Positions 1 to 64,000 of a stretch of 64,000 nucleotides of DNA are shown in pieces. Origin of the DNA: Pseudomonas sp. BN102 (GTDB lineage Bacteria; Pseudomonadota; Gammaproteobacteria; Pseudomonadales; Pseudomonadaceae); assembly GCF_029871245.1 (NCBI RefSeq), contig NZ_SSON01000043.1:1-64000 (forward strand), given 5' to 3'. The notes beneath the pieces were generated by a model that saw nothing but the letters and a program-made list of their open reading frames with translations, was not told the origin of the DNA and searched no databases. The position numbers were made by a program, and so were the translations under genes. The stretch's first letter is position 1; each line of letters begins with the position of its first letter.

Positions 1-587
1 CCACGGGCGACGAAGGCCTTGTTCTTGATCTTCATGTCTTCGGCCGGCATCAGGTCGTAGCGGAAGCTGGAAGAAACGTGCAGCACGTCTTCCGGACCGC
101 AACCGAGGTTGTCGAGCATGTATTCGAAGGCTTGCAGACGCGGCTTGTAGGCCTGGGCCTGTTGGGCGGTGAAAACCTTGTGGAAAGGCACGCCCAGCTT
201 GTCGACGTTGGACATGATCTGTTCGTTCATGGCGTTGGAGAAGATCACCAGCGGGATCTTGTCGGCGATCTTCGCCAGGCCGGCCGTCACGTCGGGATGC
301 GGGCCCCAGGTCGGCACGGCGTTGTAGTAAAGCTGGCCTTCGCCGCGATATTCGATGCCCCAGCGCTTGCACAGGCGCGACATGGCGGTATCGAGAATTT
401 CATCATATGGCCGCCAGTCACCCATCACCTGATCCAGGCGATAAGCGGTGAAATCCTTGACGAACTGGTCCATCTGCTCAGGGGCAACGCGATCGGCGAA
501 CAGCTCGCGGGTCAGCGGCCCCATCTGGAAGTTGGTCAGCGTGCCGTAGCAGTCGAAGGTGATGTACTTGGGGCGCATGAAGCTCAT
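1..587 (-). CDS. Type II haloacid dehalogenase-like HAD hydrolase (3' end outside window)
   Basis: About 195 codons are visible; the C-terminus lies beyond the left edge. The N-terminus carries the HAD nucleophile motif FDCYGTL, a central FSNAM (motif II), YKPRLQAF (motif III lysine) and SSSFRYDLMPAED (acidic motif IV), the layout of (S)-2-haloacid dehalogenases. The chosen ATG precedes MSFMRPKY; a second ATG lies three codons in. It is a clear paralogue of the HAD gene at 5675-6379, sharing for example AVPTW, PHP and LGCGPE. Family members hydrolyse C-halogen or phosphate bonds. Near a kinase/PLP-enzyme operon, a phosphatase or clean-up role is as likely as dehalogenation. Substrate unknown. 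Confidence 0.85.
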   Translation of the reverse strand, partial: MSFMRPKYITFDCYGTLTNFQMGPLTRELFADRVAPEQMDQFVKDFTAYRLDQVMGDWRPYDEILDTAMSRLCKRWGIEYRGEGQLYYNAVPTWGPHPDVTAGLAKIADKIPLVIFSNAMNEQIMSNVDKLGVPFHKVFTAQQAQAYKPRLQAFEYMLDNLGCGPEDVLHVSSSFRYDLMPAEDMKIKNKAFVAR

Positions 588-801
588 ATGGGCAGTCCTG
601 AAAGTTCGTTGATAAAGGCGACGATAGGTCGCAGCACCACGACTTCATTACAGCACCGCGAACCCAGCAGATGACGTTAAAAGTTCGACCCACTCGATAC
701 AAAAAGACAATAATTCGAGCCAACCTCAGCAGACTCTGCGAAGTACTCCCAAATAGCAGAACCTCGCCCCACACGCCTTTTTTGCGGGCCTGCACAAACA
801 C

Positions 802-827
802 CAAGGGCGCCCATTTGGGCGCCCTTG
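802..827 (-). terminator. Hairpin terminator after the aldehyde dehydrogenase
   Basis: Twelve-base arms CAAGGGCGCCCA / TGGGCGCCCTTG pair perfectly, about 20 nt past the stop of the minus-strand aldehyde dehydrogenase. The minus-strand tract after it (GTGTTTGTG) is only weakly T-rich, so termination efficiency is uncertain. Confidence 0.6.
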
Positions 828-847
828 CAGGTCATATCGCAGCAGTA

Positions 848-2317
848 TCAACCGATGTCGATCAACACGCTCTTGTGCCGTAGATTGGCCTCGAACGCCT
901 CACTGCCCAGATCCTTGCCGATGCCTGAACGCTTGTAGCCGCCGGTGGGCAGTACATGATCGTTGCTGCGCCCGTACCGGTTGACCCACACGGTGCCGAC
1001 CTCGAGGCCACGGACCAGGCGCAGGGCGCGATTGAGATCGGCGGTATGCACCCCGGCCGCCAGCCCGTAGGTAGGATGCTCGGCGAGTTGCAGCGCCTGC
1101 TGCTCGTCGTCAAAGGTCTGGATGGTCAGCACCGGGCCGAAGACCTCTTCGAGCACCGCCGGGTTGCGGCTGTCCGCCACACTCAACAAGGTGGGCTGGT
1201 AATAGGCTCCGCCGAGGCCGTCGATGGGGCCACCGCCTTCTAGCACTTCGGCACCGGCCTGACGCGAACGCTGCACGATGCCGTCTATGCGCTCGGCCTG
1301 CGGACGCGAAATGATCGGCGACAGGCTGGTTTGTGCCGACCAGGTATGGCCCGGGCGCAACTCGCGGAAATAGCCCTGCAGGTGCTCGACGAAGGGCTCG
1401 AGGATCGAACGCTCGATGATCAGCCGCGAACCGGAGACGCAGACCTGGCCGGCATTGCCGGTGATACCCATGGCAACGCTCAGAGCGGTCTTGCGCAGGT
1501 CCGGCACGTCGGCGAACACCAGCTGCGGGCTCTTGCCGCCGAGCTCCAGGGTAACCGGCTTGGGCCCGAACTTGGCGCAGGTCGACATGATGCTCGAGCC
1601 GGTGGTGGTGGAACCGGTGAAGGTCACCTTACTGATTCGCGGATGGCGGCATAGAGCATCGCCAGTGAGGCGACCGTCGCCCTGCACCACGTTGAAGATG
1701 CCCGGCGGGATGCCCGCCTGCACCGCTAGCTCGGCATAGCGCAGGATGGAGAACGGAGTGAGCTCCGACGGTTTGAGCACCACCGCGTTACCGGCCGCCA
1801 GGGCCGGCGCGACCTTCCAGTTAGCCATGCTCAGCGGGAAGTTCCATGGCGCGATGGCGCCTACCACCCCGTAGGGTTCAGCGATCTGCATGCCCAGACG
1901 ATCGCGCTGGGTGGCCGCCACCTGGCCGCCATGCTTATCCGCCAGCTCGGCGAAGAAGCGCAGCACCTCGGCGACATAGGGAATGTCCCAGCCCAGCACG
2001 TCCTTATGCGGACGGGTCGAGCCGACCGCCTCCAGCGGCGCCAGGGTCGCGGCGTCGGCCTCGATCAGATCGGCCCAGCGGCGCAGCACGCGACAGCGCT
2101 CACGCGGCGGACGGCTCGCCCAGTCGCTGCGGCAGAAGGCCTGCCAGGCATTCTCCACCGCCTCGTCGACCAGCGCCACGTCGGCGATGGGCAACGGCGC
2201 GTAATACTGGCCATCGGAGGGACGTACCACCTCCAGCCCCGGCAGACCGTCGCGATAGGTTCCGCCGATGAAATGAGCACTGCGTACCTTGACGATGCTG
2301 GGGTCGAAGCTGTTCAT
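848..2317 (-). CDS. NAD(P)-dependent aldehyde dehydrogenase
   Basis: A 489-residue ALDH superfamily enzyme of usual length. It has PWNFP near 158, the cofactor lysine in LKPSE (about 182), FTGSTTTG (233-240), the general-base glutamate in LELGG (258) and the catalytic cysteine in GQVCVSG (293). The start is placed at MNSFDPS because GGAG lies six bases upstream; an in-frame extension nine codons longer has no such site. It resembles betaine-/aminobutyraldehyde-type dehydrogenases. Downstream of an Lrp / class III PLP enzyme / kinase operon on the same strand, it probably oxidises the aldehyde that pathway makes. It has its own upstream region with the shared element at 2382-2470, suggesting separate regulated transcription. 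Exact substrate not readable. Confidence 0.9.
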   Translation of the reverse strand: MNSFDPSIVKVRSAHFIGGTYRDGLPGLEVVRPSDGQYYAPLPIADVALVDEAVENAWQAFCRSDWASRPPRERCRVLRRWADLIEADAATLAPLEAVGSTRPHKDVLGWDIPYVAEVLRFFAELADKHGGQVAATQRDRLGMQIAEPYGVVGAIAPWNFPLSMANWKVAPALAAGNAVVLKPSELTPFSILRYAELAVQAGIPPGIFNVVQGDGRLTGDALCRHPRISKVTFTGSTTTGSSIMSTCAKFGPKPVTLELGGKSPQLVFADVPDLRKTALSVAMGITGNAGQVCVSGSRLIIERSILEPFVEHLQGYFRELRPGHTWSAQTSLSPIISRPQAERIDGIVQRSRQAGAEVLEGGGPIDGLGGAYYQPTLLSVADSRNPAVLEEVFGPVLTIQTFDDEQQALQLAEHPTYGLAAGVHTADLNRALRLVRGLEVGTVWVNRYGRSNDHVLPTGGYKRSGIGKDLGSEAFEANLRHKSVLIDIG

Positions 2318-2381
2318 AAAGGACTCCGGAAAGGGGCCGAACACCGGTTCGGCAGCGAGTTACCAGGCCCTCATCGTAGAG

Positions 2382-2470
2382 AAAATCGGCCGATATTTGC
2401 TGCCGACCTTACCCCCCGTTTGAGCAGTAGCTGCGGCCTGTCGGGCCTGCATTCGCGCAATCTACCGAAA
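2382..2470. promoter_or_regulatory. Shared upstream element, copy A
   Basis: A near-palindrome centred at 2389/2390 (AAAATCGG/CCGATATT, one mismatch) is followed by TTTGCTGCCGA, GAGCAGTAGCTGC, GGCCTG and CAATCTACCGAA. The same arrangement recurs at 11855-11943 and 13813-13895. By hand alignment, 41 of 51 positions from 2390 match copy B without gaps and 38 of 51 match copy C. It starts 65 bp upstream of the aldehyde dehydrogenase. An operator array is the simplest reading; the binding protein is unknown. Confidence 0.55.
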
Positions 2471-2491
2471 GTCCTTTTAAGCCCGCAGCTT

Positions 2492-2658
2492 CGTAGGGTG
2501 GGTTAGCCGCCTGTTGCGTTTGTCGATCGACTCGCTGTGCCTGGAGCGGCGTAATCCACCACCGGCGCAACGCCATCCATGGCCTGGTGGGTTAAGCGGC
2601 GCACGACCTTCAGCTGCGCCTGGAGGACCGGCATTCGGCGCCGCCAACCCACCCTACG
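2492..2658. repeat. REP-like inverted repeat
   Basis: CGTAGGGTGGGTTAGC at 2492-2507 and GCCAACCCACCCTACG at 2643-2658 are inverted copies matching at 15 of 16 positions. Further copies of the GGTGGGTTA/AAGCGGCG theme lie between. This matches the extragenic repeats scattered in Pseudomonas intergenic DNA. It lies between the Lrp gene and the aldehyde dehydrogenase and could end or attenuate the upstream transcript. Confidence 0.6.
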
Positions 2659-2737
2659 GGAGCGGCGCTCGGCACCTCGTGCCCAAACGGCAACAGCTCC
2701 TTGTGATGCATGGCGCCGAACCTCCAACACCACTCGA

Positions 2738-3241
2738 TCAATCCCAGTCCGGCCTACCACTTGCGATGGTATTCAACGGATAGCCGCGTTGATCGAGCGG
2801 CTGACGCAGCACGATCCGGCTGGCAAATTTCTCGATGCCGATATCGTCCTCCAGCAGCCGATCCATCAGCGCCTGGAACCAGGTAATGCTGGGTGCCACG
2901 ATTTTCAGCAGGTAGTCGTAACCGCCGCTGACGTTGTAGCACTCGACGATCTCCTGATACTTGCCGACCCCGGCTTCGAACTTGCGGAAATCACGGGGTC
3001 GATGGCTGCTGATGGTCACCTCGGAAAACACCATGACGTGGCTGCCCAGCTTCTCCAGCGCGACCTCCGCACGGTAGCCGCGGATGACGCCGGCATCCTG
3101 TAGACGCTTGGTGCGCAGCAGGCACGGACTCTCACTGAGGGCGATGGCCGCCGACAGATCGACATTCGAACAGCGCCCCTCGCGCTGAAGGTGCACGAGA
3201 ATCTTGATATCGAACGGGTCGAGGGAAGCCGTAGGTCGCAT
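2738..3241 (-). CDS. Lrp/AsnC family transcriptional regulator
   Basis: 167 residues with the standard layout. The N-terminal winged HTH (about 6-55) begins LDPFDIKILVHLQREGR and includes ALSESPCLLRTKRLQDAGVI. A C-terminal RAM/AsnC ligand-binding domain includes VSGGYDYLLKI. Members form dimers to octamers that sense amino acids. It is the last gene of the operon running from 6379, 21 bp behind the class III PLP enzyme, so it probably controls that operon and perhaps the adjacent aldehyde dehydrogenase. AAGGT upstream serves as RBS. The effector is probably the amino acid the operon degrades (inference). Confidence 0.9.
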   Translation of the reverse strand: MRPTASLDPFDIKILVHLQREGRCSNVDLSAAIALSESPCLLRTKRLQDAGVIRGYRAEVALEKLGSHVMVFSEVTISSHRPRDFRKFEAGVGKYQEIVECYNVSGGYDYLLKIVAPSITWFQALMDRLLEDDIGIEKFASRIVLRQPLDQRGYPLNTIASGRPDWD

Positions 3242-3262
3242 GTCGATTACCTTCGAGGCCGG

Positions 3263-4615
3263 TTAACGCGCCTTTGCAGATTGCGCTTCAGTCAGCGCTG
3301 CATCGAGCGTCTCGATTACCATACCGGCTTGTTCTGCCGTCAGCACCAACGGCGGTCGAATCTTCAGCACATTGTGTCCCATCGCACAGGCGCTGAGCAG
3401 GACACCCTTGTCGCGCATCAGATTGACCACCCGGGTGGTGAGCTCGCGGTCGGGGGCTCGCGTTGTGCGGTCCGCGACGAGTTCCACACCGACGAACATG
3501 CCCGCACTGCGTACATCACCGATGGCCTCGTGCCGGTCGGCAAGCGCCGCGATACCGTCGCGCAGGACCTTCCCGACCCTGGCGGCATGCTGCAGCAGGC
3601 CTTCCTTCTCGATCGTATCGAGCACGGCCAACGCTGCCGCGCAGGAGACGGTGTTGCCGGCGAAGGTATTGAAGTACCTGGAATTCTTGCCGAACTCGGC
3701 CAACACCTCAGCGGTGGCCAGCAGCCCCGCGATGGGTTGCCCGTTGCCCATCGGCTTGCCCAGGGTGACGATGTCGGGGATCACGCCATGACGCTGGAAG
3801 CCCCACATGTGCTCGCCCGTCCGGCCGAAGCCAGGCTGGACCTCGTCGGCGATGAAAATGCCACCGGCACGCTTGATCGCCTCGACCGCGCCCTTCAACA
3901 GGCCCGCTGGCTCAGGCAGGATGCCGTCACTGGTGAACAGCGAATCGACGATTAGTGCCGCCGGCTTGATGCCGTGACGCTGCAGATCGGCGATCGCCGC
4001 CGCGACATCGCGGGTGAAGCGTTCGCAGAGATCGGCACCCTCGGCATGGTAGAGGCGCGGCGCCGGCACCAGGCGAACGTGGGCCCCGAGATCGACCGTC
4101 ACGCCGAGCGAAGGCGAGAACTTCGACACCGCATCGGTGAAGCCGTGATAGGCGGTCTCGGTGACGATCACGCCGGTGCCGCCGGTGCGCACCTGGGCGA
4201 TGCGATAGGCGACGTCGTTTGCCTCGCTACCCGTGCAGGTCAGCATCAGATGCGCGAGCTCGGTCTCGGGCACCGTGGCGAGCAGGCGCTCGGCCAGTTC
4301 GAGAATGGTGTCGTGCAGATAGCGGGTGTTGGTCGCCAGCGTCTGCACCTGCCGGCAAATGGCCTCGGTCACGGCCGGGTGGCAATGCCCGAGCGAGGCC
4401 ACGTTGTTGTACACGTCGAGGTAACGGCGCCCCTCCGGATCGATCAGCCACACGCCCTCGCCGCGCACGATATGCAGCGGGTGCTCGTACATCAGCCGAT
4501 AGGCCGGGCCGAGCAAGGCGTCGCGCCGCTCGATCATCGCCGCGGTTGCGGGGCTCAGTTCGGCGCGTCCGGGGATATAGGCGTTGACCATGTTGAGGTC
4601 AGTGGTGCTCTTCAT
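3263..4615 (-). CDS. Class III PLP enzyme (aminotransferase or phospho-lyase type)
   Basis: 450 residues. Fold-type I subgroup II signatures: CTGSEAND (127-134) for cofactor phosphate, AYHGFT near 155, ADEVQPGFGRTG with the cofactor aspartate at 257, and the PLP lysine in TLGKPMGNG (287). The start overlaps the kinase 3' end by 17 bp, with AAAGGA upstream. Class III transaminases include the AGXT2L phospho-lyases, which act on phosphoethanolamine or 5-phosphohydroxylysine and release ammonia, phosphate and an aldehyde. The coupled APH-type kinase favours such a phospho-lyase over an ordinary transaminase (inference). The alternative is a transaminase for a diamine or amino acid, as in ectoine catabolism. 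Confidence 0.88.
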   Translation of the reverse strand: MKSTTDLNMVNAYIPGRAELSPATAAMIERRDALLGPAYRLMYEHPLHIVRGEGVWLIDPEGRRYLDVYNNVASLGHCHPAVTEAICRQVQTLATNTRYLHDTILELAERLLATVPETELAHLMLTCTGSEANDVAYRIAQVRTGGTGVIVTETAYHGFTDAVSKFSPSLGVTVDLGAHVRLVPAPRLYHAEGADLCERFTRDVAAAIADLQRHGIKPAALIVDSLFTSDGILPEPAGLLKGAVEAIKRAGGIFIADEVQPGFGRTGEHMWGFQRHGVIPDIVTLGKPMGNGQPIAGLLATAEVLAEFGKNSRYFNTFAGNTVSCAAALAVLDTIEKEGLLQHAARVGKVLRDGIAALADRHEAIGDVRSAGMFVGVELVADRTTRAPDRELTTRVVNLMRDKGVLLSACAMGHNVLKIRPPLVLTAEQAGMVIETLDAALTEAQSAKAR

Positions 4616-5675
4616 TGGTTTGTCCTTTGCGTACTTCGGTGAGTAATAGGTCGCGCGCCTGATCGCGGGAAAGATCGGCCATCAGCGACAGCGCCTCCCA
4701 CGAGGCGGGGTTGTGGCGCATGATGTAGGCGCAGTTCTCCGGGTAGCGCCTGGCCCGCCATTCCGAAATCAACACGGTGATCAGGTGACGTGTGGCCATG
4801 AGATCGGCAACGACCTCCTGCTCCATTTCGCTGAGCGGCAGCGTGGCGTGATAAGCGCCGACGAACTGCGCCGGCCCCTCGAACGGATCGGCGCTGCCAG
4901 CCATGTGAAAGGCCGCCGCCGTGGCGACCTCCCCCACCAGCGGCGCATGCAGCATGTCGCCGAAGTCGATGATTCCCACGATGCGCTGATGATCCTCGGG
5001 GGCGACCAGCACGTTGTAGAGGTGGTAATCGTTGTGGATGACCTGCGACCTCAGCGAGGGCAGACGCGGCAGCACATGCTCGGTGAAGCGCCTCATGAAC
5101 GACTCGGCGAGCGCGCGCCGTGGGGCATCCTCAATTGCATCTAGCTTGGCTGCCAGCCGGTTCGCCGCGGAAACGTTCCACAGCAGATCGTGCGTCGCCG
5201 AAGGATGGTTGAAATCGCGCAGTGCCAGGTTCAGTTCTGCGAGCAATCGCCCCATGGCCCGCCGCTGCGCGGCGGTGCGCGGGGTCTCGCGGATCTGCAC
5301 GCCGTCGAGATAGGTCAGCATCCGCACGCTGGTCTGCACCCCGCCGGCCAGCGCTACGCTGTCGCGCGCACGCCCGCCAAGCGTGCGCACCACCCGCGGC
5401 GCCGGCAGGCCGGGCGCGACGCGGGCGATGTGCTCTAGCGCCGCGATCTGAAAATCCACCACCGCAAGCGGCTCCGATGGATTGCTGATCTTGACGACGT
5501 AACGCCTGCCGTCGGCCTTCTCCAGGCAACAGTTCTGGTCGCGTTCGCCCACCAGTGATTTAACGCTGCCATCGATGCCGTAGAGACGGCGAACCAGGGC
5601 CCGCACCTCGTTCGGGGCGAGGCTGGGTGCCGCCGTGCTCAACGCCGCTGCCGCCATCGGACGATTGTCTGCCAT
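4599..5675 (-). CDS. APH-fold small-molecule kinase (hydroxylysine kinase-like)
   Basis: 358 residues of the aminoglycoside phosphotransferase/choline kinase superfamily. It has a nucleotide-binding lysine in RYVVKIS (about 62), the catalytic loop IHNDYHLYNVLV (HNDxxxxN at 214-221) and the metal-binding DFGD at 237-240. Its ATG overlaps the TGA of the upstream HAD gene (TGATG) and its 3' end overlaps the PLP enzyme, so the three are translationally coupled. Kinases of this family paired with class III phospho-lyases degrade hydroxylysine or ethanolamine. That is inferred here from gene pairing, not from substrate residues. An antibiotic-modifying role is unlikely in this context. Confidence 0.82.
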   Translation of the reverse strand: MADNRPMAAAALSTAAPSLAPNEVRALVRRLYGIDGSVKSLVGERDQNCCLEKADGRRYVVKISNPSEPLAVVDFQIAALEHIARVAPGLPAPRVVRTLGGRARDSVALAGGVQTSVRMLTYLDGVQIRETPRTAAQRRAMGRLLAELNLALRDFNHPSATHDLLWNVSAANRLAAKLDAIEDAPRRALAESFMRRFTEHVLPRLPSLRSQVIHNDYHLYNVLVAPEDHQRIVGIIDFGDMLHAPLVGEVATAAAFHMAGSADPFEGPAQFVGAYHATLPLSEMEQEVVADLMATRHLITVLISEWRARRYPENCAYIMRHNPASWEALSLMADLSRDQARDLLLTEVRKGQTNEEHH

Positions 5676-6379
5676 CACGCGCCCCGTTTCATCGGGGCGG
5701 TCTGGGCCAGGCAATCGAGGCCGAGCAAACCGGGAAGCTGGCGAATATCGGTCAGGCGGTTGACACCATAGCCGTCGCGGGCAGGCGTGTGACCGCGGTC
5801 GATGAAGGCCTTGGCCATGAATCCGAGATCCGACGCGGTCATCAGGTCGTAACGGAAGCACGACGAGACGTGCATCATCTGCTCCGGACCACAGCCGAGC
5901 TGATCGAACATGTACTCGAACATCTGCGCCCGCGGCTTGTAGGCGCGGGCTTCCTCGGCGGTGTAGACCGCGTGGAAAGGCGCCTTGAGGTGGGCGACGC
6001 TGTGCGGGATCAGATCGACCATCGAGTTCGACAGGATCACAAGCGGAACATGCGGAGCGATTGCCTCGAGCGTCTCGACGACGTTCGGGTGCGGCTGCCA
6101 GGTCGGCACGGCCTCGTACAGGGCGAGCGCATCGGAAGGACGATATTCCACGCCGTGCTTCTTGCACGTGCGTTGAATGGAGTTCTCCACCACATCGAAG
6201 AACGGCTTCCACTCACCCAATACCTCATCGAGACGGTAGAAGCGAAAACTGTCCAAGAAGGCCGGCATCCGCTCGCTCGGAACGCGATCTTCGAAGAGTT
6301 TTTTCGCGGTCGGGCCCATTTCGAAGTTGATGAGCGTGCCGTAGCAATCGAAGCTGATGAATTTCGGTTTGTATGTCAC
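5675..6379 (-). CDS. Type II haloacid dehalogenase-like HAD hydrolase
   Basis: 234 residues. Motifs in order: nucleophile SFDCYGTL (about 8-15), LSNSM, AYKPRAQMF with the motif III lysine, and SSCFRYDLMTASDLG with the acidic motif IV. It begins with GTG, preceded by GGAG at nine bases, and is the first gene of the operon, sharing one base with the kinase start. It is a paralogue of the HAD gene at the left end of the window. Members dehalogenate 2-haloacids or dephosphorylate small molecules. Within a kinase operon it may recycle misphosphorylated intermediates (inference). Confidence 0.87.
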   Translation of the reverse strand: MTYKPKFISFDCYGTLINFEMGPTAKKLFEDRVPSERMPAFLDSFRFYRLDEVLGEWKPFFDVVENSIQRTCKKHGVEYRPSDALALYEAVPTWQPHPNVVETLEAIAPHVPLVILSNSMVDLIPHSVAHLKAPFHAVYTAEEARAYKPRAQMFEYMFDQLGCGPEQMMHVSSCFRYDLMTASDLGFMAKAFIDRGHTPARDGYGVNRLTDIRQLPGLLGLDCLAQTAPMKRGA

Positions 6380-6727
6380 TTGAGCGATCTCCAGGTTGTG
6401 GATGACGGGTTGGTGACTACAAGTCTATGAATCGCAGCCCTACTGAAATGCTCTATTGCCGGGTGACTCAGGCAGATTCCTTTTCGATATGGAGCTTGCT
6501 GGCAGCATCTGCGGCCGGCCTCGCAAGGCCCGTGATCGCCCGCCTTCGCGCTCCCAGAACTGCCTATTCAAACGAGGTATAGAAACTGCCTGCGCAACGC
6601 AACAGCCGGTTCTGCGCTGCCGAGCGAGTTCTGTTTCCACCGGTGCGCACGGTGCACCCTACGCTCTGCCCCCCCCGCAAAAGGATTCGGCCCATGCAGC
6701 GCAACATTGGGACAGCACCAAACAAAA
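6380..6727. other. Intergenic region, no gene recognised
   Basis: 348 bases between the HAD operon start and the terminator of the dehydratase gene. Reading frames here give no recognisable protein. The promoter of the HAD-kinase-PLP operon should lie here. The text around 6490-6530 has fragments resembling the shared element (GATAT, TTGCTG, CTGCGGCC) but not in a convincing order. Confidence 0.5.
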
Positions 6728-6753
6728 ACGCCCCTCCATAAGGAGGGGCGTTC
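6728..6753 (-). terminator. Rho-independent terminator of the dehydratase operon
   Basis: AACGCCCCTCC and GGAGGGGCGTT form a perfect 11-bp stem with a 4-nt loop. On the minus strand the stem is followed by a T-rich run. It lies about 60 bp beyond the stop of the minus-strand dehydratase gene. Confidence 0.85.
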
Positions 6754-6813
6754 TTCATTGGGGGGCCGAGGCTATATCGCGCACTCTGCCCGCTTCTTCA
6801 GCGCACCGACTGC

Positions 6814-7785
6814 TTAGTCGGCAGTGCCGTACACCTCGGCCAGATCCCGCAGGTCCCAGTTGCCGCCGCTCAGCACCACGCAGACCTTCTCATCCGGCCG
6901 CACCTTGACCACGCCCGCCAGCAGGGCGCCGATGCCGATCGCGGCGGCGGGTTCGGCGATCAGTTTCGCGTCCTTGGCCAGGGCGCGCATGCCTTCGATG
7001 ATGTGCTCGTCCTCGACCAGGACGATCTCGTCGACGTAGCGCTCGATGATCGGGAAGGGGTTCCGCCCCGGCACGCTTAAGCGCAAGCCGTCGGCGATGG
7101 TGTTCTTCAAGGGCAGCGAGGTGCGCTCCTTGTTCAACCGGCTGTGATAGTACTTGGGCGTCAGCGCCGGCTCCGCGCCGACGACCCGTACAGACGGCCG
7201 GGTTTCCTTGATGGCGGTGGCAATACCGGAAATCAGGCCGCCGCCGCCCATGGGGACGATGACGGTATCCACATCCGCCAGGTCCTCCAGGATTTCGCAG
7301 CCGATGGTGCCCTGGCCGGCCATCACCAGCGGGTCTTCGAAGGCATGGACGGGCACATAGCCGTTTTCCTCGGCGATTTCGTACACCCTTTTCCAGCGGG
7401 CAGCGTTGTCGCCATCGAAAAGGATGACCTCCGCCCCGAGGGCTTCGGTATTGGCGATCTTGATCTTCGGAGTGGTCACCGGCAGCACCAGGATGGCTTT
7501 CACCCCCAGCATTCGAGCGGCGTAGGCGAGCCCCTGGGCGTGGTTGCCGGAAGAGGTGGCGATGATGCCGTTGGCGATCTCTTCCCTGGGCAGCGAGAGC
7601 GTCTTGTTCAGCGCGCCGCGAATCTTGAACGCCCCGGTGATCTGCAGGGTTTCTGGCTTCAGATAGAGCTGGCAACCGGCGGCCTTTTCTATCTTCTCCG
7701 CACGCAGTAGCGGCGTATGTTTGATGTGGGGTTTCAGCCGCTCTTGGGCTTCCCGAATGTCCTGAATGGTCGGATGGTCGCGCAT
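6814..7785 (-). CDS. Serine/threonine dehydratase-like PLP enzyme (EutB/BhcB-like)
   Basis: 323 residues of the fold-type II PLP family (threonine dehydratase / serine racemase / 3-hydroxyaspartate ammonia-lyase). The PLP lysine lies in TGAFKIRGA (K54), the substrate loop is SSGNHAQG (78-85), and the phosphate-binding glycine loop is GGGGLISG (181-188). There is no C-terminal ACT domain, so it is a catabolic short form. It lies 36 bp downstream of an ornithine cyclodeaminase-like gene. This pairing occurs in hydroxyectoine degradation (EutB-EutC) and the beta-hydroxyaspartate cycle (BhcB-BhcD), where the lyase removes water or ammonia from a beta-hydroxy amino acid. The partners BhcA/BhcC and EutD/EutE are not in the window, so the substrate is open. 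Confidence 0.88.
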   Translation of the reverse strand: MRDHPTIQDIREAQERLKPHIKHTPLLRAEKIEKAAGCQLYLKPETLQITGAFKIRGALNKTLSLPREEIANGIIATSSGNHAQGLAYAARMLGVKAILVLPVTTPKIKIANTEALGAEVILFDGDNAARWKRVYEIAEENGYVPVHAFEDPLVMAGQGTIGCEILEDLADVDTVIVPMGGGGLISGIATAIKETRPSVRVVGAEPALTPKYYHSRLNKERTSLPLKNTIADGLRLSVPGRNPFPIIERYVDEIVLVEDEHIIEGMRALAKDAKLIAEPAAAIGIGALLAGVVKVRPDEKVCVVLSGGNWDLRDLAEVYGTAD

Positions 7786-7821
7786 CTGATGTCCTCTCTC
7801 CTATTGCTGAATAGTCACGCT

Positions 7822-8811
7822 TCAAAGGAACGCGAAGAAGGTTCCGACGTTGTTTTCCAGCGCATTACGATAGATTTTTTCGGCGGTGGTGTTGTCTTGG
7901 ATGGCCATGCCGGTGGAGTCGAAGATGGTGATTTCTTGGTCGCTCTCCCGGCCCGGCTTTCTGCCCAGCAGAATCTCGCCGAGTTCGCCGTGGATATCGT
8001 CCAGGCTGATGATCTTCTCCTTCAGCGGATGCCAGGTTTCCCCTTTTTCGATGCACTGCGAGATCGAGTCGTTGACTATCTTGGCGTGCCTGAATATCTC
8101 GGGATCCAACTCCTGCTTGCCTTTCATATCCGTGCCGATGGCGACGATATGAGTGCCGGGTTTCACCCAGCTCGCTTCCACCAGCGAGCCCTTGCCACGG
8201 GTGGTGGTGATCAGGATGTCGGCCTGCTCGACCGCTTCCTGCTTCGAATCCGCCAGGATCACCGGGATACCGAACTCGCCTTCGATATCCGCTTTGAAGC
8301 GCTCGCGCGTTTCCGGGCTTCTACTCCAGGCATGGATCTCTTCGATCTCCATCACCAGGCTGATGGCGCGAATCTGCATCCGCGCCTGGTTGCCGGTGCC
8401 TATGCAGGAGATCTTCTTGGCATTCTTTCTCGCCAGCGCCTTGACCGAGACGGCGCCCGACGCGCCCGTCCTGAGGCCGGTGAGCAGGCTTCCATCCATC
8501 ACGCAGATCAGTGCGCAGCTCCTGGCATCGAACAGCAGAACGCTACCCATGCCGTTGGGCACACCATGCGCGGCCGGGTTATCGAGGAAGCCGCCGGACG
8601 AGGCCTTCATCGAGATGATTTCATTGGCCTTGCAGTAACCGACCTTGAAGTCGATCTCTCCGCGCGGCTCCGGCAGATGTATGCCTATGTAATCGGGCTG
8701 TACCACCTGCCCAGCGCTGAAGGCCTTGTAGGCCTCCTCCACCGTTCCGATGACCTCCTCCATGGATATCAATCTGCCGACTTCTGCTTTGTTAAGCAGC
8801 AGAGTTTTCAT
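7822..8811 (-). CDS. Ornithine cyclodeaminase / mu-crystallin family imine reductase
   Basis: 329 residues. It has the substrate-binding lysine region SMKASSGG (K69), the Rossmann nucleotide motif [11 protein letters not shown] (136-146) and the C-terminal [10 protein letters not shown], all typical of the family. Members include ornithine cyclodeaminase, alanine dehydrogenase, ketimine reductase, iminosuccinate reductase (BhcD) and EutC. Coupled with the dehydratase downstream, it may reduce the imine that enzyme forms (inference from BhcB-BhcD and EutB-EutC precedents). GAGG precedes the ATG. It is the first gene of the two-gene minus-strand operon. Confidence 0.87.
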
Positions 8812-9472
8812 CTACAGGACCTCACTGTTCTTTTGATCTGGGCAGCCGTAATTGACCGGGCTTACGCAAGCATCATCGATGCCGGGACTGCTCGCCCTGT
8901 TCGGCGCAAGTAGCGCGGCAAGGCAGGGCCGGTTTTCTGTGAGCAGTATGCTGGCGAGCGCTCGGCAGAAAATTTCGAATACCGGGTGAATACGCTATTT
9001 CCGCACACTTTCCTCGCCATCGACGAAAGCTAACGCTCCGCTCCTGCGACGTATGCATCGCGCGAGGCCAAAGCCCCTGTAGCATGCATTCCCGCACCTT
9101 CTTCGCAGGCGGGAGGAAAGGCGCAGAGGCTGCAGAACCTGTTGCGCCGAGCACCGCAGCAGAAACTTCCAGGCGCCCCCAGGAAAACGCCCGATTCTGC
9201 GATCGCACACTGCCAATACGACAGCCCCCTTTGGGGTGCGATGCCTAAGATAGGATCAGCGCAACGGCATGAGTGACTGCCGAAGCCTGTCTGCCGCGCC
9301 GAATCGAGCGATAAGGCAGCAGACCCGAATCTCAGTTTCGATCATCCGCTCTGGTGCGCATCGATCAGCTTATCGGCGCGCGCCGACACGGCCTTGCAGC
9401 CGCCTTGCAGCGCTGCTCTGCACCGCTTTCTGCGAAGCCGTAAAACAACAGATTCCAGGCCAGGAGAACAGA
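8812..9472. other. Intergenic region between divergent genes, no gene recognised
   Basis: About 660 bases between the ornithine cyclodeaminase-like gene (minus) and the FAD oxidoreductase (plus). It must hold both promoters. Around 8944-8980 a GAGCAGTATGCTGG stretch followed by TCGGCAGAAAAT recalls half-sites of the shared element at 2382, but order and spacing differ. Open frames here do not resemble known proteins. Confidence 0.45.
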
Positions 9473-10798
9473 ATGCCGGCTCCCTTGATCACCATGCAGT
9501 CCAGTCCGGAGCTGCCGAAAAGCGCCGATGTCGTCGTCATCGGCGGCGGCATCATTGGCGTATGCGCCGCCTATTTCATGTCGCGCCAGGGCATGAGTGT
9601 TGCTCTGGTGGAGAAGGGACGTATCGGCGCAGAACAATCCAGCCGCAACTGGGGCTGGTGCCGCCAGCAGAACCGCGATGCGCGCGAACTGCCGTTATCG
9701 ACCAAGAGTCTCGCGCTCTGGGAGGAGATCACCACTGACCTCGGGGTAGACCTTGGTTTCCGCCGCTGCGGTTTGTTCTATCTCTCGGATAGCCAGGCCG
9801 AACTGGACGGATGGTCGAGATGGCGCGACTTCGCGCTGACCCAGGGGGTCACGTCCCACATGCTGAGCAGCGCCGAGGCCACACAACGCGGCGCGGCCAC
9901 CGGCAAGCCCTGGTTGGGCGGCGTGTTCTCGCCGTCCGATGGCATCGCCGACCCGGCGCGGGCGGCGCCGCTGATCGCCAAGGGAGTGCTCAAGCATGGC
10001 GGGACGATCCACCAGTTCTGCGCCGCCCGCGGCGTCGAGACCGAGGCGGGTCGGGTATCGGGAGTCATCACCGAAAAGGGCGTGATCAAGACCCGCCAGG
10101 TGGTAATGGCCGGCGGCGCCTGGGCCTCCTCCTTCTGCGCCCAGCTAGGCATTCGCTTTCCGCAGGCTTCGGTTCGCTCCTCCATCCTTTCGGTCATGCC
10201 GGGAGTCCAGGGGCTTCCCGATACGCTGCATACCAGCGAGGTGACCGTCACCCGGCGCGGCGACGGCGGCTATACCCTGGCCATTTCCGGACGTGCCTGC
10301 GTGGATCCGACGCCACAGCAACTGCGCTTCTCCTCGTACTTTCTGCCGATGTTCGCCAAGCGCTGGCAGATGCTCTCGCCGGGCGGTCTGCAGGGTTGGC
10401 AGTACGGGCATGAGACGCGCAGCAAATGGGCGCTCGACCGCCCCACACCGATGGAGCGGGTGCGCATCCTCGATCCGCGCCCGTCGGAATCGATACTGCG
10501 CGATACCCTGGCCCGCGCGCGCCGTCTACTGCCTGCCCTGGGCAGCGTACCGGTTCAGGCAGGCTGGGCCGGCTATATCGACAGCACCCCCGATGGCGTA
10601 CCGGTCATCGATGAGGCGCAAAACCTGCCAGGCTTCATCCTGGCCGCCGGCTTCTCGGGTCACGGCTTCGGCATCGGCCCCGGCGCCGGGCGCCTGATCG
10701 CCGAACTGGCACAGGGGCAGACGCCGTTCGTGGACCATACCCAGTACAGCCTCGCACGCCTGAACAAAGGCGTCTGGGGCAAGGTCTCGGAGTTCTGA
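9473..10798 (+). CDS. FAD-dependent amino acid/amine oxidoreductase (DadA/DAO family)
   Basis: 441 residues. The N-terminal dinucleotide-binding motif is VVVIGGGIIGVCAAYF (GxGxxG at 24-29), followed by EKGRIGAEQSSRNWGWCRQQ. The C-terminal FAD contact is AAGFSGHGFGIGPGAG, typical of D-amino-acid-dehydrogenase-like flavoproteins. AGGAG lies seven bases before this ATG; an in-frame upstream extension of 68 codons has no RBS and no family similarity. Members oxidise D-amino acids, glycine derivatives or N-methylated amines to imines or keto acids. The neighbouring dehydratase and imine reductase suggest the same catabolic island. Substrate not determinable. Confidence 0.87.
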   Translation: MPAPLITMQSSPELPKSADVVVIGGGIIGVCAAYFMSRQGMSVALVEKGRIGAEQSSRNWGWCRQQNRDARELPLSTKSLALWEEITTDLGVDLGFRRCGLFYLSDSQAELDGWSRWRDFALTQGVTSHMLSSAEATQRGAATGKPWLGGVFSPSDGIADPARAAPLIAKGVLKHGGTIHQFCAARGVETEAGRVSGVITEKGVIKTRQVVMAGGAWASSFCAQLGIRFPQASVRSSILSVMPGVQGLPDTLHTSEVTVTRRGDGGYTLAISGRACVDPTPQQLRFSSYFLPMFAKRWQMLSPGGLQGWQYGHETRSKWALDRPTPMERVRILDPRPSESILRDTLARARRLLPALGSVPVQAGWAGYIDSTPDGVPVIDEAQNLPGFILAAGFSGHGFGIGPGAGRLIAELAQGQTPFVDHTQYSLARLNKGVWGKVSEF

Positions 10799-10813
10799 GC
10801 ACCTCGCCGCTCT

Positions 10814-10834
10814 GGCGGGAGCCTCGCTCCCGCC
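10814..10834 (+). terminator. Hairpin after the FAD oxidoreductase
   Basis: GGCGGGAGC and GCTCCCGCC form a perfect 9-bp stem with a CTC loop, 15 bases past the stop. The following tract (CTCCTCTACCCC) lacks a clean U-run, so it may be a weak terminator or mRNA-stabilising hairpin. Confidence 0.5.
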
Positions 10835-11027
10835 TCCTCTACCCCTTCGTTATCGACCGAGCTGCTCGAACCTGTGAGCGCGTATCGGACTGCCTTGGGC
10901 AACCCTGCCCCTCCTCTGCAATCCGATCCAGTTGGCTGAAACGCGGCAGCCCCGGCGTGCCGTTCGGAACAGTTACGCCCCATAAGCGCCTGCGGATCGC
11001 TATCGCGCAAGCGCCGACCACTAAGGC

Positions 11028-11735
11028 TTATTTGACGACGTACAGCTTGCGAACGTAGACGCTACTCTCCCAGGCGCAGGGTGTGCCCTGGGCCACGAAT
11101 ACCGTATCGCCGGTATTGACCTTCAGCTCGACGCCGTCGGCGAGCTGCAGGGTGACGCTGCCTTCGATCAGGTGCATCAGCTCATGCACCTTGTGCGGAC
11201 GAGCGTGACGCGTGTAGGGCGTCGAATCCCAAACACCGATGAGCAGATTGCTGGTGGTATCCACGAAGGCGTTATGGGAACGGCATTGCGGGGCGGGGCT
11301 AATCAGGATCTGCGCATCTGGCCCCTGCGAGGGATTCAGCGCCGCGCGCGGATCGAGCGGGATCAGGCCGGGCTTGCGCTCGTCGCCCTGGCTCAGTGCG
11401 CAGAACGCCCAGAGGCTACCGGCCTGCGCCTGCACGCGCAGCGCCGTACCACGACCTATCACCACGCTGTCTCCGACACCCAACTCGAGCGTCTGCTGCT
11501 CGTCCTGCAGCCCGACCTTTCCGGCGTGGACAACCAGCATTTCAGTGTGCGGGTAATCCTCGACGACTAGCTCTCCACTTGCCTGGACGGTGCCAGCGGA
11601 AATGCCATCGTTGCCCTGATAGGCCACTTGGCGAACGTCGCCGAAGGGATCGGACGAACTCAGGGAGGCGGGAGGAAACGCTGCAGCAGGAATGCCGTCG
11701 GCGTGCACCAGCAGCGAAGCAATAGGGTGTGACAT
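11028..11735 (-). CDS. Two-cupin domain protein
   Basis: 235 residues in two beta-barrel halves. The N-terminal cupin spans about 40-115 (EMLVVHAGKV, GDSVVIGRGTAL) and the C-terminal cupin about 165-235 (VHELMHLIEGSVTLQLADG, NTGDTVFVAQG). The histidine and glutamate of HELMH could bind a metal. ATG at MSHPIAS has GGAG nine bases upstream; a TTG five codons earlier is possible. Such cupins act as enzymes or sensors in amino-acid and ethanolamine catabolism. It is a single-gene minus-strand unit. Its upstream region carries copy B of the shared element, implying co-regulation with the aldehyde dehydrogenase at 848-2317. Confidence 0.8.
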   Translation of the reverse strand: MSHPIASLLVHADGIPAAAFPPASLSSSDPFGDVRQVAYQGNDGISAGTVQASGELVVEDYPHTEMLVVHAGKVGLQDEQQTLELGVGDSVVIGRGTALRVQAQAGSLWAFCALSQGDERKPGLIPLDPRAALNPSQGPDAQILISPAPQCRSHNAFVDTTSNLLIGVWDSTPYTRHARPHKVHELMHLIEGSVTLQLADGVELKVNTGDTVFVAQGTPCAWESSVYVRKLYVVK

Positions 11736-11854
11736 CGATAGTGTCTCCAATGGTAGGGAGTAGATGAGGCGCGCATCGGCGACTCATGAAGGAGTTCGAA
11801 AAGAAGGTTTGGCACCGGCTTGGTGGGCTCCGCTGCCAGGTCTCCATGCTAGGA

Positions 11855-11943
11855 AATATCACCCGATATTTGCTGCGGACTTCCCACCTCGCTCGAGCAT
11901 TAGCTGCTGCCTGAAAATCCGAAACTTATGTAATCCACCGAAT
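11855..11943. promoter_or_regulatory. Shared upstream element, copy B
   Basis: AAATATC-ACCC-GATATTT is a perfect 7-bp-arm palindrome (11854-11871), followed by TGCTGCGGAC, GAGCATTAGCTGC, GCCTG and AATCCACCGAA. It aligns without gaps with copy A at a constant offset, the palindrome centres coinciding. It starts about 120 bp upstream of the cupin gene and on the other side faces the plus-strand porin at 12171. Confidence 0.55.
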
Positions 11944-12170
11944 TGATCCGCCCCCCTTGCCAGCCCTGATTTGCAGCTGAGATATAGCCACCGCGCTCGG
12001 GGGAGAGGACGGGTGCGGTCCTCGCCGGTCAGCCGCGTTCTAAGTCGATTGCAATGACCGAACGAGCCCAACGTCCTCACACCTCGAACCGACGCGATTC
12101 ATCTGAGCTGCCATAAAAGCGTTGCCCCCCATCTGGGCAATGAACACTAATAAGATCAATGGAGTACTCC

Positions 12171-13505
12171 ATGAGCGCCCTTAAACCGAGCTGTCTCGCA
12201 CTGGCGATAACCGCCGTCTCGCAACTGGCCGTAGCTGGCCAGGAACAAGCCAAAGGCTTCATCGAAGACAGCAGCCTCACTCTGCTTAACCGCAACTTCT
12301 ACATGAACCGAGATTTCCGTCACGGCGGCAGTAATAGCCAGGGGATCAACCGCTCGAAGCCTGTCAGCGAGCGCAATGGTTATCGTGAGGAGTGGGCGCA
12401 CGGAGCCATGCTCAACTTCACTTCCGGCTTCACCCAGGGCACGGTCGGGTTCGGCGCGGATACCTTCGCCTACGGGGGGGTCAAGCTTGATACCGGTCGC
12501 GGGCGCGCCGGCGCTGGCCTGCTGCCGATCAGCAATAACCAGACTGCTGATGCCGAAGTACCTGATGCTTTTGGTGAGATCGGCGGCGCAGTGAAGATGC
12601 GGGTCTCCTCCACCGTACTGAAGTACGGCGAACAGCGCCCGACCGCACCGGTATTCGCTATGGGCGACAACCGTCTGCTGCCGGAAGTGGCGACCGGCTT
12701 CCAACTGTCCAGCAGCGAGCTCGACAACCTCCTCTTCGAGGCTGGCCATTTCACCGCGTACAACGGCAGAAACTCGACCAACTCCGACGACAAGCTGCTA
12801 ACCACGTACGGCGGCGTAGAAGCGGACAGCGTCGACTTTCTCGGGGGCTCCTACAAGGTCAACGACAGGCTCGTCTTCATGGCCTACGCCAGCGAAGCCG
12901 AGGAGGTCTGGCGACAATACTTCGGCAGCGCCTCGTACATCCTCCCGCTTGCCAACCAACACGCCCTGTCGTTCGGTCTGACTGCGTACAAGACCAGTGA
13001 CGAAGGAGAAGCACGTGCCGGTGAACTGGACACTACCAGTTGGTCGGCCAAAGCCGCGTATGCTTTCGGCCCGCACAAGCTGACCCTGGCCTATCAGAAA
13101 ATCGACGGCGACGAAACCTTCGACTACATTGGCGTCGACTCGATCTGGCTGGCCAACTCCGTTCAGTACTCGGACTTCAACGCCCCCAACGAGCGGTCGA
13201 TGCAGATCCGCTACGACCTCAACATGGCAAGCTTCGGCGTGCCTGGCCTGACCTTGATGGCGCGCTACATCAAAGGCGATCAGATCGACTTCACCAAGGC
13301 TGATCCGACTGGCACCTCTTTCCGCGCCGGAGCGGACGATGAGCATCACTGGGAGCGCGACCTGGAAGCCAAGTATGTGGTCCAGGAAGGAGCTGCCAAG
13401 GACCTGTCCTTCCGCGTGCGCCAGGCCACCCATCGCTCCAGTTCGTTCGACAGTGATATCGATGAGGTACGCCTGATCATCGAGTACCCCCTGAGCATCC
13501 TGTAA
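12171..13505 (+). CDS. OprD-family outer membrane porin
   Basis: 444 residues. The signal peptide (about 1-22, ending AVAG) is followed by the family hallmark SLTLLNRNFYMNRDFR and WAHGAMLNFTSGFTQGTVGFGADTF. Alternating beta-strands and a terminal EVRLIIEYPLSIL complete the 18-strand barrel pattern. GGAG lies six bases before this ATG; another ATG four codons earlier is less well placed. OprD porins import amino acids, peptides or small organic acids. Here it probably admits the substrate of the neighbouring amine/amino-acid catabolic genes. A strong terminator follows. Specificity cannot be assigned from sequence alone. Confidence 0.92.
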   Translation: MSALKPSCLALAITAVSQLAVAGQEQAKGFIEDSSLTLLNRNFYMNRDFRHGGSNSQGINRSKPVSERNGYREEWAHGAMLNFTSGFTQGTVGFGADTFAYGGVKLDTGRGRAGAGLLPISNNQTADAEVPDAFGEIGGAVKMRVSSTVLKYGEQRPTAPVFAMGDNRLLPEVATGFQLSSSELDNLLFEAGHFTAYNGRNSTNSDDKLLTTYGGVEADSVDFLGGSYKVNDRLVFMAYASEAEEVWRQYFGSASYILPLANQHALSFGLTAYKTSDEGEARAGELDTTSWSAKAAYAFGPHKLTLAYQKIDGDETFDYIGVDSIWLANSVQYSDFNAPNERSMQIRYDLNMASFGVPGLTLMARYIKGDQIDFTKADPTGTSFRAGADDEHHWERDLEAKYVVQEGAAKDLSFRVRQATHRSSSFDSDIDEVRLIIEYPLSIL

Positions 13506-13580
13506 GCACAATCGCCACTTTATTCTGCCAGGGATCGGCAAGTTCTTTTCGAAGGCATCCTCCACGCTCCATTGCCTCCA

Positions 13581-13604
13581 GACGCCCAACCGGGCGTCTT
13601 TTTT
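13581..13604 (+). terminator. Rho-independent terminator of the porin gene
   Basis: GACGCCC and GGGCGTC pair around AACC and are followed directly by six T residues, about 75 bp beyond the porin stop. Confidence 0.9.
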
Positions 13605-13812
13605 GTGCCCGACCGTAGACTTGAAGGCGGTTACGTGACGGCCGAGGCTATTCGCACGGCTGTCGCCTCCTTGCTGATTACACCCTGCTGATTCAAATAG
13701 CCCAATGTCGAGTATCAATCATGGATGAAACATGGCTCGCCACGGACACCACCGAAGGTGAGTCCATACCTCCTGGAGGGCTGCAACCGTGTGCCACAAA
13801 GGCAAAATCTCT

Positions 13813-13895
13813 CCCGGCATTTACTGCCGATCCCAGCGCCCGTACGAGCAGTAACTATGGCCTGCACAACTGTCCGCTTGGCGAATATGCCGAAT
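13813..13895. promoter_or_regulatory. Shared upstream element, copy C
   Basis: CCGGCATTTACTGCCGA, CCCGTACGAGCAGTA and GGCCTG reproduce copy A at 38 of 51 positions by hand alignment, ending GCCGAA after a one-base shift. It lies about 95 bp upstream of the GNAT gene but in the opposite orientation relative to the gene compared with copies A and B. TTTACTGC and GCAGTA are inverted half-sites, so orientation may not matter to a dimeric binder. The rest of 13605-13990 shows nothing recognisable. Confidence 0.45.
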
Positions 13896-13990
13896 TAACC
13901 GGCACCTATTGCCACGCTTCGGCGCAGGTGGGATACAGGCTCCATCGAACACGCAATCAAAGCCGTGCGGCCCATTCACGGAGACCTGTC

Positions 13991-14848
13991 ATGCCCGACT
14001 CGCAGAATCATCGGTATACCTATCGCCCCATGACCGCCGCCGACGTGCCGGCGGCCCATGCCTTGTCGGTGCAGCTCAAATGGCCGCACCGCCTGGACGA
14101 CTGGGCCATGCTGCAACACGTCGCTGAAGGGTTCGTTGTGGAGGATGCCGGTCGCCTGATCGGAACGGCCTTCTCCTGCCGGCAAGGTGACTACGCCACC
14201 ATCGGCCTGGTCATCGTGAGCGATGACTATCAGGGTCAAGGTATCGGTCGCAAGCTGATGGAGCAGGCCCTGCAAGCCTGCGGCTCGGCAACGGCGGTAC
14301 TCAACGCGACGCTCGCTGGCGTGCCGCTGTATGCCAGCCAGGGCTTTGTCGAGTTCGGCGAGATTCATCAGCACCAAGGTCACGTGCAACACATTGCGCG
14401 CCCTGCCCTGGCGGCTGGCGAACACTGCAGAGTTTCCAGGGTCGAGGACTGGCCACAGGTACTCGAACTGGCCCATGCGGGCAGCGGCCTCGACAGAACC
14501 TGTGTATTCCAGGATCTCCAAGACGCGATCGAGCGGACGACCGTCATAGAGCGCGATGGCCGATTGCGCGCCTTCGCGATGCTCCGCGCCTTCGGCCGTG
14601 GCCACGTCATCGGCCCAATTGTCGCGGAGACGCCGGAACAAGCCAAGCATCTGATCGCCGAGCTGCTTGACCACGTCCAGGGGGAATTCGTGCGCCTGGA
14701 TGTCTTGGCGGACATCGGGCTCGGCGACTGGTTGAGCGATGCGGGATTGCGGCACGTCGATAGCGTCGCACAGATGGCCCGAGGAACGCCGCCCGTACCC
14801 CTTGGTGGTGTCCGGCAGTTCGCGCTAGTAACCCAGGCCATCGGCTAA
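13991..14848 (+). CDS. GNAT-family N-acetyltransferase with C-terminal extension
   Basis: 285 residues. The N-terminal half is a GNAT fold with the acetyl-CoA loop QGQGIGRKLM (81-90) after GLVIVSDDYQ. The C-terminal half (about 145-285) is a second acetyltransferase-like domain, as in two-domain GNATs. GGAGA precedes the ATG; the open frame extends 90 codons further upstream without family similarity or RBS, so the shorter start is preferred. Members acetylate small amines or amino acids. The upstream element shared with the aldehyde dehydrogenase and cupin genes suggests it belongs to the same regulon. Substrate unknown. Confidence 0.82.
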   Translation: MPDSQNHRYTYRPMTAADVPAAHALSVQLKWPHRLDDWAMLQHVAEGFVVEDAGRLIGTAFSCRQGDYATIGLVIVSDDYQGQGIGRKLMEQALQACGSATAVLNATLAGVPLYASQGFVEFGEIHQHQGHVQHIARPALAAGEHCRVSRVEDWPQVLELAHAGSGLDRTCVFQDLQDAIERTTVIERDGRLRAFAMLRAFGRGHVIGPIVAETPEQAKHLIAELLDHVQGEFVRLDVLADIGLGDWLSDAGLRHVDSVAQMARGTPPVPLGGVRQFALVTQAIG

Positions 14849-14956
14849 TCCAGTCGTCAGATAACCACCAACCGCAATCGGAGTCTGCGCGATCCAGATC
14901 CGCAGGCATCTGGCCACCGGGGCTAGCCTTCAGACCTTCACTACGGAGTAACCATC

Positions 14957-15184
14957 ATGGGTATAGGCGGCATCAGTATCTGGAAGCTTCTGATCATCCT
15001 GCTGATCCTGATCATGTTGTTCGGCACTAAGCGCCTGAAAGGACTGGGATCGGATCTGGGTGAGACGATAAAAGGCCTGCGCAACTCCATGGGCAACGAC
15101 GACGCGCAGGCCTTCGAGACTGCACCGGGTCAAACCAACGATGCGCATCCGCACAAGATCGAAGACCCGATGCAGAAACACTAA
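14957..15184 (+). CDS. tatA: TatA/TatE-like twin-arginine translocase subunit, solitary
   Basis: 75 residues: short N-terminus MGIGGISIWK, one membrane helix (LLIILLILIMLFG, about 11-23), the FGTKRLKGLG hinge (consensus FGxKxLPxLG), an amphipathic helix SDLGETIKGLRNSM and an acidic/polar tail. This is the TatA pattern, which forms the pore-like component of the Tat export system. No tatB or tatC lies nearby, so it is an accessory copy that would rely on the main Tat locus. Symbol given on family grounds; tatE would be equally fitting. Confidence 0.85.
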   Translation: MGIGGISIWKLLIILLILIMLFGTKRLKGLGSDLGETIKGLRNSMGNDDAQAFETAPGQTNDAHPHKIEDPMQKH

Positions 15185-15358
15185 AAGCTTCGTGCAGCTG
15201 TGCAGCTCACCCCCCGAGCGGCCCATTTGTGAATTATCACGGGCTATTGGGGCAGACTTCACGAGAGACCTCCCCGTCTACTCGTTCATGTGTTCCGGTC
15301 AACGGCGGCAACACCACCAGTTTCCAACAACTTAACTACGCCACAGTAGGTTGCCATC

Positions 15359-15704
15359 CTGAAACCCGCAGGCTAGAGTGCGCCCGTCGTGGTAAATCCC
15401 ACGACCGGGCGTGAGAACCCGGATGTTGTCCAAGGCACGGTAGCGCCGTAGAGCAGAGCCAATGTTTACGCATTGTGCTACAGCGCTTCTATGGCGGACC
15501 GTGTGAGGCGGGCTTTTGCCCGGCCGGTTTCCTTGGACGCCGGATTCTCACCCTTGCACGGTCCGCCTCCTATGCTCGTGAGAAGGCTGGTAGGCGGCTC
15601 CTTAACCCGTCCAAGGAGCATAAGGAAAATGCGCTACCTCCTTTTTACCCGAGAGCTCCGCCTTGGGAGTTTGGTCTTGTTCACCTCTATTCCGGAGGTG
15701 TGCC
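15359..15704 (+). other. Structured leader of an integrative-element module
   Basis: No protein-coding signal is seen from 15185 to here. The leader contains a hairpin around GTCGTGG-TAAAT-CCCACGAC (about 15388-15407) and a larger imperfect stem whose 11-bp outer arms GGCGGACCGTG (15493-15503) and CACGGTCCGCC (15557-15567) are exact complements. It ends in GGAGGTG, the RBS of the next gene. Long structured 5' leaders are common before ICE/plasmid antirestriction genes. Function (attenuation, recombination or replication) is not shown. Confidence 0.5.
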
Positions 15705-15974
15705 ATGGCTGAGTTCGAAACCTGCGTTGTTCCCTTCCCACGGCGGCCTAGTCCGCTGCATGAATCCGAGCGCTCTCCCCTCCCCGTCGAGGCTGCGGCC
15801 GAACTGCGCGCCACCATGCTCGGCAACTTGCTGGATCAAATGGCCGGGCCGGATGGACTCCAGCCGGAAAACCTGCGCCTGCGGGTGGCGGCTTACTCGG
15901 CCCAGGATCTACTCGACGAGATGGTCGTGCTGTTCCGTCGCGCGCTGTCTGAAGCGCGAGGAGGTGCCCGATGA
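15705..15974 (+). CDS. Small hypothetical protein of a mobile-element module
   Basis: 89 residues, not recognised as a named family. The core reads SPLPVEAAAELRATMLGNLL, then DQMAGPDGLQPENL, then a helical tail. A strong RBS (GGAGGTG) precedes the ATG, and its stop overlaps the next start as ATGA. A degraded copy of the same core (SLLPVKAAAELHAIMLGNLL) occurs at 32598-32720 beside an integrase remnant, linking it to mobile DNA. Its role may be regulatory or anti-defence given the ardA gene downstream (inference). Confidence 0.7.
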   Translation: MAEFETCVVPFPRRPSPLHESERSPLPVEAAAELRATMLGNLLDQMAGPDGLQPENLRLRVAAYSAQDLLDEMVVLFRRALSEARGGAR

Positions 15975-16267
15975 GCGAGGGCGTCATGACTTGTCTCCCG
16001 CCACACGATGGCCATCCCGGCATGGAAATCATCTGGGCCGCGGACTGCCGGCAGGCTTTCAACCAAGGCGTCGGACTGGCTCAGACCTGGCTCGACAATG
16101 CTCGCAGCGGCTGGCTGTGGGCGATCATGATCGCCGAGCGTGATCTTCTCCCCTGTGCAATGGAACGGCGTGCTTTCGAGGTCGGTTTCCTGAGCCGTAT
16201 TCACCAGCGGCTGTGTTCGTTGCAGCGCAATGAGCAGCGGACCCGGGATCTGGCTTTGACGCGGTAG
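15971..16267 (+). CDS. Small hypothetical protein coupled to the preceding gene
   Basis: 98 residues, no family recognised. Begins MSEGVMTCLPPHDGHPGMEI and includes GLAQTWLDNARSGWLWAIMIAERDL. Its ATG overlaps the previous stop (ATGA), so the two are co-translated. A hairpin follows immediately. Together with the ardA gene about 360 bp downstream it looks like part of an ICE/plasmid cargo set. Confidence 0.65.
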   Translation: MSEGVMTCLPPHDGHPGMEIIWAADCRQAFNQGVGLAQTWLDNARSGWLWAIMIAERDLLPCAMERRAFEVGFLSRIHQRLCSLQRNEQRTRDLALTR

Positions 16268-16277
16268 GCACGAAACT

Positions 16278-16298
16278 CGAGCCGGCTCAGCCGGCTCG
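16278..16298 (+). terminator. Hairpin after the two-gene unit
   Basis: CGAGCCGGCT and AGCCGGCTCG are exact 10-base inverted arms separated by one base, 10 bp past the stop codon. There is no long T tract, so termination is probable but not certain. Confidence 0.5.
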
Positions 16299-16625
16299 AT
16301 TCTGTAGAGCCCGCCATAGGATTTCTTGATAGACGCGCATGTCCTCTCCGGCCCCTTGGGCCTGCGCGCTTCGCTTGCCTTTGGTGCCACATGTGTGTGT
16401 GAAGCATTGGGCTGTCACCACCAGTGGTGACCCTTTCCCACTCCCAGAGCAGGGGTTCTTGCCCCCTCAAAATCAAGAAAAATAGACGGTTTCCACCCGG
16501 CCGCTGCGCTGGGTGGAGCCTCCGCGATTTTTCCTGATTTTTTCACGACGGCCTTAGTCGCCCTAGTCGGCAGGGGTTCATGCGCAACGCAAGCGCAGAA
16601 CCCTGAAGACGAAGGAGCGAAAGCC
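16299..16625 (+). other. ardA leader region
   Basis: Non-coding stretch of about 330 bases. It includes a possible hairpin (CCACCC / GGGTGG near 16494-16518), an AT-rich segment TTTTTCCTGATTTTTTCA (about 16530) and the RBS GAAGGAGCG just before ardA. It probably carries the ardA promoter. Single-strand promoters active on incoming DNA are known for some antirestriction genes, but nothing here proves one. Confidence 0.4.
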
Positions 16626-17138
16626 ATGAGCAAAGAAATCAGGATCTACGTTGCCGACCTGGCCGCCTACAACGCCGGTCATCTGCATGGCGTCTGGATC
16701 GATGCGATCCTGGACCTGGACGACATCCAGGCGCAAGTCGACGCGATGCTCGCAGCCTCACCGGTCGAGGGTGCGGAGGAGTACGCCATCCACGACTTCG
16801 AGGGCTTCGACGGCTACCGCCTCGGCGAATACGAGGGGCTGCAAGCCGCCCACGAGATCGCCTGGTTCATCGAGGAGTACCCCGACTTTGGCGGCGCCCT
16901 ACTCTCCCATTTCAACGATCTGGAGCATGCGCGCAAGGCCGCCGAGGAGGACTACTGCGGTTGCTATGCCTCGCTGGCCGACTATGCCCAGGAGCTGACC
17001 GAGGAGACCACCAGCATTCCCCAGCATCTGGTCCATTACATTGACTACCGGGCCATGGCCTGCGACATGGAGATCGGCGGCGACCTGTTCACCCTCGAGA
17101 CCGGTTTCGAGCAGGTGAATGTGTTCTGGAGCAGGTAG
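16626..17138 (+). CDS. ardA: ArdA-family antirestriction protein
   Basis: 170 residues, very rich in Asp and Glu, as expected of a DNA mimic that blocks type I restriction enzymes. It starts SKEIRIYVADLAAYNAGHLH with GVWID and contains YAIHDFEGF, EIAWFIEEY and a C-terminal segment with IDYRAMACDMEIGGD, matching the ArdA layout of three small domains. ArdA lets plasmids, ICEs and conjugative transposons survive host restriction on entry. It is intact and followed by a strong terminator although the rest of the element is largely gone. GAAGGAG provides the RBS. Confidence 0.88.
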   Translation: MSKEIRIYVADLAAYNAGHLHGVWIDAILDLDDIQAQVDAMLAASPVEGAEEYAIHDFEGFDGYRLGEYEGLQAAHEIAWFIEEYPDFGGALLSHFNDLEHARKAAEEDYCGCYASLADYAQELTEETTSIPQHLVHYIDYRAMACDMEIGGDLFTLETGFEQVNVFWSR

Positions 17139-17148
17139 TGCAGGCACT

Positions 17149-17171
17149 GGCACCGGGATTGACCCGGTGCC
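17149..17171 (+). terminator. Rho-independent terminator of ardA
   Basis: GGCACCGGG and CCCGGTGCC form a perfect 9-bp stem with an ATTGA loop, followed by CTTG and six T residues. Confidence 0.9.
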
Positions 17172-17350
17172 CTTGTTTTTTGCGCCCCTGTCCATTCGGA
17201 CACCCGCGCGCCCCACCCTTGAGGCAGACAGGTGCTGCACGTACCTGCACTGGTCAAACCATTCCGAACGGCGGTTCGAGTTTCTCTTGGCTACAGCGGG
17301 TGGTAGCCCGTCGCTGTACTGATGCGGCCTGATTCAGTTGTAGCGTTGCA

Positions 17351-17788
17351 TCAGGCAATGACTGATGCACCTGGGCTGTCAGGTAGAAGGTCGCTGGAAT
17401 CCGCTCCGACTTCTGGCCGCGGAACAGGTGCTTCAGAAGACTCCGTGGATGAGCGGAAGGCAAATACCTGGATCTCGATCAGGTATCTACCCAGGTCACT
17501 TTCGACGCAAGCACGTACCGGCTTGCGGAATCCTTCTACCCAGGCGTCATACACCGTATTGACCTGGTCGAACAACGCGTAGTCGGCGATCCAGATCTGG
17601 ACTCGGGTCAGATCGTTGCGCGTGATCCCAGCGCGGGCCATCAGCGATTCGATTGTTGCCAGAGCCTCGCGTGCCTGCCCGACGACATCCAGCGCAGGAC
17701 CATCGGCAACGATCCCGGCAGTTTCAAAAAAGGGACCGTAGGCCACTGCGAGGGACATGCGCTGTCCTTCGTCAAAGCGCGCGATCAT
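17351..17788 (-). CDS. RidA (YjgF/YER057c) family deaminase
   Basis: 145 residues. The core has QAREALATIESLMARAG and the signature YDAWVEGFRKPVRACVES, including the RACV arginine that binds the carboxylate of imine/enamine substrates. The last ~30 residues (RSSTESSEAP...) are an unstructured extension longer than usual for RidA (about 130 residues). RidA proteins hydrolyse reactive 2-aminoacrylate/2-aminocrotonate released by PLP enzymes. Here it is the last gene of a minus-strand locus containing a Cys/Met PLP enzyme and threonine synthase, a fitting source. AGGAG lies 11 bases upstream, a long spacing. Confidence 0.88.
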   Translation of the reverse strand: MIARFDEGQRMSLAVAYGPFFETAGIVADGPALDVVGQAREALATIESLMARAGITRNDLTRVQIWIADYALFDQVNTVYDAWVEGFRKPVRACVESDLGRYLIEIQVFAFRSSTESSEAPVPRPEVGADSSDLLPDSPGASVIA

Positions 17789-17891
17789 TGCGTATCCATC
17801 TCCTTGCAGCCTGAAAAAAACGCACCGGACGGCGCGGCGAGCAGACCCGCCCGATGCAAAGGACGACCGTGAACGGACGTCGCCCGATGGT

Positions 17892-19310
17892 TCAGCTCAA
17901 CTCGTTGATGCACACCACCTTCGGTTGCGTCATGTCCTCATAGGCGAAGCGGACGCCTTCGCGACCCAGGCTGCCGTATTTGAAGCCGCCGAAGGGCATG
18001 GCGTCGAAGCGGTAGTCGGAGGAGTCGTTGATCATCACCCCGCCGGCCTCGATGCGCTTCGCGGCGCTCAGTGCGCGCTTGAGGTCCGCGGTGAAGATGC
18101 CCGCGTGCAGGCTGTATTCGGGTTCGTTGGCCAGGGCGACGGCCTCGTCCAGGCTGTCGAACGGCTCCAGCACCACCACCGGAGCGAACACTTCGTGGCA
18201 CCACAGGCGGCTGTCATGGCTCACCCGCTCCAGTACGGTCGGTGCATACAGGGTGCCCTGGCGACGGTGGCCACAGAGCAGGCGTGCCCCCTCGGCCAGG
18301 GCCTCCGTCACCACCTGCTCGGCGTTGCGTGCGGCCTGTTCGGTGATCATCGGACCAACGTCAGTCTTGCGGCAGCTTGGATCACCCACCACCAGCGCCT
18401 GGCTCAATGCCACGAAGCGTTCACGGAAGGCCTCGTAGATCGACGCCTGCACGAGGATGCGCTGCGTGCCAATGCAGTTCTGCCCCGCTGCCCAGAAGGC
18501 GCCGGACACGCAGGATTCGACCGTAGCCTCCAGCTCGCAATCCTCAAGTACCAGCACCGGTGCATTGCCGCCCAGGTCCATCGCCAGCTTCTTCAGGCCG
18601 GCGTTGCGGGCGATGTTCTCGCCGGTGACGAAGCCGCCGGTGAAGGAGATCATCCGTACTTCACGGGCGGCAGTGAGCGCCTTGCCCAGCTCCGCACCGC
18701 CGGGGGCGATGGTCACGACGGACTCCGGCAGGCCGGCTTCGCGCAGGCAGTTCACCAGCTTGCACGCCGACAGGGGCGCCAACTCCGAGGGCTTGAGCAA
18801 CACCGCGTTGCCACCGGCGATGGATGGGCCGAGCTTGTGCGCCACCAAGTTCAGCGGGTCGTTGTAAGGGGTGATCGCCACGATCAGCCCCAGCGGCTCG
18901 CGGGTGAACCAGCCCTGGCGGGATTCGGAGCCCTCGTAGGACTCGAACGGCACCACCTCGCCGGCATTACGCCTGGCCTCTTCGGCTGATAGCTTGAGGG
19001 TGTTGATGCAGCGCTTCACCTCTTTCTCCGCCTGGCGCAGAGTCTTGCCCGCCTCGGCGACGATCAGGCCGGCGAAGGCAGCGGCGTCCCGCTCGACCAG
19101 GCGCGCGGCGTCCTCGAGGATGCGTGCACGGCGATGGCGCGGCAGCGCGGCACAAGTCCGCACACCCTCCCGGGCCTGCTCCAGCAGGCCGGGGACGTCG
19201 GCGACACCGAGGCAGGGCACGCAGCCCACCTGGCTACCATCGAAGGGGTTAAACACATCGATCAAGGGGCTTTCCATGGCCTTGGCGAGGGCGAGATGAG
19301 ATGCGGTCAT
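17892..19310 (-). CDS. Aldehyde dehydrogenase (lactaldehyde / phosphonoacetaldehyde type)
   Basis: 472 residues. ALDH signatures: TPYNDPLN near the cofactor site, [18 protein letters not shown], the glutamate-position segment [12 protein letters not shown] and the catalytic cysteine in [10 protein letters not shown]. The C-terminal [19 protein letters not shown] matches the lactaldehyde/glyceraldehyde/phosphonoacetaldehyde dehydrogenase branch. GGGAGAA precedes this ATG; a longer frame of 17 codons lacks an RBS. The gene starts 16 bp after homoserine dehydrogenase and so is co-transcribed. Aspartate-semialdehyde or another semialdehyde is a candidate substrate by context (inference). Confidence 0.88.
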
Positions 19311-19326
19311 GAGTGTTCTCCCAGGC

Positions 19327-20370
19327 TCAGCGCTTCGTACGCGCGGTGTGAATGGCGACAATGTCGGACAGCAGCGCGAAGGCTGTCTCGATGCGCCCGG
19401 CCCCCGGACCGGAGACCGTCACCGCCCCCAGCAGTTCGGTGTTGAAGGACACCGCGTTGGTGGCGCCGGAGATGCCGGCCAGCGGGTGGCCATTGTCCAG
19501 TCGGCGGGCCTCGACGCTGGCACATACGGAGCCATCGGCCTGACGCTGGGCGGAGCCGATCAGCTTCCAGCGGGCGCCGGCCTGGCGAGCCTGTTCGAGG
19601 TCGGCGGCGCCCAAGCCGCTGATGCCGCTGCAACGCACATCGCTCACCTGCAGGTGGGCGTCGAGCAGTTCTTTGGCGAGGATCACCACCTTCAGGCGTA
19701 CATCGAAACCTTCGACGTCCGCGGTCGGGTCGGCCTCGGCGTAGCCCAGCTCCTGCGCCTGGCGCACCGCTTCGGCGAAGCTCAGGCCTTCCTCCATGCG
19801 GGTCAGCACATAGTTTGAAGTGCCGTTGAGGATGCCTTCGAAGCCGGTGATCACCGCACCCGGCAGGGTCTGGCGCGCCATGCGGATGACCGGGGTGCCG
19901 CTCATCACCGAGCCTTCGTACTCGAAGGCCACGCCATTGCGCTCGGCCAGGGCCTTGAGTTCGGCGCCGTGCAACGCGATCGGGCCCTTGTTGGTGGTGA
20001 CCACATGCTTGCCACTCTCCAGTGCCCAGCGGCAGAAAGTGGCTGCCGGCTCACCGTCCACCGGATTGGTGAAGGTGGCCTCGGCAATAATGTCGGCGCC
20101 GGACTGCTTGATGACCGTCTCGTTGAACGCTTCGGCAGTGCCGCCCGGCAGTTCTGCGAATGCCCCCTTGGCGGCCGGCAGCGTGACCAGTTGCGCAGCG
20201 TCCAGGCCGTCACGGTTCATGACGGACCCCAGGAACAGGTCGGTCACACCGACGATCTTCAGGCTGAAGCCCAGCTCGGCCTGCCAGGCCTCATTGCGCT
20301 CGGCGATCAGTTGGGCCAGGCCGCGGTTCACGCCGCCGAAACCAACCAGGGCAATCTTGTATTCGGACAT
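19327..20370 (-). CDS. Homoserine dehydrogenase, short form without ACT domain
   Basis: 347 residues. Begins with a Rossmann motif [14 protein letters not shown]; catalytic region [19 protein letters not shown] followed by [14 protein letters not shown] matches the homoserine dehydrogenase signature. It lacks the C-terminal ACT domain of the ~430-residue housekeeping Hom, so feedback inhibition by threonine is not expected. GGGAGG stands seven bases before this ATG. It interconverts aspartate semialdehyde and homoserine. Separated from threonine synthase by a regulator and a terminator, and leading into an aldehyde dehydrogenase, it may run in the catabolic direction (inference). Confidence 0.88.
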
Positions 20371-20623
20371 CGGGTTGCCTCCCATACAGGCAGTTGCTTG
20401 ATGGGTTCCAGCCTAAGAGCCGGTTGATGGCAGTTGAATATGGCAATCCGCTGTATTTATTGGCCATTTTGACCAGCACCAGCGCCAGCACCTGCTGTGG
20501 AAATGCGGAGGCGGCGGATTGCCCCGGGCCGATCCAGGAGCATGGGTGAGCGGGATTTCCACGTGGGCGTGACCACAGGGGGCTGGCTCGAACCAGGCAG
20601 CCCATGCGAGCGCGCATAAAAAA

Positions 20624-20650
20624 CGCCGCCCGGACCAGGTCCGGGCGGCG
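20624..20650 (-). terminator. Rho-independent terminator after the Lrp regulator
   Basis: CGCCGCCCGGAC and GTCCGGGCGGCG form a perfect 12-bp stem with a CAG loop; the minus strand continues into a run of six T. It separates the lysR-thrC-lrp unit from hom-ALDH, whose promoter should therefore lie between 20371 and 20620. Confidence 0.9.
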
Positions 20651-20672
20651 CTGAGGGAGGATGCTCCCCAGT

Positions 20673-21110
20673 TCAGATCACAGAGGAGAGCACGAAGGAG
20701 GTAACCGTGTTGGAAACGCCGGGCATGGCGGAAATCTCCTTCCACACCAGATGCACGCGTTCAGGCGTCGCCGCGTCGACCCGAAGCATCAGATCGAACT
20801 CACCGCTCATGACCTCGCACTGGACGATTTCCGGAATGCCGCGCAGGGCTTGCAGCACTTCCTCGCCGCGCATGCGGTCGTAGCGGTAGACGAAGATCAC
20901 CGCGCTGATCAACGAGGCTGGACGACGGCCGTCGCCGGTCTTCAGTGTGTAGCCCTGGATGGCGCCGTCGCGTTCCAGGCGCTCGATGCGCTGGCGAACC
21001 GCGTTGCGCGACAGGTTGACCTTGTCGCCGAGTTCCGCATGGGCAATGCGCGCGTTGGCGGTGAGTTCAGCCAGGATGCGTTCGTCCAGCGGATCGAGGA
21101 TGCGCTTCAT
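20673..21110 (-). CDS. Lrp/AsnC family transcriptional regulator
   Basis: 145 residues. N-terminal HTH from LDPLDERILAELTANAR to LSRNAVRQRIERLERDGAI, then the RAM domain with VMSGEFDLMLRVDA. The start MKRILDP has GGGGAGGG just upstream; a longer frame reaching into thrC is an artefact. It begins 13 bp after threonine synthase and ends at a terminator, so it is expressed with lysR and thrC. Lrp proteins respond to amino acids; threonine, homoserine or methionine are natural candidates here (inference). Confidence 0.9.
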   Translation of the reverse strand: MKRILDPLDERILAELTANARIAHAELGDKVNLSRNAVRQRIERLERDGAIQGYTLKTGDGRRPASLISAVIFVYRYDRMRGEEVLQALRGIPEIVQCEVMSGEFDLMLRVDAATPERVHLVWKEISAMPGVSNTVTSFVLSSVI

Positions 21111-21123
21111 CGCCGCCCTCCCC

Positions 21124-22497
21124 CTACCATTCACGGAGCATCCGGCACAGCCCGTCGAGGTCGCCACGCGCCAGATGTCGCGGATGTCCTGCGGGCGCTT
21201 GCAGCTGCGGCAGCGGCCCATTCCAGGCACCCAACTCGGCCAGCAGCTCGGCCGACTTCTCCGGGGCGATCTGCCCCAGGGTCACCATCGGCGTCACCAT
21301 GCTGCGCCGGTACAGGCGCGCCGCGAGCACACCGGTGGCGGTGTGCGGATCGATCGAGATGCCAGTGTCGCGGAACAGCGCAGTAATTTCCGCCACCGTC
21401 TGCTCGTCACCCACCGCGTAGGAGTCAATCAGCAGGCGAGCTTGCAGCCACTGGTGGTTGGCGATGCTGAGTTCGCCGACGTTTTCAAAGTGTTCCATCA
21501 GTGTCTTCACCGCCTGGTCGTCGTGGTCGTAGAGCTCCCAGACGAAACGCTCCAGATTGGAGAAGATGGAAAAGTCCATGGCTGGAGAGAGAGTGCGACT
21601 GGCCTCACGGGTGGAATAGTGGTTCTTGTGAATGAACTGGTGCAACGCGTCGTTACGGTTGGTGGAGATGATGATCTGGTTGATCGGTAGTCCCATCTTC
21701 TGCGCGATATAGCCGGCGTAGACCTCCGCGAAGCTCGCCGCCGGGATGCTGAAACCGATCGGGCGCTGGCCGCCGCCAAGCTGCAGGGCTGCGTGGAAGT
21801 AGAAGACGAGTTGCGCCAGCACGCCGATCCAGTTGGTGGAGTTGAAGCCGATGGGCACTACCTGCTCCAGTGGCCACTGACGAAACAGCCGCGAGACCAG
21901 GGTCTGGCAGTCGTCGAAGCTGCCGGCCACGGCGCAGGCCAGCACCCGCTCCGTGTCGGCAGCCTGGAGCGCAAGCAGGCGGTCACCCGGCACGCCTATC
22001 TCCGGATACAGCGTGACCACCCGGCAGCTTGGGCAGGCGCCGAAAGCCTGCATGGCGGCCAGCCCGGTGTCACCATTGGTGGCGCCCACGACCAGTGCCC
22101 GTCCTCCGTCGCATTCGAGGAAGTATCGCACCAGGCGCGCGTGCAGCTGGGCGGCGAAATCCTTGGAGGCGCGGGTCGGGCCGTGGAACAGCTCCAGCAC
22201 CCATTCGTTGCGGTCGATCTGGCGCAGCGGCGCGATGGCGCGGTGGTTGAAGGGGCGATAGCTGTCCTTGAGCAACGTCTTGAGTTCGTCCTCCGCGATG
22301 GTCTGCCCGACGAAGGGGCTGATCACCCGCCAGGCCAGCTCCTCAAACGGCAGCCAAGACCAGTTGGCGATTTCCTGGGCACCGAACACCGGCAGGCTGG
22401 CCGGCACGAAGAGCCCGCCATCAGTGGCGAGCCCCGACAACACCACATTGCGGAAATCCGCCCGCAAGGCGGCGCTGCGTGTACTTACGTAATGCAT
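21124..22497 (-). CDS. thrC: Threonine synthase
   Basis: 457 residues, close to the usual ~460-470 of the bacterial ThrC branch. N-terminus MHYVSTRS with DGGLFVPASLP; the PLP lysine lies in ELFHGPTRASKDF (usual form GPTLAFKDF, so two changes around the lysine); phosphate-binding GATNGDTG; INQIIISTNRND. The enzyme turns O-phosphohomoserine into threonine and phosphate. AGGAGA precedes the ATG; it starts 15 bp after lysR. No homoserine kinase lies nearby. The altered lysine context and accessory setting leave room for a changed substrate. Confidence 0.88.
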   Translation of the reverse strand: MHYVSTRSAALRADFRNVVLSGLATDGGLFVPASLPVFGAQEIANWSWLPFEELAWRVISPFVGQTIAEDELKTLLKDSYRPFNHRAIAPLRQIDRNEWVLELFHGPTRASKDFAAQLHARLVRYFLECDGGRALVVGATNGDTGLAAMQAFGACPSCRVVTLYPEIGVPGDRLLALQAADTERVLACAVAGSFDDCQTLVSRLFRQWPLEQVVPIGFNSTNWIGVLAQLVFYFHAALQLGGGQRPIGFSIPAASFAEVYAGYIAQKMGLPINQIIISTNRNDALHQFIHKNHYSTREASRTLSPAMDFSIFSNLERFVWELYDHDDQAVKTLMEHFENVGELSIANHQWLQARLLIDSYAVGDEQTVAEITALFRDTGISIDPHTATGVLAARLYRRSMVTPMVTLGQIAPEKSAELLAELGAWNGPLPQLQAPAGHPRHLARGDLDGLCRMLREW

Positions 22498-22512
22498 GAT
22501 CTCTCCTGGCGC

Positions 22513-23403
22513 TTACTTGTAGCGATGGGCCTGGGCCACCAGCCAGGTGGCAAAGGCCGAGGCATCTGGATGCAGTTTTGTCCCTGTACCGTGGACCAGG
22601 TAGAAGGACTCGCTGGCCTCAATGCGCTGATCGAAAAGCTCCACTAGACGGCCTTCGCGCAGCAGGTCCTCAACCATAGACGAACGCGCCAGGGCGATGC
22701 CCTGCCCCAGTTCGGCGAGGCGCAAGGTGGAGACCAGGGTGTCGAACTGGGGGCCGGTGGAGAAATCGACGTCGTCGGCACCCACCCGCTTCAGCCAGTA
22801 ACCCCAGCCCTCTTCGTAGCCGAGCACGTGCAGCAGCGGGTGACGGGCGACGTCGCGAGGCTCCTGCAGCGGCAAGTCGGCGATCAGCTGCGGCGAACAG
22901 ACTGGGAACAGGGTGTCCCAGGTCAGCCTCTGCGACACCAGCCCCGGCCAGTGCCCGTGGCCCCAGCGGATCTCCACATCGTCCTCACCATCCAGCTCCT
23001 TGACCCAGAGATTGCTGATGTAACGGATATCGAGATGGGGATGAGCGCGACGGAAATCGGCCAGCTTGGGTGCCAGCCAGAAGTGCAGGAACGAAAGGCT
23101 GCCACGCACCTTGATCGGCCGCCGCTTGTGCTGGCCGAAGATCTCGTTGGTGCCCACCGCCAGGCGGGTGATGGCGTCCTGTACCACCGGCAGGTAGGAC
23201 TGTCCTTCCTCCGTCAGGCCGAGGCCCCGTGGCAGGCGCTTGAACAACGCTACCCCCAGGTGGCTTTCCAGCTGGCGGATCTGCTGGCTCACCGCCCCTT
23301 GGGTCAGGTGCAGCTCGTCCGCCGCGTGGGTGAAGTTGAGGTACCGCGCCGATACCTCGAACGCTCGCAACCAGTTCAACGGGGGCAAGGCTTTCTGGTT
23401 CAT
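22513..23403 (-). CDS. LysR-family transcriptional regulator (GcvA-like)
   Basis: 296 residues. N-terminal HTH: LPPLNWLRAFEVSARYLNFTHAADELHLTQGAVSQQIRQLE. An effector-binding domain follows, with VRGSLSFLHFWLAP and ALARSSMVEDLLREGRLV. The start LPPLNWLRAFE is the GcvA/AmpR subgroup pattern. It is the first gene of a unit with thrC and an Lrp gene, an unusual pairing of two regulators flanking one biosynthetic enzyme. Targets may include the permease and Cys/Met enzyme upstream (inference). Confidence 0.9.
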   Translation of the reverse strand: MNQKALPPLNWLRAFEVSARYLNFTHAADELHLTQGAVSQQIRQLESHLGVALFKRLPRGLGLTEEGQSYLPVVQDAITRLAVGTNEIFGQHKRRPIKVRGSLSFLHFWLAPKLADFRRAHPHLDIRYISNLWVKELDGEDDVEIRWGHGHWPGLVSQRLTWDTLFPVCSPQLIADLPLQEPRDVARHPLLHVLGYEEGWGYWLKRVGADDVDFSTGPQFDTLVSTLRLAELGQGIALARSSMVEDLLREGRLVELFDQRIEASESFYLVHGTGTKLHPDASAFATWLVAQAHRYK

Positions 23404-23468
23404 GCGCGGTCTCTCATGGGGTCATTTCCGGGGAATCGTCGCGGGGCGGACGGTTTCAATCAGCCCCC

Positions 23469-24905
23469 TCAGGCCACCTCGGGCGTGCGGACCGGCGCGG
23501 CGTGGGAGGCCAGGCGCCGCTCACGGCCCTTACGGGTGACCCAGTAGACGAAGTAGCACCAGGCAATGAACGGCACCCCGAAGTAGAGCGCAACTCGCTG
23601 GGCCGGATCAAAGGCAATCCCGATGCAGGCCAGCGTGCAACTCGCCAGCGCGCCCAGCGGCACCCAGGGATAACCGCGTACCCGGAACTTGAGGTCCTCG
23701 ACCTTGCCGCCATTGGCCACGTAATGGCGACGGAAGGCGATCTGGCTTGCCGCAATGCTCATCCACACCACCACCACGGCCAGGCCCGAAATCGACACCA
23801 GCGCGAGGTAGACGGTATCCGGGGCAAAAACGCCGCTCAGCAGCGAGGCAATGCTGCCGGCCATGCTCACCACAATTGCGTTGAACGGCGTGCCCATGCG
23901 GCTCAGCTCGCCGAAGCGCTTGGGCATGTGACCCTGGTCGCTCAGGGTCCAGAGCATCCGCGAAGCGGCATACAGGCCAGAGTTGGCAGCTGACAACAAC
24001 GCACTGATGATCACGAAGTTCATGATGTCGGCCGCATAGGGGATGCCGATGGACTCGAACACCGTGACGAAGGGACTCTCCACCAGGCCGGCCTGCTCAC
24101 GCGGCAGCAGGGTTGCGAGGACGAAGATGGTGCCGACGAAGAACAACGCCAAACGTACTACGGTGGTGCGGATGGCCTTGGGCACGTTGCGTTGAGGGTC
24201 ACGGGTCTCGCCGGCGGCGATACCGATCAGCTCGGTGCCGGAAAAGGCGAACGACACCGCCAGCAGGGTCATGGCGATCGACCAGAAGCCGGTCGGGAAC
24301 AATCCCTCGCGGGTGAAGTTGCCGAGGCCAATGCTGTGGGCCTGCTGCACCTCGAACAAGCCGATGATGGCGCCCGTTCCCACCACCAGGAAGGCGATCA
24401 CGGCCACTACCTTCACCAGTGACAGCCAGAACTCGGTTTCGGCGAACAGCCGCACCGACACCACGTTGCTGACGAACACCGTGATGGCGAACAACGCGCT
24501 CCAGATCCACACCGGGGTATCAGGGAACCAGCGCACCATGAGGATGCCGGCTGCAGTGAACTCCGAGCCAATGGCCACCGCCCAGGTCAGCCAATAGAGC
24601 CAGGCCACGGTATAACCGGTGCCGGGGCCCAGGTAACGTGAGGCGTAGCTGCTGAAGGAGCCGGTTTCCGGCATCTGCACGGCCAGTTCCCCAAGGCACA
24701 TCATCACCATGTAAACCATGATCGCGCCAATGATATAGGCGATGACCGCCCCCAGCGGACCGGCCTGGTTGACGGTATAGCCGGATGTCAGGAACAGGCC
24801 GGTACCGATCACCCCTCCCAGCGCCAGCATCACAATGTGGCGCGTCTGCATATCCTGTTTGAAACCAGGTCCCGAAATATTCTTATCTGTTGTTTGCGCG
24901 GACAT
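23469..24905 (-). CDS. Amino acid permease, S-methylmethionine (MmuP)-like
   Basis: 478 residues, about 12 membrane helices, amino acid-polyamine-cation superfamily. Family marks: [14 protein letters not shown] in helix 1, [15 protein letters not shown] in helix 6 and [19 protein letters not shown] followed by [17 protein letters not shown] in helix 8. This last stretch and FDPAQRVAL near the end are close to E. coli MmuP as I remember it. Start at MSAQTTDKN with GAGAG upstream. Next to a Cys/Met-metabolism PLP enzyme, uptake of S-methylmethionine, methionine or homoserine fits. No mmuM methyltransferase is present in the window. Confidence 0.85.
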
Positions 24906-25051
24906 ATGTGGACTCTCATGAAAGTTTGCGGGCAAAGAAGTTTCTGCAACCAACTTCAAGGCAGAACTGATCAAGTTGCCATCGGGTATTGTTATTGTTC
25001 CTTTTCATGATTAACTCGCTGGCTCTCCGGCCAGGAGTCAGGGGGCGAACG

Positions 25052-26329
25052 TCAGGTTTCCACCTCGGTGTGACGTTCGGTCAGAACAGTGGAGAATTTC
25101 GAAGCAGGTTCGTTAGCGAGTTCCCGGTGAACAAACGCAAACGCCTGCTGGAGATCGGCGAGCAGATCGCCGGTTTCTTCGATTCCCACGGAGATCCGCA
25201 CCAGACCTTCGGAGATGCCCAGCGCCTGGCGCTCCTCCAGGGTGTTCTCGACGTGACTGGTGGTGCGCGCGGGGCCGTAGATGGTTTCCACCGCGCCCAG
25301 GTTGCCGGCGCGATGGGCAAAGCGCAGGCGCGGTAGGAGGCGTTTCACGGTGTCCATGCCACCGGCCAGGACGAAGCTGACGATGGCGCCGAAACCGCGC
25401 ATCTGCGAGCACGCGATGGCATGACCGGGATGGCTGGGCAGTCCGGGATAATTCACCGCCTCCACCAGCGGTTCGGTGAGCAGGTATTCGGCCAGCGCTT
25501 GGGCGCTCTGCTGCTGTTGGCGCAGGCGCAGGGCCAGAGTCTTGATACCCCGGATGATCAGGTAGGCGGAGAACGGGTCCAACGCCGCGCCATTGATCTC
25601 GCGGTAATGACGCACCTGGGCCATCAGGCTTTCCGCGCCGCACACCACGCCTCCGAGCACGTCGCCGTGGCCCGAGAGGAACTTGGTCGCGCTGTGCACC
25701 ACCACATCCACACCCAGGGCCAGGGGGTTCTGGTTAAGCGGCGTGGCGAAGGTGTTATCCGCCACCACCAGGGCGCTCACGCGCTTGGCCGCAGCCACCA
25801 GACGGCGGATATCAAGGACTTTAAGGGTCGGATTGGTGGGCGTCTCCAGGTACAGCAGGTCGCAGCCCTTGGCGATCTCGTGCTCGATGGCCTCGGCATC
25901 CAGGGTGTCGCAGAGGGTCACCTCCACGCCCATGCGCGGTAGAAACTCCTCGAAGATCTTGTTAGTGCCACCGTAGCTGTCGCGGGTGGACACCACGCGC
26001 TTCCCGCTGCAGAGGAAGGTGTGCAGCACCCCGCTGATTGCGGCCATGCCACTGCTGAAGGCCACTGCCGACTCCGACTTCTCCAGCTCGCACAGTTTGT
26101 TCTCCAGCGTGGCGACCGTCGGGTTGCTCATGCGGCTGTAGATGAAACCCTCGCTCTTGCCCAGCGCTACGTCGTACCAGAGATCGATATCCTGATAGCC
26201 ATATGCGGCACTTAAGACAATTGGCGTTTGCGTAGCGTTATAGGGATGCTGTACTTGCTCTCCCGCCCAGACAACTTGAGTGCCAATGCCCGCACACTCG
26301 CTGCGAGCAGCTTCCAAATTCTTGTTCAT
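25052..26329 (-). CDS. Cys/Met metabolism PLP enzyme (cystathionine gamma-synthase/lyase type)
   Basis: 425 residues of the trans-sulfuration family. Cofactor and active-site residues are visible: YSRMSNP (Y64, R66), FSSGMAAI, SYGGT (Y119), DNTFATP (D191) and the PLP lysine in HSATKFLSGHGD (K216). C-terminal ISEGLVRISVGIE is typical. Methionine gamma-lyases carry a cysteine where this has the second G of YGGT, so synthase/cystathionine-lyase or homoserine-derivative chemistry is more likely. First gene of the minus-strand locus leading into the permease, LysR, ThrC and Hom genes. Exact reaction not decided by sequence. Confidence 0.87.
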   Translation of the reverse strand: MNKNLEAARSECAGIGTQVVWAGEQVQHPYNATQTPIVLSAAYGYQDIDLWYDVALGKSEGFIYSRMSNPTVATLENKLCELEKSESAVAFSSGMAAISGVLHTFLCSGKRVVSTRDSYGGTNKIFEEFLPRMGVEVTLCDTLDAEAIEHEIAKGCDLLYLETPTNPTLKVLDIRRLVAAAKRVSALVVADNTFATPLNQNPLALGVDVVVHSATKFLSGHGDVLGGVVCGAESLMAQVRHYREINGAALDPFSAYLIIRGIKTLALRLRQQQQSAQALAEYLLTEPLVEAVNYPGLPSHPGHAIACSQMRGFGAIVSFVLAGGMDTVKRLLPRLRFAHRAGNLGAVETIYGPARTTSHVENTLEERQALGISEGLVRISVGIEETGDLLADLQQAFAFVHRELANEPASKFSTVLTERHTEVET

Positions 26330-26616
26330 ATAATTTCCCGGCGACGATCAGTACGACTTTCAAGCCATGGACTTGATTTACGGGAAATATAGGGAAGCGC
26401 AACGCATTAGAAAAACGATGTTATCGATGCCTAAGGGTCGCTTTTTTTAATGGCTGTCCTATGTCAGCTCGTTAGCCATTCGCCGAAGCGCGCATCAGCA
26501 GCGAGGTCCCAGATCCTGCCGTCATTCTTTCTATCTACGCGTCAGCGGAAAGAAGCCGGACAAAAACATGACGATATTCACCGTGGGCCTGCTTCGTTCA
26601 TTCGGCGCCGGTGGCG

Positions 26617-26869
26617 CCCGATCCTGGATAGCTGATCGGGGGCAGCACACTTCTGCAATCAATCTGAGGCAGGTAAACCGAATCGCGGCCACAGATTCGG
26701 ACCGATACGGACTTCCGTATCTGCACAAATGCGCAGATCCGCTTCTACGGAACTGCGGCGTTGTGGGGAAGCGGATTTACGCTTCTACCGAAGTACGGAA
26801 AAAGCGCCGACGCGCTTTTCAGGTTCTGCCCCAAGTCACCGAATCGTATTCCAGCAGCGCTGCGTGCTG
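26617..26869. repeat. Cluster of six short inverted repeats
   Basis: Within about 250 bp: CCCGATC/GATCGGG (26617-26640), CCGAATC/GATTCGG (26678-26700), ATACGGA/TCCGTAT (26705-26720), ATCCGCTTC/GAAGCGGAT (26737-26776), AAAAGCGC/GCGCTTTT (26800-26819, terminator-like) and CCAGCA/TGCTGG (26850-26869). All arms are exact. They lie in a ~550-bp gene-free stretch between the Cys/Met enzyme and an IS remnant. The rest of 26330-26616 shows no gene. Confidence 0.5.
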
Positions 26870-26884
26870 GGGAAGTTAAGGCGT

Positions 26885-27150
26885 CACCTGCCGGGAAGTG
26901 CTCGTGCTCCGACATGGGCCTGCTCGGTTAACCACCACGCCGTGCACCAAGCTCGGCCATCGTCAGCGCCAATGTGCTCTTTGGCATTGAAGTAATACGG
27001 GTTGCCTTTCTTCGTCTGGTGCATTTCCGGGTCGCGCTTGCCGTCCGGGCTCCTGGTTGAACTGGGCACACAGATCATGTGTGGCATCGACGATGGTGCC
27101 CTGGCAAAACGACAATCCATGGTCGCCCAGAAAGCCATTTATCACAGCCA
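26885..27150 (-). pseudogene. IS5-family transposase remnant
   Basis: Minus-strand translation gives GLSFCQGTIVDAT in one frame, then CVPSSTRSPDGKRDPEMHQT, KKGNPYYFNAKEHIGADDG in a second and SLVHGVVV in a third. These are consecutive pieces of the conserved IS5 transposase DDE region (usual form GTIVDATLIxAPSSTKN...RDPEMHQT...GxKAHIGVD...LVHSVV). At least two frameshifts and missing ends make it a dead fragment. No terminal inverted repeats were identified. Confidence 0.8.
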
Positions 27151-27310
27151 TATTCCCCGCTGGAGCACTACCTGATCCATCTCGATCAGGAACAACTCCT
27201 TGCAGATCTGCTTGCGCTTGCCACGCCTTTGAGAGGAAACAAGGATGCTCGCCGACCGAATGAGGGTGCGCTAAGGTGCGCGACTCACCTATCAGACTGT
27301 CGAAAGCCCC

Positions 27311-28735
27311 ATGAGCGACAACCACTCCCTCTCGGACTATCAAAGCGTCCGTCAACTGGCGATACGCTCGCTGTTCGAAATCTTCGAGCAGTTCAGCGAA
27401 GGCACGGTGATCGTCGACCGCGATGCGCGCATCGTCTGGATCAACCAGCGCTATGCCCAGCGCTTTGGCCTGGAAGACGCCGAGCAGGCCATCGGCCGGC
27501 CGGTGGAGCAGATAATCCCCGGCAGCCTGATGCGCGAGGTGGTCAGCAGCGGCCGGCCGATCCTGCTGGACATCCTCGACATGGCCAAGGATCCGCTGGT
27601 GGTGATGCGCGTGCCGATCCGCGACGACGCCGGCAAGGTAATCGGCGGCATCGGCTTCGCCCTGTTCGACGAACTGCGCACACTGTCGCCGCTGCTGACC
27701 CGCTACCAGCGCATGCAGGCGGAGCTGGCTTCGACCCGTTCCCTGCTGCAGGCGCGCCAGGCGAAATACAGCTTCGGCCACTTCATCGGCACCAGCCCGG
27801 CCAGCCTGGAGGTCAAGCGTCGCGCCCGACGCGGGGCGGCCAGCGAGGCACCGGTGCTGCTGCTGGGCGAGACCGGCACCGGCAAGGAGCTGCTGGCCCA
27901 TGCCATCCATGCTTCCTCGCCGCGCGCCGACAAGCCCTTCGTCAGCATCAACGCCGCGGCGATTCCCGAAACCCTGCTGGAGGCGGAGTTCTTCGGCACC
28001 GCGCCTGGCGCATTTACCGGTGCCGACCGCAAGGGCCGCCCCGGCAAGCTGCAGATCGCCCAGGGCGGAACCCTGTTCCTCGACGAGATCGGGGACATGC
28101 CGTTGGCCCTGCAGAGCAAGCTGCTGCGCGTGCTGCAAGAAAAGGAGTTCGAACCGGTGGGTTCCAACGAGGTGCTGCGCAGCGACATCCGCCTGATCGC
28201 CGCCACCTCCATCAACCTCGATGCTGCCATGCGCGAGGGGCGTTTCCGCGCCGACCTGTTCTACCGCATCAACGTCCTGCCCATCGAAATTCCTCCGCTG
28301 CGCGAGCGCCTGGAAGACCTGCCGGCGCTGTGCGAAGCCATACTCGACGGCCTGCGCGACGACCGTCAGACACTCTACGAACTGGACGCCGACGGTCTGG
28401 CGCTTCTGGCCCAGCACGCCTGGCCGGGCAACGTGCGCGAGCTGCGCAATCTGCTGGAACGCACCGTGCTGCTCGGCGACCGCCCGCAGCTCGACACGGC
28501 CGCGCTGCGCTCGGCCCTCGGCACGCTGCAACCACTGCCGGCATCGGTAGGCGCGCCTTCCGCCAGCCTCGCCGCCGGGCAGGATTTCTATGCCGCGCGG
28601 GAGGAGTTCGAACGTCAGTTGATCCGCAGCGTGCTCGCCGAGCAGGCCGGCAATGTCGACGCAGCCGCACGGCGCCTGGGCCTGGGCCGTTCGACGCTGT
28701 ACAAGAAGATGGCCGCGCTGGGCCTTTCGTCCTGA
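27311..28735 (+). CDS. hbcR: Sigma-54-dependent activator of 3-hydroxybutyrate catabolism (HbcR-like)
   Basis: 474 residues. PAS-like sensor (about 20-125: GTVIVDRDARIVWINQRYA); AAA+ domain with Walker A GETGTGKE (186-193), the sigma-54 contact GAFTGA (233-238) and Walker B FLDEIGD (257-262); C-terminal Fis-type HTH NVDAAARRLGLGRSTLYKKM. The regulator of bdhA in P. aeruginosa (PA2005, HbcR) has this architecture and neighbourhood. Two palindromes and a GG-N10-GC promoter follow directly, upstream of porin, permease and bdhA. The effector presumably is (R)-3-hydroxybutyrate or a derivative. The RBS before ATG is weak. Confidence 0.88.
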   Translation: MSDNHSLSDYQSVRQLAIRSLFEIFEQFSEGTVIVDRDARIVWINQRYAQRFGLEDAEQAIGRPVEQIIPGSLMREVVSSGRPILLDILDMAKDPLVVMRVPIRDDAGKVIGGIGFALFDELRTLSPLLTRYQRMQAELASTRSLLQARQAKYSFGHFIGTSPASLEVKRRARRGAASEAPVLLLGETGTGKELLAHAIHASSPRADKPFVSINAAAIPETLLEAEFFGTAPGAFTGADRKGRPGKLQIAQGGTLFLDEIGDMPLALQSKLLRVLQEKEFEPVGSNEVLRSDIRLIAATSINLDAAMREGRFRADLFYRINVLPIEIPPLRERLEDLPALCEAILDGLRDDRQTLYELDADGLALLAQHAWPGNVRELRNLLERTVLLGDRPQLDTAALRSALGTLQPLPASVGAPSASLAAGQDFYAAREEFERQLIRSVLAEQAGNVDAAARRLGLGRSTLYKKMAALGLSS

Positions 28736-28746
28736 AACAGAGACAA

Positions 28747-28762
28747 GTCTCCAAATGGAGAC
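28747..28762. promoter_or_regulatory. Upstream activator site 1 (palindrome)
   Basis: GTCTCC-AAAT-GGAGAC, exact 6-bp arms, about 140 bp upstream of the sigma-54 promoter. It starts only 12 bp after the hbcR stop. Confidence 0.7.
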
Positions 28763-28815
28763 AACCCAATTCTCCGCATACCGCAGAGCATCCAAGAGCT
28801 GTCAGCTCGCAATTC

Positions 28816-28831
28816 GTCTCCATTCGGAGAA
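28816..28831. promoter_or_regulatory. Upstream activator site 2 (palindrome)
   Basis: GTCTCC-ATTC-GGAGAA, same spacing as site 1 with one arm mismatch. The centres lie 69 bp apart, consistent with an enhancer-binding activator acting by looping. Confidence 0.7.
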
Positions 28832-28895
28832 TGCCGTAGCGGCCCGATGCCCTCGATTTTAAAAATAATACTTACAAATCAATTAGTTACGACAT

Positions 28896-28911
28896 TGGCA
28901 CGATCCTGGCT
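28896..28911 (+). promoter_or_regulatory. Sigma-54 promoter of the 3-hydroxybutyrate operon
   Basis: TTGGCACG-ATCC-TGGCT has GG at 28897-28898 and GC at 28909-28910 with the required 10-bp spacing; only one base of the -12 box departs from the consensus TTGGCACGNNNNTTGCW. It lies 134 bp upstream of the porin start. Confidence 0.85.
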
Positions 28912-29044
28912 ATGGCGACTGTCGCGGCCTGAGTCCGCGCAGCCGACATAACAACAATCAACGCAGTCCGATTGCGAACTCCACCCCACGGGACACCACG
29001 GCACGTCCCGCTTCGCACTCGGCCTGGCGCCAGGAGATTCTCCG

Positions 29045-30313
29045 ATGAGCCGTTCCACGCTCAATCATGCTGTCATTATCGCCACGCTGGGCTCCGGCCT
29101 CAGCCTCTCTCCCCAGGTCTTCGCCGAGTTCCTCACCGACAGCAAGGCCAGCGTCGAGCTCCGCAATTTCTACTTCAACCGCGACTTCCGCCAGGACGGC
29201 GCCGCCCAGAACAAGGCGGAAGAATGGGCCCAGGGCTTCCTGCTGCGTTACGAATCCGGCTACACCGACGGCACCGTCGGCGTGGGCGTGGATGCCCTCG
29301 GCCTGCTCGGGGTGAAGCTGGACTCCAGCCCCGACCGTACCGGCACCGGCCTGCTGAAATCCGACGGCGAGAAGCCCAACCGCGCCCAGGACGAATACGG
29401 CGAGCTGGGCCTGACCGCCAAGCTGCGCGCCTCGCAGAGCACCCTCAAGGTCGGCACCTTGCTGCCCAAGCTGCCGGTGGCGCTGTACAACGACAGCCGC
29501 CTGCTGCCGCAGACCTTCCGGGGCGCCTGGGTGAATTCGGCGGAGGTGGACAATCTCAGCCTGGACCTCGGCCGCTTCGACCGCATCAACCTGCGCAACT
29601 CGTCCGATAACGAAGAGATGGCCGTGTTCAACGGCGGCAACCGCAACATCGTCCTGGGGCGGACGAAGACCAGCGACCGGTTCGACTTCGCCGGCGCGTC
29701 GTACAAGTGGTCGCCCAACCTCAGCACCGGCTACCACTACGGCGGCCTGGATGGCCTCTACCAGCAGCACTACCTGACCCTGAACCACCTGCTGCCCATC
29801 GCCGAAGGCCAGTCATTGAAGAGCGACATCCGCTGGGCGCGCAGCACCGACGATGGCGGCAGCAATGTGGACAACACAGCCTTCGGCGCGCTGTTCACCT
29901 ACTCCCTGGGCGGCCACGCCTTCGGCCTGGGCTATCAGCGCATGAGCGGCGATACCGGCTTCGCCAACATCAATGGCACCGACGCTTACCTGGTGAACCT
30001 GGTGCAGATCAACGACTTCGGCAACGAGGACGAACGCTCCTGGCAGGCGCGCTACGACTACAACCTCGCCGCGCTCGGACTCCCCGGCCTGACCTTCATG
30101 ACACGCTACCTATCAGGCGATAACGTCGACCTGCGCGGTGCGGTCAGTGAAGGCAAGGAATGGGAACGCAACACCGACATCGCTTATGTGGTGCAGAGCG
30201 GTCCCTTGAAGAACCTGGGCGTGAAATGGCGCAACGCGACCGCGCGGAGCAACTTCGGCAGCGACCTCGACGAAAATCGTCTGATCCTCAGCTATGTGCT
30301 GCCGCTCTGGTAA
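29045..30313 (+). CDS. OprD-family outer membrane porin
   Basis: 422 residues. Signal peptide about 1-27 (ending VFA), then the family pattern SVELRNFYFNRDFRQDG and WAQGFLLRYESGYTDGTVG, ending LDENRLILSYVLPLW with a C-terminal aromatic residue. AGGAGA precedes the ATG. It is the first gene under the sigma-54 promoter and is followed 63 bp later by the permease, so it likely passes 3-hydroxybutyrate or related hydroxy acids across the outer membrane. As I recall the P. aeruginosa locus, hbcR directly neighbours the permease, so the porin would be an addition here. Confidence 0.92.
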   Translation: MSRSTLNHAVIIATLGSGLSLSPQVFAEFLTDSKASVELRNFYFNRDFRQDGAAQNKAEEWAQGFLLRYESGYTDGTVGVGVDALGLLGVKLDSSPDRTGTGLLKSDGEKPNRAQDEYGELGLTAKLRASQSTLKVGTLLPKLPVALYNDSRLLPQTFRGAWVNSAEVDNLSLDLGRFDRINLRNSSDNEEMAVFNGGNRNIVLGRTKTSDRFDFAGASYKWSPNLSTGYHYGGLDGLYQQHYLTLNHLLPIAEGQSLKSDIRWARSTDDGGSNVDNTAFGALFTYSLGGHAFGLGYQRMSGDTGFANINGTDAYLVNLVQINDFGNEDERSWQARYDYNLAALGLPGLTFMTRYLSGDNVDLRGAVSEGKEWERNTDIAYVVQSGPLKNLGVKWRNATARSNFGSDLDENRLILSYVLPLW

Positions 30314-30376
30314 GCCCTCAGCAAAACAACAAGAACCACTCGCGGCACCCAGCCGCACTAACTGGAGATTCATTCG

Positions 30377-31768
30377 ATGAGCGTGGTCATCGCCCTCGCG
30401 GCCCTCGCCCTGCTGATGCTCGCCGCCTATCGCGGCTACAGCGTGATCCTCTTCGCCCCCATCGCGGCCCTGCTCGCGGTACTGCTGACCGATCCGTCCG
30501 CCGTCGCCCCGGCCTTCACCGGGGTGTTCATGGAAAAGATGGTTGGCTTCGTCAAACTCTATTTCCCGGTGTTCCTGCTGGGCGCAGTGTTCGGCAAGCT
30601 GATCGAGCTGTCGGGCTTCTCGCGCTCCATCGTCGCCGCCGCCATCCGCCTGCTTGGCACCAGCCAGGCGATGCTGGTCATCGTGCTGGTCTGTGCATTG
30701 CTCACCTACGGCGGCGTATCGCTGTTCGTCGTGGTGTTCGCGGTCTATCCGTTCGCCGCCGAGATGTTCCGCCAGAGCAACATCCCCAAGCGGCTGATTC
30801 CGGCGACCATCGCCCTTGGCGCCTTCACCTTCACGATGGACGCGCTGCCCGGCACCCCACAGATCCAGAACATCATCCCGACCACATTCTTCAGCACCAA
30901 TGGCTGGGCCGCCCCCTGGCTGGGCGTGATCGGCAGCCTGTTCGTGTTCGCCATGGGCATGCTGTTCCTGCGCCGCCAACTGACCAAGGCCCAGGCCGCC
31001 GGTGAAGGCTACGGCAACGACCTGCGCAACGAGCCGGAAACTGCCAGCGACCTGAAACTGCCCAACCCGCTGCTGGCGCTCTCACCGCTGGTGCTGGTGG
31101 GGGGTGCCAACTTGCTCTTCACCCACTGGATTCCCCAGATCTACGGCAAGACCCACAGCCTGCAACTGGCCGGCATGGCCGCGCCGGTGGCCAGTGACGT
31201 GGCCAAGCTCACCGGCATCTGGGCAGTGCAGGCGGCACTGCTGCTGGGCATTCTGTTGGTACTGACGAGCAGTTACCGGGTGATCCGCAGCAAGCTTGCC
31301 GAAGGCAGCAAGACCGCGGTTTCCGGCGCCCTGTTGGCGGCGATGAACACTGCCTCGGAATATGGCTTTGGCGCGGTGATCGCCTCGCTGCCAGGATTCC
31401 TGGTGCTGGCTAACGCGCTCAAGAGCATCCCCGATCCACTCATCAACGAGGCCATCACCGTTACCACCCTCGCCGGCATCACCGGCTCGGCGTCCGGAGG
31501 CATGAGCATCGCCCTGGCGGCCATGTCCGAGCAGTTCATCGCCGCAGCCCACGCGGCTGACATCCCGTTGGAGGTTCTGCACCGGGTGGCATCGATGGCC
31601 AGCGGCGGGATGGACACGCTGCCGCACAACGGCGCCGTCATCACCCTGCTCGCGGTCACTGGGCTGACTCACCGCGAGGCCTACAAAGACATCTTCGCCA
31701 TCACCTTGATCAAGACCCTTGCCGTGTTCTTGGTGATCGGCACCTACTACGCGACCGGCATCGTCTGA
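30377..31768 (+). CDS. GntP-family permease, probably 3-hydroxybutyrate uptake
   Basis: 463 residues with about 12-14 hydrophobic segments. Begins MSVVIALAALALLMLAAYRG; includes LLTYGGVSLFVVVFAVYPFA and the motif TFTMDALPGTPQIQNIIPTT. The C-terminal half has GGMSIALAAMSEQF and MASGGMDTLPHNGAVITLL, typical of gluconate/hydroxybutyrate permeases. Located between porin and bdhA in a sigma-54 operon, it matches the PA2004-type transporter of P. aeruginosa. Inner-membrane proton symport is expected from the family. Confidence 0.88.
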   Translation: MSVVIALAALALLMLAAYRGYSVILFAPIAALLAVLLTDPSAVAPAFTGVFMEKMVGFVKLYFPVFLLGAVFGKLIELSGFSRSIVAAAIRLLGTSQAMLVIVLVCALLTYGGVSLFVVVFAVYPFAAEMFRQSNIPKRLIPATIALGAFTFTMDALPGTPQIQNIIPTTFFSTNGWAAPWLGVIGSLFVFAMGMLFLRRQLTKAQAAGEGYGNDLRNEPETASDLKLPNPLLALSPLVLVGGANLLFTHWIPQIYGKTHSLQLAGMAAPVASDVAKLTGIWAVQAALLLGILLVLTSSYRVIRSKLAEGSKTAVSGALLAAMNTASEYGFGAVIASLPGFLVLANALKSIPDPLINEAITVTTLAGITGSASGGMSIALAAMSEQFIAAAHAADIPLEVLHRVASMASGGMDTLPHNGAVITLLAVTGLTHREAYKDIFAITLIKTLAVFLVIGTYYATGIV

Positions 31769-31826
31769 GCCGAACCCTACCAGGCAGCCGCCTGCACGCG
31801 GCTGCCGTGACTGACAGGAGAAACCC

Positions 31827-32597
31827 ATGAACCTCAATGGCAAGACCGCCCTGGTCACCGGCTCCACCAGCGGTATCGGCCTGGGCATCGCCCATCGTCT
31901 CGCCGCCGCAGGTGCCAACGTGGTGGTCAACGGCTTCGGGGACATCGACGCGGTGGTTGGCGAGCTCGCCATCCACGGCCCTCGCATCGGCCACCATGGC
32001 GCGGACATGTCCCAACCCGACCAGATCGCCGAGATGATCGCCTACGTCGAGCGCGAGTTCGGCGCCCTCGACATCCTGGTCAACAACGCCGGCATTCAGC
32101 ACGTCGCCGCGCTGGAAGACTTCCCCGTCGAGCGCTGGAACGCGATCGTCGCCATCAACCTGTCCTCGGTGTTCCACACCACGCGCCTGGCGCTGCCGGG
32201 CATGCGCCAGCGCGGCTGGGGGCGCATCCTCAACATCGCCTCCACCCACGGCCTGGTCGCCTCGGCGGGGAAGAGCGCCTATGTCGCCGCCAAGCACGGG
32301 GTCATCGGCCTGACCAAGACCACCGCACTGGAAACCGCCACCACCGGCATTACCTGTAATGCCATCTGCCCCGGTTGGGTACTGACGCCGCTGGTCCAGC
32401 AACAGATCGACGCGCGTATCAGTGCCGGCGCCAGTCCGGAGCAGGCGCGTCACGACTTGCTGGCGGAAAAGCAGCCCTCGCTGGACTTCGTCACCCCCGA
32501 GCAACTCGGCGAGCTCGCGTTGTTCCTGTGCAGCGACGCCGCCGCTCAGGTCCGTGGTGCCGCCTGGAACATGGATGGCGGCTGGACGGCACAATAA
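31827..32597 (+). CDS. bdhA: (R)-3-hydroxybutyrate dehydrogenase
   Basis: 256-residue short-chain dehydrogenase. NAD motif TGSTSGIGLG (11-20), NNAGI (86-90), catalytic serine in NIAST (S139) and YVAAK (Y152, K156). The N-terminus MNLNGKTALVTGSTSGIGL and VNNAGIQHVA are characteristic of bacterial 3-hydroxybutyrate dehydrogenases, which oxidise the substrate to acetoacetate. CAGGAG provides the RBS. Last gene of the operon. The downstream thiolase/CoA-transferase genes expected for acetoacetate use are absent, because mobile-element debris begins immediately after its stop codon. Confidence 0.92.
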   Translation: MNLNGKTALVTGSTSGIGLGIAHRLAAAGANVVVNGFGDIDAVVGELAIHGPRIGHHGADMSQPDQIAEMIAYVEREFGALDILVNNAGIQHVAALEDFPVERWNAIVAINLSSVFHTTRLALPGMRQRGWGRILNIASTHGLVASAGKSAYVAAKHGVIGLTKTTALETATTGITCNAICPGWVLTPLVQQQIDARISAGASPEQARHDLLAEKQPSLDFVTPEQLGELALFLCSDAAAQVRGAAWNMDGGWTAQ

Positions 32598-32720
32598 TTG
32601 TCGATGCAGGAAAGGGAACGCTCTCTACTCCCCGTCAAGGCTGCCGCAGAACTGCACGCCATCATGCTTGGCAACTTGCTGGATCAAATGGTCGAGCCGG
32701 ATGGATTCCAGCCAGCCCGG
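32598..32720 (+). pseudogene. Truncated copy of the small ICE-module gene
   Basis: Translation includes ERSLLPVKAAAELHAIMLGN, then LLDQMVEPDGFQP, nearly the core of the 89-residue protein at 15705-15974. DNA identity is obvious across the CGCTCTC...GATTCCAGCC stretch. The 5' end is lost exactly at the bdhA stop codon and the 3' part diverges after QP. It marks a junction of chromosomal and mobile DNA. Confidence 0.75.
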
Positions 32721-32869
32721 TGGTCGGCCACCACCAGAACGACTGTATCGACGTGCTGTGGAAGGTCGCAAACGCGCCGCAAGGCTCCCGCCTGCTGACT
32801 CTGGCATGGATGATTGAATGCCTGCGGCCTGATACCCCCCTCCCTGTGCTGGAGTTGCCGGGCGAGCAG

Positions 32870-33240
32870 GACCGAAATGGGTTTCGACGCCGGCTGGCTG
32901 AAGATCAAGGTCACCCCGCAGCTGGCTACCGTCCTGGCGAGCTGCCGCGATGACGTGCTATCGCCCTGCCTGATCCACCGCCGCCCCGAGCGCAAGAAGA
33001 AGCGCGACGGCAAGATCCACTGGACCCAGGCAGACGAGCGCCTTCTTACCCGCGCATTCAAGGACGCCAGGGACGAAGCTGGGTGCTGCAAGAGCTGGAA
33101 GGAAGAGGAGACGCCGGCTTTCCGAGATCCGCGCCCTCTCCCTACACCTCATAAGCGGGCGGGTAAGGACGGGCAGAAGATCGCCGGACATACCAGCGAA
33201 GATATGGCGCGCTATTACCAGAAAGACCAGGCCGCACGGC
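32870..33240 (+). pseudogene. Broken tyrosine recombinase/phage integrase, C-terminal part
   Basis: Reads LKIKVTPQLATVLASC, LTRAFKDARDEAG, then in a shifted frame EIRALSLHL (the catalytic HxxR region with its histidine lost), then back to KRAGKDGQKIAGHTSEDMAR followed by YYQKD, the integrase GH...Y box. At least two frameshifts and no N-terminal arm or core domain are present, so it is inactive. It lies 150 bp after the truncated ICE-module gene and is the likely source of the former integration. Confidence 0.8.
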
Positions 33241-33251
33241 ATTCGCCATGA

Positions 33252-33765
33252 CACATTTAGCTTTAGCGCTGGGCCCACGGGGATTCCAACGACCTCGATG
33301 AGAACCGGCATGATTCACAGAGGATACGCCTAGGAGGCCATTAACTTCATCTCGAGTCCCTTTTGCGCTGAAGTGGACGAGGTAGCTCTTCGCTCTGGAC
33401 CATTCACAACCGTGGACCTCCTAACAGATCGCAGGCGCCAGAACATGTGCATGTGCAGTTTCCGGAAAGCTTCCTGATGGGCGCCCGTGGCTTCGAGTCT
33501 TCGAGAGCGCCCCTGCGCTCTTCGGATAGCGCTGCCTCACTTCGGTCAAGCCATTCACCCCGGCCGCAACGAACGTCATGCACCAGAAAGCAGCGCAACG
33601 CCTCTTTCAGGGGCGCAGACCACACGAAAAAGCTGGTCGTAATCCACCTGGGTGCATTGCAGCCTCACTGAAATGGCGGTCTTCCAGAGTTGGCACGGCA
33701 TTCGCTTCGTCCAATGAGTGCAGGAGTAATCCGGACCACCGGAAAGCGGCACCACAATCTGACAA
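33252..33765. other. Intergenic region, no gene recognised
   Basis: About 510 bases between the integrase remnant and the guanidine riboswitch. No recognisable coding region, tRNA or att-like repeat was found. The promoter for the riboswitch-controlled operon should lie in its last 100 bases. Confidence 0.5.
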
Positions 33766-33862
33766 TGGATGACTAGGGTTCCGGCTCGCGCAGCGAGTGA
33801 CTGGTCCGAGAGTCATCGACCTCCAGCGAGGTTACACGGCGGGACAAAAGCCCGGGAGACGA
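33766..33862 (+). promoter_or_regulatory. Guanidine-I (ykkC) riboswitch
   Basis: The conserved blocks of the ykkC aptamer appear in order: ACTAGGGTTCCGGC, CTGGTCCGAGAG, CGAC, then ACACGG and GGGACAAAAGCCCGGGAGA. A variable hairpin (GGCTCGCGCAGCGAGTG) lies between the first two blocks, as the family requires. Guanidine-I riboswitches turn on genes for guanidine export or degradation when guanidinium binds. It lies about 60 bp upstream of the transporter start. Whether control is by transcription or translation is not evident; no clear terminator hairpin with U-run follows. Confidence 0.93.
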
Positions 33863-33918
33863 GAGCGACAAGTGCCGCCCGACTCCTGCCCGCCCGACAA
33901 CCGACCTGGAGATTGTCC

Positions 33919-34983
33919 ATGCGCAAGCCCCTTCTGACCGCCCTGCTCGTCGCCGGCCTCGCCACTTTCAGCCTCGGCGCCAGCGCCGCCGCGAAGAACA
34001 GCTTCAACCTCTGCTGGACCATCTACGCCGGCTGGATGCCGTGGGAGTATGCGGCCAGCCACGGCATCGTCGACAAGTGGGCGAAGAAGTACGGCATCGA
34101 GATCAAAGTCACCCAGCTCAACGACTACATCGAGTCGATCAACCAGTACACCGCAGGCCAGTTCGACGGCTGCACCATGACCAACATGGACGCCCTGACC
34201 ATCCCCGCGGCCGGCGGCGTGGACTCCACCGCGCTGATCGTCAGCGACTTCTCGAACGGTAACGACGGCATCGTCCTCAAGGGCGAAGGTAAATCCCTGG
34301 CCGACCTCAAGGGCATGAACGTCAACCTGGTGGAACTCTCGGTCTCCCACTACCTGCTCGCCCGCGCGCTGGAAAACGCCCGCCTGACCGAGAAGGACGT
34401 GAAGACGGTGAACACCTCCGACGCCGACATCGCCGCCGCCTTCAACACCGACGACGTGCAGGCAGTGACCACCTGGAACCCGATGCTCTCCGAAGCCCGC
34501 GCCAAGCCGGGCACCACCGAGGTGTTCAACTCCAGCCAGATCCCCGGCGAGATCATGGACATGATGGTGGTCAACAGCGCCGTCCTGAAGGACAACCCCG
34601 CCCTGGGCAAGGCCCTGACCGGCGCCTGGTTCGAAACCGTCGCGCTGATGCAGGGCGACAGCGCCGAAACTCGCGCCGCGCTGGAACACATGGCCAAGGC
34701 CTCGGGCACCGATCTGGCCGGCTACCAGAGCCAGCTCGCCACCACTAAGCTGTTCGCCACGCCGAAGGAGGCCCTGGCCTTCGCCACCAGCCCGAAACTG
34801 CCGGCGACCATGGACAAGGTCGCAGCCTTTTCCTTCGCCCACGGCTTGCTGGGTGAAGGTGCCAAGAGCGCCGAAGCCGTCGGCATGAGTTTCGCGGGCG
34901 GCCTCTCCACCGGAGATGCACAGAACCTGAAGCTGCGTTTTGACCCGACCTACGTGCAGATGGCGGCGGAAGGGAAGCTCTGA
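33919..34983 (+). CDS. Guanidine operon ABC transporter, periplasmic binding protein
   Basis: 354 residues. Cleavable signal MRKPLLTALLVAGLATFSLGASA (about 1-24), then an NrtA/SsuA/TauA-like fold: FNLCWTIYAGWMPWEY, GQFDGCTMTNMDAL, LKGMNVNLVELSVSHYLLAR. The ATG has GGAGA upstream; a longer frame running back through the riboswitch is not translated. Annotated relatives are called urea transport proteins. Riboswitch control argues that guanidine or a guanidino compound is the true ligand (inference). First gene of the operon, separated from its permease by a strong hairpin. Confidence 0.88.
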   Translation: MRKPLLTALLVAGLATFSLGASAAAKNSFNLCWTIYAGWMPWEYAASHGIVDKWAKKYGIEIKVTQLNDYIESINQYTAGQFDGCTMTNMDALTIPAAGGVDSTALIVSDFSNGNDGIVLKGEGKSLADLKGMNVNLVELSVSHYLLARALENARLTEKDVKTVNTSDADIAAAFNTDDVQAVTTWNPMLSEARAKPGTTEVFNSSQIPGEIMDMMVVNSAVLKDNPALGKALTGAWFETVALMQGDSAETRAALEHMAKASGTDLAGYQSQLATTKLFATPKEALAFATSPKLPATMDKVAAFSFAHGLLGEGAKSAEAVGMSFAGGLSTGDAQNLKLRFDPTYVQMAAEGKL

Positions 34984-35002
34984 CCTATGCACCGTTTCCC
35001 CT

Positions 35003-35041
35003 CGTAGGGCGGATAACGCGCTCCGCGTTATCCGCCCTACG
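35003..35041 (+). repeat. REP-type hairpin between binding protein and permease genes
   Basis: An 18-bp perfect stem (left arm CGTAGGGCGGATAACGCG, right arm its exact complement at 35024-35041) with a CTC loop. It starts 20 bp after the binding-protein stop. Such hairpins protect upstream mRNA and can give the binding protein higher expression than the membrane parts. Confidence 0.85.
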
Positions 35042-35059
35042 AACCGACTGGTACGAAGC

Positions 35060-35875
35060 ATGCGCCTGATCAACCGAACCCCCGACCGCAGCGGCCGCCT
35101 GTTCCTGGTGCTGCTGCCCTTCGCCCTGCTGCTGTTCGCCTATTTCGCCGGCTCGGCATCGCGGCTTGCGGAGAACCCCAACGACAAGCTATTGCCCAGC
35201 GCCGCGCAGATGGCCGACGCGGTGAACCGCCTCGCCTTCAGCGAAGACAAGCGCACCGGCGAAGTGCTGTTCTGGCAGGACACCGGCGCCAGCCTGCAGC
35301 GCCTGGGCGTGGGCCTCTCCATCGCCGCCCTGCTCGGCCTGGTGCTGGGCATTGCCGCCGGCAGCGTGCCGCTGTTCGGCACGCCCTTGTCGCCGCTGCT
35401 CACGGTGCTGTCGATGATCCCGCCGCTGGCGATCCTGCCGGTGCTGTTCATCGTCTTCGGCCTGGGCGAGTTGTCCAAGGTGGTGCTGATCGTCATCGGC
35501 GTCGCGCCCTGCATCGCCCGCGACATCGAACAGCGCGCCCGGGAAATCCCCTGCGAACTGCTGATCAAGGCGCAGACCCTGGGCGCCAGCACCTGGACGC
35601 TGATCCTGCGCGTGGTGCTGCCGCAACTGATGCCGCGCCTGCTCATCTCCCTGCGCCTGATGCTCGGCACGGCCTGGCTGTTCCTCATCGCCGCCGAAGC
35701 CATCGCCTCCACCGACGGCCTGGGTTACCGCATCTTCCTCGTGCGCCGCTACCTGGCCATGGACGTGATCCTGCCCTACGTCGTGTGGATCACCGCGCTG
35801 GCCTGGCTGATGGACTGGGCGCTGCGCGCACTCACCCGCCGCGCCTTCCCCTGGTACGAAGGAGGCAAGGCATGA
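35060..35875 (+). CDS. ABC transporter permease of the guanidine operon
   Basis: 271 residues, BPD_transp_1 type. First membrane segment LFLVLLPFALLLFAYFAG, then about five more helices, with the coupling-loop region starting EIPCELLIKAQTLGAS (EAA-like). The 3' end overlaps the ATPase start by ATGA, showing coupled translation. The closest generic relatives are SsuC/TauC sulfonate-type permeases; the role follows from the operon. Confidence 0.88.
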   Translation: MRLINRTPDRSGRLFLVLLPFALLLFAYFAGSASRLAENPNDKLLPSAAQMADAVNRLAFSEDKRTGEVLFWQDTGASLQRLGVGLSIAALLGLVLGIAAGSVPLFGTPLSPLLTVLSMIPPLAILPVLFIVFGLGELSKVVLIVIGVAPCIARDIEQRAREIPCELLIKAQTLGASTWTLILRVVLPQLMPRLLISLRLMLGTAWLFLIAAEAIASTDGLGYRIFLVRRYLAMDVILPYVVWITALAWLMDWALRALTRRAFPWYEGGKA

Positions 35876-36675
35876 GCTTCATCCGCGTGAAGAACGTCTG
35901 GCAGGAATACGACGGCAACGTGGTGCTCGAACGCCTCAACCTGGAAGTGCAGGAAGGCGAGTTCTGCACCCTGGTCGGCGCCTCCGGCTGCGGCAAGTCC
36001 ACCTTCCTGCGCCTGCTGCTCGGCCAAGAGCGCCCCAGCCGTGGCGAACTGCTGCTCAACGGCCAGCCGCTGCCGGGCGAACCCGACCCGAGCCGGGGCG
36101 TGGTGTTCCAGCGCTACTCGGTGTTCCCGCACCTTAGCGTGCAGGACAACGTCGCCCTCGGCCTGGAACTGCCGCGCTCGCCGCTGCTCGGCCGGCTGTT
36201 CGGCGGCGCCAAGCGCGAGGCCCGCGAACAGGCCGCCGCCCTGCTCGAGCGCGTCGGCCTTGGCCATGCGCTGAAGCAATACCCGAGCGCCCTCTCTGGC
36301 GGCATGCAGCAGCGCCTGGCCATCGCCCAAGCGCTGGTGATGAAGCCGCGCGTGCTGCTGCTCGACGAACCCTTCGGCGCGCTCGACCCGGGCATCCGCA
36401 AGGACATGCACGCCTTGCTGCTGGAGCTGTGGCAGGAAACCCGGCTCACCGTGTTCATGGTCACTCACGACCTGGCCGAAGGCTTCAGCCTGGGCACCCG
36501 CCTGCTGGTCTTCGACAAGGTCCGCCACGACCCGCAGGCGCCCACCGCCTACGGCGCCCGCATCACCTATGACATCCCACTCAACGCCGACCGCAAGGCG
36601 GCCCGCGCCGCCCTGCCCGAACCGCTCGCCGCGCGCCTGGAAACGGCCGCGCCGCTGATCACGCCGGCCTACTGA
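35872..36675 (+). CDS. ABC transporter ATPase of the guanidine operon
   Basis: 267 residues. Walker A GASGCGKST (36-44), Q-loop near VVFQRYSVF, signature LSGGMQQRLAIAQAL, Walker B VLLLDEPFGALDP and switch histidine in VMVTHDLAEG. The start overlaps the permease stop (ATGA). SsuB/TauB-like by sequence. It energises import of the operon substrate. Ten bases separate it from the next gene. Confidence 0.92.
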   Translation: MSFIRVKNVWQEYDGNVVLERLNLEVQEGEFCTLVGASGCGKSTFLRLLLGQERPSRGELLLNGQPLPGEPDPSRGVVFQRYSVFPHLSVQDNVALGLELPRSPLLGRLFGGAKREAREQAAALLERVGLGHALKQYPSALSGGMQQRLAIAQALVMKPRVLLLDEPFGALDPGIRKDMHALLLELWQETRLTVFMVTHDLAEGFSLGTRLLVFDKVRHDPQAPTAYGARITYDIPLNADRKAARAALPEPLAARLETAAPLITPAY

Positions 36676-36685
36676 GGAACCCGAT

Positions 36686-37405
36686 ATGAACGAACTGCGC
36701 ACCAGCCTCTATGAAGAAATTGTCCCCGGCGGCGGCCACACTTCCTTCGTGCTCAAGCGTGGCCAGTTGCTGCGCCTGACCGACCTGGAAGGCGGCGGCA
36801 ACGCCAGCGTGCTGCTATTCAACGCCGCCGAGAAAAGCGAGCGGCTGAATCTGCCCGACAGCCTCAAGTGCCAGCACACCGCCAAGCTCACCGCCGGCCA
36901 CTGCCTGTACTCGGACATGGGACGCGTGCTCGCCGCCATCACCGCCGACAGCTGCGGTTGGCACGACAGCTTTGGCGGCGTGCTGAACGCCACCGAAGTG
37001 CAGGAGAAGTACGGCCAGGGCCGCTACCAGGAACTGCGCAACGGCTTCTTCCGCAACGGCGCGGACAACCTGCTGGTGGAAATGGGCAAATGGGACATGC
37101 GCCTGCAGGACCTGCTGATGTGCCTGAACCTGTTCAGTCGCGTGGATGTCGACGCCGACGGATGCTTCCGCTTCGCGACGGGCAACTCCAGGGCCGGCGA
37201 CTTCGTCGAACTCTACGCGCCGATGGACACCCTCGTGGTGCTCACCGCCCTGCAACACCCCATGGATCCGAACCCGCAGTACGCGCCCAAGCCCATCGGC
37301 CTGACCTGGCAGCAGGTCGCGTCCGACGGCATCAGCGTGCTCTGCCGCACCTCGCGCGCGGAGAACGGCCGCGGCTTCCACAACACCGAACGCCTGTTCA
37401 TCTGA
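36686..37405 (+). CDS. Urea carboxylase-associated protein 1 (carboxyguanidine deiminase subunit)
   Basis: 239 residues, DUF1989 family. The key shared motif is DSCGWHDSFGG (88-98), also present as DTCGRHDTLGG in the next gene. Proteins of this pair form the CgdAB carboxyguanidine deiminase, characterised in Pseudomonas syringae, converting carboxyguanidine to allophanate plus ammonia. Position between transporter and carboxylase in a guanidine riboswitch operon supports that assignment. Cytoplasmic, no signal peptide. Which subunit corresponds to CgdA or CgdB is not decided here. Confidence 0.88.
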   Translation: MNELRTSLYEEIVPGGGHTSFVLKRGQLLRLTDLEGGGNASVLLFNAAEKSERLNLPDSLKCQHTAKLTAGHCLYSDMGRVLAAITADSCGWHDSFGGVLNATEVQEKYGQGRYQELRNGFFRNGADNLLVEMGKWDMRLQDLLMCLNLFSRVDVDADGCFRFATGNSRAGDFVELYAPMDTLVVLTALQHPMDPNPQYAPKPIGLTWQQVASDGISVLCRTSRAENGRGFHNTERLFI

Positions 37406-37416
37406 GGAGCGCGAAC

Positions 37417-38052
37417 ATGCCCATCGTCCCCAGCGACAAACACCCCGAAGCCTGCATCTTGCGCACCCTGATTCCCGCCGGCGAGCCCAGCCTCACCGAA
37501 CTGAAAGCCGGGCAGACCCTGCGCATCCTCGACCTGGAAGGCAACCAGGCGGTGGACACCCTATTCTTCTGCGCCGCCAACCCGCGCGAGCGCTACGACG
37601 TGCAGCGCACCCTGCGTAAACAGGGGCAGGTCTATCTCAGCGCCGGCAGCGTGCTCTGGTCCAACCTCGGCAACCCGATGCTGAGCATCGTCGCCGACAC
37701 CTGCGGCCGCCACGACACCCTGGGCGGCGCCTGCGCCCAGGAAAGCAACACCGTGCGCTACGCCCTGGACAAGCGCTACATGCACAGCTGCCGCGACAAC
37801 TTCCTGCGCGCCAGCCTGCACGACGGGCGCCTCTCCAAGGCCGACATCGGCCACAACATCAACTTCTTCATGAACGTGCCGGTCACCGCCGAAGGCGGCC
37901 TGACCTTCGAGGACGGCATCTCCGGCGCCGGCAAGTACGTCGAGCTGCTCGCGCACATGGACGTCATCGTCCTGATCTCCAACTGCCCGCAGCTCAACAA
38001 CCCCTGCAACGGCTGGAACCCGACCCCGGCGGAGTTGCTGGTATGGGACTGA
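37417..38052 (+). CDS. Urea carboxylase-associated protein 2 (carboxyguanidine deiminase subunit)
   Basis: 211 residues, DUF1989 family, paralogous to the preceding gene: ILDLEGNQAVDTLFF parallels LTDLEGGGNASVLLF, and DTCGRHDTLGG (94-104) parallels DSCGWHDSFGG. It starts 11 bp after its partner with GAGGAG upstream, so the two are co-expressed as a heteromer. Together with the carboxylase and allophanate hydrolase it completes guanidine degradation. A REP-type repeat follows before the carboxylase gene. Confidence 0.88.
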   Translation: MPIVPSDKHPEACILRTLIPAGEPSLTELKAGQTLRILDLEGNQAVDTLFFCAANPRERYDVQRTLRKQGQVYLSAGSVLWSNLGNPMLSIVADTCGRHDTLGGACAQESNTVRYALDKRYMHSCRDNFLRASLHDGRLSKADIGHNINFFMNVPVTAEGGLTFEDGISGAGKYVELLAHMDVIVLISNCPQLNNPCNGWNPTPAELLVWD

Positions 38053-38151
38053 CCGTGCGCCTGCGTCGCTGGCTGTGGCTGCTTTGCCAGAGCCGCAGCG
38101 CTCAGTGCAGCCCCACGCTTCGCCAGCGCCCCGGCGGCAACGAACCTGCCC

Positions 38152-38224
38152 CGTAGGATGGGTGGAGCCTGCGATTCCCATCGCCGATACCGCATGGGTA
38201 TCGCTTCGCTCCTCCCATCCTACG
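38152..38224. repeat. REP-like inverted repeat pair
   Basis: CGTAGGATGGGTGGAGC (38152-38168) and GCTCCTCCCATCCTACG (38208-38224) are inverted copies matching at 16 of 17 positions, with an inner hairpin GATACC/GGGTATC. It occupies the 250-bp gap between the deiminase and carboxylase genes. Confidence 0.8.
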
Positions 38225-38303
38225 AGAAGCTTCAGCGCCGCGGACGACCCTGGCGCACACCGAATGACGGCGGGACGACCCGCCACCCCATGGGGACTTC
38301 CTC

Positions 38304-41921
<3,618 letters not shown>

Positions 41922-41997
41922 GCGACAGCTGAAACGCGCCCTCTCAGGGAGAGGGCTGCCCACGCACTGAAATGACCGGCCCCAAGGAATCCCGACC

Positions 41998-43806
41998 ATG
42001 CCCCACACCTTCGACCTGCGCCTCGCCACTCTGCGCACTGCGTACCGCGAAGGCCGCGCCACGCCGCGCCAGCTGATCGCCCAACTACGCGACAAGGCCG
42101 CCGCGCTGAACCCGGACTACCACCTGTTCATCCACCTGCTGACGCTGGACGAGCTGGAACCCTACCTCGCCGCTTTGGACGACAAGTCGCCGGATAGCCT
42201 GCCGCTCTTCGGCATCCCCTTCGCCATCAAGGACAACATCGACCTTGCCGGCATCCCCACCACCGCCGCCTGCCCGGCCTTCGCCTACACGCCGGAGACT
42301 TCCGCGACGCTGGTGCAGCAACTGGTCGACCTGGGCGCCATCCCGCTGGGCAAGACCAACCTCGACCAGTTCGCCACCGGCCTCAACGGCACCCGTTCGC
42401 CCTACGGCGAATGCCGGAACAGCGTGCTGCCGGAATATCCGTCGGGCGGCTCGAGCGCCGGTTCCTCGCTGGCCGTGGCGCTGGGCTTGGCGAGCTTCGC
42501 CCTGGGCACCGACACCGCCGGCTCCGGCCGTGTGCCGGCGGCGCTCAACGGTTTGCTGGGGCTCAAGCCGAGCAAGGGACTGCTGTCCAACCACGGCTTG
42601 CTGCCGGCCTGCCGCACGCTGGACTGCATCACCTACTTCACGGCCAGCGCCGCCGAGGCCAGCGAACTGCTCGCCCTCACTGCTCGGCTCGATCCGCAGG
42701 ATGGCTATAGCCGCGCCAACCCGGTCTGGAATGACGCCAGCGCCTTCGGTGCACCCGGGCCGTTCCGCTTCGGCGTGCCCCGCGCCGATCAGCTGGAGTT
42801 CTTCGGCTGCCACGAAGGCCCGGTGCTGTTCACCGACGCCCTCGACCAGCTCAAGGCCCTGGGCGGCGAAGCGCGGGAAATCGACTTCGCGCCCTTCCTC
42901 GAAGCTGCGCGCCTGCTCTACGAAGGCCCGTGGGTCGCCGAGCGCTACAGCGTGGCCGGCGACCTGATCGAGCGTGACCCGCAGGCGGTGCTGCCGGTGA
43001 TCCGCGACGTGCTGGCGAAAGCGCCCGGTGCATCCGCCGTGCAGGCGTTCCGCGCGCAATACCGGTTGCAGGAGCTCAAGGCGCAGTGCGACGCGATCCT
43101 CGCCGACCTCGACTGCGTGCTGACGCCCACCATCGGCCGTCCGGTGACGCTTGACGAGCTGCACGCCGAACCGGTGAAGCGCAATTCCGAGCTGGGCTAC
43201 TACACCAACTTCATGAACCTGCTGGACTACGCCGCCGTCGCCGTGCCCAGCGCCCTCATGGACAACGGCCTGCCCTGGGGCGTGACGCTGTTCGGCCGCA
43301 CCTTCACCGACCAGTACCTGCTCGGCGTGGCCGACGCCCTGCAGCGCCAGCACAACCTGCCGCTCACCGGCGGCAATCTGGTCTGCCCCGCCACTTCCGC
43401 CAACGCCGCGCGCAACGACCGCGCACGCCTGGTCGTCTGCGGCGCGCACCTGGACGGCCTGGCGCTGAATTGGCAATTGCGCCAGCGCGGCGCCCGCCTG
43501 CTGCGCGCCACCCGCAGCGCGCCAAACTACAAACTCTACGCCCTGGCCGGCGGCCCGCCGCTGCGTCCCGGCATGCTGCGCGTGGCCGAAGGCGGAGTGG
43601 CTATCGAGGTGGAAGTCTGGGAACTGCCCGGCGCCGCGTTGGGCTCCTTCCTCACCGGTATCCCGGCGCCGCTGGGGCTGGGCAAGGTGCAATTGGAAGA
43701 CGGCAGTTGGGAAACCGGCTTCATCTGTGATGTTTGGGGACTGGATGGCGCTGAGGACATCAGCCGCTTCGGTGGCTGGCGGGCGTGGTTAACAAGCCGC
43801 GGGTAA
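41998..43806 (+). CDS. atzF: Allophanate hydrolase
   Basis: 602 residues. Amidase-signature domain with catalytic Lys in AIKDN (K78), cis-serine in GGSSAGSS (S152) and nucleophile in GTDTAGSGR (S176); the 74 and 24-residue spacings equal those of the yeast enzyme. The C-terminal domain (about 465-602; RLVVCGAHLDGLALN, YKLYALAGGPPLRPGM, IPAPLGLGKVQLEDG) is the decarboxylase-like domain of allophanate hydrolases. It turns allophanate into two ammonia and carbon dioxide, the last step of the operon. It begins 76 bp after the carboxylase. Confidence 0.93.
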   Translation: MPHTFDLRLATLRTAYREGRATPRQLIAQLRDKAAALNPDYHLFIHLLTLDELEPYLAALDDKSPDSLPLFGIPFAIKDNIDLAGIPTTAACPAFAYTPETSATLVQQLVDLGAIPLGKTNLDQFATGLNGTRSPYGECRNSVLPEYPSGGSSAGSSLAVALGLASFALGTDTAGSGRVPAALNGLLGLKPSKGLLSNHGLLPACRTLDCITYFTASAAEASELLALTARLDPQDGYSRANPVWNDASAFGAPGPFRFGVPRADQLEFFGCHEGPVLFTDALDQLKALGGEAREIDFAPFLEAARLLYEGPWVAERYSVAGDLIERDPQAVLPVIRDVLAKAPGASAVQAFRAQYRLQELKAQCDAILADLDCVLTPTIGRPVTLDELHAEPVKRNSELGYYTNFMNLLDYAAVAVPSALMDNGLPWGVTLFGRTFTDQYLLGVADALQRQHNLPLTGGNLVCPATSANAARNDRARLVVCGAHLDGLALNWQLRQRGARLLRATRSAPNYKLYALAGGPPLRPGMLRVAEGGVAIEVEVWELPGAALGSFLTGIPAPLGLGKVQLEDGSWETGFICDVWGLDGAEDISRFGGWRAWLTSRG

Positions 43807-44294
43807 CTCCACGACCGCTCTCGATGTGTCGAGGTCGTCGCCCACGAGCCATGGCTAGGATTAGTTGCTCGATCGAAGTTCGCGCCGTCACTGGCTAAGC
43901 CGGGGCCAACTGACAGCGCATCAGCTGGCATGCAACAGAGGTGATGCCCCTCGGCCAGGCCGCCTAGATCGATGCCAGCGAAGCCTAGGCGCTCGATCTG
44001 GGCGGACTTGCCGAGGGACGCCTTGCGCAGTTCCCCGGTGGGCCACTGCCGGCTCTCAAGCTGGTGAGGTTTAGCTAGGGCCCAACTGGCGGACACCGAC
44101 TCAAGGTGTCCGCTTTCGGACCAGGCCGTGTAAAAACGCAGCGGGTGATGGATAGTTGGATATTGAACGGTTTTAGCAGCGTCCAACGGCCTCGAGGGCG
44201 CTTGGCGTGTCGATCCGAGGCATTCAGCTGATTCGGGCAAGTGCGGCTTCCGCGATTCGGTGCGACGAGTTGAGCGGGCAGCCAATGGGGGGGT
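43807..44294. other. Gene-free stretch, probably part IS-derived
   Basis: About 490 bases. No convincing protein. The segment near 44120-44150 (GGCCGTGTAAAAACGC on the plus strand) resembles the end region of IS elements, and it follows the IS1182-like fragment on that fragment's downstream side. A possible IS end is suggested but no matching terminal repeat was found. Confidence 0.35.
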
Positions 44295-44576
44295 TCAGGC
44301 CTTCATCGCCGCCATCAGGGCGTTACTGCCCAGCAGCTTCAGCATCCGTTTGAAGTTGTAAGCGAGCACATGCAGGCTCATTTCCGTGCTCACCCGGTCG
44401 AGCGTCTTGGTGAGGAAATGGGTGGCGCCCATCCAGGCCTTCAACGTGCCGAACGGATGCTCCACCGTCTGGCGGCGGATGCGCATCATCTCCGGTGCCT
44501 GATCCAGGCGGGACTGCATCGTGTCGAGCACCGACTCATGTTCCCAGCGACTCCCCGCCGCTGTGCGCTCGGTCAA
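44295..44576 (-). mobile_element. IS1182-family transposase C-terminal fragment
   Basis: The 93-residue frame contains SRWEHESVLDTMQ, RIRRQTVEHPFGTLKAWMG, ATHFLTKTL and STEMSLHVLAYNFKRMLKLL, the conserved C-terminus of IS1182-type transposases (normally about 450-500 residues). Everything before SRWEH is missing, and a TTG is the only start. It is cut on its upstream side by a short REP-like stretch (CCTACGG/CCGTAGG, 44582-44601). Non-functional remnant. Confidence 0.85.
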
Positions 44577-44639
44577 CCCATCCTACGGCTGGCCCCTCCG
44601 TAGGGTGCGCTGCGCGCAGCTTAGACTCTAAATGGAATA

Positions 44640-44679
44640 AATAAATACAAATTAAGTATTTATTGTTCTAAAACAGAAC
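44640..44679. promoter_or_regulatory. Tandem palindromes upstream of the XRE-cupin operon
   Basis: AATAAATAC/GTATTTATT (44640-44648 and 44656-44664, exact 9-bp arms) is followed immediately by GTTCT-AAAAC-AGAAC (44665-44679, exact 5-bp arms). They lie 45-85 bp before the small ORF, in AT-rich DNA. Probable autoregulatory operators of the XRE protein, overlapping its promoter. Confidence 0.55.
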
Positions 44680-44724
44680 GACTAGGCTAGCTCCGTACCC
44701 CATGACTCCAAAGGAGAACGTCAA

Positions 44725-44886
44725 ATGGACCGCGCAGACAACGTCATCGACATCGCCCGCTACCGCACGCGCCGCCAGGCCCGCCGCATAGCCGAGCTGA
44801 TGTGGCTGATGTATGCGTCTCGCGCCGGCTACGGGGCGTTTCAGGTGCTGCAGCAGCATCGGGACAGCAGCACTCGAGAGGCGTGA
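44725..44886 (+). CDS. Small basic protein of unknown function (53 aa)
   Basis: Starts MDRADNVIDIARYRTRRQAR and is rich in arginine, with a hydrophobic turn LMWLMYASRAGYGAF and end SSTREA. A very good RBS (AAAGGAGAA, seven bases) and coupling to the XRE-cupin gene four bases downstream support real translation. The amphipathic Arg-rich helix could bind nucleic acid or the regulator. No family recognised. Confidence 0.65.
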   Translation: MDRADNVIDIARYRTRRQARRIAELMWLMYASRAGYGAFQVLQQHRDSSTREA

Positions 44887-44890
44887 AACC

Positions 44891-45520
44891 ATGGGGCAGT
44901 CCTTATCTGCCGGTGCCCATGACCAGGTGTTGATCGCGGCGCCAAGCGCAGTGGATGACCCCATAGGCCAGCGAGTTGCCAGCAACCTGTTGCGCCTGCG
45001 CAGCAAGCGCAATCTGTCCCTGGATGGCCTGTCGCGTGTATCCGGCGTGAGTCGCGCAATGCTGGCGCAGATCGAATCGGGCCGCAGCGTGCCCTCCATC
45101 AAGGTGCTGTGCAAGATCGCCCAGGGCCTGAAGGTCTCGGTGGCCGCCTTTCTTGATGACCGCGCCTTCGACGGTGTCGCGGTGCTGCCGGCGCGCCAGA
45201 GCAAGCGTCTGGTGAGCAGCGACGGCAGCTTTGTCAGCCGCGCGCTGTTCCCCTTCGATTGTTCGCGCCAGGTGGAATTCTATGAACTGCGCCTGGCGGG
45301 CCTGGCCACCGAGGATTCCCCCGGCCACGCTCCCGGCACCCAGGAGAACCTGGTGGTGGCCCAGGGTGTGCTGGAGATCGGCGTGAACGAGGAGCGCTTC
45401 CTGCTCGCCACCGGCGATTCGATCCTGTTCTACGCCGACCAGCCCCATGCCTACCGCAATCCCTCGGACAGCGAAGCGGTGGCCTACCTGGTCACCACCT
45501 ATGCCGAGCGGCTCGACTGA
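44891..45520 (+). CDS. XRE-family regulator with C-terminal cupin domain
   Basis: 209 residues. HTH at about 28-85 (VASNLLRLRSKRNLSLDGLS, SRAMLAQIESGRSVPSIKVL), cupin at about 125-205 (GTQENLVVAQGVLEIGVNEE, ATGDSILFYADQPHAYRN) with conserved HAY. Such proteins are single-component sensors of amino acids, polyamines or sulfur compounds. ATG lies four bases after the small ORF stop. The tandem palindromes upstream suggest autoregulation. Targets may include the Met-rich gene beyond the shared terminator (speculative). Confidence 0.88.
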   Translation: MGQSLSAGAHDQVLIAAPSAVDDPIGQRVASNLLRLRSKRNLSLDGLSRVSGVSRAMLAQIESGRSVPSIKVLCKIAQGLKVSVAAFLDDRAFDGVAVLPARQSKRLVSSDGSFVSRALFPFDCSRQVEFYELRLAGLATEDSPGHAPGTQENLVVAQGVLEIGVNEERFLLATGDSILFYADQPHAYRNPSDSEAVAYLVTTYAERLD

Positions 45521-45620
45521 GCCGGACCGCTCCCGTTTCCATCCCCCCAGGGGGCCCTCGCCGCCCGGCGGGGTGGGAATCGCGAAGCGCCTTCCACCAC
45601 GGCCCCCGGAATGGAGGCAT

Positions 45621-45658
45621 AAAAAAGCCCGGCGGGTTTCCCGGCCGGGCTTTTTTTT
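45621..45658. terminator. Bidirectional rho-independent terminator
   Basis: AGCCCGGC (45626-45633) and GCCGGGCT (45644-45651) pair, with an inner GGG-TTT-CCC, flanked by A6 on the left and T8 on the right. It ends both the XRE-cupin operon (plus) and the Met-rich gene (minus). Confidence 0.92.
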
Positions 45659-45668
45659 GTCCTGCCGA

Positions 45669-46175
45669 TCAGCAGGTGCAGCACATCATGGGCATGCCAT
45701 TGCAGCTCATCATCATCGGCATGCCGCACTCCATCATTTTCATCATCAGGGCGCAGCAGTTCTTGAACATCTCCATGTTCATGCCCTGCATCGGCATCAT
45801 CTTGCACATCATTGCGTCGCCCTGCATGGAGCACTCCATCATGCACTTCATGGACGGCATGGGCATGCCCATCCCCATCATCGGCATCATGTTCATCATG
45901 CCCATCATCGGCATCATCGCCATGCCGGCCTGGGACATGCACATCATCGACATGTTGCCACAGTGCATCATCACCGGCATGCCGCAGTTCATCATCATCG
46001 CCATCATTTCGGCGCTGTTGCGGAACATCGCCATGTCCATGCCCATGGCTGGCATCATCTTGCACATCATGCCGTCGTCCTGCATGTCGCACGCCATGGT
46101 GACCATCATCATGGGCATGCCCATCATCGGCATCATGGGGTTGGTGGACATCGGCATCTGCATGGCATTCATCAT
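45669..46175 (-). CDS. Methionine/cysteine-rich duplicated protein, unknown function
   Basis: 168 residues. By hand count 72 are Met (43%) and 15 Cys. Two repeats in exact register: cysteines 29, 38, 64, 72, 79 correspond to 115, 124, 150, 158, 165 (constant offset 86, no indel), with shared pieces such as MMCKMMP and CGMP. A Met-only linker (MPMMGMMNMMPMMGMGMPMP) joins them. RBS GGGAG lies seven bases before ATG and a terminator follows, so it is a normal monocistronic gene. No clear signal peptide. Soft thiol and thioether ligands suggest Cu(I)/Ag(I) binding; a sulfur reserve is another reading beside the sulfur island. No family recognised. Confidence 0.8.
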   Translation of the reverse strand: MMNAMQMPMSTNPMMPMMGMPMMMVTMACDMQDDGMMCKMMPAMGMDMAMFRNSAEMMAMMMNCGMPVMMHCGNMSMMCMSQAGMAMMPMMGMMNMMPMMGMGMPMPSMKCMMECSMQGDAMMCKMMPMQGMNMEMFKNCCALMMKMMECGMPMMMSCNGMPMMCCTC

Positions 46176-46208
46176 GGTGGCGCTCCCTCAAAGGATGGAA
46201 TGGGTAAC

Positions 46209-46249
46209 CGGAATGGCGTCGATTCTAGGAGCGCCATTCCGTCGAGCAA
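46209..46249 (-). promoter_or_regulatory. Promoter with overlapping palindromic operator for the Met-rich gene
   Basis: CGGAATGGCG (46209-46218) and CGCCATTCCG (46232-46241) are exact 10-bp inverted arms with a 13-bp spacer. The minus-strand spacer holds TAGAAT (possible -10), and TTGCTC lies 16 bp upstream of it (possible -35). It is 34 bp from the start codon, an ideal place for a repressor. The rest of 46250-46522 shows no gene. Confidence 0.55.
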
Positions 46250-46522
46250 GATGACGAGACAGCGTCGACCAGGTACGCCGGGCATACGATTTCCTCATCG
46301 ATGGCAGCGTATTCGGACTTGGTAACAGCGATTTCCATGCGATCACGTACGATTGAGCATCGATAGCGTCTTCCCTGACGTAATGGATATGCACTTCAGG
46401 AATTAGCAAATAACCCTAGTGAATATTCAATCTAACGAAGAGGCACTTTTTTACGCCTCGGCTCCTGTGCCCATAAAAGGGCGGAAGAGCCCGTCCTTGA
46501 ACTATCCACACGTGTTCGCGCA

Positions 46523-47467
46523 TCAGTCGCCGACCGCCTTCGGCTGCCACACCGCCGACGCCACATCCACCCGCCGTGGCAGCAGGCGGTTTTCCCGGAA
46601 CAGATCGGCCGTGCGTTGTTGCGCCGCGATGATCTCCGCGGTCACTGGGCCTATCGGCGAAGCCGGGCGATGTTCGAAGGTGCGCGCAACCACAGCGGGT
46701 GCCAGTCCGGTGAAGCGCGCCAGTATGGCGATGCTCTCGTCGCGGTGGCTGCGGGTCAGCGCTTCCGCCGCGCTCAGCTCATCCAGCAATTGCCGGATGA
46801 ACGCCGGGTTGGCGTCCACATAGGCGCGGGCGCCCAGGACGAAGGGGCCGATCAGGTCCAGCCCTTCGCCATTGGCCAGCAGGCGTGCGCGGCCTTCCAG
46901 TTCCATTGCCGAATAGAACGGGTCCCAGATGGCCCAGGCGTCCACGGCACCCTGCTCGAAGGCGGCACGTGCATCGGCGGGACTGAGGAACACCGGCTGG
47001 ATATCGGTGATGCCCAGCCCGGCTCGCTTGAGGGCACGCAGCATCAGGTTGTGGGCGCTGGAGCCCTTCTGCAGCGCCACCTTGCACCCCTTGAGCCCAG
47101 CCACGTCGGTGATCGCACTGTCCGTCGGCACCAGGATGACTTCGGCCTGCGGCTTGGCGGGCTCCGAGCCGAGGTACAACAGGTCGGCGCCGGCCGCCTG
47201 GGCGAAGATGGGCGGAATGTCACCGGTGGAACCCACATCCAGGCTGCCCACGTTCAGCGCTTCGAGCATCTGCGGGCCGGCGGGAAACTCGATCCATTCC
47301 ATCCGGGTACCGGCGAAACGCTTTTCCAGCAGGCCATGTTCCTTGGCCAGCACCAGACTGGAGGACGCCTTCTGGTAGCCGATGCGCAAGGTGGCCGGGT
47401 CGGCCACGGCACCTTGCGCCAGTGTCAGCAGCGCCAATAGCGCCGCCCCAAATCCAAGTCGTTTCAT
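46523..47467 (-). CDS. Aliphatic sulfonate-type ABC binding protein (SsuA-like)
   Basis: 314 residues. Signal peptide MKRLGFGAALLALLTLAQGAVA (about 1-22), then LRIGYQKASSSLVLAKEHGLLE, LNVGSLDVGSTGDIPPIFAQA, VALQKGSSAHNLMLRALKRAG and DAWAIWDPFYSAME, all typical of SsuA. Its ATG lies one base after the aldo-keto reductase stop, so the genes are coupled. It captures sulfonates in the periplasm. No permease or ATPase follows here, so it probably feeds the transporter encoded at 58465-60739 or one elsewhere (inference). Confidence 0.9.
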   Translation of the reverse strand: MKRLGFGAALLALLTLAQGAVADPATLRIGYQKASSSLVLAKEHGLLEKRFAGTRMEWIEFPAGPQMLEALNVGSLDVGSTGDIPPIFAQAAGADLLYLGSEPAKPQAEVILVPTDSAITDVAGLKGCKVALQKGSSAHNLMLRALKRAGLGITDIQPVFLSPADARAAFEQGAVDAWAIWDPFYSAMELEGRARLLANGEGLDLIGPFVLGARAYVDANPAFIRQLLDELSAAEALTRSHRDESIAILARFTGLAPAVVARTFEHRPASPIGPVTAEIIAAQQRTADLFRENRLLPRRVDVASAVWQPKAVGD

Positions 47468-47468
47468 A

Positions 47469-48512
47469 TCAGTCCTGCCAATCGGTAGAGGGTTTTTCCC
47501 AAAGGTTGATGCCGCCTTCCACGGCGTAACGATCGATCTCCGCCAGCTCATCGGAAGTGAACGCCAGCTTCTGCAACGCGGCGACGTTCTCCACGATCTG
47601 TTCCGGCCGGCTCACGCCGATCAGGGCGGAGGTCACGCGCGCATCCCGCAATGTCCAGGCCAGGGCCAGTTGGGCCAGGCTCTGGCCACGTCGCCGGGCG
47701 ATCTCGTTCAGCGCACGGGCGCGCTGGATATTCGCCGGAGCCAGGTGCTCAGCCCGCAGCGAGGCGCCGCCCGGACGATTGACCCGCGCGTCTCCCGGGA
47801 CTCCCTCGAGGTATTTGTCGGTCAGCAGGCCCTGGGCTAGCGGTGTGAAGGCGATGACCCCGGCACCCAGCTCATCGGTCGTCGCCAGCAGGTCCTTCTC
47901 CACCCAGCGGTTGAGCAGGTTGTAGGCCGGCTGGTGAATCAGCAGCGGCACCTTCCACTCGCGCAGCAGCGCGGCGATTTCTCGCGTCTTGCCCGCCGAG
48001 TAGGACGAGATGCCGACATGCAGGGCCTTGCCCTGCTGCACGGCACTGGCCAGCGCGCCTGCCGTTTCCTCCAGCGGGGTGTCGGGGTCGAAACGGTGGG
48101 AATAGAAGATGTCCACGTACTCCACGCCAAGCCGCTGGAGACTCTGGTCCAGGCTGGACAGCAGGTACTTGCGCGAGCTGCCGCCCTGGCCATAAGGGCC
48201 GGGCCACATGTCCCAGCCTGCCTTGGTGGAAATCACCAGCTCGTCGCGGTAGGCGGCAAAGTCTTCGCGCAGCAAGCGCCCGAAATTGATCTCGGAGCTG
48301 CCATAGGGCGGGCCATAGTTGTTGGCCAGGTCAAAGTGATTGATGCCCAGGTCGAAGGCGGTGCGCAGCAGCTCGCGCTGGGTGTCGATGGGGGTGGTGT
48401 CACCGAAGTTGTGCCACAGCCCGAGGGACAGGGCGGGCAGCACCAGGCCACTGCGGCCGACACGTCGGTAAGGCATGGATTCGTAGCGCTGCGGAGCGGC
48501 GATATAGGTCAT
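47469..48512 (-). CDS. Aldo-keto reductase (YghZ/Gpr-like)
   Basis: 347 residues. AKR motifs: GINHFDLANNYGPPYGSSE with the catalytic Asp/Tyr, STKAGWDMWPGPYGQGGSSR, YVDIFYSHRFDP, and the cofactor-binding end ALIGVSRPEQIVENV. This is the AKR14/YghZ branch, which reduces aldehydes with NADPH. Between a flavin monooxygenase and a sulfonate-binding protein it may reduce the aldehyde that desulfonation releases (inference). Begins 59 bp after the monooxygenase. Confidence 0.88.
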   Translation of the reverse strand: MTYIAAPQRYESMPYRRVGRSGLVLPALSLGLWHNFGDTTPIDTQRELLRTAFDLGINHFDLANNYGPPYGSSEINFGRLLREDFAAYRDELVISTKAGWDMWPGPYGQGGSSRKYLLSSLDQSLQRLGVEYVDIFYSHRFDPDTPLEETAGALASAVQQGKALHVGISSYSAGKTREIAALLREWKVPLLIHQPAYNLLNRWVEKDLLATTDELGAGVIAFTPLAQGLLTDKYLEGVPGDARVNRPGGASLRAEHLAPANIQRARALNEIARRRGQSLAQLALAWTLRDARVTSALIGVSRPEQIVENVAALQKLAFTSDELAEIDRYAVEGGINLWEKPSTDWQD

Positions 48513-48571
48513 CAGGTCGACTCGTGAATCATTGAGTGGAACGCCTTGATGTGGGCTTCAGCCCGCCGGGT

Positions 48572-49894
48572 TCAGGCGAAACGATTGGCCGGGCGCGTCA
48601 GCCCCAGATGCTCGCGCAAGGTGGTGCCTTCGTACTCGGTGCGAAACAAACCGCGCCGTTGCAGCTCCGGCACTACCAGGCCGGCGAAGTCCTCCAGTCC
48701 ACCGGGTAGGTGCGGAACCAGAACGTTGAAACCATCGGCGCCCTGCCCTTCGAACCAGGCCTGGAGCTCATCGGCTATGCGTGCCGGCGTGCCGATCAGG
48801 CTGTAGTGGCCACGTCCACCGGCAATGCGCCGCCCCAGTTGGGCGAGGCTGAGGCTTTCCTCCCCGGCCAGTTCGGTGAGCAGCTTCTGCCGGCTCTGCT
48901 GGCCATCCTGGGTCAGCGGCAATTCGGGAAGCGGCCCGTCGAGCGGGCATTGCGACAGGTCGAAGTTGCCCAGCATGCGCCCGAGCAGCGCCACGCCGAC
49001 GCGGGGTTCCACCTGCTCCTGGAACTGTTCGAACTTGTCCCGTGCCTCGGCTTCGCTGGAACCCACCACCGCGAATACGCCGGGCATGATCTTCAGCTCG
49101 TCCGGATGGCGGCCAAACTGCTCCAGCCGGCCCTTGAGGTCGCGATAGAAGTCCTGTGCGCGGGCCAGGGAGGATTGCGCGGTGAACACCACATCGGCGG
49201 TTTCGGCGGCCAGCGCGCGACCGGTTTCAGAGGACCCCGCCTGCACCACCACCGGCCGCCCCTGCGGTGAGCGGGCAACGTTCAGCGGCCCCTGTACGCG
49301 GAAGTGCTCGCCCTGGTGATTCAGCACATGCAATTTGGCCGGGTCGTAGTACTGGCCGCTGGCCTTGTCGCGCAGGAAGGCGTCGTCTTCCCAGCTGTCC
49401 CAGAGGCCGCTGACGACCTGGTGGAACTCGCGGGCGCGGGCATAGCGCTCACTGTGGCCAAGGTGTGCCTCGCGGTTGAAGTTCAGGGCTTCGGCGGCGG
49501 CATCCGAGGTCACCAGGTTCCAGCCGGCACGGCCACCGGAGATATAGTCGAGCGAGGCGAACTTGCGCGCCACGTGGTACGGCTCGTTGTAGCTGGTGGT
49601 GACGGTGCTGATCAAGCCGATGCGCTCCGTGACCGCCGCCAGTGCACTGAGCAGGGTCAACGGCTCGAAACCGGTGGAGCGCGCCATATGGCTGGCATAC
49701 GCGGTGGTGGGCGCGGCAACGCTGTCGGCGACGAACAGGGTGTCGAACTTCGCCGCCTCGGCGACTTGCGCGAGGCGTTTGTAGAGCGCGAAGTCGAGCG
49801 TATCGGCGGGCACGTCCGGATGCCGCCAGGCGGCAACGTGGTGCCCGGTGGCCATGAGGAAGGCGCCGAGGCTTAGCTGTCTTGGTTGGGTCAT
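48572..49894 (-). CDS. LLM-class FMN-dependent monooxygenase (NtaA/SnaA/DszA family)
   Basis: 440 residues. Family marks: MTQPRQLSLGAFLMATGHHVAAWRHP, FDTLFVADSVA, SVAAPTTAY, LVTSDAAAEALNF (flavin contact region), VVQAGSSETGRALAA, GTPARIADELQAWF. Start at MTQPRQ; a longer frame lacks an RBS. Members use FMNH2 from a partner reductase to oxidise organosulfur or aminopolycarboxylate substrates. Co-directional with a TonB receptor, aldo-keto reductase and SsuA-like protein, it probably cleaves a C-S bond. No flavin reductase gene lies in the window. Confidence 0.9.
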   Translation of the reverse strand: MTQPRQLSLGAFLMATGHHVAAWRHPDVPADTLDFALYKRLAQVAEAAKFDTLFVADSVAAPTTAYASHMARSTGFEPLTLLSALAAVTERIGLISTVTTSYNEPYHVARKFASLDYISGGRAGWNLVTSDAAAEALNFNREAHLGHSERYARAREFHQVVSGLWDSWEDDAFLRDKASGQYYDPAKLHVLNHQGEHFRVQGPLNVARSPQGRPVVVQAGSSETGRALAAETADVVFTAQSSLARAQDFYRDLKGRLEQFGRHPDELKIMPGVFAVVGSSEAEARDKFEQFQEQVEPRVGVALLGRMLGNFDLSQCPLDGPLPELPLTQDGQQSRQKLLTELAGEESLSLAQLGRRIAGGRGHYSLIGTPARIADELQAWFEGQGADGFNVLVPHLPGGLEDFAGLVVPELQRRGLFRTEYEGTTLREHLGLTRPANRFA

Positions 49895-49973
49895 GGGGGT
49901 CTGTCCTGGATCGATGGCGATGCCGCCCGGCCGGTCTCTGCCGGCTCGGGCGGTCCCTGCACGCAGGTGCTGG

Positions 49974-52229
49974 TCAGAAGTCGAAGTCCTTGCGCAGCTG
50001 CACGCCGAAGTAGCGCTGGTCGTCTCGTGGAACGGCGCGAAAGATGTGGTTGCCGCCACTGGCCAGGGACTGGGCGTAGGACTTGTCGGTCAGGTTCTTG
50101 CCCACCAGGGCCACGCGCCAGCCCGCGTTGTAGTCGGCCAGGCCGACGCTGGCGTTCCAGATGCCGTAGGCGCCCTGCACGGTGTCCTTGTTCTGGTCGA
50201 GGCTGAACTGCACCTCGTCCTGCCAGCTGTAGTCGGTGGACAGCTCCACATCCAGACCGTTGTCCAGCGGGATGCTGTAGTCGGCGCGCACGTAGGTCTT
50301 CCAATCCGGGGTGAAGGGCAAGCGTCCACCATCGATGTTGCAGCTGGCCGCGGCGCCCGGCGGGCAATTGAAGTGGTCCACCCGCGCCTTGGTGTAGGCC
50401 ACGCCACCGGAGAAGCTGAGCTGCCGGGTGGCCTGGTAACTCGCATCCAGTTCAATGCCCTGGGTCTTCACGCTGCCGGCGTTGATCAGGCGGGTCACCA
50501 CCTGGTTGGCCACGGTGTCGAAGAAGTTCGCCTGGTAGTTGTCGTAATCGGTGTGGAACACCGCCAGGTTGGCGGTCAAGCGCTTGTCCAGCGCGGTGGC
50601 CTTCAGGCCTACCTCGTAGGAGTCCGATGTTTCGGGCTTGAGTGGATCGGTGTCACGCGGCTGCATGTTGAAGAACACGTTGTAGGCCGGGCCCTTGTAG
50701 CCGCGCGAGTAGGTCACGTAGCCCATCAGGTCGTCGCTGAGGTCGTACTGCAGGCCGGTGCGTCCGCTCCAGCCATCCTCGTCCACCGAGCCGGAACTGG
50801 CGGTGGAAGGCTGGATGCCCGTGACGGCGGTGGCCGAGGTGGACACGCGGCGGTGGTCGTACTCCAAGTCGTCGTGGGTCCAGCGCAGGCCGAAGAGCGC
50901 GCGGAAGTCCCTGGTGAAGTTGAAGGTGTTTTCGCCGAACAGCGCGTAGCTGTCGTTGGTCACGCTGAAGTCGGCGCGGCCGGTATTGGGAACCCCTCCA
51001 TTGACCGACAGGCGCCGGTAGTTCTCGTCGGAGCGACCATGGAAGTAGTAGGCGCCGAGCACGTACTCGTTGAATTCGCCCCTGGGCGAGGTCAGGCGGA
51101 ACTCCTGGGAATACTGGTCGTAGTCCACCTCGCCCTTATCATGGGAGGCCGTCAGCGGCAGCGCGGCCCGCCGGTCGCCGTCCTGGAACTGGGTGTTGTC
51201 CCAGCCACGCCAGGCGGTGATTGAGGTCAGGGTGAAATCCCCCAGTTTCCAGTCGGCCTGCCCGGACAGGCCGGTGTTGATGTCCTCGACGTGCGTCTTG
51301 AAGTCACTGTTGATCTTGCGGTTGTGGGCGCTGAGCGCCACCGGGCGCAGCGAATCGGCGAAGGCGGCGCTGCTGGTGGAGGTGACCACCCCGCTCGGCA
51401 GGGTGTCCTCGCCGTCCATGTAGTCGCCGATGAGGGTGAAGGTGAAGTCTTCGCTGGGTTCGAACACCAGCTTTCCTCGCACGCCCTTGCGGTCGTAGCC
51501 GTTGACGTCATGGCCGTTGGCGACGTTCTCGACGTTGCCGTCGTACTTGCCCAGCAGGGTGCTCAGGGAGCCCTTGAGGCTGTCGGTGAGGCGGCCGCCG
51601 ATGCCGAAGCGCAGGCGGTTCTCGTTGCCGCCACCGAAGTGCGAGTAGTCCAGGTAGCCGTGGCCCTGCTCCGGCGGGTCCTGGCTGACGATATTGAGCA
51701 CGCCGGCCGAGGCGTTCCTGCCGAACAGGGTGCCCTGGGGTCCGCGCAGCACTTCGATGCGTTCGACGTCCAGCAGGTCCAGGGTGGACTGGCCGGGGCG
51801 GCCAAGCGCCACGCCATCGATCACGGTGGCCACGGTGGGCTCGACGCCTGGTGAGGTGGAAATGGTGCCCACGCCACGGATGAACAGCGAGGTGTCCTTG
51901 TTCGAGGCACCGGTGCGGTAATTCAGTGTAGGCACCTGCTGGACGATGGCGGAGACGTTGTTGCGGTTGTCCCGCTCCAGTTGCTCGCCCTGCAGCACGG
52001 TAATGGCCACCGGCACTTCCTGCAGGCTGGCCTCGCGGCGGGTCGCCGTCACGGTGACCGCCTTCAGGGTGGTGGTGGATTCGGCGGAAGGCTCGCTGGC
52101 CCCGCCCTCTTGCGCCTGGACCGCGCTCCCCAGCGCCGCCAGTAGGATGGCTACCGCCAGCGGACTGCGACGCGCGCCGTGGTGGAGCCCCAGGCCGCCG
52201 TTGGCGGCCGCTTTGGAAAATCGGTTCAT
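49974..52229 (-). CDS. TonB-dependent outer membrane receptor
   Basis: 751 residues. Long signal sequence (about 1-39, ending AVQA), TonB-box region TLKAVTVTATRREASLQEVP, plug domain with SLFIRGVGT and VERIEVLRGPQGTLFGRNASAGVLNIVS, 22-strand barrel, terminal KDFDF. In the sulfur locus it likely imports sulfonates or sulfate esters too large for porins, in the manner of SftP (inference). It heads the minus-strand operon, 79 bp before the monooxygenase. Upstream lies a perfect LacI-type operator, suggesting repression by the divergent gene. Confidence 0.9.
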   Translation of the reverse strand: MNRFSKAAANGGLGLHHGARRSPLAVAILLAALGSAVQAQEGGASEPSAESTTTLKAVTVTATRREASLQEVPVAITVLQGEQLERDNRNNVSAIVQQVPTLNYRTGASNKDTSLFIRGVGTISTSPGVEPTVATVIDGVALGRPGQSTLDLLDVERIEVLRGPQGTLFGRNASAGVLNIVSQDPPEQGHGYLDYSHFGGGNENRLRFGIGGRLTDSLKGSLSTLLGKYDGNVENVANGHDVNGYDRKGVRGKLVFEPSEDFTFTLIGDYMDGEDTLPSGVVTSTSSAAFADSLRPVALSAHNRKINSDFKTHVEDINTGLSGQADWKLGDFTLTSITAWRGWDNTQFQDGDRRAALPLTASHDKGEVDYDQYSQEFRLTSPRGEFNEYVLGAYYFHGRSDENYRRLSVNGGVPNTGRADFSVTNDSYALFGENTFNFTRDFRALFGLRWTHDDLEYDHRRVSTSATAVTGIQPSTASSGSVDEDGWSGRTGLQYDLSDDLMGYVTYSRGYKGPAYNVFFNMQPRDTDPLKPETSDSYEVGLKATALDKRLTANLAVFHTDYDNYQANFFDTVANQVVTRLINAGSVKTQGIELDASYQATRQLSFSGGVAYTKARVDHFNCPPGAAASCNIDGGRLPFTPDWKTYVRADYSIPLDNGLDVELSTDYSWQDEVQFSLDQNKDTVQGAYGIWNASVGLADYNAGWRVALVGKNLTDKSYAQSLASGGNHIFRAVPRDDQRYFGVQLRKDFDF

Positions 52230-52356
52230 CTTCGTTTCACTGCCCTTGCTGTGACCAGACTGGCCCTCCGTCTTCGCGGTCGGGGCCTCGTTGAGGAGCT
52301 GTCGAACGTCTGGTCTCGCTCGTGCGAGTGGCAGTGGGTTGGAGACAAGCTCTACT

Positions 52357-52370
52357 TGGTAGCGCTACCA
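52357..52370. promoter_or_regulatory. LacI/GntR-type operator between divergent genes
   Basis: TGGTAGCGCTACCA is a perfect 14-bp palindrome with the central CG-containing core typical of LacI-family operators; outer bases AC...GT extend the symmetry around one mismatch. It lies 128 bp from the TonB receptor start and 77 bp from the LacI-type gene start. Confidence 0.75.
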
Positions 52371-52446
52371 TGTGTAGTATCAGAGCGCTGTTGTTAGTGC
52401 GTCAAATACTCAAAAATTGATTTCATATTCTTAAGGGAAATAAGAG

Positions 52447-53493
52447 TTGAGCACCTCGCCCCCCTCTCCCCGCAAACGCCGTGGATCCGGCCGCGTCACC
52501 CTGAGCGAAGTGGCCCGGCACGCCGGCGTCGGCGCCATCACGGTGTCGCGCTTCTTCAACCAGCCGGAGCAAGTGTCCGGCGAGCTGCGCGAGCGCATCC
52601 AGGCAGCAGTGACCGAGCTGGGTTACGTGCCCAACCGAGTGGCCGGCGGCCTGGCCTCGGCACGGGGGCGTGTGGTGGGCATGGTGATCCCGAACATCTC
52701 CGGACCGATCTTCGCGCCCACCATCCAGAGCTTCAGCGACTCCCTGGCGCGCCACGGCTACCAGTTGCTGCTGGCCTCCAGCTACTTCTCGGAGGAACAG
52801 GAAGAAAGCGCCGTGCGTGCCTTTCTCGGCTGGTCGCCAGCGGCACTGGTGGTCACCAGCCATTTCCACAGCGCCGGCACCGAGAAACTGCTGGCCGAGG
52901 CGGATATCCCGGTGGTGGAAATCTCGGACTACCGGCCCGAGCGCGCGCCTACCCAGGTAGGTTTCCTCCACTATGAGGTGGGCGTCAGCGCGGCACGCTA
53001 CCTGCTGGACAAGGGCTACCGGAGCATCGCCTTCGTACAGAACAGCGCGGCGGGTGACTTCAGCGCCCTGGAACGCCGTGACGGCTACGCCGCCACCGTG
53101 CAGGCCGCGGGACTGGAACCCTGGGTGTTCGTGCCAAGCGCCGACAAGGCACCTTTCGAAGCGGGCAAGCAGGCCATGGAAGCCCTGATGAACCGCAACC
53201 CGCGCCCGGACGCCATCATCTTCGCCAACGACAACCTCGCGGCCGGCGGACTACTCGCCGGCCAGCGCGCGGGCCTGCGCATCCCGGAAGATTGCGCGGT
53301 GGTGGGTTTTGGCGACTACCCCTTCGCCGAGATGCTGCTGCCGAGCCTGACCACCATCAAGCCACCCTCCCGGGAGATCGGCGAGGTGGCGGCCATGCGC
53401 TTGCTGGAAACCTTCGGCGCGCTTCCCGTAGAAGGCGAGCCGATGCGGCTGAACCTGCTGGATTGCCAGGTAATCGCGCGGGAGAGCGCCTGA
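52447..53493 (+). CDS. LacI-family transcriptional regulator
   Basis: 348 residues. HTH plus hinge at about 16-70 (RVTLSEVARHAGVGAITVSR, FFNQPEQVS, YVPNRVAGGLAS), then a periplasmic-binding-protein-like domain (VVGMVIPNISGPIFAPTIQS, PDAIIFANDNLAAGGLL). It starts with TTG preceded by AAGGGAA. The domain layout is nearest to gluconate-type (GntR) repressors, but the divergent TonB receptor and shared palindrome point to control of the sulfur uptake operon. Effector unknown. Convergent with the sfnR-like gene. Confidence 0.88.
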   Translation: MSTSPPSPRKRRGSGRVTLSEVARHAGVGAITVSRFFNQPEQVSGELRERIQAAVTELGYVPNRVAGGLASARGRVVGMVIPNISGPIFAPTIQSFSDSLARHGYQLLLASSYFSEEQEESAVRAFLGWSPAALVVTSHFHSAGTEKLLAEADIPVVEISDYRPERAPTQVGFLHYEVGVSAARYLLDKGYRSIAFVQNSAAGDFSALERRDGYAATVQAAGLEPWVFVPSADKAPFEAGKQAMEALMNRNPRPDAIIFANDNLAAGGLLAGQRAGLRIPEDCAVVGFGDYPFAEMLLPSLTTIKPPSREIGEVAAMRLLETFGALPVEGEPMRLNLLDCQVIARESA

Positions 53494-53533
53494 AGCTGGA
53501 AGGCATGAAGTGGGGCGCGCGATATCGCACCCC

Positions 53534-54586
53534 TCAACCCAGCTCGCCGATCTTTTCCAGCCTGGCTCGCACAATGTTGCGGCTGATGCCCAGCAGCCGG
53601 CCGGTCTGTAGCTGGTTGCTGTGGCAGAAACGGTAGGCCGAGCGGAACAGGGTTTCTTCGATGTATTCGTAGAGGTTGGGCAGGTTTTTCTCGAACAGGT
53701 CGTTGAGTACCGCATCTAGGGCGTCTGCCGCCTGGGGGGCAGGCACTGCGAGGGAGTGCTCTTCCTGGCCGCGGGCGAGGGGGAGCAGGTCAACCAGGTG
53801 CAGGTCGTTGGGCTGCACCTGTTCGTTGCGGCACACCAGCAGCGCGTGGTGAATGGCGTTCTCCAGTTCGCGGATGTTGCCCGGCCAGCTATGGGCCAGC
53901 AGCACCCGTTCGGCGTCCTGGCTGAGGGTGGCGCGGTTGTAGCCCAGGCGCTGGCAGTGTTCCTGGATGAAGAATTCGGCCAGGGGCAGGATATCGCCCG
54001 GACGTTCCCGCAGTGGCGGCAAACGCAGCGTCGCCACGTGCAGGCGATAGAACAGGTCCTCGCGGAAGTGCCCGGCCACCACGGCATCGGCCAGGTTGAC
54101 GTTGGTCGCCGCGATGACCCGAACGTTGATGGGCACTGGCGTGCGCGAGCCCAGGCGTACCACCTCGCGCTCCTGCAGCACCCGCAGCAGCTTCACCTGC
54201 ATGGCCAACGGCAGGTCGCCGATCTCGTCGAGGAACAGCGTTCCGCCGTTGGCCGCTTCGAACCAACCAGCCTTGTTCGCCGTGGCGCCGGTGAAGGCGC
54301 CCTTCTCATGGCCGAACAGTTCGCTCTCCACCAGGGTTTCGGGGAAAGCACCGCAGTTGACGGCAACAAAGGGTTCCTTGCTGCGTCGGCTGAGGTGGTG
54401 GATATGGCGCGCGACCAGCTCTTTGCCAGTACCGGTCTCGCCGATGATCAGCGCATTGGCCTCGCTGGGCGCCACCCGCTCGATCCGGCTGAGCAATTCC
54501 TGCGAGCGCGGGTCCTTGAAGACCAGCACGGTCGCACGGACCGACTTGGTCAGTTCACGGGCATTGGGGTGAGTGAGCAGTGACAT
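53534..54586 (-). CDS. Sigma-54-dependent activator without sensor domain (SfnR-like)
   Basis: 350 residues. The AAA+ domain begins almost at the N-terminus: Walker A GETGTGKE (49-56), GAFTGA (96-101), FLDEIGD; C-terminal Fis-type HTH ([19 protein letters not shown]). There is no regulatory N-terminal domain, as in SfnR of Pseudomonas putida, whose level rather than a ligand sets activity under sulfate limitation. AAGGA precedes the ATG. Divergent from the sulfur transport operon, whose three candidate sigma-54 promoters it could drive. A 26-bp palindrome lies 62 bp upstream of its start. Confidence 0.9.
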
Positions 54587-54647
54587 CTCGTATTCCTTGC
54601 TTTCTGATGCGCCCGGGCATCTTGCATAAAGTCTTTTAGATAATTAA

Positions 54648-54673
54648 GGAATTAATAAATATTTATTAATTCC
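54648..54673. promoter_or_regulatory. Perfect 26-bp AT-rich palindrome in the divergent sfnR-like/transport region
   Basis: GGAATTAATAAAT (54648-54660) is followed without spacer by its exact reverse complement (54661-54673). It lies about 160-190 bp upstream of the sigma-54 promoter at 54836, the range of enhancer sites, and also in front of the sfnR-like gene. An activator or autoregulatory site is likely; the protein is not proven. Confidence 0.7.
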
Positions 54674-54835
54674 CAAGAGAAATATGTGCATTTTTCCCTG
54701 CGCCGATTGCTGAGCCCGCAGCAGTCCTCCAGCACGCCTGCTGAAATCCCAGCACTCGCGAAACACCGATAAGGCGCAACCGCTCAGGCCTCCACGCCAC
54801 GTCGCACCTGGGTTACGCGGCAGCTGCGGGGTTGC

Positions 54836-54851
54836 TGGCATGCATTTCGCT
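54836..54851 (+). promoter_or_regulatory. Sigma-54 promoter of the sulfur transport operon
   Basis: CTGGCATG-CATT-TCGCT: GG at 54837-54838 and GC at 54849-54850, exactly 10 bases between. It lies 55 bp before the start codon of the binding protein. Confidence 0.78.
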
Positions 54852-54905
54852 CCTTTCCTCCGCAAATGCCGGACCAACTGGCAGGAACTGGAAAGGAGAA
54901 CTCCC

Positions 54906-55979
54906 ATGAAGAATCCATGGCGCGCCGGACTGGCAGCGCTCGTCGCAGTGTTCGCCGTCGGCCAGGCCCTCGCGGCCGAAGTGCCGGCCTCCGTGAAGAT
55001 CGCCATCGTCGCCTACACCCAGGGCGGCAAGCCGGTGTTCGGTGGCATCCCGGGACGTGTGATCGAAGAAGGCTGGCTGGAGAAGGAGCTGGCGGCCAAG
55101 GGCGTGAAGCTGGACTGGATCGCCCTGCCCCACGCCGGAGCCGGTCCGCAGATCAACGAAGGCTTCACCAACAACAGCATCGACTTCGCCGTGCGTGGCG
55201 ACCTGCCCTCGGTCATCGGCGGCGCCGGTGGAGTACCGGGCAAGCTCATCGTCCCCGGCGGCAGCGGCAATAATGTCTACCTGGTGGTGCCCGCCTCCTC
55301 CAGTGCCCAGAGCATCGACGACCTCAAGGGCAAGCGCCTGGCGCTGCATCGCGGTCGCCCGTGGGAGTTCGCCTTCAGCAACTACCTGGCCAGCAAGGAC
55401 CTCAAGCTCAGCGACTTCAAGGTCGCCAACCTCAACCCGCAAGTCGGCGCCGCAGCGGTGTCGGCCGGCAAGGTGGATGCCGCCGTGCTGCTCAGCGAGT
55501 CCTACCTGCTGGAAGACAAGGGCGTCGGCCGGATCATCTGGTCCACCAAGCAGGGCGACAACAGCTGGCGCCTGATCTCCGACCTCTGGGGCACCGATGA
55601 CTTCATCCAGCGTTACCCCGAAATCACCCAACTCCTCGCCACCGCCTGGGTCAAGGCGGCCTGGTGGATATCCCAGGAGCAGAACAAGGACGCCTATTAC
55701 CAGCTCTCGTCCCGCGCCGGCACTCCCGAAAGCGTGCTGCGTCGCGATGACCAGAACGACCCGGTGGCCTGGAAGGATCGCTGGGCACCCAAGAGCGATG
55801 AACAGCTCAAAGCCCACTACCGCGCCCTCACCCAGTACGCCCTGGCCAACAAGCTGATCCGCCAGGACTTCGACATCACCCAGTCCTTCGCCACCCGCTT
55901 CACCAATCAGGCCATCCTCGACCTCAAGCTGGAGAACTACTGGCCCGCCCTGAGCAACCAGGTCACCGCCAGCCACTGA
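54906..55979 (+). CDS. Sulfonate-type ABC periplasmic binding protein
   Basis: 357 residues. Signal peptide MKNPWRAGLAALVAVFAVGQALA (about 1-23); NrtA/SsuA-like fold with GGIPGRVIEEGWLEKELAAK, DFAVRGDLPSVIGGAGG, GKRLALHRGRPWEFAFSNYL and VLLSESYLLEDKG. AGGAGA precedes this ATG, which lies downstream of the sigma-54 promoter; a longer frame would start at the promoter itself. It is related to but distinct from the binding protein at 57377-58468 in the same cluster, so the shared ABC transporter may accept two ligand carriers. Confidence 0.88.
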   Translation: MKNPWRAGLAALVAVFAVGQALAAEVPASVKIAIVAYTQGGKPVFGGIPGRVIEEGWLEKELAAKGVKLDWIALPHAGAGPQINEGFTNNSIDFAVRGDLPSVIGGAGGVPGKLIVPGGSGNNVYLVVPASSSAQSIDDLKGKRLALHRGRPWEFAFSNYLASKDLKLSDFKVANLNPQVGAAAVSAGKVDAAVLLSESYLLEDKGVGRIIWSTKQGDNSWRLISDLWGTDDFIQRYPEITQLLATAWVKAAWWISQEQNKDAYYQLSSRAGTPESVLRRDDQNDPVAWKDRWAPKSDEQLKAHYRALTQYALANKLIRQDFDITQSFATRFTNQAILDLKLENYWPALSNQVTASH

Positions 55980-55988
55980 CAGGCCGAA

Positions 55989-56018
55989 TGCTGCTGGCGC
56001 ACTGCTGCGCCAGCAGCA
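55989..56018 (+). terminator. Strong hairpin after the first binding protein
   Basis: TGCTGCTGGCGCA and TGCGCCAGCAGCA form a perfect 13-bp stem around CTGC, nine bases past the stop. No T-run follows, so it may act as a 3' stabiliser giving extra binding protein, or as an inefficient terminator. Confidence 0.6.
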
Positions 56019-56104
56019 AGGAGTTGCTGCCACTCCAGCATGCGCATCCCGCGGGCAAGCGGAAAATCGCCCGCAACCCCCGCCCCGCAAGACTTCCGAC
56101 GAAC

Positions 56105-56120
56105 TGGCGCGAAACCTGCT
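56105..56120 (+). promoter_or_regulatory. Candidate sigma-54 promoter of the monooxygenase gene
   Basis: CTGGCGCG-AAAC-CTGCT: GG at 56106-56107 and GC at 56118-56119 with 10-bp spacing, 44 bp before the monooxygenase ATG. One base of the -24 box and one of the -12 box differ from consensus. Confidence 0.6.
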
Positions 56121-56163
56121 CAAACCCCATCGACCGTATCAACCGCTTCCTTACGAGGCCCCC

Positions 56164-57372
56164 ATGAGCATTGAATTCTTCACCCGTCTGCCACTGCATG
56201 GCGAAACCCAGTACCTGCCAGGCGACCCGCGCAACCGTGGCGACTGGCACCGAGGTGAGCACAGCACCGGCGCCGTCTCCAACTTCCGCATCGGTGACCA
56301 CTTCACCTACATCGACTACCTGGGCCAGATCGCCCGCGCAGCGGAAATCAACGGCTTCGGCGGCGCCCTGATGGTCAACGCACCCACCGGCGAGGAACCC
56401 TGGACTGTCTGCTCCCTGCTGGCGCGGGAAACCCGCACCCTCAAGTTCGTCACCGCCTTCCAGCCCTATCACTACACGCCCTGGGTCGCCACCCAGCAGG
56501 CCGCCACCTACCAGCGCGCCACCGGCAACCGCTTGGTGTGGAACATCATCAACGGCGGTTCCGATGCCATCCAGCGCCAGGTCGGCGACTTCAGCAGCCA
56601 CGACGAACGCTATGACCGCGCCATCGAGTTCCTCGATGTGGTCAAGGGCTACTGGCACAACGAGAACTTCCGCTACGAAGGCAAGTACTACCGCGCTGAA
56701 GGCGGTGGCCTGCGTGGTCCGCTGAAGAAGGCCGAACTGCCGCTGATCTGCACAGCCGGCTCCTCGATTCCGGCCCGCGAGTTCGCCGCCAAGCACGCCG
56801 ATTACTACCTGATGCGCGCCGAGCATCCCGACGAGGTCCGTGCGTTGATCGCCGACGTCCGCGAGCGCGCCCTCAAGTACGGCCGCAGCGATATCCGCTT
56901 CGGCATGTCCATCGACGTGATCACCCGTGAAACCGAAGAAGAAGCCCGCGCCGAAGCCAAGCGCTTCTTCGACGAAGGCATCGCCAAGGGTGCGGTGAAG
57001 GCGGTCGCCGCCCACGCCGGTCTGCGCACCGCGCGCAAGCTCAGTTACGAGCACGGCTACGCCGAGAAAAGTGAAACCCAGGGCTACGACGAGTTCTTCA
57101 TCTACCCCAACGTCTGGGCCGGTTTCGGCTACATCGGCATTCCGCCGGGCTGCGCCCTGGTGGGCAGCTACGAAAACGTGGTCGCGCGCATACGCGAATA
57201 CAACGCGGCCGGCATCGACCTGTTCTTCCTCGCCGGCTACCCGCACCTGGAGGAGGCCTATCGCCTGGGTGAACACATCCTGCCGCACTTCCGCAGTGAA
57301 CGCGCCGAGCTGGTCCGCAGCCACGACAGCCTGCCGGAACTGCGTTCCGTGAACGGACCCGCCGGAGCCTGA
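56164..57372 (+). CDS. SsuD-like FMN-dependent alkanesulfonate monooxygenase
   Basis: 402 residues of the bacterial luciferase-like family. FTRLPLHGETQYLPG at the start, GFGGALMVNAPTGEEPW, VTAFQPYHYTPWVATQQAAT, RLVWNIINGGSDAIQRQVGD (flavin/substrate loop) and CTAGSSIPAREFAAKHADYY match SsuD-type enzymes. It converts a sulfonate to aldehyde and sulfite using FMNH2 and oxygen. No flavin reductase (ssuE) lies in the window, so it depends on one elsewhere. It may have its own sigma-54 promoter and leads directly into the second binding protein (4-bp gap). Confidence 0.88.
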   Translation: MSIEFFTRLPLHGETQYLPGDPRNRGDWHRGEHSTGAVSNFRIGDHFTYIDYLGQIARAAEINGFGGALMVNAPTGEEPWTVCSLLARETRTLKFVTAFQPYHYTPWVATQQAATYQRATGNRLVWNIINGGSDAIQRQVGDFSSHDERYDRAIEFLDVVKGYWHNENFRYEGKYYRAEGGGLRGPLKKAELPLICTAGSSIPAREFAAKHADYYLMRAEHPDEVRALIADVRERALKYGRSDIRFGMSIDVITRETEEEARAEAKRFFDEGIAKGAVKAVAAHAGLRTARKLSYEHGYAEKSETQGYDEFFIYPNVWAGFGYIGIPPGCALVGSYENVVARIREYNAAGIDLFFLAGYPHLEEAYRLGEHILPHFRSERAELVRSHDSLPELRSVNGPAGA

Positions 57373-57376
57373 CGCC

Positions 57377-58468
57377 ATGGATGCGCATCGTCGTCTGCTC
57401 GATTTCAGCCTTGCCCTGACCGTGCTCCTGTCCATGCTGCCGTTGCTCGGCATGGCCGAGCCGCTCCCGGAGGTGATCCGTATTTCCACGGGCGCCGGCT
57501 CGCCGCTGACACCCAAGCTCTCCGGCGCCAATTCCGGCCTGACCGCCGCACGCCAGGCCGTGGAGCAGGAGTTCGCCGCAGACGGCGTGCGTATCGAATG
57601 GCTGCATCCGCTGGGTGGCGGCGTGGCCAGCAACGAAGCCCTGGCCAGCGGCGCCGTGGATATCGGCTATGCCGGCGAATTCCCGGCCATCTTCGGCCGC
57701 GCCGCCGGCCTCAAGACACGCTTCGTCGGCGGCGGGTTCCGGGGCAACAACGCCTACCTGGTGGTGAAGGCGGATTCCCCCGCCCATGACTTGGCCGAGC
57801 TCAAGGGCAAACGCATCGCCATCATGAAAGGCCAGCCCTGGGAGTACGGCTTCGATCGCCTGCTGCGCAGCAAGGGGTTCACCCAGGCGGATTTCAAGGT
57901 CCTCAATCTGAGCCTGGTGGACTCGCGAACCGCGCTCGAACAGGGCCGTATCGACGCGCTCTACGCACCCGGCGTGTATGGCGCCAACCTGGCTGCCGAT
58001 GGCCGTGGACGTATCCTCTGGTCGACCCGCGAGGCGCCCAGGGACTGGCAGTTCGCCGCGGACTTCTTCGTCGCCGAGGACTTCGCGCAAAAGTACCCGA
58101 CCGCCGTGAAGCGTTTCCTCAAGGCGGTGATCCGCGTCAGTGCCTGGGCCAGCGATCCGAAGAATGGCGATGAACTGTTCCAGACCTGGGTGCCCCAAGG
58201 CTACAGCGTCGAGCAGCAATGGAAGGAATACCGCGACAGCGATTTCCTGTTCCGCTTCTCGCCCATCCCCGATCCCTTCCTGCTGGCCCACTACCGGGAA
58301 GTCGCCAACTACATGCTGGAGAACCGCCTGATCCGCCGCCCGGTGGACATCAACGCGTGGGTGGACCGCAGCTTCGTCGACGCCGCACTGCGTGAACTCC
58401 AATTGGAGCGCCACTGGCCGGAATACGACCGCGACGGCAATCCACTGCCCCAGGTTGCCCGGCAATGA
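57377..58468 (+). CDS. Second sulfonate/sulfate-ester-type ABC binding protein
   Basis: 363 residues. N-terminal hydrophobic signal (LLDFSLALTVLLSMLPLLGMA, about 7-27); then IRISTGAGSPLTPKLSGANS, GAVDIGYAGEFPAIFGRAAG, GKRIAIMKGQPWEYGFDRLL and DARTALEQGRIDALY-like segment SRTALEQGRIDALYAPG. Overlaps the first permease by ATGA. Similar in length and motif order to the 54906-55979 protein (for example HRGRPWEFAF versus MKGQPWEYGF), suggesting an old duplication with divergence of ligand. Confidence 0.88.
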   Translation: MDAHRRLLDFSLALTVLLSMLPLLGMAEPLPEVIRISTGAGSPLTPKLSGANSGLTAARQAVEQEFAADGVRIEWLHPLGGGVASNEALASGAVDIGYAGEFPAIFGRAAGLKTRFVGGGFRGNNAYLVVKADSPAHDLAELKGKRIAIMKGQPWEYGFDRLLRSKGFTQADFKVLNLSLVDSRTALEQGRIDALYAPGVYGANLAADGRGRILWSTREAPRDWQFAADFFVAEDFAQKYPTAVKRFLKAVIRVSAWASDPKNGDELFQTWVPQGYSVEQQWKEYRDSDFLFRFSPIPDPFLLAHYREVANYMLENRLIRRPVDINAWVDRSFVDAALRELQLERHWPEYDRDGNPLPQVARQ

Positions 58469-59226
58469 CCCTGGCCCATCCGATGCTTCGGCTGCCGGTC
58501 ACGCTTGCCGCGCCTCTGCTGGTGCTGGGCCTGTGGTACTGGGTTGCAGCCAATGAGCTGGCACCGACCACTCTGCTGGTGCCGCCGGCCCAGGTGCTCG
58601 AAACCCTCTGGCTGATGCTCGGCAGCGGCGAGCTGGTGGAAGCGGCGGGCACCACCCTGTCGCGGGTCGCCGCCGGGTTTCTCGCCGGTAGCCTGGTGGG
58701 GATCACCACCGGTGCGGTGCTCGCGCTTTCCCCTCGGGTTGACCGCAATCTGGGCCTGGTCATCAACCTGCTGGCCCAGGTTCCGGCGATTGCCTGGACG
58801 CCCCTGATCATCTTCCTGCTGGGCATAGACGAGGCCTACAAGGTCTTCCTGATCGCCTTCGCCTGTTATTTCCCTGTCGCGGTAAAAACCCGCGAGGGCA
58901 TTCTCGGCCTGTCGCCGCGCCTGCTGGAGGCCGCCGCCGCACTCGCGCTGCCGCCTGCCCTGCGCTACCGCAAAGTGATACTGCCCGGCGCCCTGCCCTC
59001 GTTATTGGCCGGGCTGCGTATCGGCCTGTCCAAGGCCTGGATCGCCGCCATCTTCGGCGAGCTGTTCGCCTCCGGCAGCGGCCTGGGATACCTGATGAAT
59101 AGCGGCCGCATCTACTTCCAGATGGACGTGGTCCTGGCTGCCATGCTCGCCACTGGGGCGCTCGGCTTCCTGAGTGACCGCTTCCTGCTGTGGCTGCATG
59201 ACCGCCTGCCCGGAGCCCGACCATGA
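58465..59226 (+). CDS. ABC transporter permease (SsuC/AtsB-like)
   Basis: 253 residues with about six membrane helices (first near VTLAAPLLVLGLWYWVAA). EAA-like loop LLEAAAALALPPALRYRKVILPGALPSLLAGLRIGLSKAW. ATGA overlaps on both sides couple it to the binding protein before and the second permease after. Two different permeases plus one ATPase imply a heterodimeric channel, as for the atsR-atsB-atsC sulfate-ester system. Confidence 0.9.
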   Translation: MTLAHPMLRLPVTLAAPLLVLGLWYWVAANELAPTTLLVPPAQVLETLWLMLGSGELVEAAGTTLSRVAAGFLAGSLVGITTGAVLALSPRVDRNLGLVINLLAQVPAIAWTPLIIFLLGIDEAYKVFLIAFACYFPVAVKTREGILGLSPRLLEAAAALALPPALRYRKVILPGALPSLLAGLRIGLSKAWIAAIFGELFASGSGLGYLMNSGRIYFQMDVVLAAMLATGALGFLSDRFLLWLHDRLPGARP

Positions 59227-59960
59227 GCAGCCTCGACTATCCCTTGCGCCGCGTCGCCATCGGAGCCGTGCTCGCCTGCGCCACCCTGGCACTGCTCAGT
59301 TGGCGTGGCCCGGCGATCCTCCCGGACACCCGGCTGCTGGAGCTCACCCACCTGCTTGCGCAAGCCAGCCTTGGCAGCCTCGGGCGCCTGCTGGCCGGAC
59401 TCGCCCTGGGGCTGCTCACCGGCAGCCTGCTGGGCGCACTGATGGCCACCTGGCCACTGCTGGATCGCTTGCTGGGCTCGCTCGTCCACCCGTTGCGGCA
59501 GATGCCGCTGTTCGGCTGGATCGCCCTGCTGGGGGTTTGGGCCGGCTTCGGCGAAGCCTCCAAGGTGATCTTCATTGCCCTGGCAGTCAGCTACACCATG
59601 ATCATCGCCGCCTATCAAGCCGTGCGCGCCGTGCCACCGCGCCTGGATGAAGTGGCACGGGTCTACCAGCTCGGCTGGGGCAAGCGTCTGCGCGTCTTGC
59701 TGCTACCCACCATCCTTCCGGCCTGGCTGGGCGGCCTGCGTATCGCCCTGGCCGTGGCCTGGAGCGCCACCATCGGCGCCGAAATCCTCATGGGCGCCAG
59801 TGCCGCCGGCCTGGGTGGTTTCATCTGGGGGCAGCGCGAGGTCGGCCGTTTCGACCTGGTCCTGCTCGGCACCGCCCTGATCGGCACTTTCGCCGTGCTC
59901 TCCGATTTCGCCCTGCGCCAGACGGAGCAGCGGCTCCAGCGCTGGCTGCGCGGGTACTGA
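59223..59960 (+). CDS. ABC transporter permease, second subunit (SsuC/AtsB-like)
   Basis: 245 residues, about six membrane helices. EAA-like loop: LDEVARVYQLGWGKRLRVLLLPTILPAWLGGLRIALAVAW, clearly homologous to the preceding permease. It starts inside the stop of that gene (ATGA) and ends 23 bp before the ATPase, which has AGGAGG upstream. Confidence 0.9.
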   Translation: MSSLDYPLRRVAIGAVLACATLALLSWRGPAILPDTRLLELTHLLAQASLGSLGRLLAGLALGLLTGSLLGALMATWPLLDRLLGSLVHPLRQMPLFGWIALLGVWAGFGEASKVIFIALAVSYTMIIAAYQAVRAVPPRLDEVARVYQLGWGKRLRVLLLPTILPAWLGGLRIALAVAWSATIGAEILMGASAAGLGGFIWGQREVGRFDLVLLGTALIGTFAVLSDFALRQTEQRLQRWLRGY

Positions 59961-59983
59961 ACGCCAATCTCCAGGAGGACGTC

Positions 59984-60739
59984 ATGAGCGCCGCCACTGT
60001 GGCCCTGAACGGGGTCAGCAAGCACTTCCAGTTACCCGGTCAACGCCTGGAGGTGTTGCGGGACCTTTCCCTCGATGCCCGCCCCGGCGAGTTTCTCTGT
60101 CTGGTGGGCGCAAGCGGTTGCGGCAAGTCGACCCTGCTGCGCCTGGTGCTGGGGCTGGAGCAGGCGGACCAGGGCGAAGTCCGGGTGGGCGGGCAACCGG
60201 TGCAGGGGCCCGGTGTGGATCGCGGCATTGTGTTCCAGGACCACCGCCTGTTCCCCTGGCTGAGCGTCGAAGAGAACGTGCAACTTGCCCTGCATCGAAG
60301 TCCGCTGGACGAAAGGGAGAAACGCGCCCGGGTCCGTCACTACCTGCAACTGGTGGGCCTGCAGGGCTTCGAACGCGCCCGGCCGGAGCAGCTCTCCGGG
60401 GGCATGGCCCAGCGCGCCGCCATTGCCCGGGCACTGGTGGCCGAGCCCCAGGTATTGCTGCTGGACGAGCCCTTCGGCGCCCTCGACGCCCTGACCCGCC
60501 AGCGACAGCAGGAAGAGCTGCTGGGCATCTGGAAACGGACCGGTTCCACCCTGCTCCTGGTCACCCACGACATCGACGAAGCGCTCTACCTGGGCGACCG
60601 CGTCGTGGTACTCGACTCCCGCCCCGGCCGCATCCGTGAAGTGCTCGACGTCGATGCCCCGCGTCCACGCGTACGCCACGACGCGCGGCTGGCGCAGCTG
60701 CACCGACACATCCTAGGGCTGCTGGCCGACCAGGCGTAG
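59984..60739 (+). CDS. ABC transporter ATPase (SsuB-like)
   Basis: 251 residues. Walker A GASGCGKST (42-50), Q-loop VFQDHRLFPWL, signature LSGGMAQRAAIARAL, Walker B VLLLDEPFGALDALT, switch LVTHDIDEALYLGDRVVVLD. This is the nitrate/sulfonate/taurine ATPase subfamily. It is the last transport gene of the cluster; a REP hairpin follows 33 bp after its stop. Confidence 0.92.
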   Translation: MSAATVALNGVSKHFQLPGQRLEVLRDLSLDARPGEFLCLVGASGCGKSTLLRLVLGLEQADQGEVRVGGQPVQGPGVDRGIVFQDHRLFPWLSVEENVQLALHRSPLDEREKRARVRHYLQLVGLQGFERARPEQLSGGMAQRAAIARALVAEPQVLLLDEPFGALDALTRQRQQEELLGIWKRTGSTLLLVTHDIDEALYLGDRVVVLDSRPGRIREVLDVDAPRPRVRHDARLAQLHRHILGLLADQA

Positions 60740-60771
60740 CCCATCCTCTCGGCACGCACCGGCTCTGCTGT

Positions 60772-60805
60772 GGGAGCGAATTCATTCGCGAATAAATTCG
60801 CTCCC
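60772..60805. repeat. REP-type hairpin after the ABC operon
   Basis: GGGAGCGAATT (60772-60782) and AATTCGCTCCC (60795-60805), exact 11-bp arms around an inner CGCG core. A Pseudomonas REP-like extragenic repeat, probably serving as the 3' end of the transport operon. The rest of 60806-61206 holds only the sigma-54 promoter. Confidence 0.75.
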
Positions 60806-60973
60806 GCCCGGGCCAAAGCCTACGGACCTACCGCACGGGTGTTGCTGAATCCGCAGCACGGCGCCAGCACCCCCTGCCGCGTTCCCAGCACCTCACCAGC
60901 AATCCACCAGCGCAGGGCGCCGCAATTGGCCCTCAACGCCCCGTTTTTCCGGGGAAAACCGCCGTTCCTGACA

Positions 60974-60989
60974 TGGCATGGACCCTGCA
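60974..60989 (+). promoter_or_regulatory. Sigma-54 promoter of the second TonB receptor
   Basis: ATGGCATG-GACC-CTGCA: GG at 60975-60976 and GC at 60987-60988, 10-bp spacing, close to the consensus. It lies about 220 bp before the receptor start codon. Confidence 0.7.
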
Positions 60990-61206
60990 ATTGCCCATAC
61001 GACCTCGGCGAAACCGCCCAGGCAGTAGTTGAAAGAGGCAACGCGAACTCTCCCGGGAAACACCCAAGGGCGACTCAAGAGACAACTCCCGCCTGCGTGA
61101 AGAGACAACTCCTTCCTACCGCGTGAATGCACTCGAACCTGAACGGCCGCCCTGCGGGTGCGGAACGGCTCGCCCTGGAAAAACCACTTTCGGAGAACTG
61201 AAGTTC

Positions 61207-63849
61207 ATGTCCAACGCCGCTTTCCCTGTCCAGCCCGCGCGAGCGGGTTGGCGCCCGTCCAGGCTGTCCCTGGCCATCCTCGCGTTGATCAGTGCCGCTG
61301 CCACGGCCGAAGACGCGAAAAACACAGAGACTAAAAGTCAGAAGCCCCCGGCAGAGGAAACCCGCCTTGGCGTGGTCACGGTGCAGGGCAGCAAGCTGGA
61401 CACGGAAACCTCGGTGATCCCGGTACGCCCGGTGGCCTCGGTCTATGGCGGTAGCAAGGTGGATGTGCTGGACACGCCGCGCTCGGTCAACCAGATCAAT
61501 GCCGAGCAATTGGCCAACGACCCGATCCGCAGCTCCGACGACCTGGTCAAGTACGCGCCCGGCATCACCCGCGGCGGTGGCCAGAACGCCGGCATCGCAC
61601 CGCAGTTCCGTGCCCAGAACTCGGAGATCTTCCAGGACGGCCAGCGCGCCTACAGCGTGCGCCACCCCGCCAACTTCAACGCCTACGAGGGGGCGGACAT
61701 CGTCGCCGGCCCCTCTTCCGTGGTCTACGGTTCGGTCAGTGGCAGCGGCGGCTACATCAACTATCTGAGCAAGAAGCCGAGCTTCGACGGCTTCAAGACC
61801 CGCCTCAGCGGCGAGGTGGGAAGCTGGATTCCCGACGGCGAGTCCCGCGACTCGACCCGCTTCACCGTGGACAACACCGGCCCGATCAATGAAGCGCTGG
61901 CCTACCGGGTCAGCATCACCCGCCAGCGCCAGGAAACCTTCTACGACAACGTCGAAAACAACTTCGACGCCTTCTACGGCGCCTTCGCCTGGCGCGGCGA
62001 CAATGCCCGCGTCGACTGGAACGCCAGCTACGACGACTACTACGACTGGAACATCACCCACGGCTGGAACCGCCCGACCCAGGACCTGGCCGATAGCGGC
62101 AAGTACTACGCGGGCCGCGCGACGCCGATCTTCCAGAACGGCAGCACCTTCTGGTCCCCGGTGCTGTCCTCCGGGGCCGCCGATGCCTCGGTGCTCGGCT
62201 GGGTACAGCGTCAACGCAACGCCCAGGGCCAGTTCGGCGTGGTCAACGGCAGCTTCCAGGCGGCCTCGCCCAACACCCAGGCCCGACCCGGCAGCCTGCG
62301 CGGCTGGGTGTATGACCCGAATCTGGCCGGCAACGGCCTGGTCGACCTTGACTCCCAGGTCTCCCAGCGCGCCGAAGACAAGAACACCTCACGCCGCTTC
62401 GCCACGCAGCTGCGCGGCGAATGGGACCTGAGCCCGGACATCACCCTGGCCAACAGCACCTACTACCAGGACTCCGACGACACCACCGACGCCGTGGGCG
62501 CGTTCCAGGTCCAGGCCAAGGATGAAATCTTCGAGAACCGTTTCGAGTTCCGCTCCGGCAACGAAGGCGAGTTCTTCGGCCTCAAGGTGCGCGACGACAG
62601 CAACACCGGCCTGATCTACCGCCACGAGTACAACCGCTCCATCGCCGCCAACAACAGCTTCGGCTCCACCATCCACGCCTACGACCTGACCCAGGACCCG
62701 TCCACCAAGAACCCCGGCGACCTGCTCGGCCTGAACAACCTCAACCCCGCCGGCGGCAACGGCGCCTGGATCGGCCAGCCCGGCGTTCCGCAGTTCTCCG
62801 ATCTCTACGGCTGGCTCAACCTGGCGCCGATGTTCCCGGCGGGCCATCACCTCTATGCCGAATCCATCGCGCCCTACACGGCAGAGGGCACCTGGAGTAC
62901 CAAGACCTTCTTCACGCAGCACAACCTGCGCTTCGGTGAGCGCTTCGGCCTGAACCTGGGCGCCAGCCGCAGCTGGATCGATGCCCAGATCGAGAATCCC
63001 TTCGTCCTGCGTCCCGGCACCGAGCGCCAGGACAGCGACAGCTACAAGCTGTTCTCCGTACAGGTCAGCCCCTGGTTCAAGCCGACCGAGTACAGCACGC
63101 TGTACTACACCTTCGACCGCTCCCTCGCGGTCAACACCGGCTTCTTCTCCAACGGCATCGGCTGGGGCACGGGCGCCGGGGCCAACCTGCTCAACCCGCT
63201 GTCGTTCAAGAGCCTCAGCGTGCTTCACGAAGTGGGCCTGAAGCTCGAACCCCTGCCGGACCAGTTGTTCTTCACCCTCGCCGCCTTCCGCCAGGAGCGC
63301 GACCAGGCGCCGGACAGCAACAACAACATGGCCCGCCTGATCATCAAGGGTGTGGAATCCAGCCTGCGCTACCAGCCCAACGCCAACCTGCGCAGCGGCC
63401 TGAACTTCACCCGCCTCACCGCCTACAACGAGTTCGTCTCCCAGGCCGGCTTCGCCTCCGCCGGTTTCATTCCGGACAACGGCACCGTGTTCGGTGATAA
63501 CAACAGCCTCAACCTGCGTCCCTCGGGCCGCTTCGATGCCGTGCAGATACCCGAGTACAGCGTCAGCGGCTACCTCGACTACAGCTTCGACTCGGGCTTT
63601 GGTGCCGAGCTGTCCGGCTGGTGGACCAGCGACTGGTACCTGAACCTGTCGAAGACCGTGAAGGTGCCCAACGAGTACAACCTCGACCTGGCGGTGTATT
63701 ACCGCCAGCCGCAGTGGAGCGCGACCGTGCGCGTGCTCAACTTCACCGACGAGCTGAATTTCGTCAGCGGCCTCGCCGGCTCCACCAACACCTTCCTCCA
63801 GCCCATGCCCGGCCGCACCCTGCTGGCCCAGGTGGACTACCAGTTCTGA
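61207..63849 (+). CDS. TonB-dependent outer membrane receptor (siderophore-type plug)
   Basis: 880 residues. Signal peptide about 1-34 (RLSLAILALISAAATA); TonB-box-like LGVVTVQGSKLDTETSV; plug with LDTPRSVNQINAEQLANDPI and GADIVAGPSSVVYGSVSGSGGYINYLSKKP; large barrel ending TLLAQVDYQF. GGAGAA precedes this ATG; a frame 28 codons longer lacks support. The plug resembles ferrichrome/siderophore receptors, but the sigma-54 promoter and the monooxygenase 60 bp downstream argue for organosulfur uptake, as for SftP of P. putida. Ligand unknown. Confidence 0.88.
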   Translation: MSNAAFPVQPARAGWRPSRLSLAILALISAAATAEDAKNTETKSQKPPAEETRLGVVTVQGSKLDTETSVIPVRPVASVYGGSKVDVLDTPRSVNQINAEQLANDPIRSSDDLVKYAPGITRGGGQNAGIAPQFRAQNSEIFQDGQRAYSVRHPANFNAYEGADIVAGPSSVVYGSVSGSGGYINYLSKKPSFDGFKTRLSGEVGSWIPDGESRDSTRFTVDNTGPINEALAYRVSITRQRQETFYDNVENNFDAFYGAFAWRGDNARVDWNASYDDYYDWNITHGWNRPTQDLADSGKYYAGRATPIFQNGSTFWSPVLSSGAADASVLGWVQRQRNAQGQFGVVNGSFQAASPNTQARPGSLRGWVYDPNLAGNGLVDLDSQVSQRAEDKNTSRRFATQLRGEWDLSPDITLANSTYYQDSDDTTDAVGAFQVQAKDEIFENRFEFRSGNEGEFFGLKVRDDSNTGLIYRHEYNRSIAANNSFGSTIHAYDLTQDPSTKNPGDLLGLNNLNPAGGNGAWIGQPGVPQFSDLYGWLNLAPMFPAGHHLYAESIAPYTAEGTWSTKTFFTQHNLRFGERFGLNLGASRSWIDAQIENPFVLRPGTERQDSDSYKLFSVQVSPWFKPTEYSTLYYTFDRSLAVNTGFFSNGIGWGTGAGANLLNPLSFKSLSVLHEVGLKLEPLPDQLFFTLAAFRQERDQAPDSNNNMARLIIKGVESSLRYQPNANLRSGLNFTRLTAYNEFVSQAGFASAGFIPDNGTVFGDNNSLNLRPSGRFDAVQIPEYSVSGYLDYSFDSGFGAELSGWWTSDWYLNLSKTVKVPNEYNLDLAVYYRQPQWSATVRVLNFTDELNFVSGLAGSTNTFLQPMPGRTLLAQVDYQF

Positions 63850-63909
63850 CCCCGCGCGGGGTGGGCCCCGCGCATCCATTGCCCTTCGCCAACACTCAAG
63901 GAGTGAACA

Positions 63910-64000
63910 ATGCCCATCGAATTCGTCGGGATGGTCTTCCCCCGCCAATGGTCCGAAACCCACGGCCCGCGCACGGGTGACTTCGACCTGGAATTCCTCC
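63910..64000 (+). CDS. LLM-class flavin-dependent monooxygenase, 5' end only
   Basis: The visible 30 codons begin MPIEFVGMVFPRQWSETHGP, followed by DFDLEFL, the N-terminus of a luciferase-like monooxygenase related to the SsuD-like enzyme at 56164. AAGGAG precedes the ATG. It runs off the right edge. With the TonB receptor upstream it forms the next sulfur-acquisition transcription unit. Confidence 0.8.
   Translation, partial: MPIEFVGMVFPRQWSETHGPRTGDFDLEFL

Follow-up and report, generated by a model that had tools for sequence, protein, structure and literature searches.

Bacteria keep stores of carbon, phosphate, nitrogen and iron, but a protein dedicated to storing organic sulfur is not known to us from any of them. 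In plants, a role as sulfur reserve has been proposed for the Met-rich seed storage proteins. Met and Cys are also the classic ligands of Cu(I), and the copper storage proteins of the Csp type are four-helix bundles lined with Cys; MrpX-type peptides are Met-rich scavengers of HOCl. On the regulatory side, SutR (YdcN) of Escherichia coli is an HTH-cupin regulator of sulfur utilization, according to PMC8464067 and PMC11332829, which cite that role. The window (the whole stretch of 64,000 nucleotides from Pseudomonas sp. BN102 that was analyzed) encodes a protein of which about half is Met and Cys:

45669..46175, minus strand: Met/Cys-rich protein gene, 168 aa (sequence and ORF composition, dN/dS, alignment)
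45930..46097, minus strand: repeat 1 (residues 27-82), with Cys 29, 38, 64, 72 and 79
45672..45839, minus strand: repeat 2 (residues 113-168), with Cys 115, 124, 150, 158 and 165, plus 140, 141, 166 and 168

The computed composition, 72 Met and 15 Cys and thus 87 of the 168 residues (52%), agrees with the hand count of the original prediction. By comparison, Met in the coding-like ORFs of control stretches averages 2.4% and reaches 9.3% at most (n = 757). GC at the three codon positions of the ORF is 33, 37 and 96%. When the protein is compared with itself, an offset of 86 residues gives 41 identities in 82 positions and five Cys-Cys pairs, against at most 29 identities at each of the other offsets from 60 to 109. 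The repeats are identical at 32 of 56 positions (mean 10 and maximum 21 in 10,000 shuffles) and have the Cys spacings 9, 26, 8 and 7 in common. The predicted offset of 86 with identical spacings holds in the window; the exact figure is local, and the relatives keep the geometry. Inspection by eye shows no evident signal peptide, on which basis the protein is probably cytosolic.

A scan of species genomes yielded 119 relatives, and the 80 listed (loci whose names begin with L) are those used below; among these matches listed (80 of 119), all are Pseudomonas by record. The Met/Cys profile matches 55 of 398 genomes of Pseudomonas's family; a sample of 398 genomes from the phylum gave six matches, which again belong to that family, so that in the searches made the protein was found only in Pseudomonas and its family. 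The 80 loci were aligned with the window and four more members, giving 85 proteins of 159-174 aa with 37-44% Met. Fourteen of the 15 Cys are present in no fewer than 83 of the 85, and C79 in 76. The cysteine geometry, which the original prediction took to be maintained by selection, is conserved among orthologues: 83 of 85 proteins have the spacing 9, 26, 8, 7 in repeat 1, another spacing being seen in one and a gap in one more, and repeat 2 keeps 9, x, 8, 7 in all 84 scored, x being 27 in 67, 26 in 16 and 30 in one. Some stretches of the alignment are strongly conserved, for example CGMPMMMSCNGMPMMCCTC. As the prediction had it, no known family is recognizable; the protein has no match in Pfam or NCBIfam (E 1), PDB sequences (E 10), PHROGs, plasmids or phages, and no paper on it was found in the literature searched. 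AlphaFold2 predicts two strand-strand-helix-strand-strand repeats at low to moderate confidence (pLDDT 72.5, pTM 0.66); a deeper alignment retained the hairpin and helix and lowered confidence to pLDDT 58.9. No match stood out when the predicted structure was compared with known folds.

The Met residues are conserved in position as well as in number, and a specific fold or ligand is therefore likely; this also counts against a pure reserve, for which less would suffice. Could the ligand be a soft metal? A protein that sequesters Cu(I), Ag(I) or Au(I) in the cytosol through clusters of Cys and Met, its costly synthesis tied to sulfur supply by the SutR-like regulator described below, would account for the 14 conserved Cys and for stretches such as CGMPMMMSCNGMPMMCCTC. 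The surroundings of the gene speak against it, since motifs of HMA domains or multicopper oxidases occur near none of the 80 listed loci, P-type ATPase motifs near two (two of 80 control stretches likewise) and a loose CopC/CopD motif near one, compared with five of 80 controls. No CueR-like or cop-box-like pattern, as drawn from general knowledge, occurs in 85 upstream regions, and the searches of Pfam and NCBIfam at E 1 and of the PDB at E 10 returned no sequence family match, to Csp proteins or otherwise. The original Cu(I)/Ag(I) hypothesis would fit the conserved Cys and Met, and the motif tests gave no sign of copper genes or copper operators in the vicinity; we regard metal sequestration as unlikely, though far from negligible.

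The extreme Met content would also suit an oxidant sink, in which Met and Cys scavenge HOCl or peroxide and are recycled by methionine sulfoxide reductases, and antioxidants are co-induced by sulfur starvation in P. aeruginosa, according to PMC12581299. We consider this very unlikely: when MsrA and MsrB motifs were scored, the former was found near one of the 80 listed loci and the latter near none, many of the conserved residues are Cys, and the absence by eye of a signal peptide tells against it too.

The signals upstream of the gene are as follows:

46183..46189, minus strand: ribosome-binding site GAGGGAG, conserved as AGGGAG
46222..46253, minus strand: proximal promoter CATCTTG, 16-nt spacer, TAGAAT, drawn from conservation in relatives
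46383..46436, minus strand: distal conserved block (TTAGA..GATTATTTCTTTCGGTTATTT...ATATCCAT in relatives), about 205-262 bp upstream of the start
46210-46218 / 46232-46240: candidate palindrome of the original prediction, in the window sequence

The predicted ribosome-binding site is visible in the window. In relatives the proximal block keeps the order CATCTTG ... TAGAAT ... AGGGAG, with TAGAAT present in 84 of 85; a scan with a strict sigma-70 consensus called no promoter, the proximal CATCTTG/TAGAAT included. The palindrome had been proposed as an operator overlapping the promoter; it is present in the window and missing from the nearest relatives, L003-L005, and as a non-conserved sequence was rejected in that role. 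The distal block is strongly conserved and lies apart from the promoter; candidate roles for it are a second promoter, an operator or the start of a small RNA.

Is the frame itself real? Runs of CAT and ATG contain no stops and might by themselves have kept a low-complexity frame open. Two antisense frames are indeed open, in 84 and 73 of the 85 relatives, because of these runs; as they stay open in most relatives, openness alone is little proof. The sense frame, however, has a conserved promoter, ribosome-binding site and start, a median dN/dS of 0.22 (3210 non-independent pairs, dS 0.2-1), and variation that falls on the third codon position: in non-Met columns, position 3 varies in 84 of 92, position 1 in 53 and position 2 in 51. 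Codon statistics, which might have exposed an artefact, thus speak for a real gene, and an artefact of composition can hardly be the explanation. Comparison of the sequences confirms a conserved gene under purifying selection.

What this gene does may be better judged from its partner, a regulator gene lying tail-to-tail with it, which is the main clue and was absent from the original prediction:

44891..45520, plus strand: SutR-like regulator with HTH_3 and Cupin_2; ATGGGG is its likely start, giving 209 aa (the ORF list has it begin at 44813)
44725..44886, plus strand: conserved ORF of 53 aa that directly precedes the regulator gene
45622..45658, no strand assigned: bidirectional terminator between the convergent genes (hairpin z -5.3 and -5.9)

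The terminator had been predicted and proves to be a strong bidirectional hairpin by z-score, unlike the output of a simple terminator scanner, which reported none there. The regulator resembles E. coli SutR across both the HTH and the cupin domain (34% identity over 162 aa, E 1e-28; 35.8% for the best relative's regulator), which makes it SutR-like and a putative controller of sulfur-utilization genes. The 53-aa ORF has no Pfam match; it is basic (MDRADNVIDIARYRTRRQARR...) and perhaps a leader or co-regulator. Adjoining the operon is a transposase DDE fragment (Pfam DDE_Tnp_1, 44295-44576, minus strand).

Among the listed loci the HTH-cupin gene is the only widely conserved neighbor of the Met/Cys gene. 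By tblastn the convergent regulator is present in the window and in 73 of the 80, at a distance of 14-337 bp in 68 loci and 1.0-4.7 kb in five, and the 53-aa ORF lies directly upstream of it in all 73 (72 by tblastn, L054 by a sequence-pattern search). Of the seven loci that lack it, three (L043, L046, L051) are ones whose sequence ends near the gene; L021, L050, L055 and L062 have the protein with no regulator in reach in sequence that does not end there, which counts against a module. At a cut-off of E 1e-40 for the regulator, the two proteins occur in identical sets of 55 among the 398 family genomes, including G359, where both are fragments, and G198, where a partial regulator gene lies about 10 kb from the Met/Cys gene. 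Their divergence is correlated (Mantel r 0.86, 0/999 permutations, 73 pairs), as shared descent would likewise give. In G115, G122, G198 and L008, about 4.7-10 kb separates the convergent genes, and the terminator gap therefore looks like an insertion spot.

The promoter of the regulator operon carries a starvation-type element, which recurs once more in the window:

44630..44671, plus strand: starvation-type promoter element AAATGGAATAAATAAATACA ... TATTTATTGTTCTAA before the 53-aa ORF
54644..54675, no strand assigned: the same element in the form of an AT-rich palindrome (GGAATTAATAAATATTTATTAATTCC), flanked by the genes of a sigma-54-type regulator and a sulfonate-type binding protein

Regulator promoters share an AT-rich AAAAAGAATTAATAAATA, followed after about 10 bases by TATTTATnGTTATAA. 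With a matrix built from the left half of this element, the regulator operon of the window scores 34.3 and the next best site in the 64 kb, at 54644, scores 27.2; in 240 control chunks of 3.2 kb the 99th percentile was 16.9 and the maximum 21.4. With up to one mismatch, the core AANGAATTAATAAATA has a single match in the 6.48-Mb genome, at 54646, and the regulator operon's own site differs from it by two. The 54644 site is kept in the genomes G008 and G015, with one change in one of them. Among 36 chosen genomes, five of 21 module carriers have the exact core, with six copies in all (three belonging to the regulator operon and three to the sulfonate site), and none of 15 non-carriers has it; when one mismatch is allowed, eight of the carriers and three of the non-carriers have a match. 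The element must therefore vary, 13 of the 21 carriers having no core even at one mismatch, and this absence counts against the shared-element argument. Another pattern, TATTTATNGTTNTAA, was dropped as a link to other genes, its sole match in this genome at up to one mismatch being the regulator promoter.

The matrix also finds a site (score 20.9) before the lsfA-type peroxiredoxin gene that lies upstream of ssuA in this genome. According to PMC12581299 and PMC4199769, lsfA is a sulfur-starvation gene, and the former puts its rise in sulfur-starved P. aeruginosa at more than 45-fold. Of 30 lsfA promoters, 25 could be anchored by their start; these are related and not independent, and 12 score higher than 95% of their own shuffled versions, the other 13, which do not, counting against the link. 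Ten of the 25 reach 13.5, compared with seven of 455 control upstream regions (350-bp regions against 200-bp). The regulator operon thus has in its promoter an element common to starvation genes, as a member of their regulon should, given the sulfonate operon site and those 12 lsfA promoters. CysB may bind this AT-rich element; the literature searched yielded no Pseudomonas consensus for CysB sites.

Sulfonate genes adjoin the module in the window itself:

46523..60739, no strand assigned: sulfonate-scavenging island with SsuA-type binding proteins, LLM monooxygenases, an ABC ATPase and a TonB receptor (family searches)
58465-59960: two permease-like ORFs of the island, identified by eye

The same is seen elsewhere. 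Of 71 full-length loci, 24 have sulfonate-type genes no more than about 6 kb away, as against three of 80 control stretches, a comparison in which the seeds came from the window only, the window was excluded, the seed classes were chosen after seeing it, related loci are not independent, and the controls come from four genomes with two pairs overlapping. With window-only seeds and the window excluded, such genes are near 25 of the 80 listed loci in all and in seven of 17 distinct context groups outside the window; 44 loci form a single group, 15 of them with sulfonate genes. Against this, 55 of the 80 have none within about 6 kb, and 47 have none when wider seeds are used. A loose sulfatase motif is near 15 of the 80 loci and nine of 80 controls. 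The 81-kb contig that holds the window is a sulfonate hot spot, with nine of the genome's 17 SsuA-family matches, five of them at 65-75 kb, beyond the window, and some being pieces of one gene.

The conserved family, the convergent regulator, the identical sets of 55 genomes, the shared element and the enrichment of sulfonate genes all favor a two-arm module that follows sulfur status, made of a reserve protein and a starvation-induced, SutR-like off-switch, a tentative reading that we hold to be almost as apt to be right as wrong. In its first arm, a folded two-repeat protein with 87 sulfur atoms per 168 residues would be made from the conserved proximal promoter while sulfur is plentiful. 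In the second, sulfate starvation would induce the operon of the 53-aa ORF and the regulator through the AT-rich element common to lsfA and the sulfonate-uptake promoter; the regulator would then act on the sulfur-costly Met/Cys gene and repress it, and the existing protein would be degraded, returning Met and Cys. The module's link to sulfur is well supported by the comparisons above, while we infer repression and storage. Repression is the economical reading because cells in starvation should not spend sulfur on a protein composed half of these two residues. The reserve role that had been suggested from the outset has gained a co-inherited SutR-like regulator, a starvation-type element and sulfonate enrichment; the shut-off that went with it would follow from repression.

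The direction of control might nonetheless be the reverse. The distal block bears a weak resemblance to the starvation element, with 20 of 81 exceeding the 95% level of shuffles as against six of 81 in the case of the proximal block. This might point to induction of the gene instead of its shut-off and so counts against the shut-off model, and comparison of upstream regions established no operator common to the regulator and Met/Cys promoters. The same sulfur-regulon evidence would then fit an overflow sink that takes up cysteine, sulfide or sulfite in toxic excess once starvation is over, the regulator activating the Met/Cys gene when sulfur returns. Activation would suit the distal block as well as repression suits the proximal promoter; we judge such a sink improbable.

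If the two-arm module with its reserve is the right reading, this would be the first bacterial protein dedicated to holding sulfur in reserve, a folded store of Met and Cys that forms a single inherited module with a SutR-like off-switch of its own, induced by starvation; we regard that claim as possible rather than probable. A module that joins a sulfur-packed protein to a sulfur-starvation regulator makes a bacterial sulfur store directly testable, and in soil pseudomonads that are harmless. Even as a metal binder, a protein with 43% Met in fixed positions would be unusual in its fold and its ligands; the searches made turned up no related family, and if the metal reading is correct it would become a new metal-binding family.

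The plant Met-rich seed storage proteins are alike in their proposed sulfur-reserve role, but the protein of the window is bacterial and has no Pfam match. With Csp proteins and metallothioneins it shares its richness in Cys and possible binding of soft metals; it differs in its 43% Met and in having no sequence match to them, and may differ in fold, AlphaFold2 giving it mixed beta/alpha hairpin-helix-hairpin repeats at low to moderate confidence (pLDDT 72.5, 58.9) where Csp is a four-helix bundle. The extreme Met content recalls MrpX-type peptides, but MsrA and MsrB motifs are nearly absent near the Met/Cys loci, the protein has many conserved Cys, and its regulator is of another kind. That regulator finds its counterpart in SutR: although the annotation of 15 kb around E. 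coli sutR shows no partner rich in Met and Cys, the two proteins have the same HTH and cupin architecture and are 34% identical over 162 aa.
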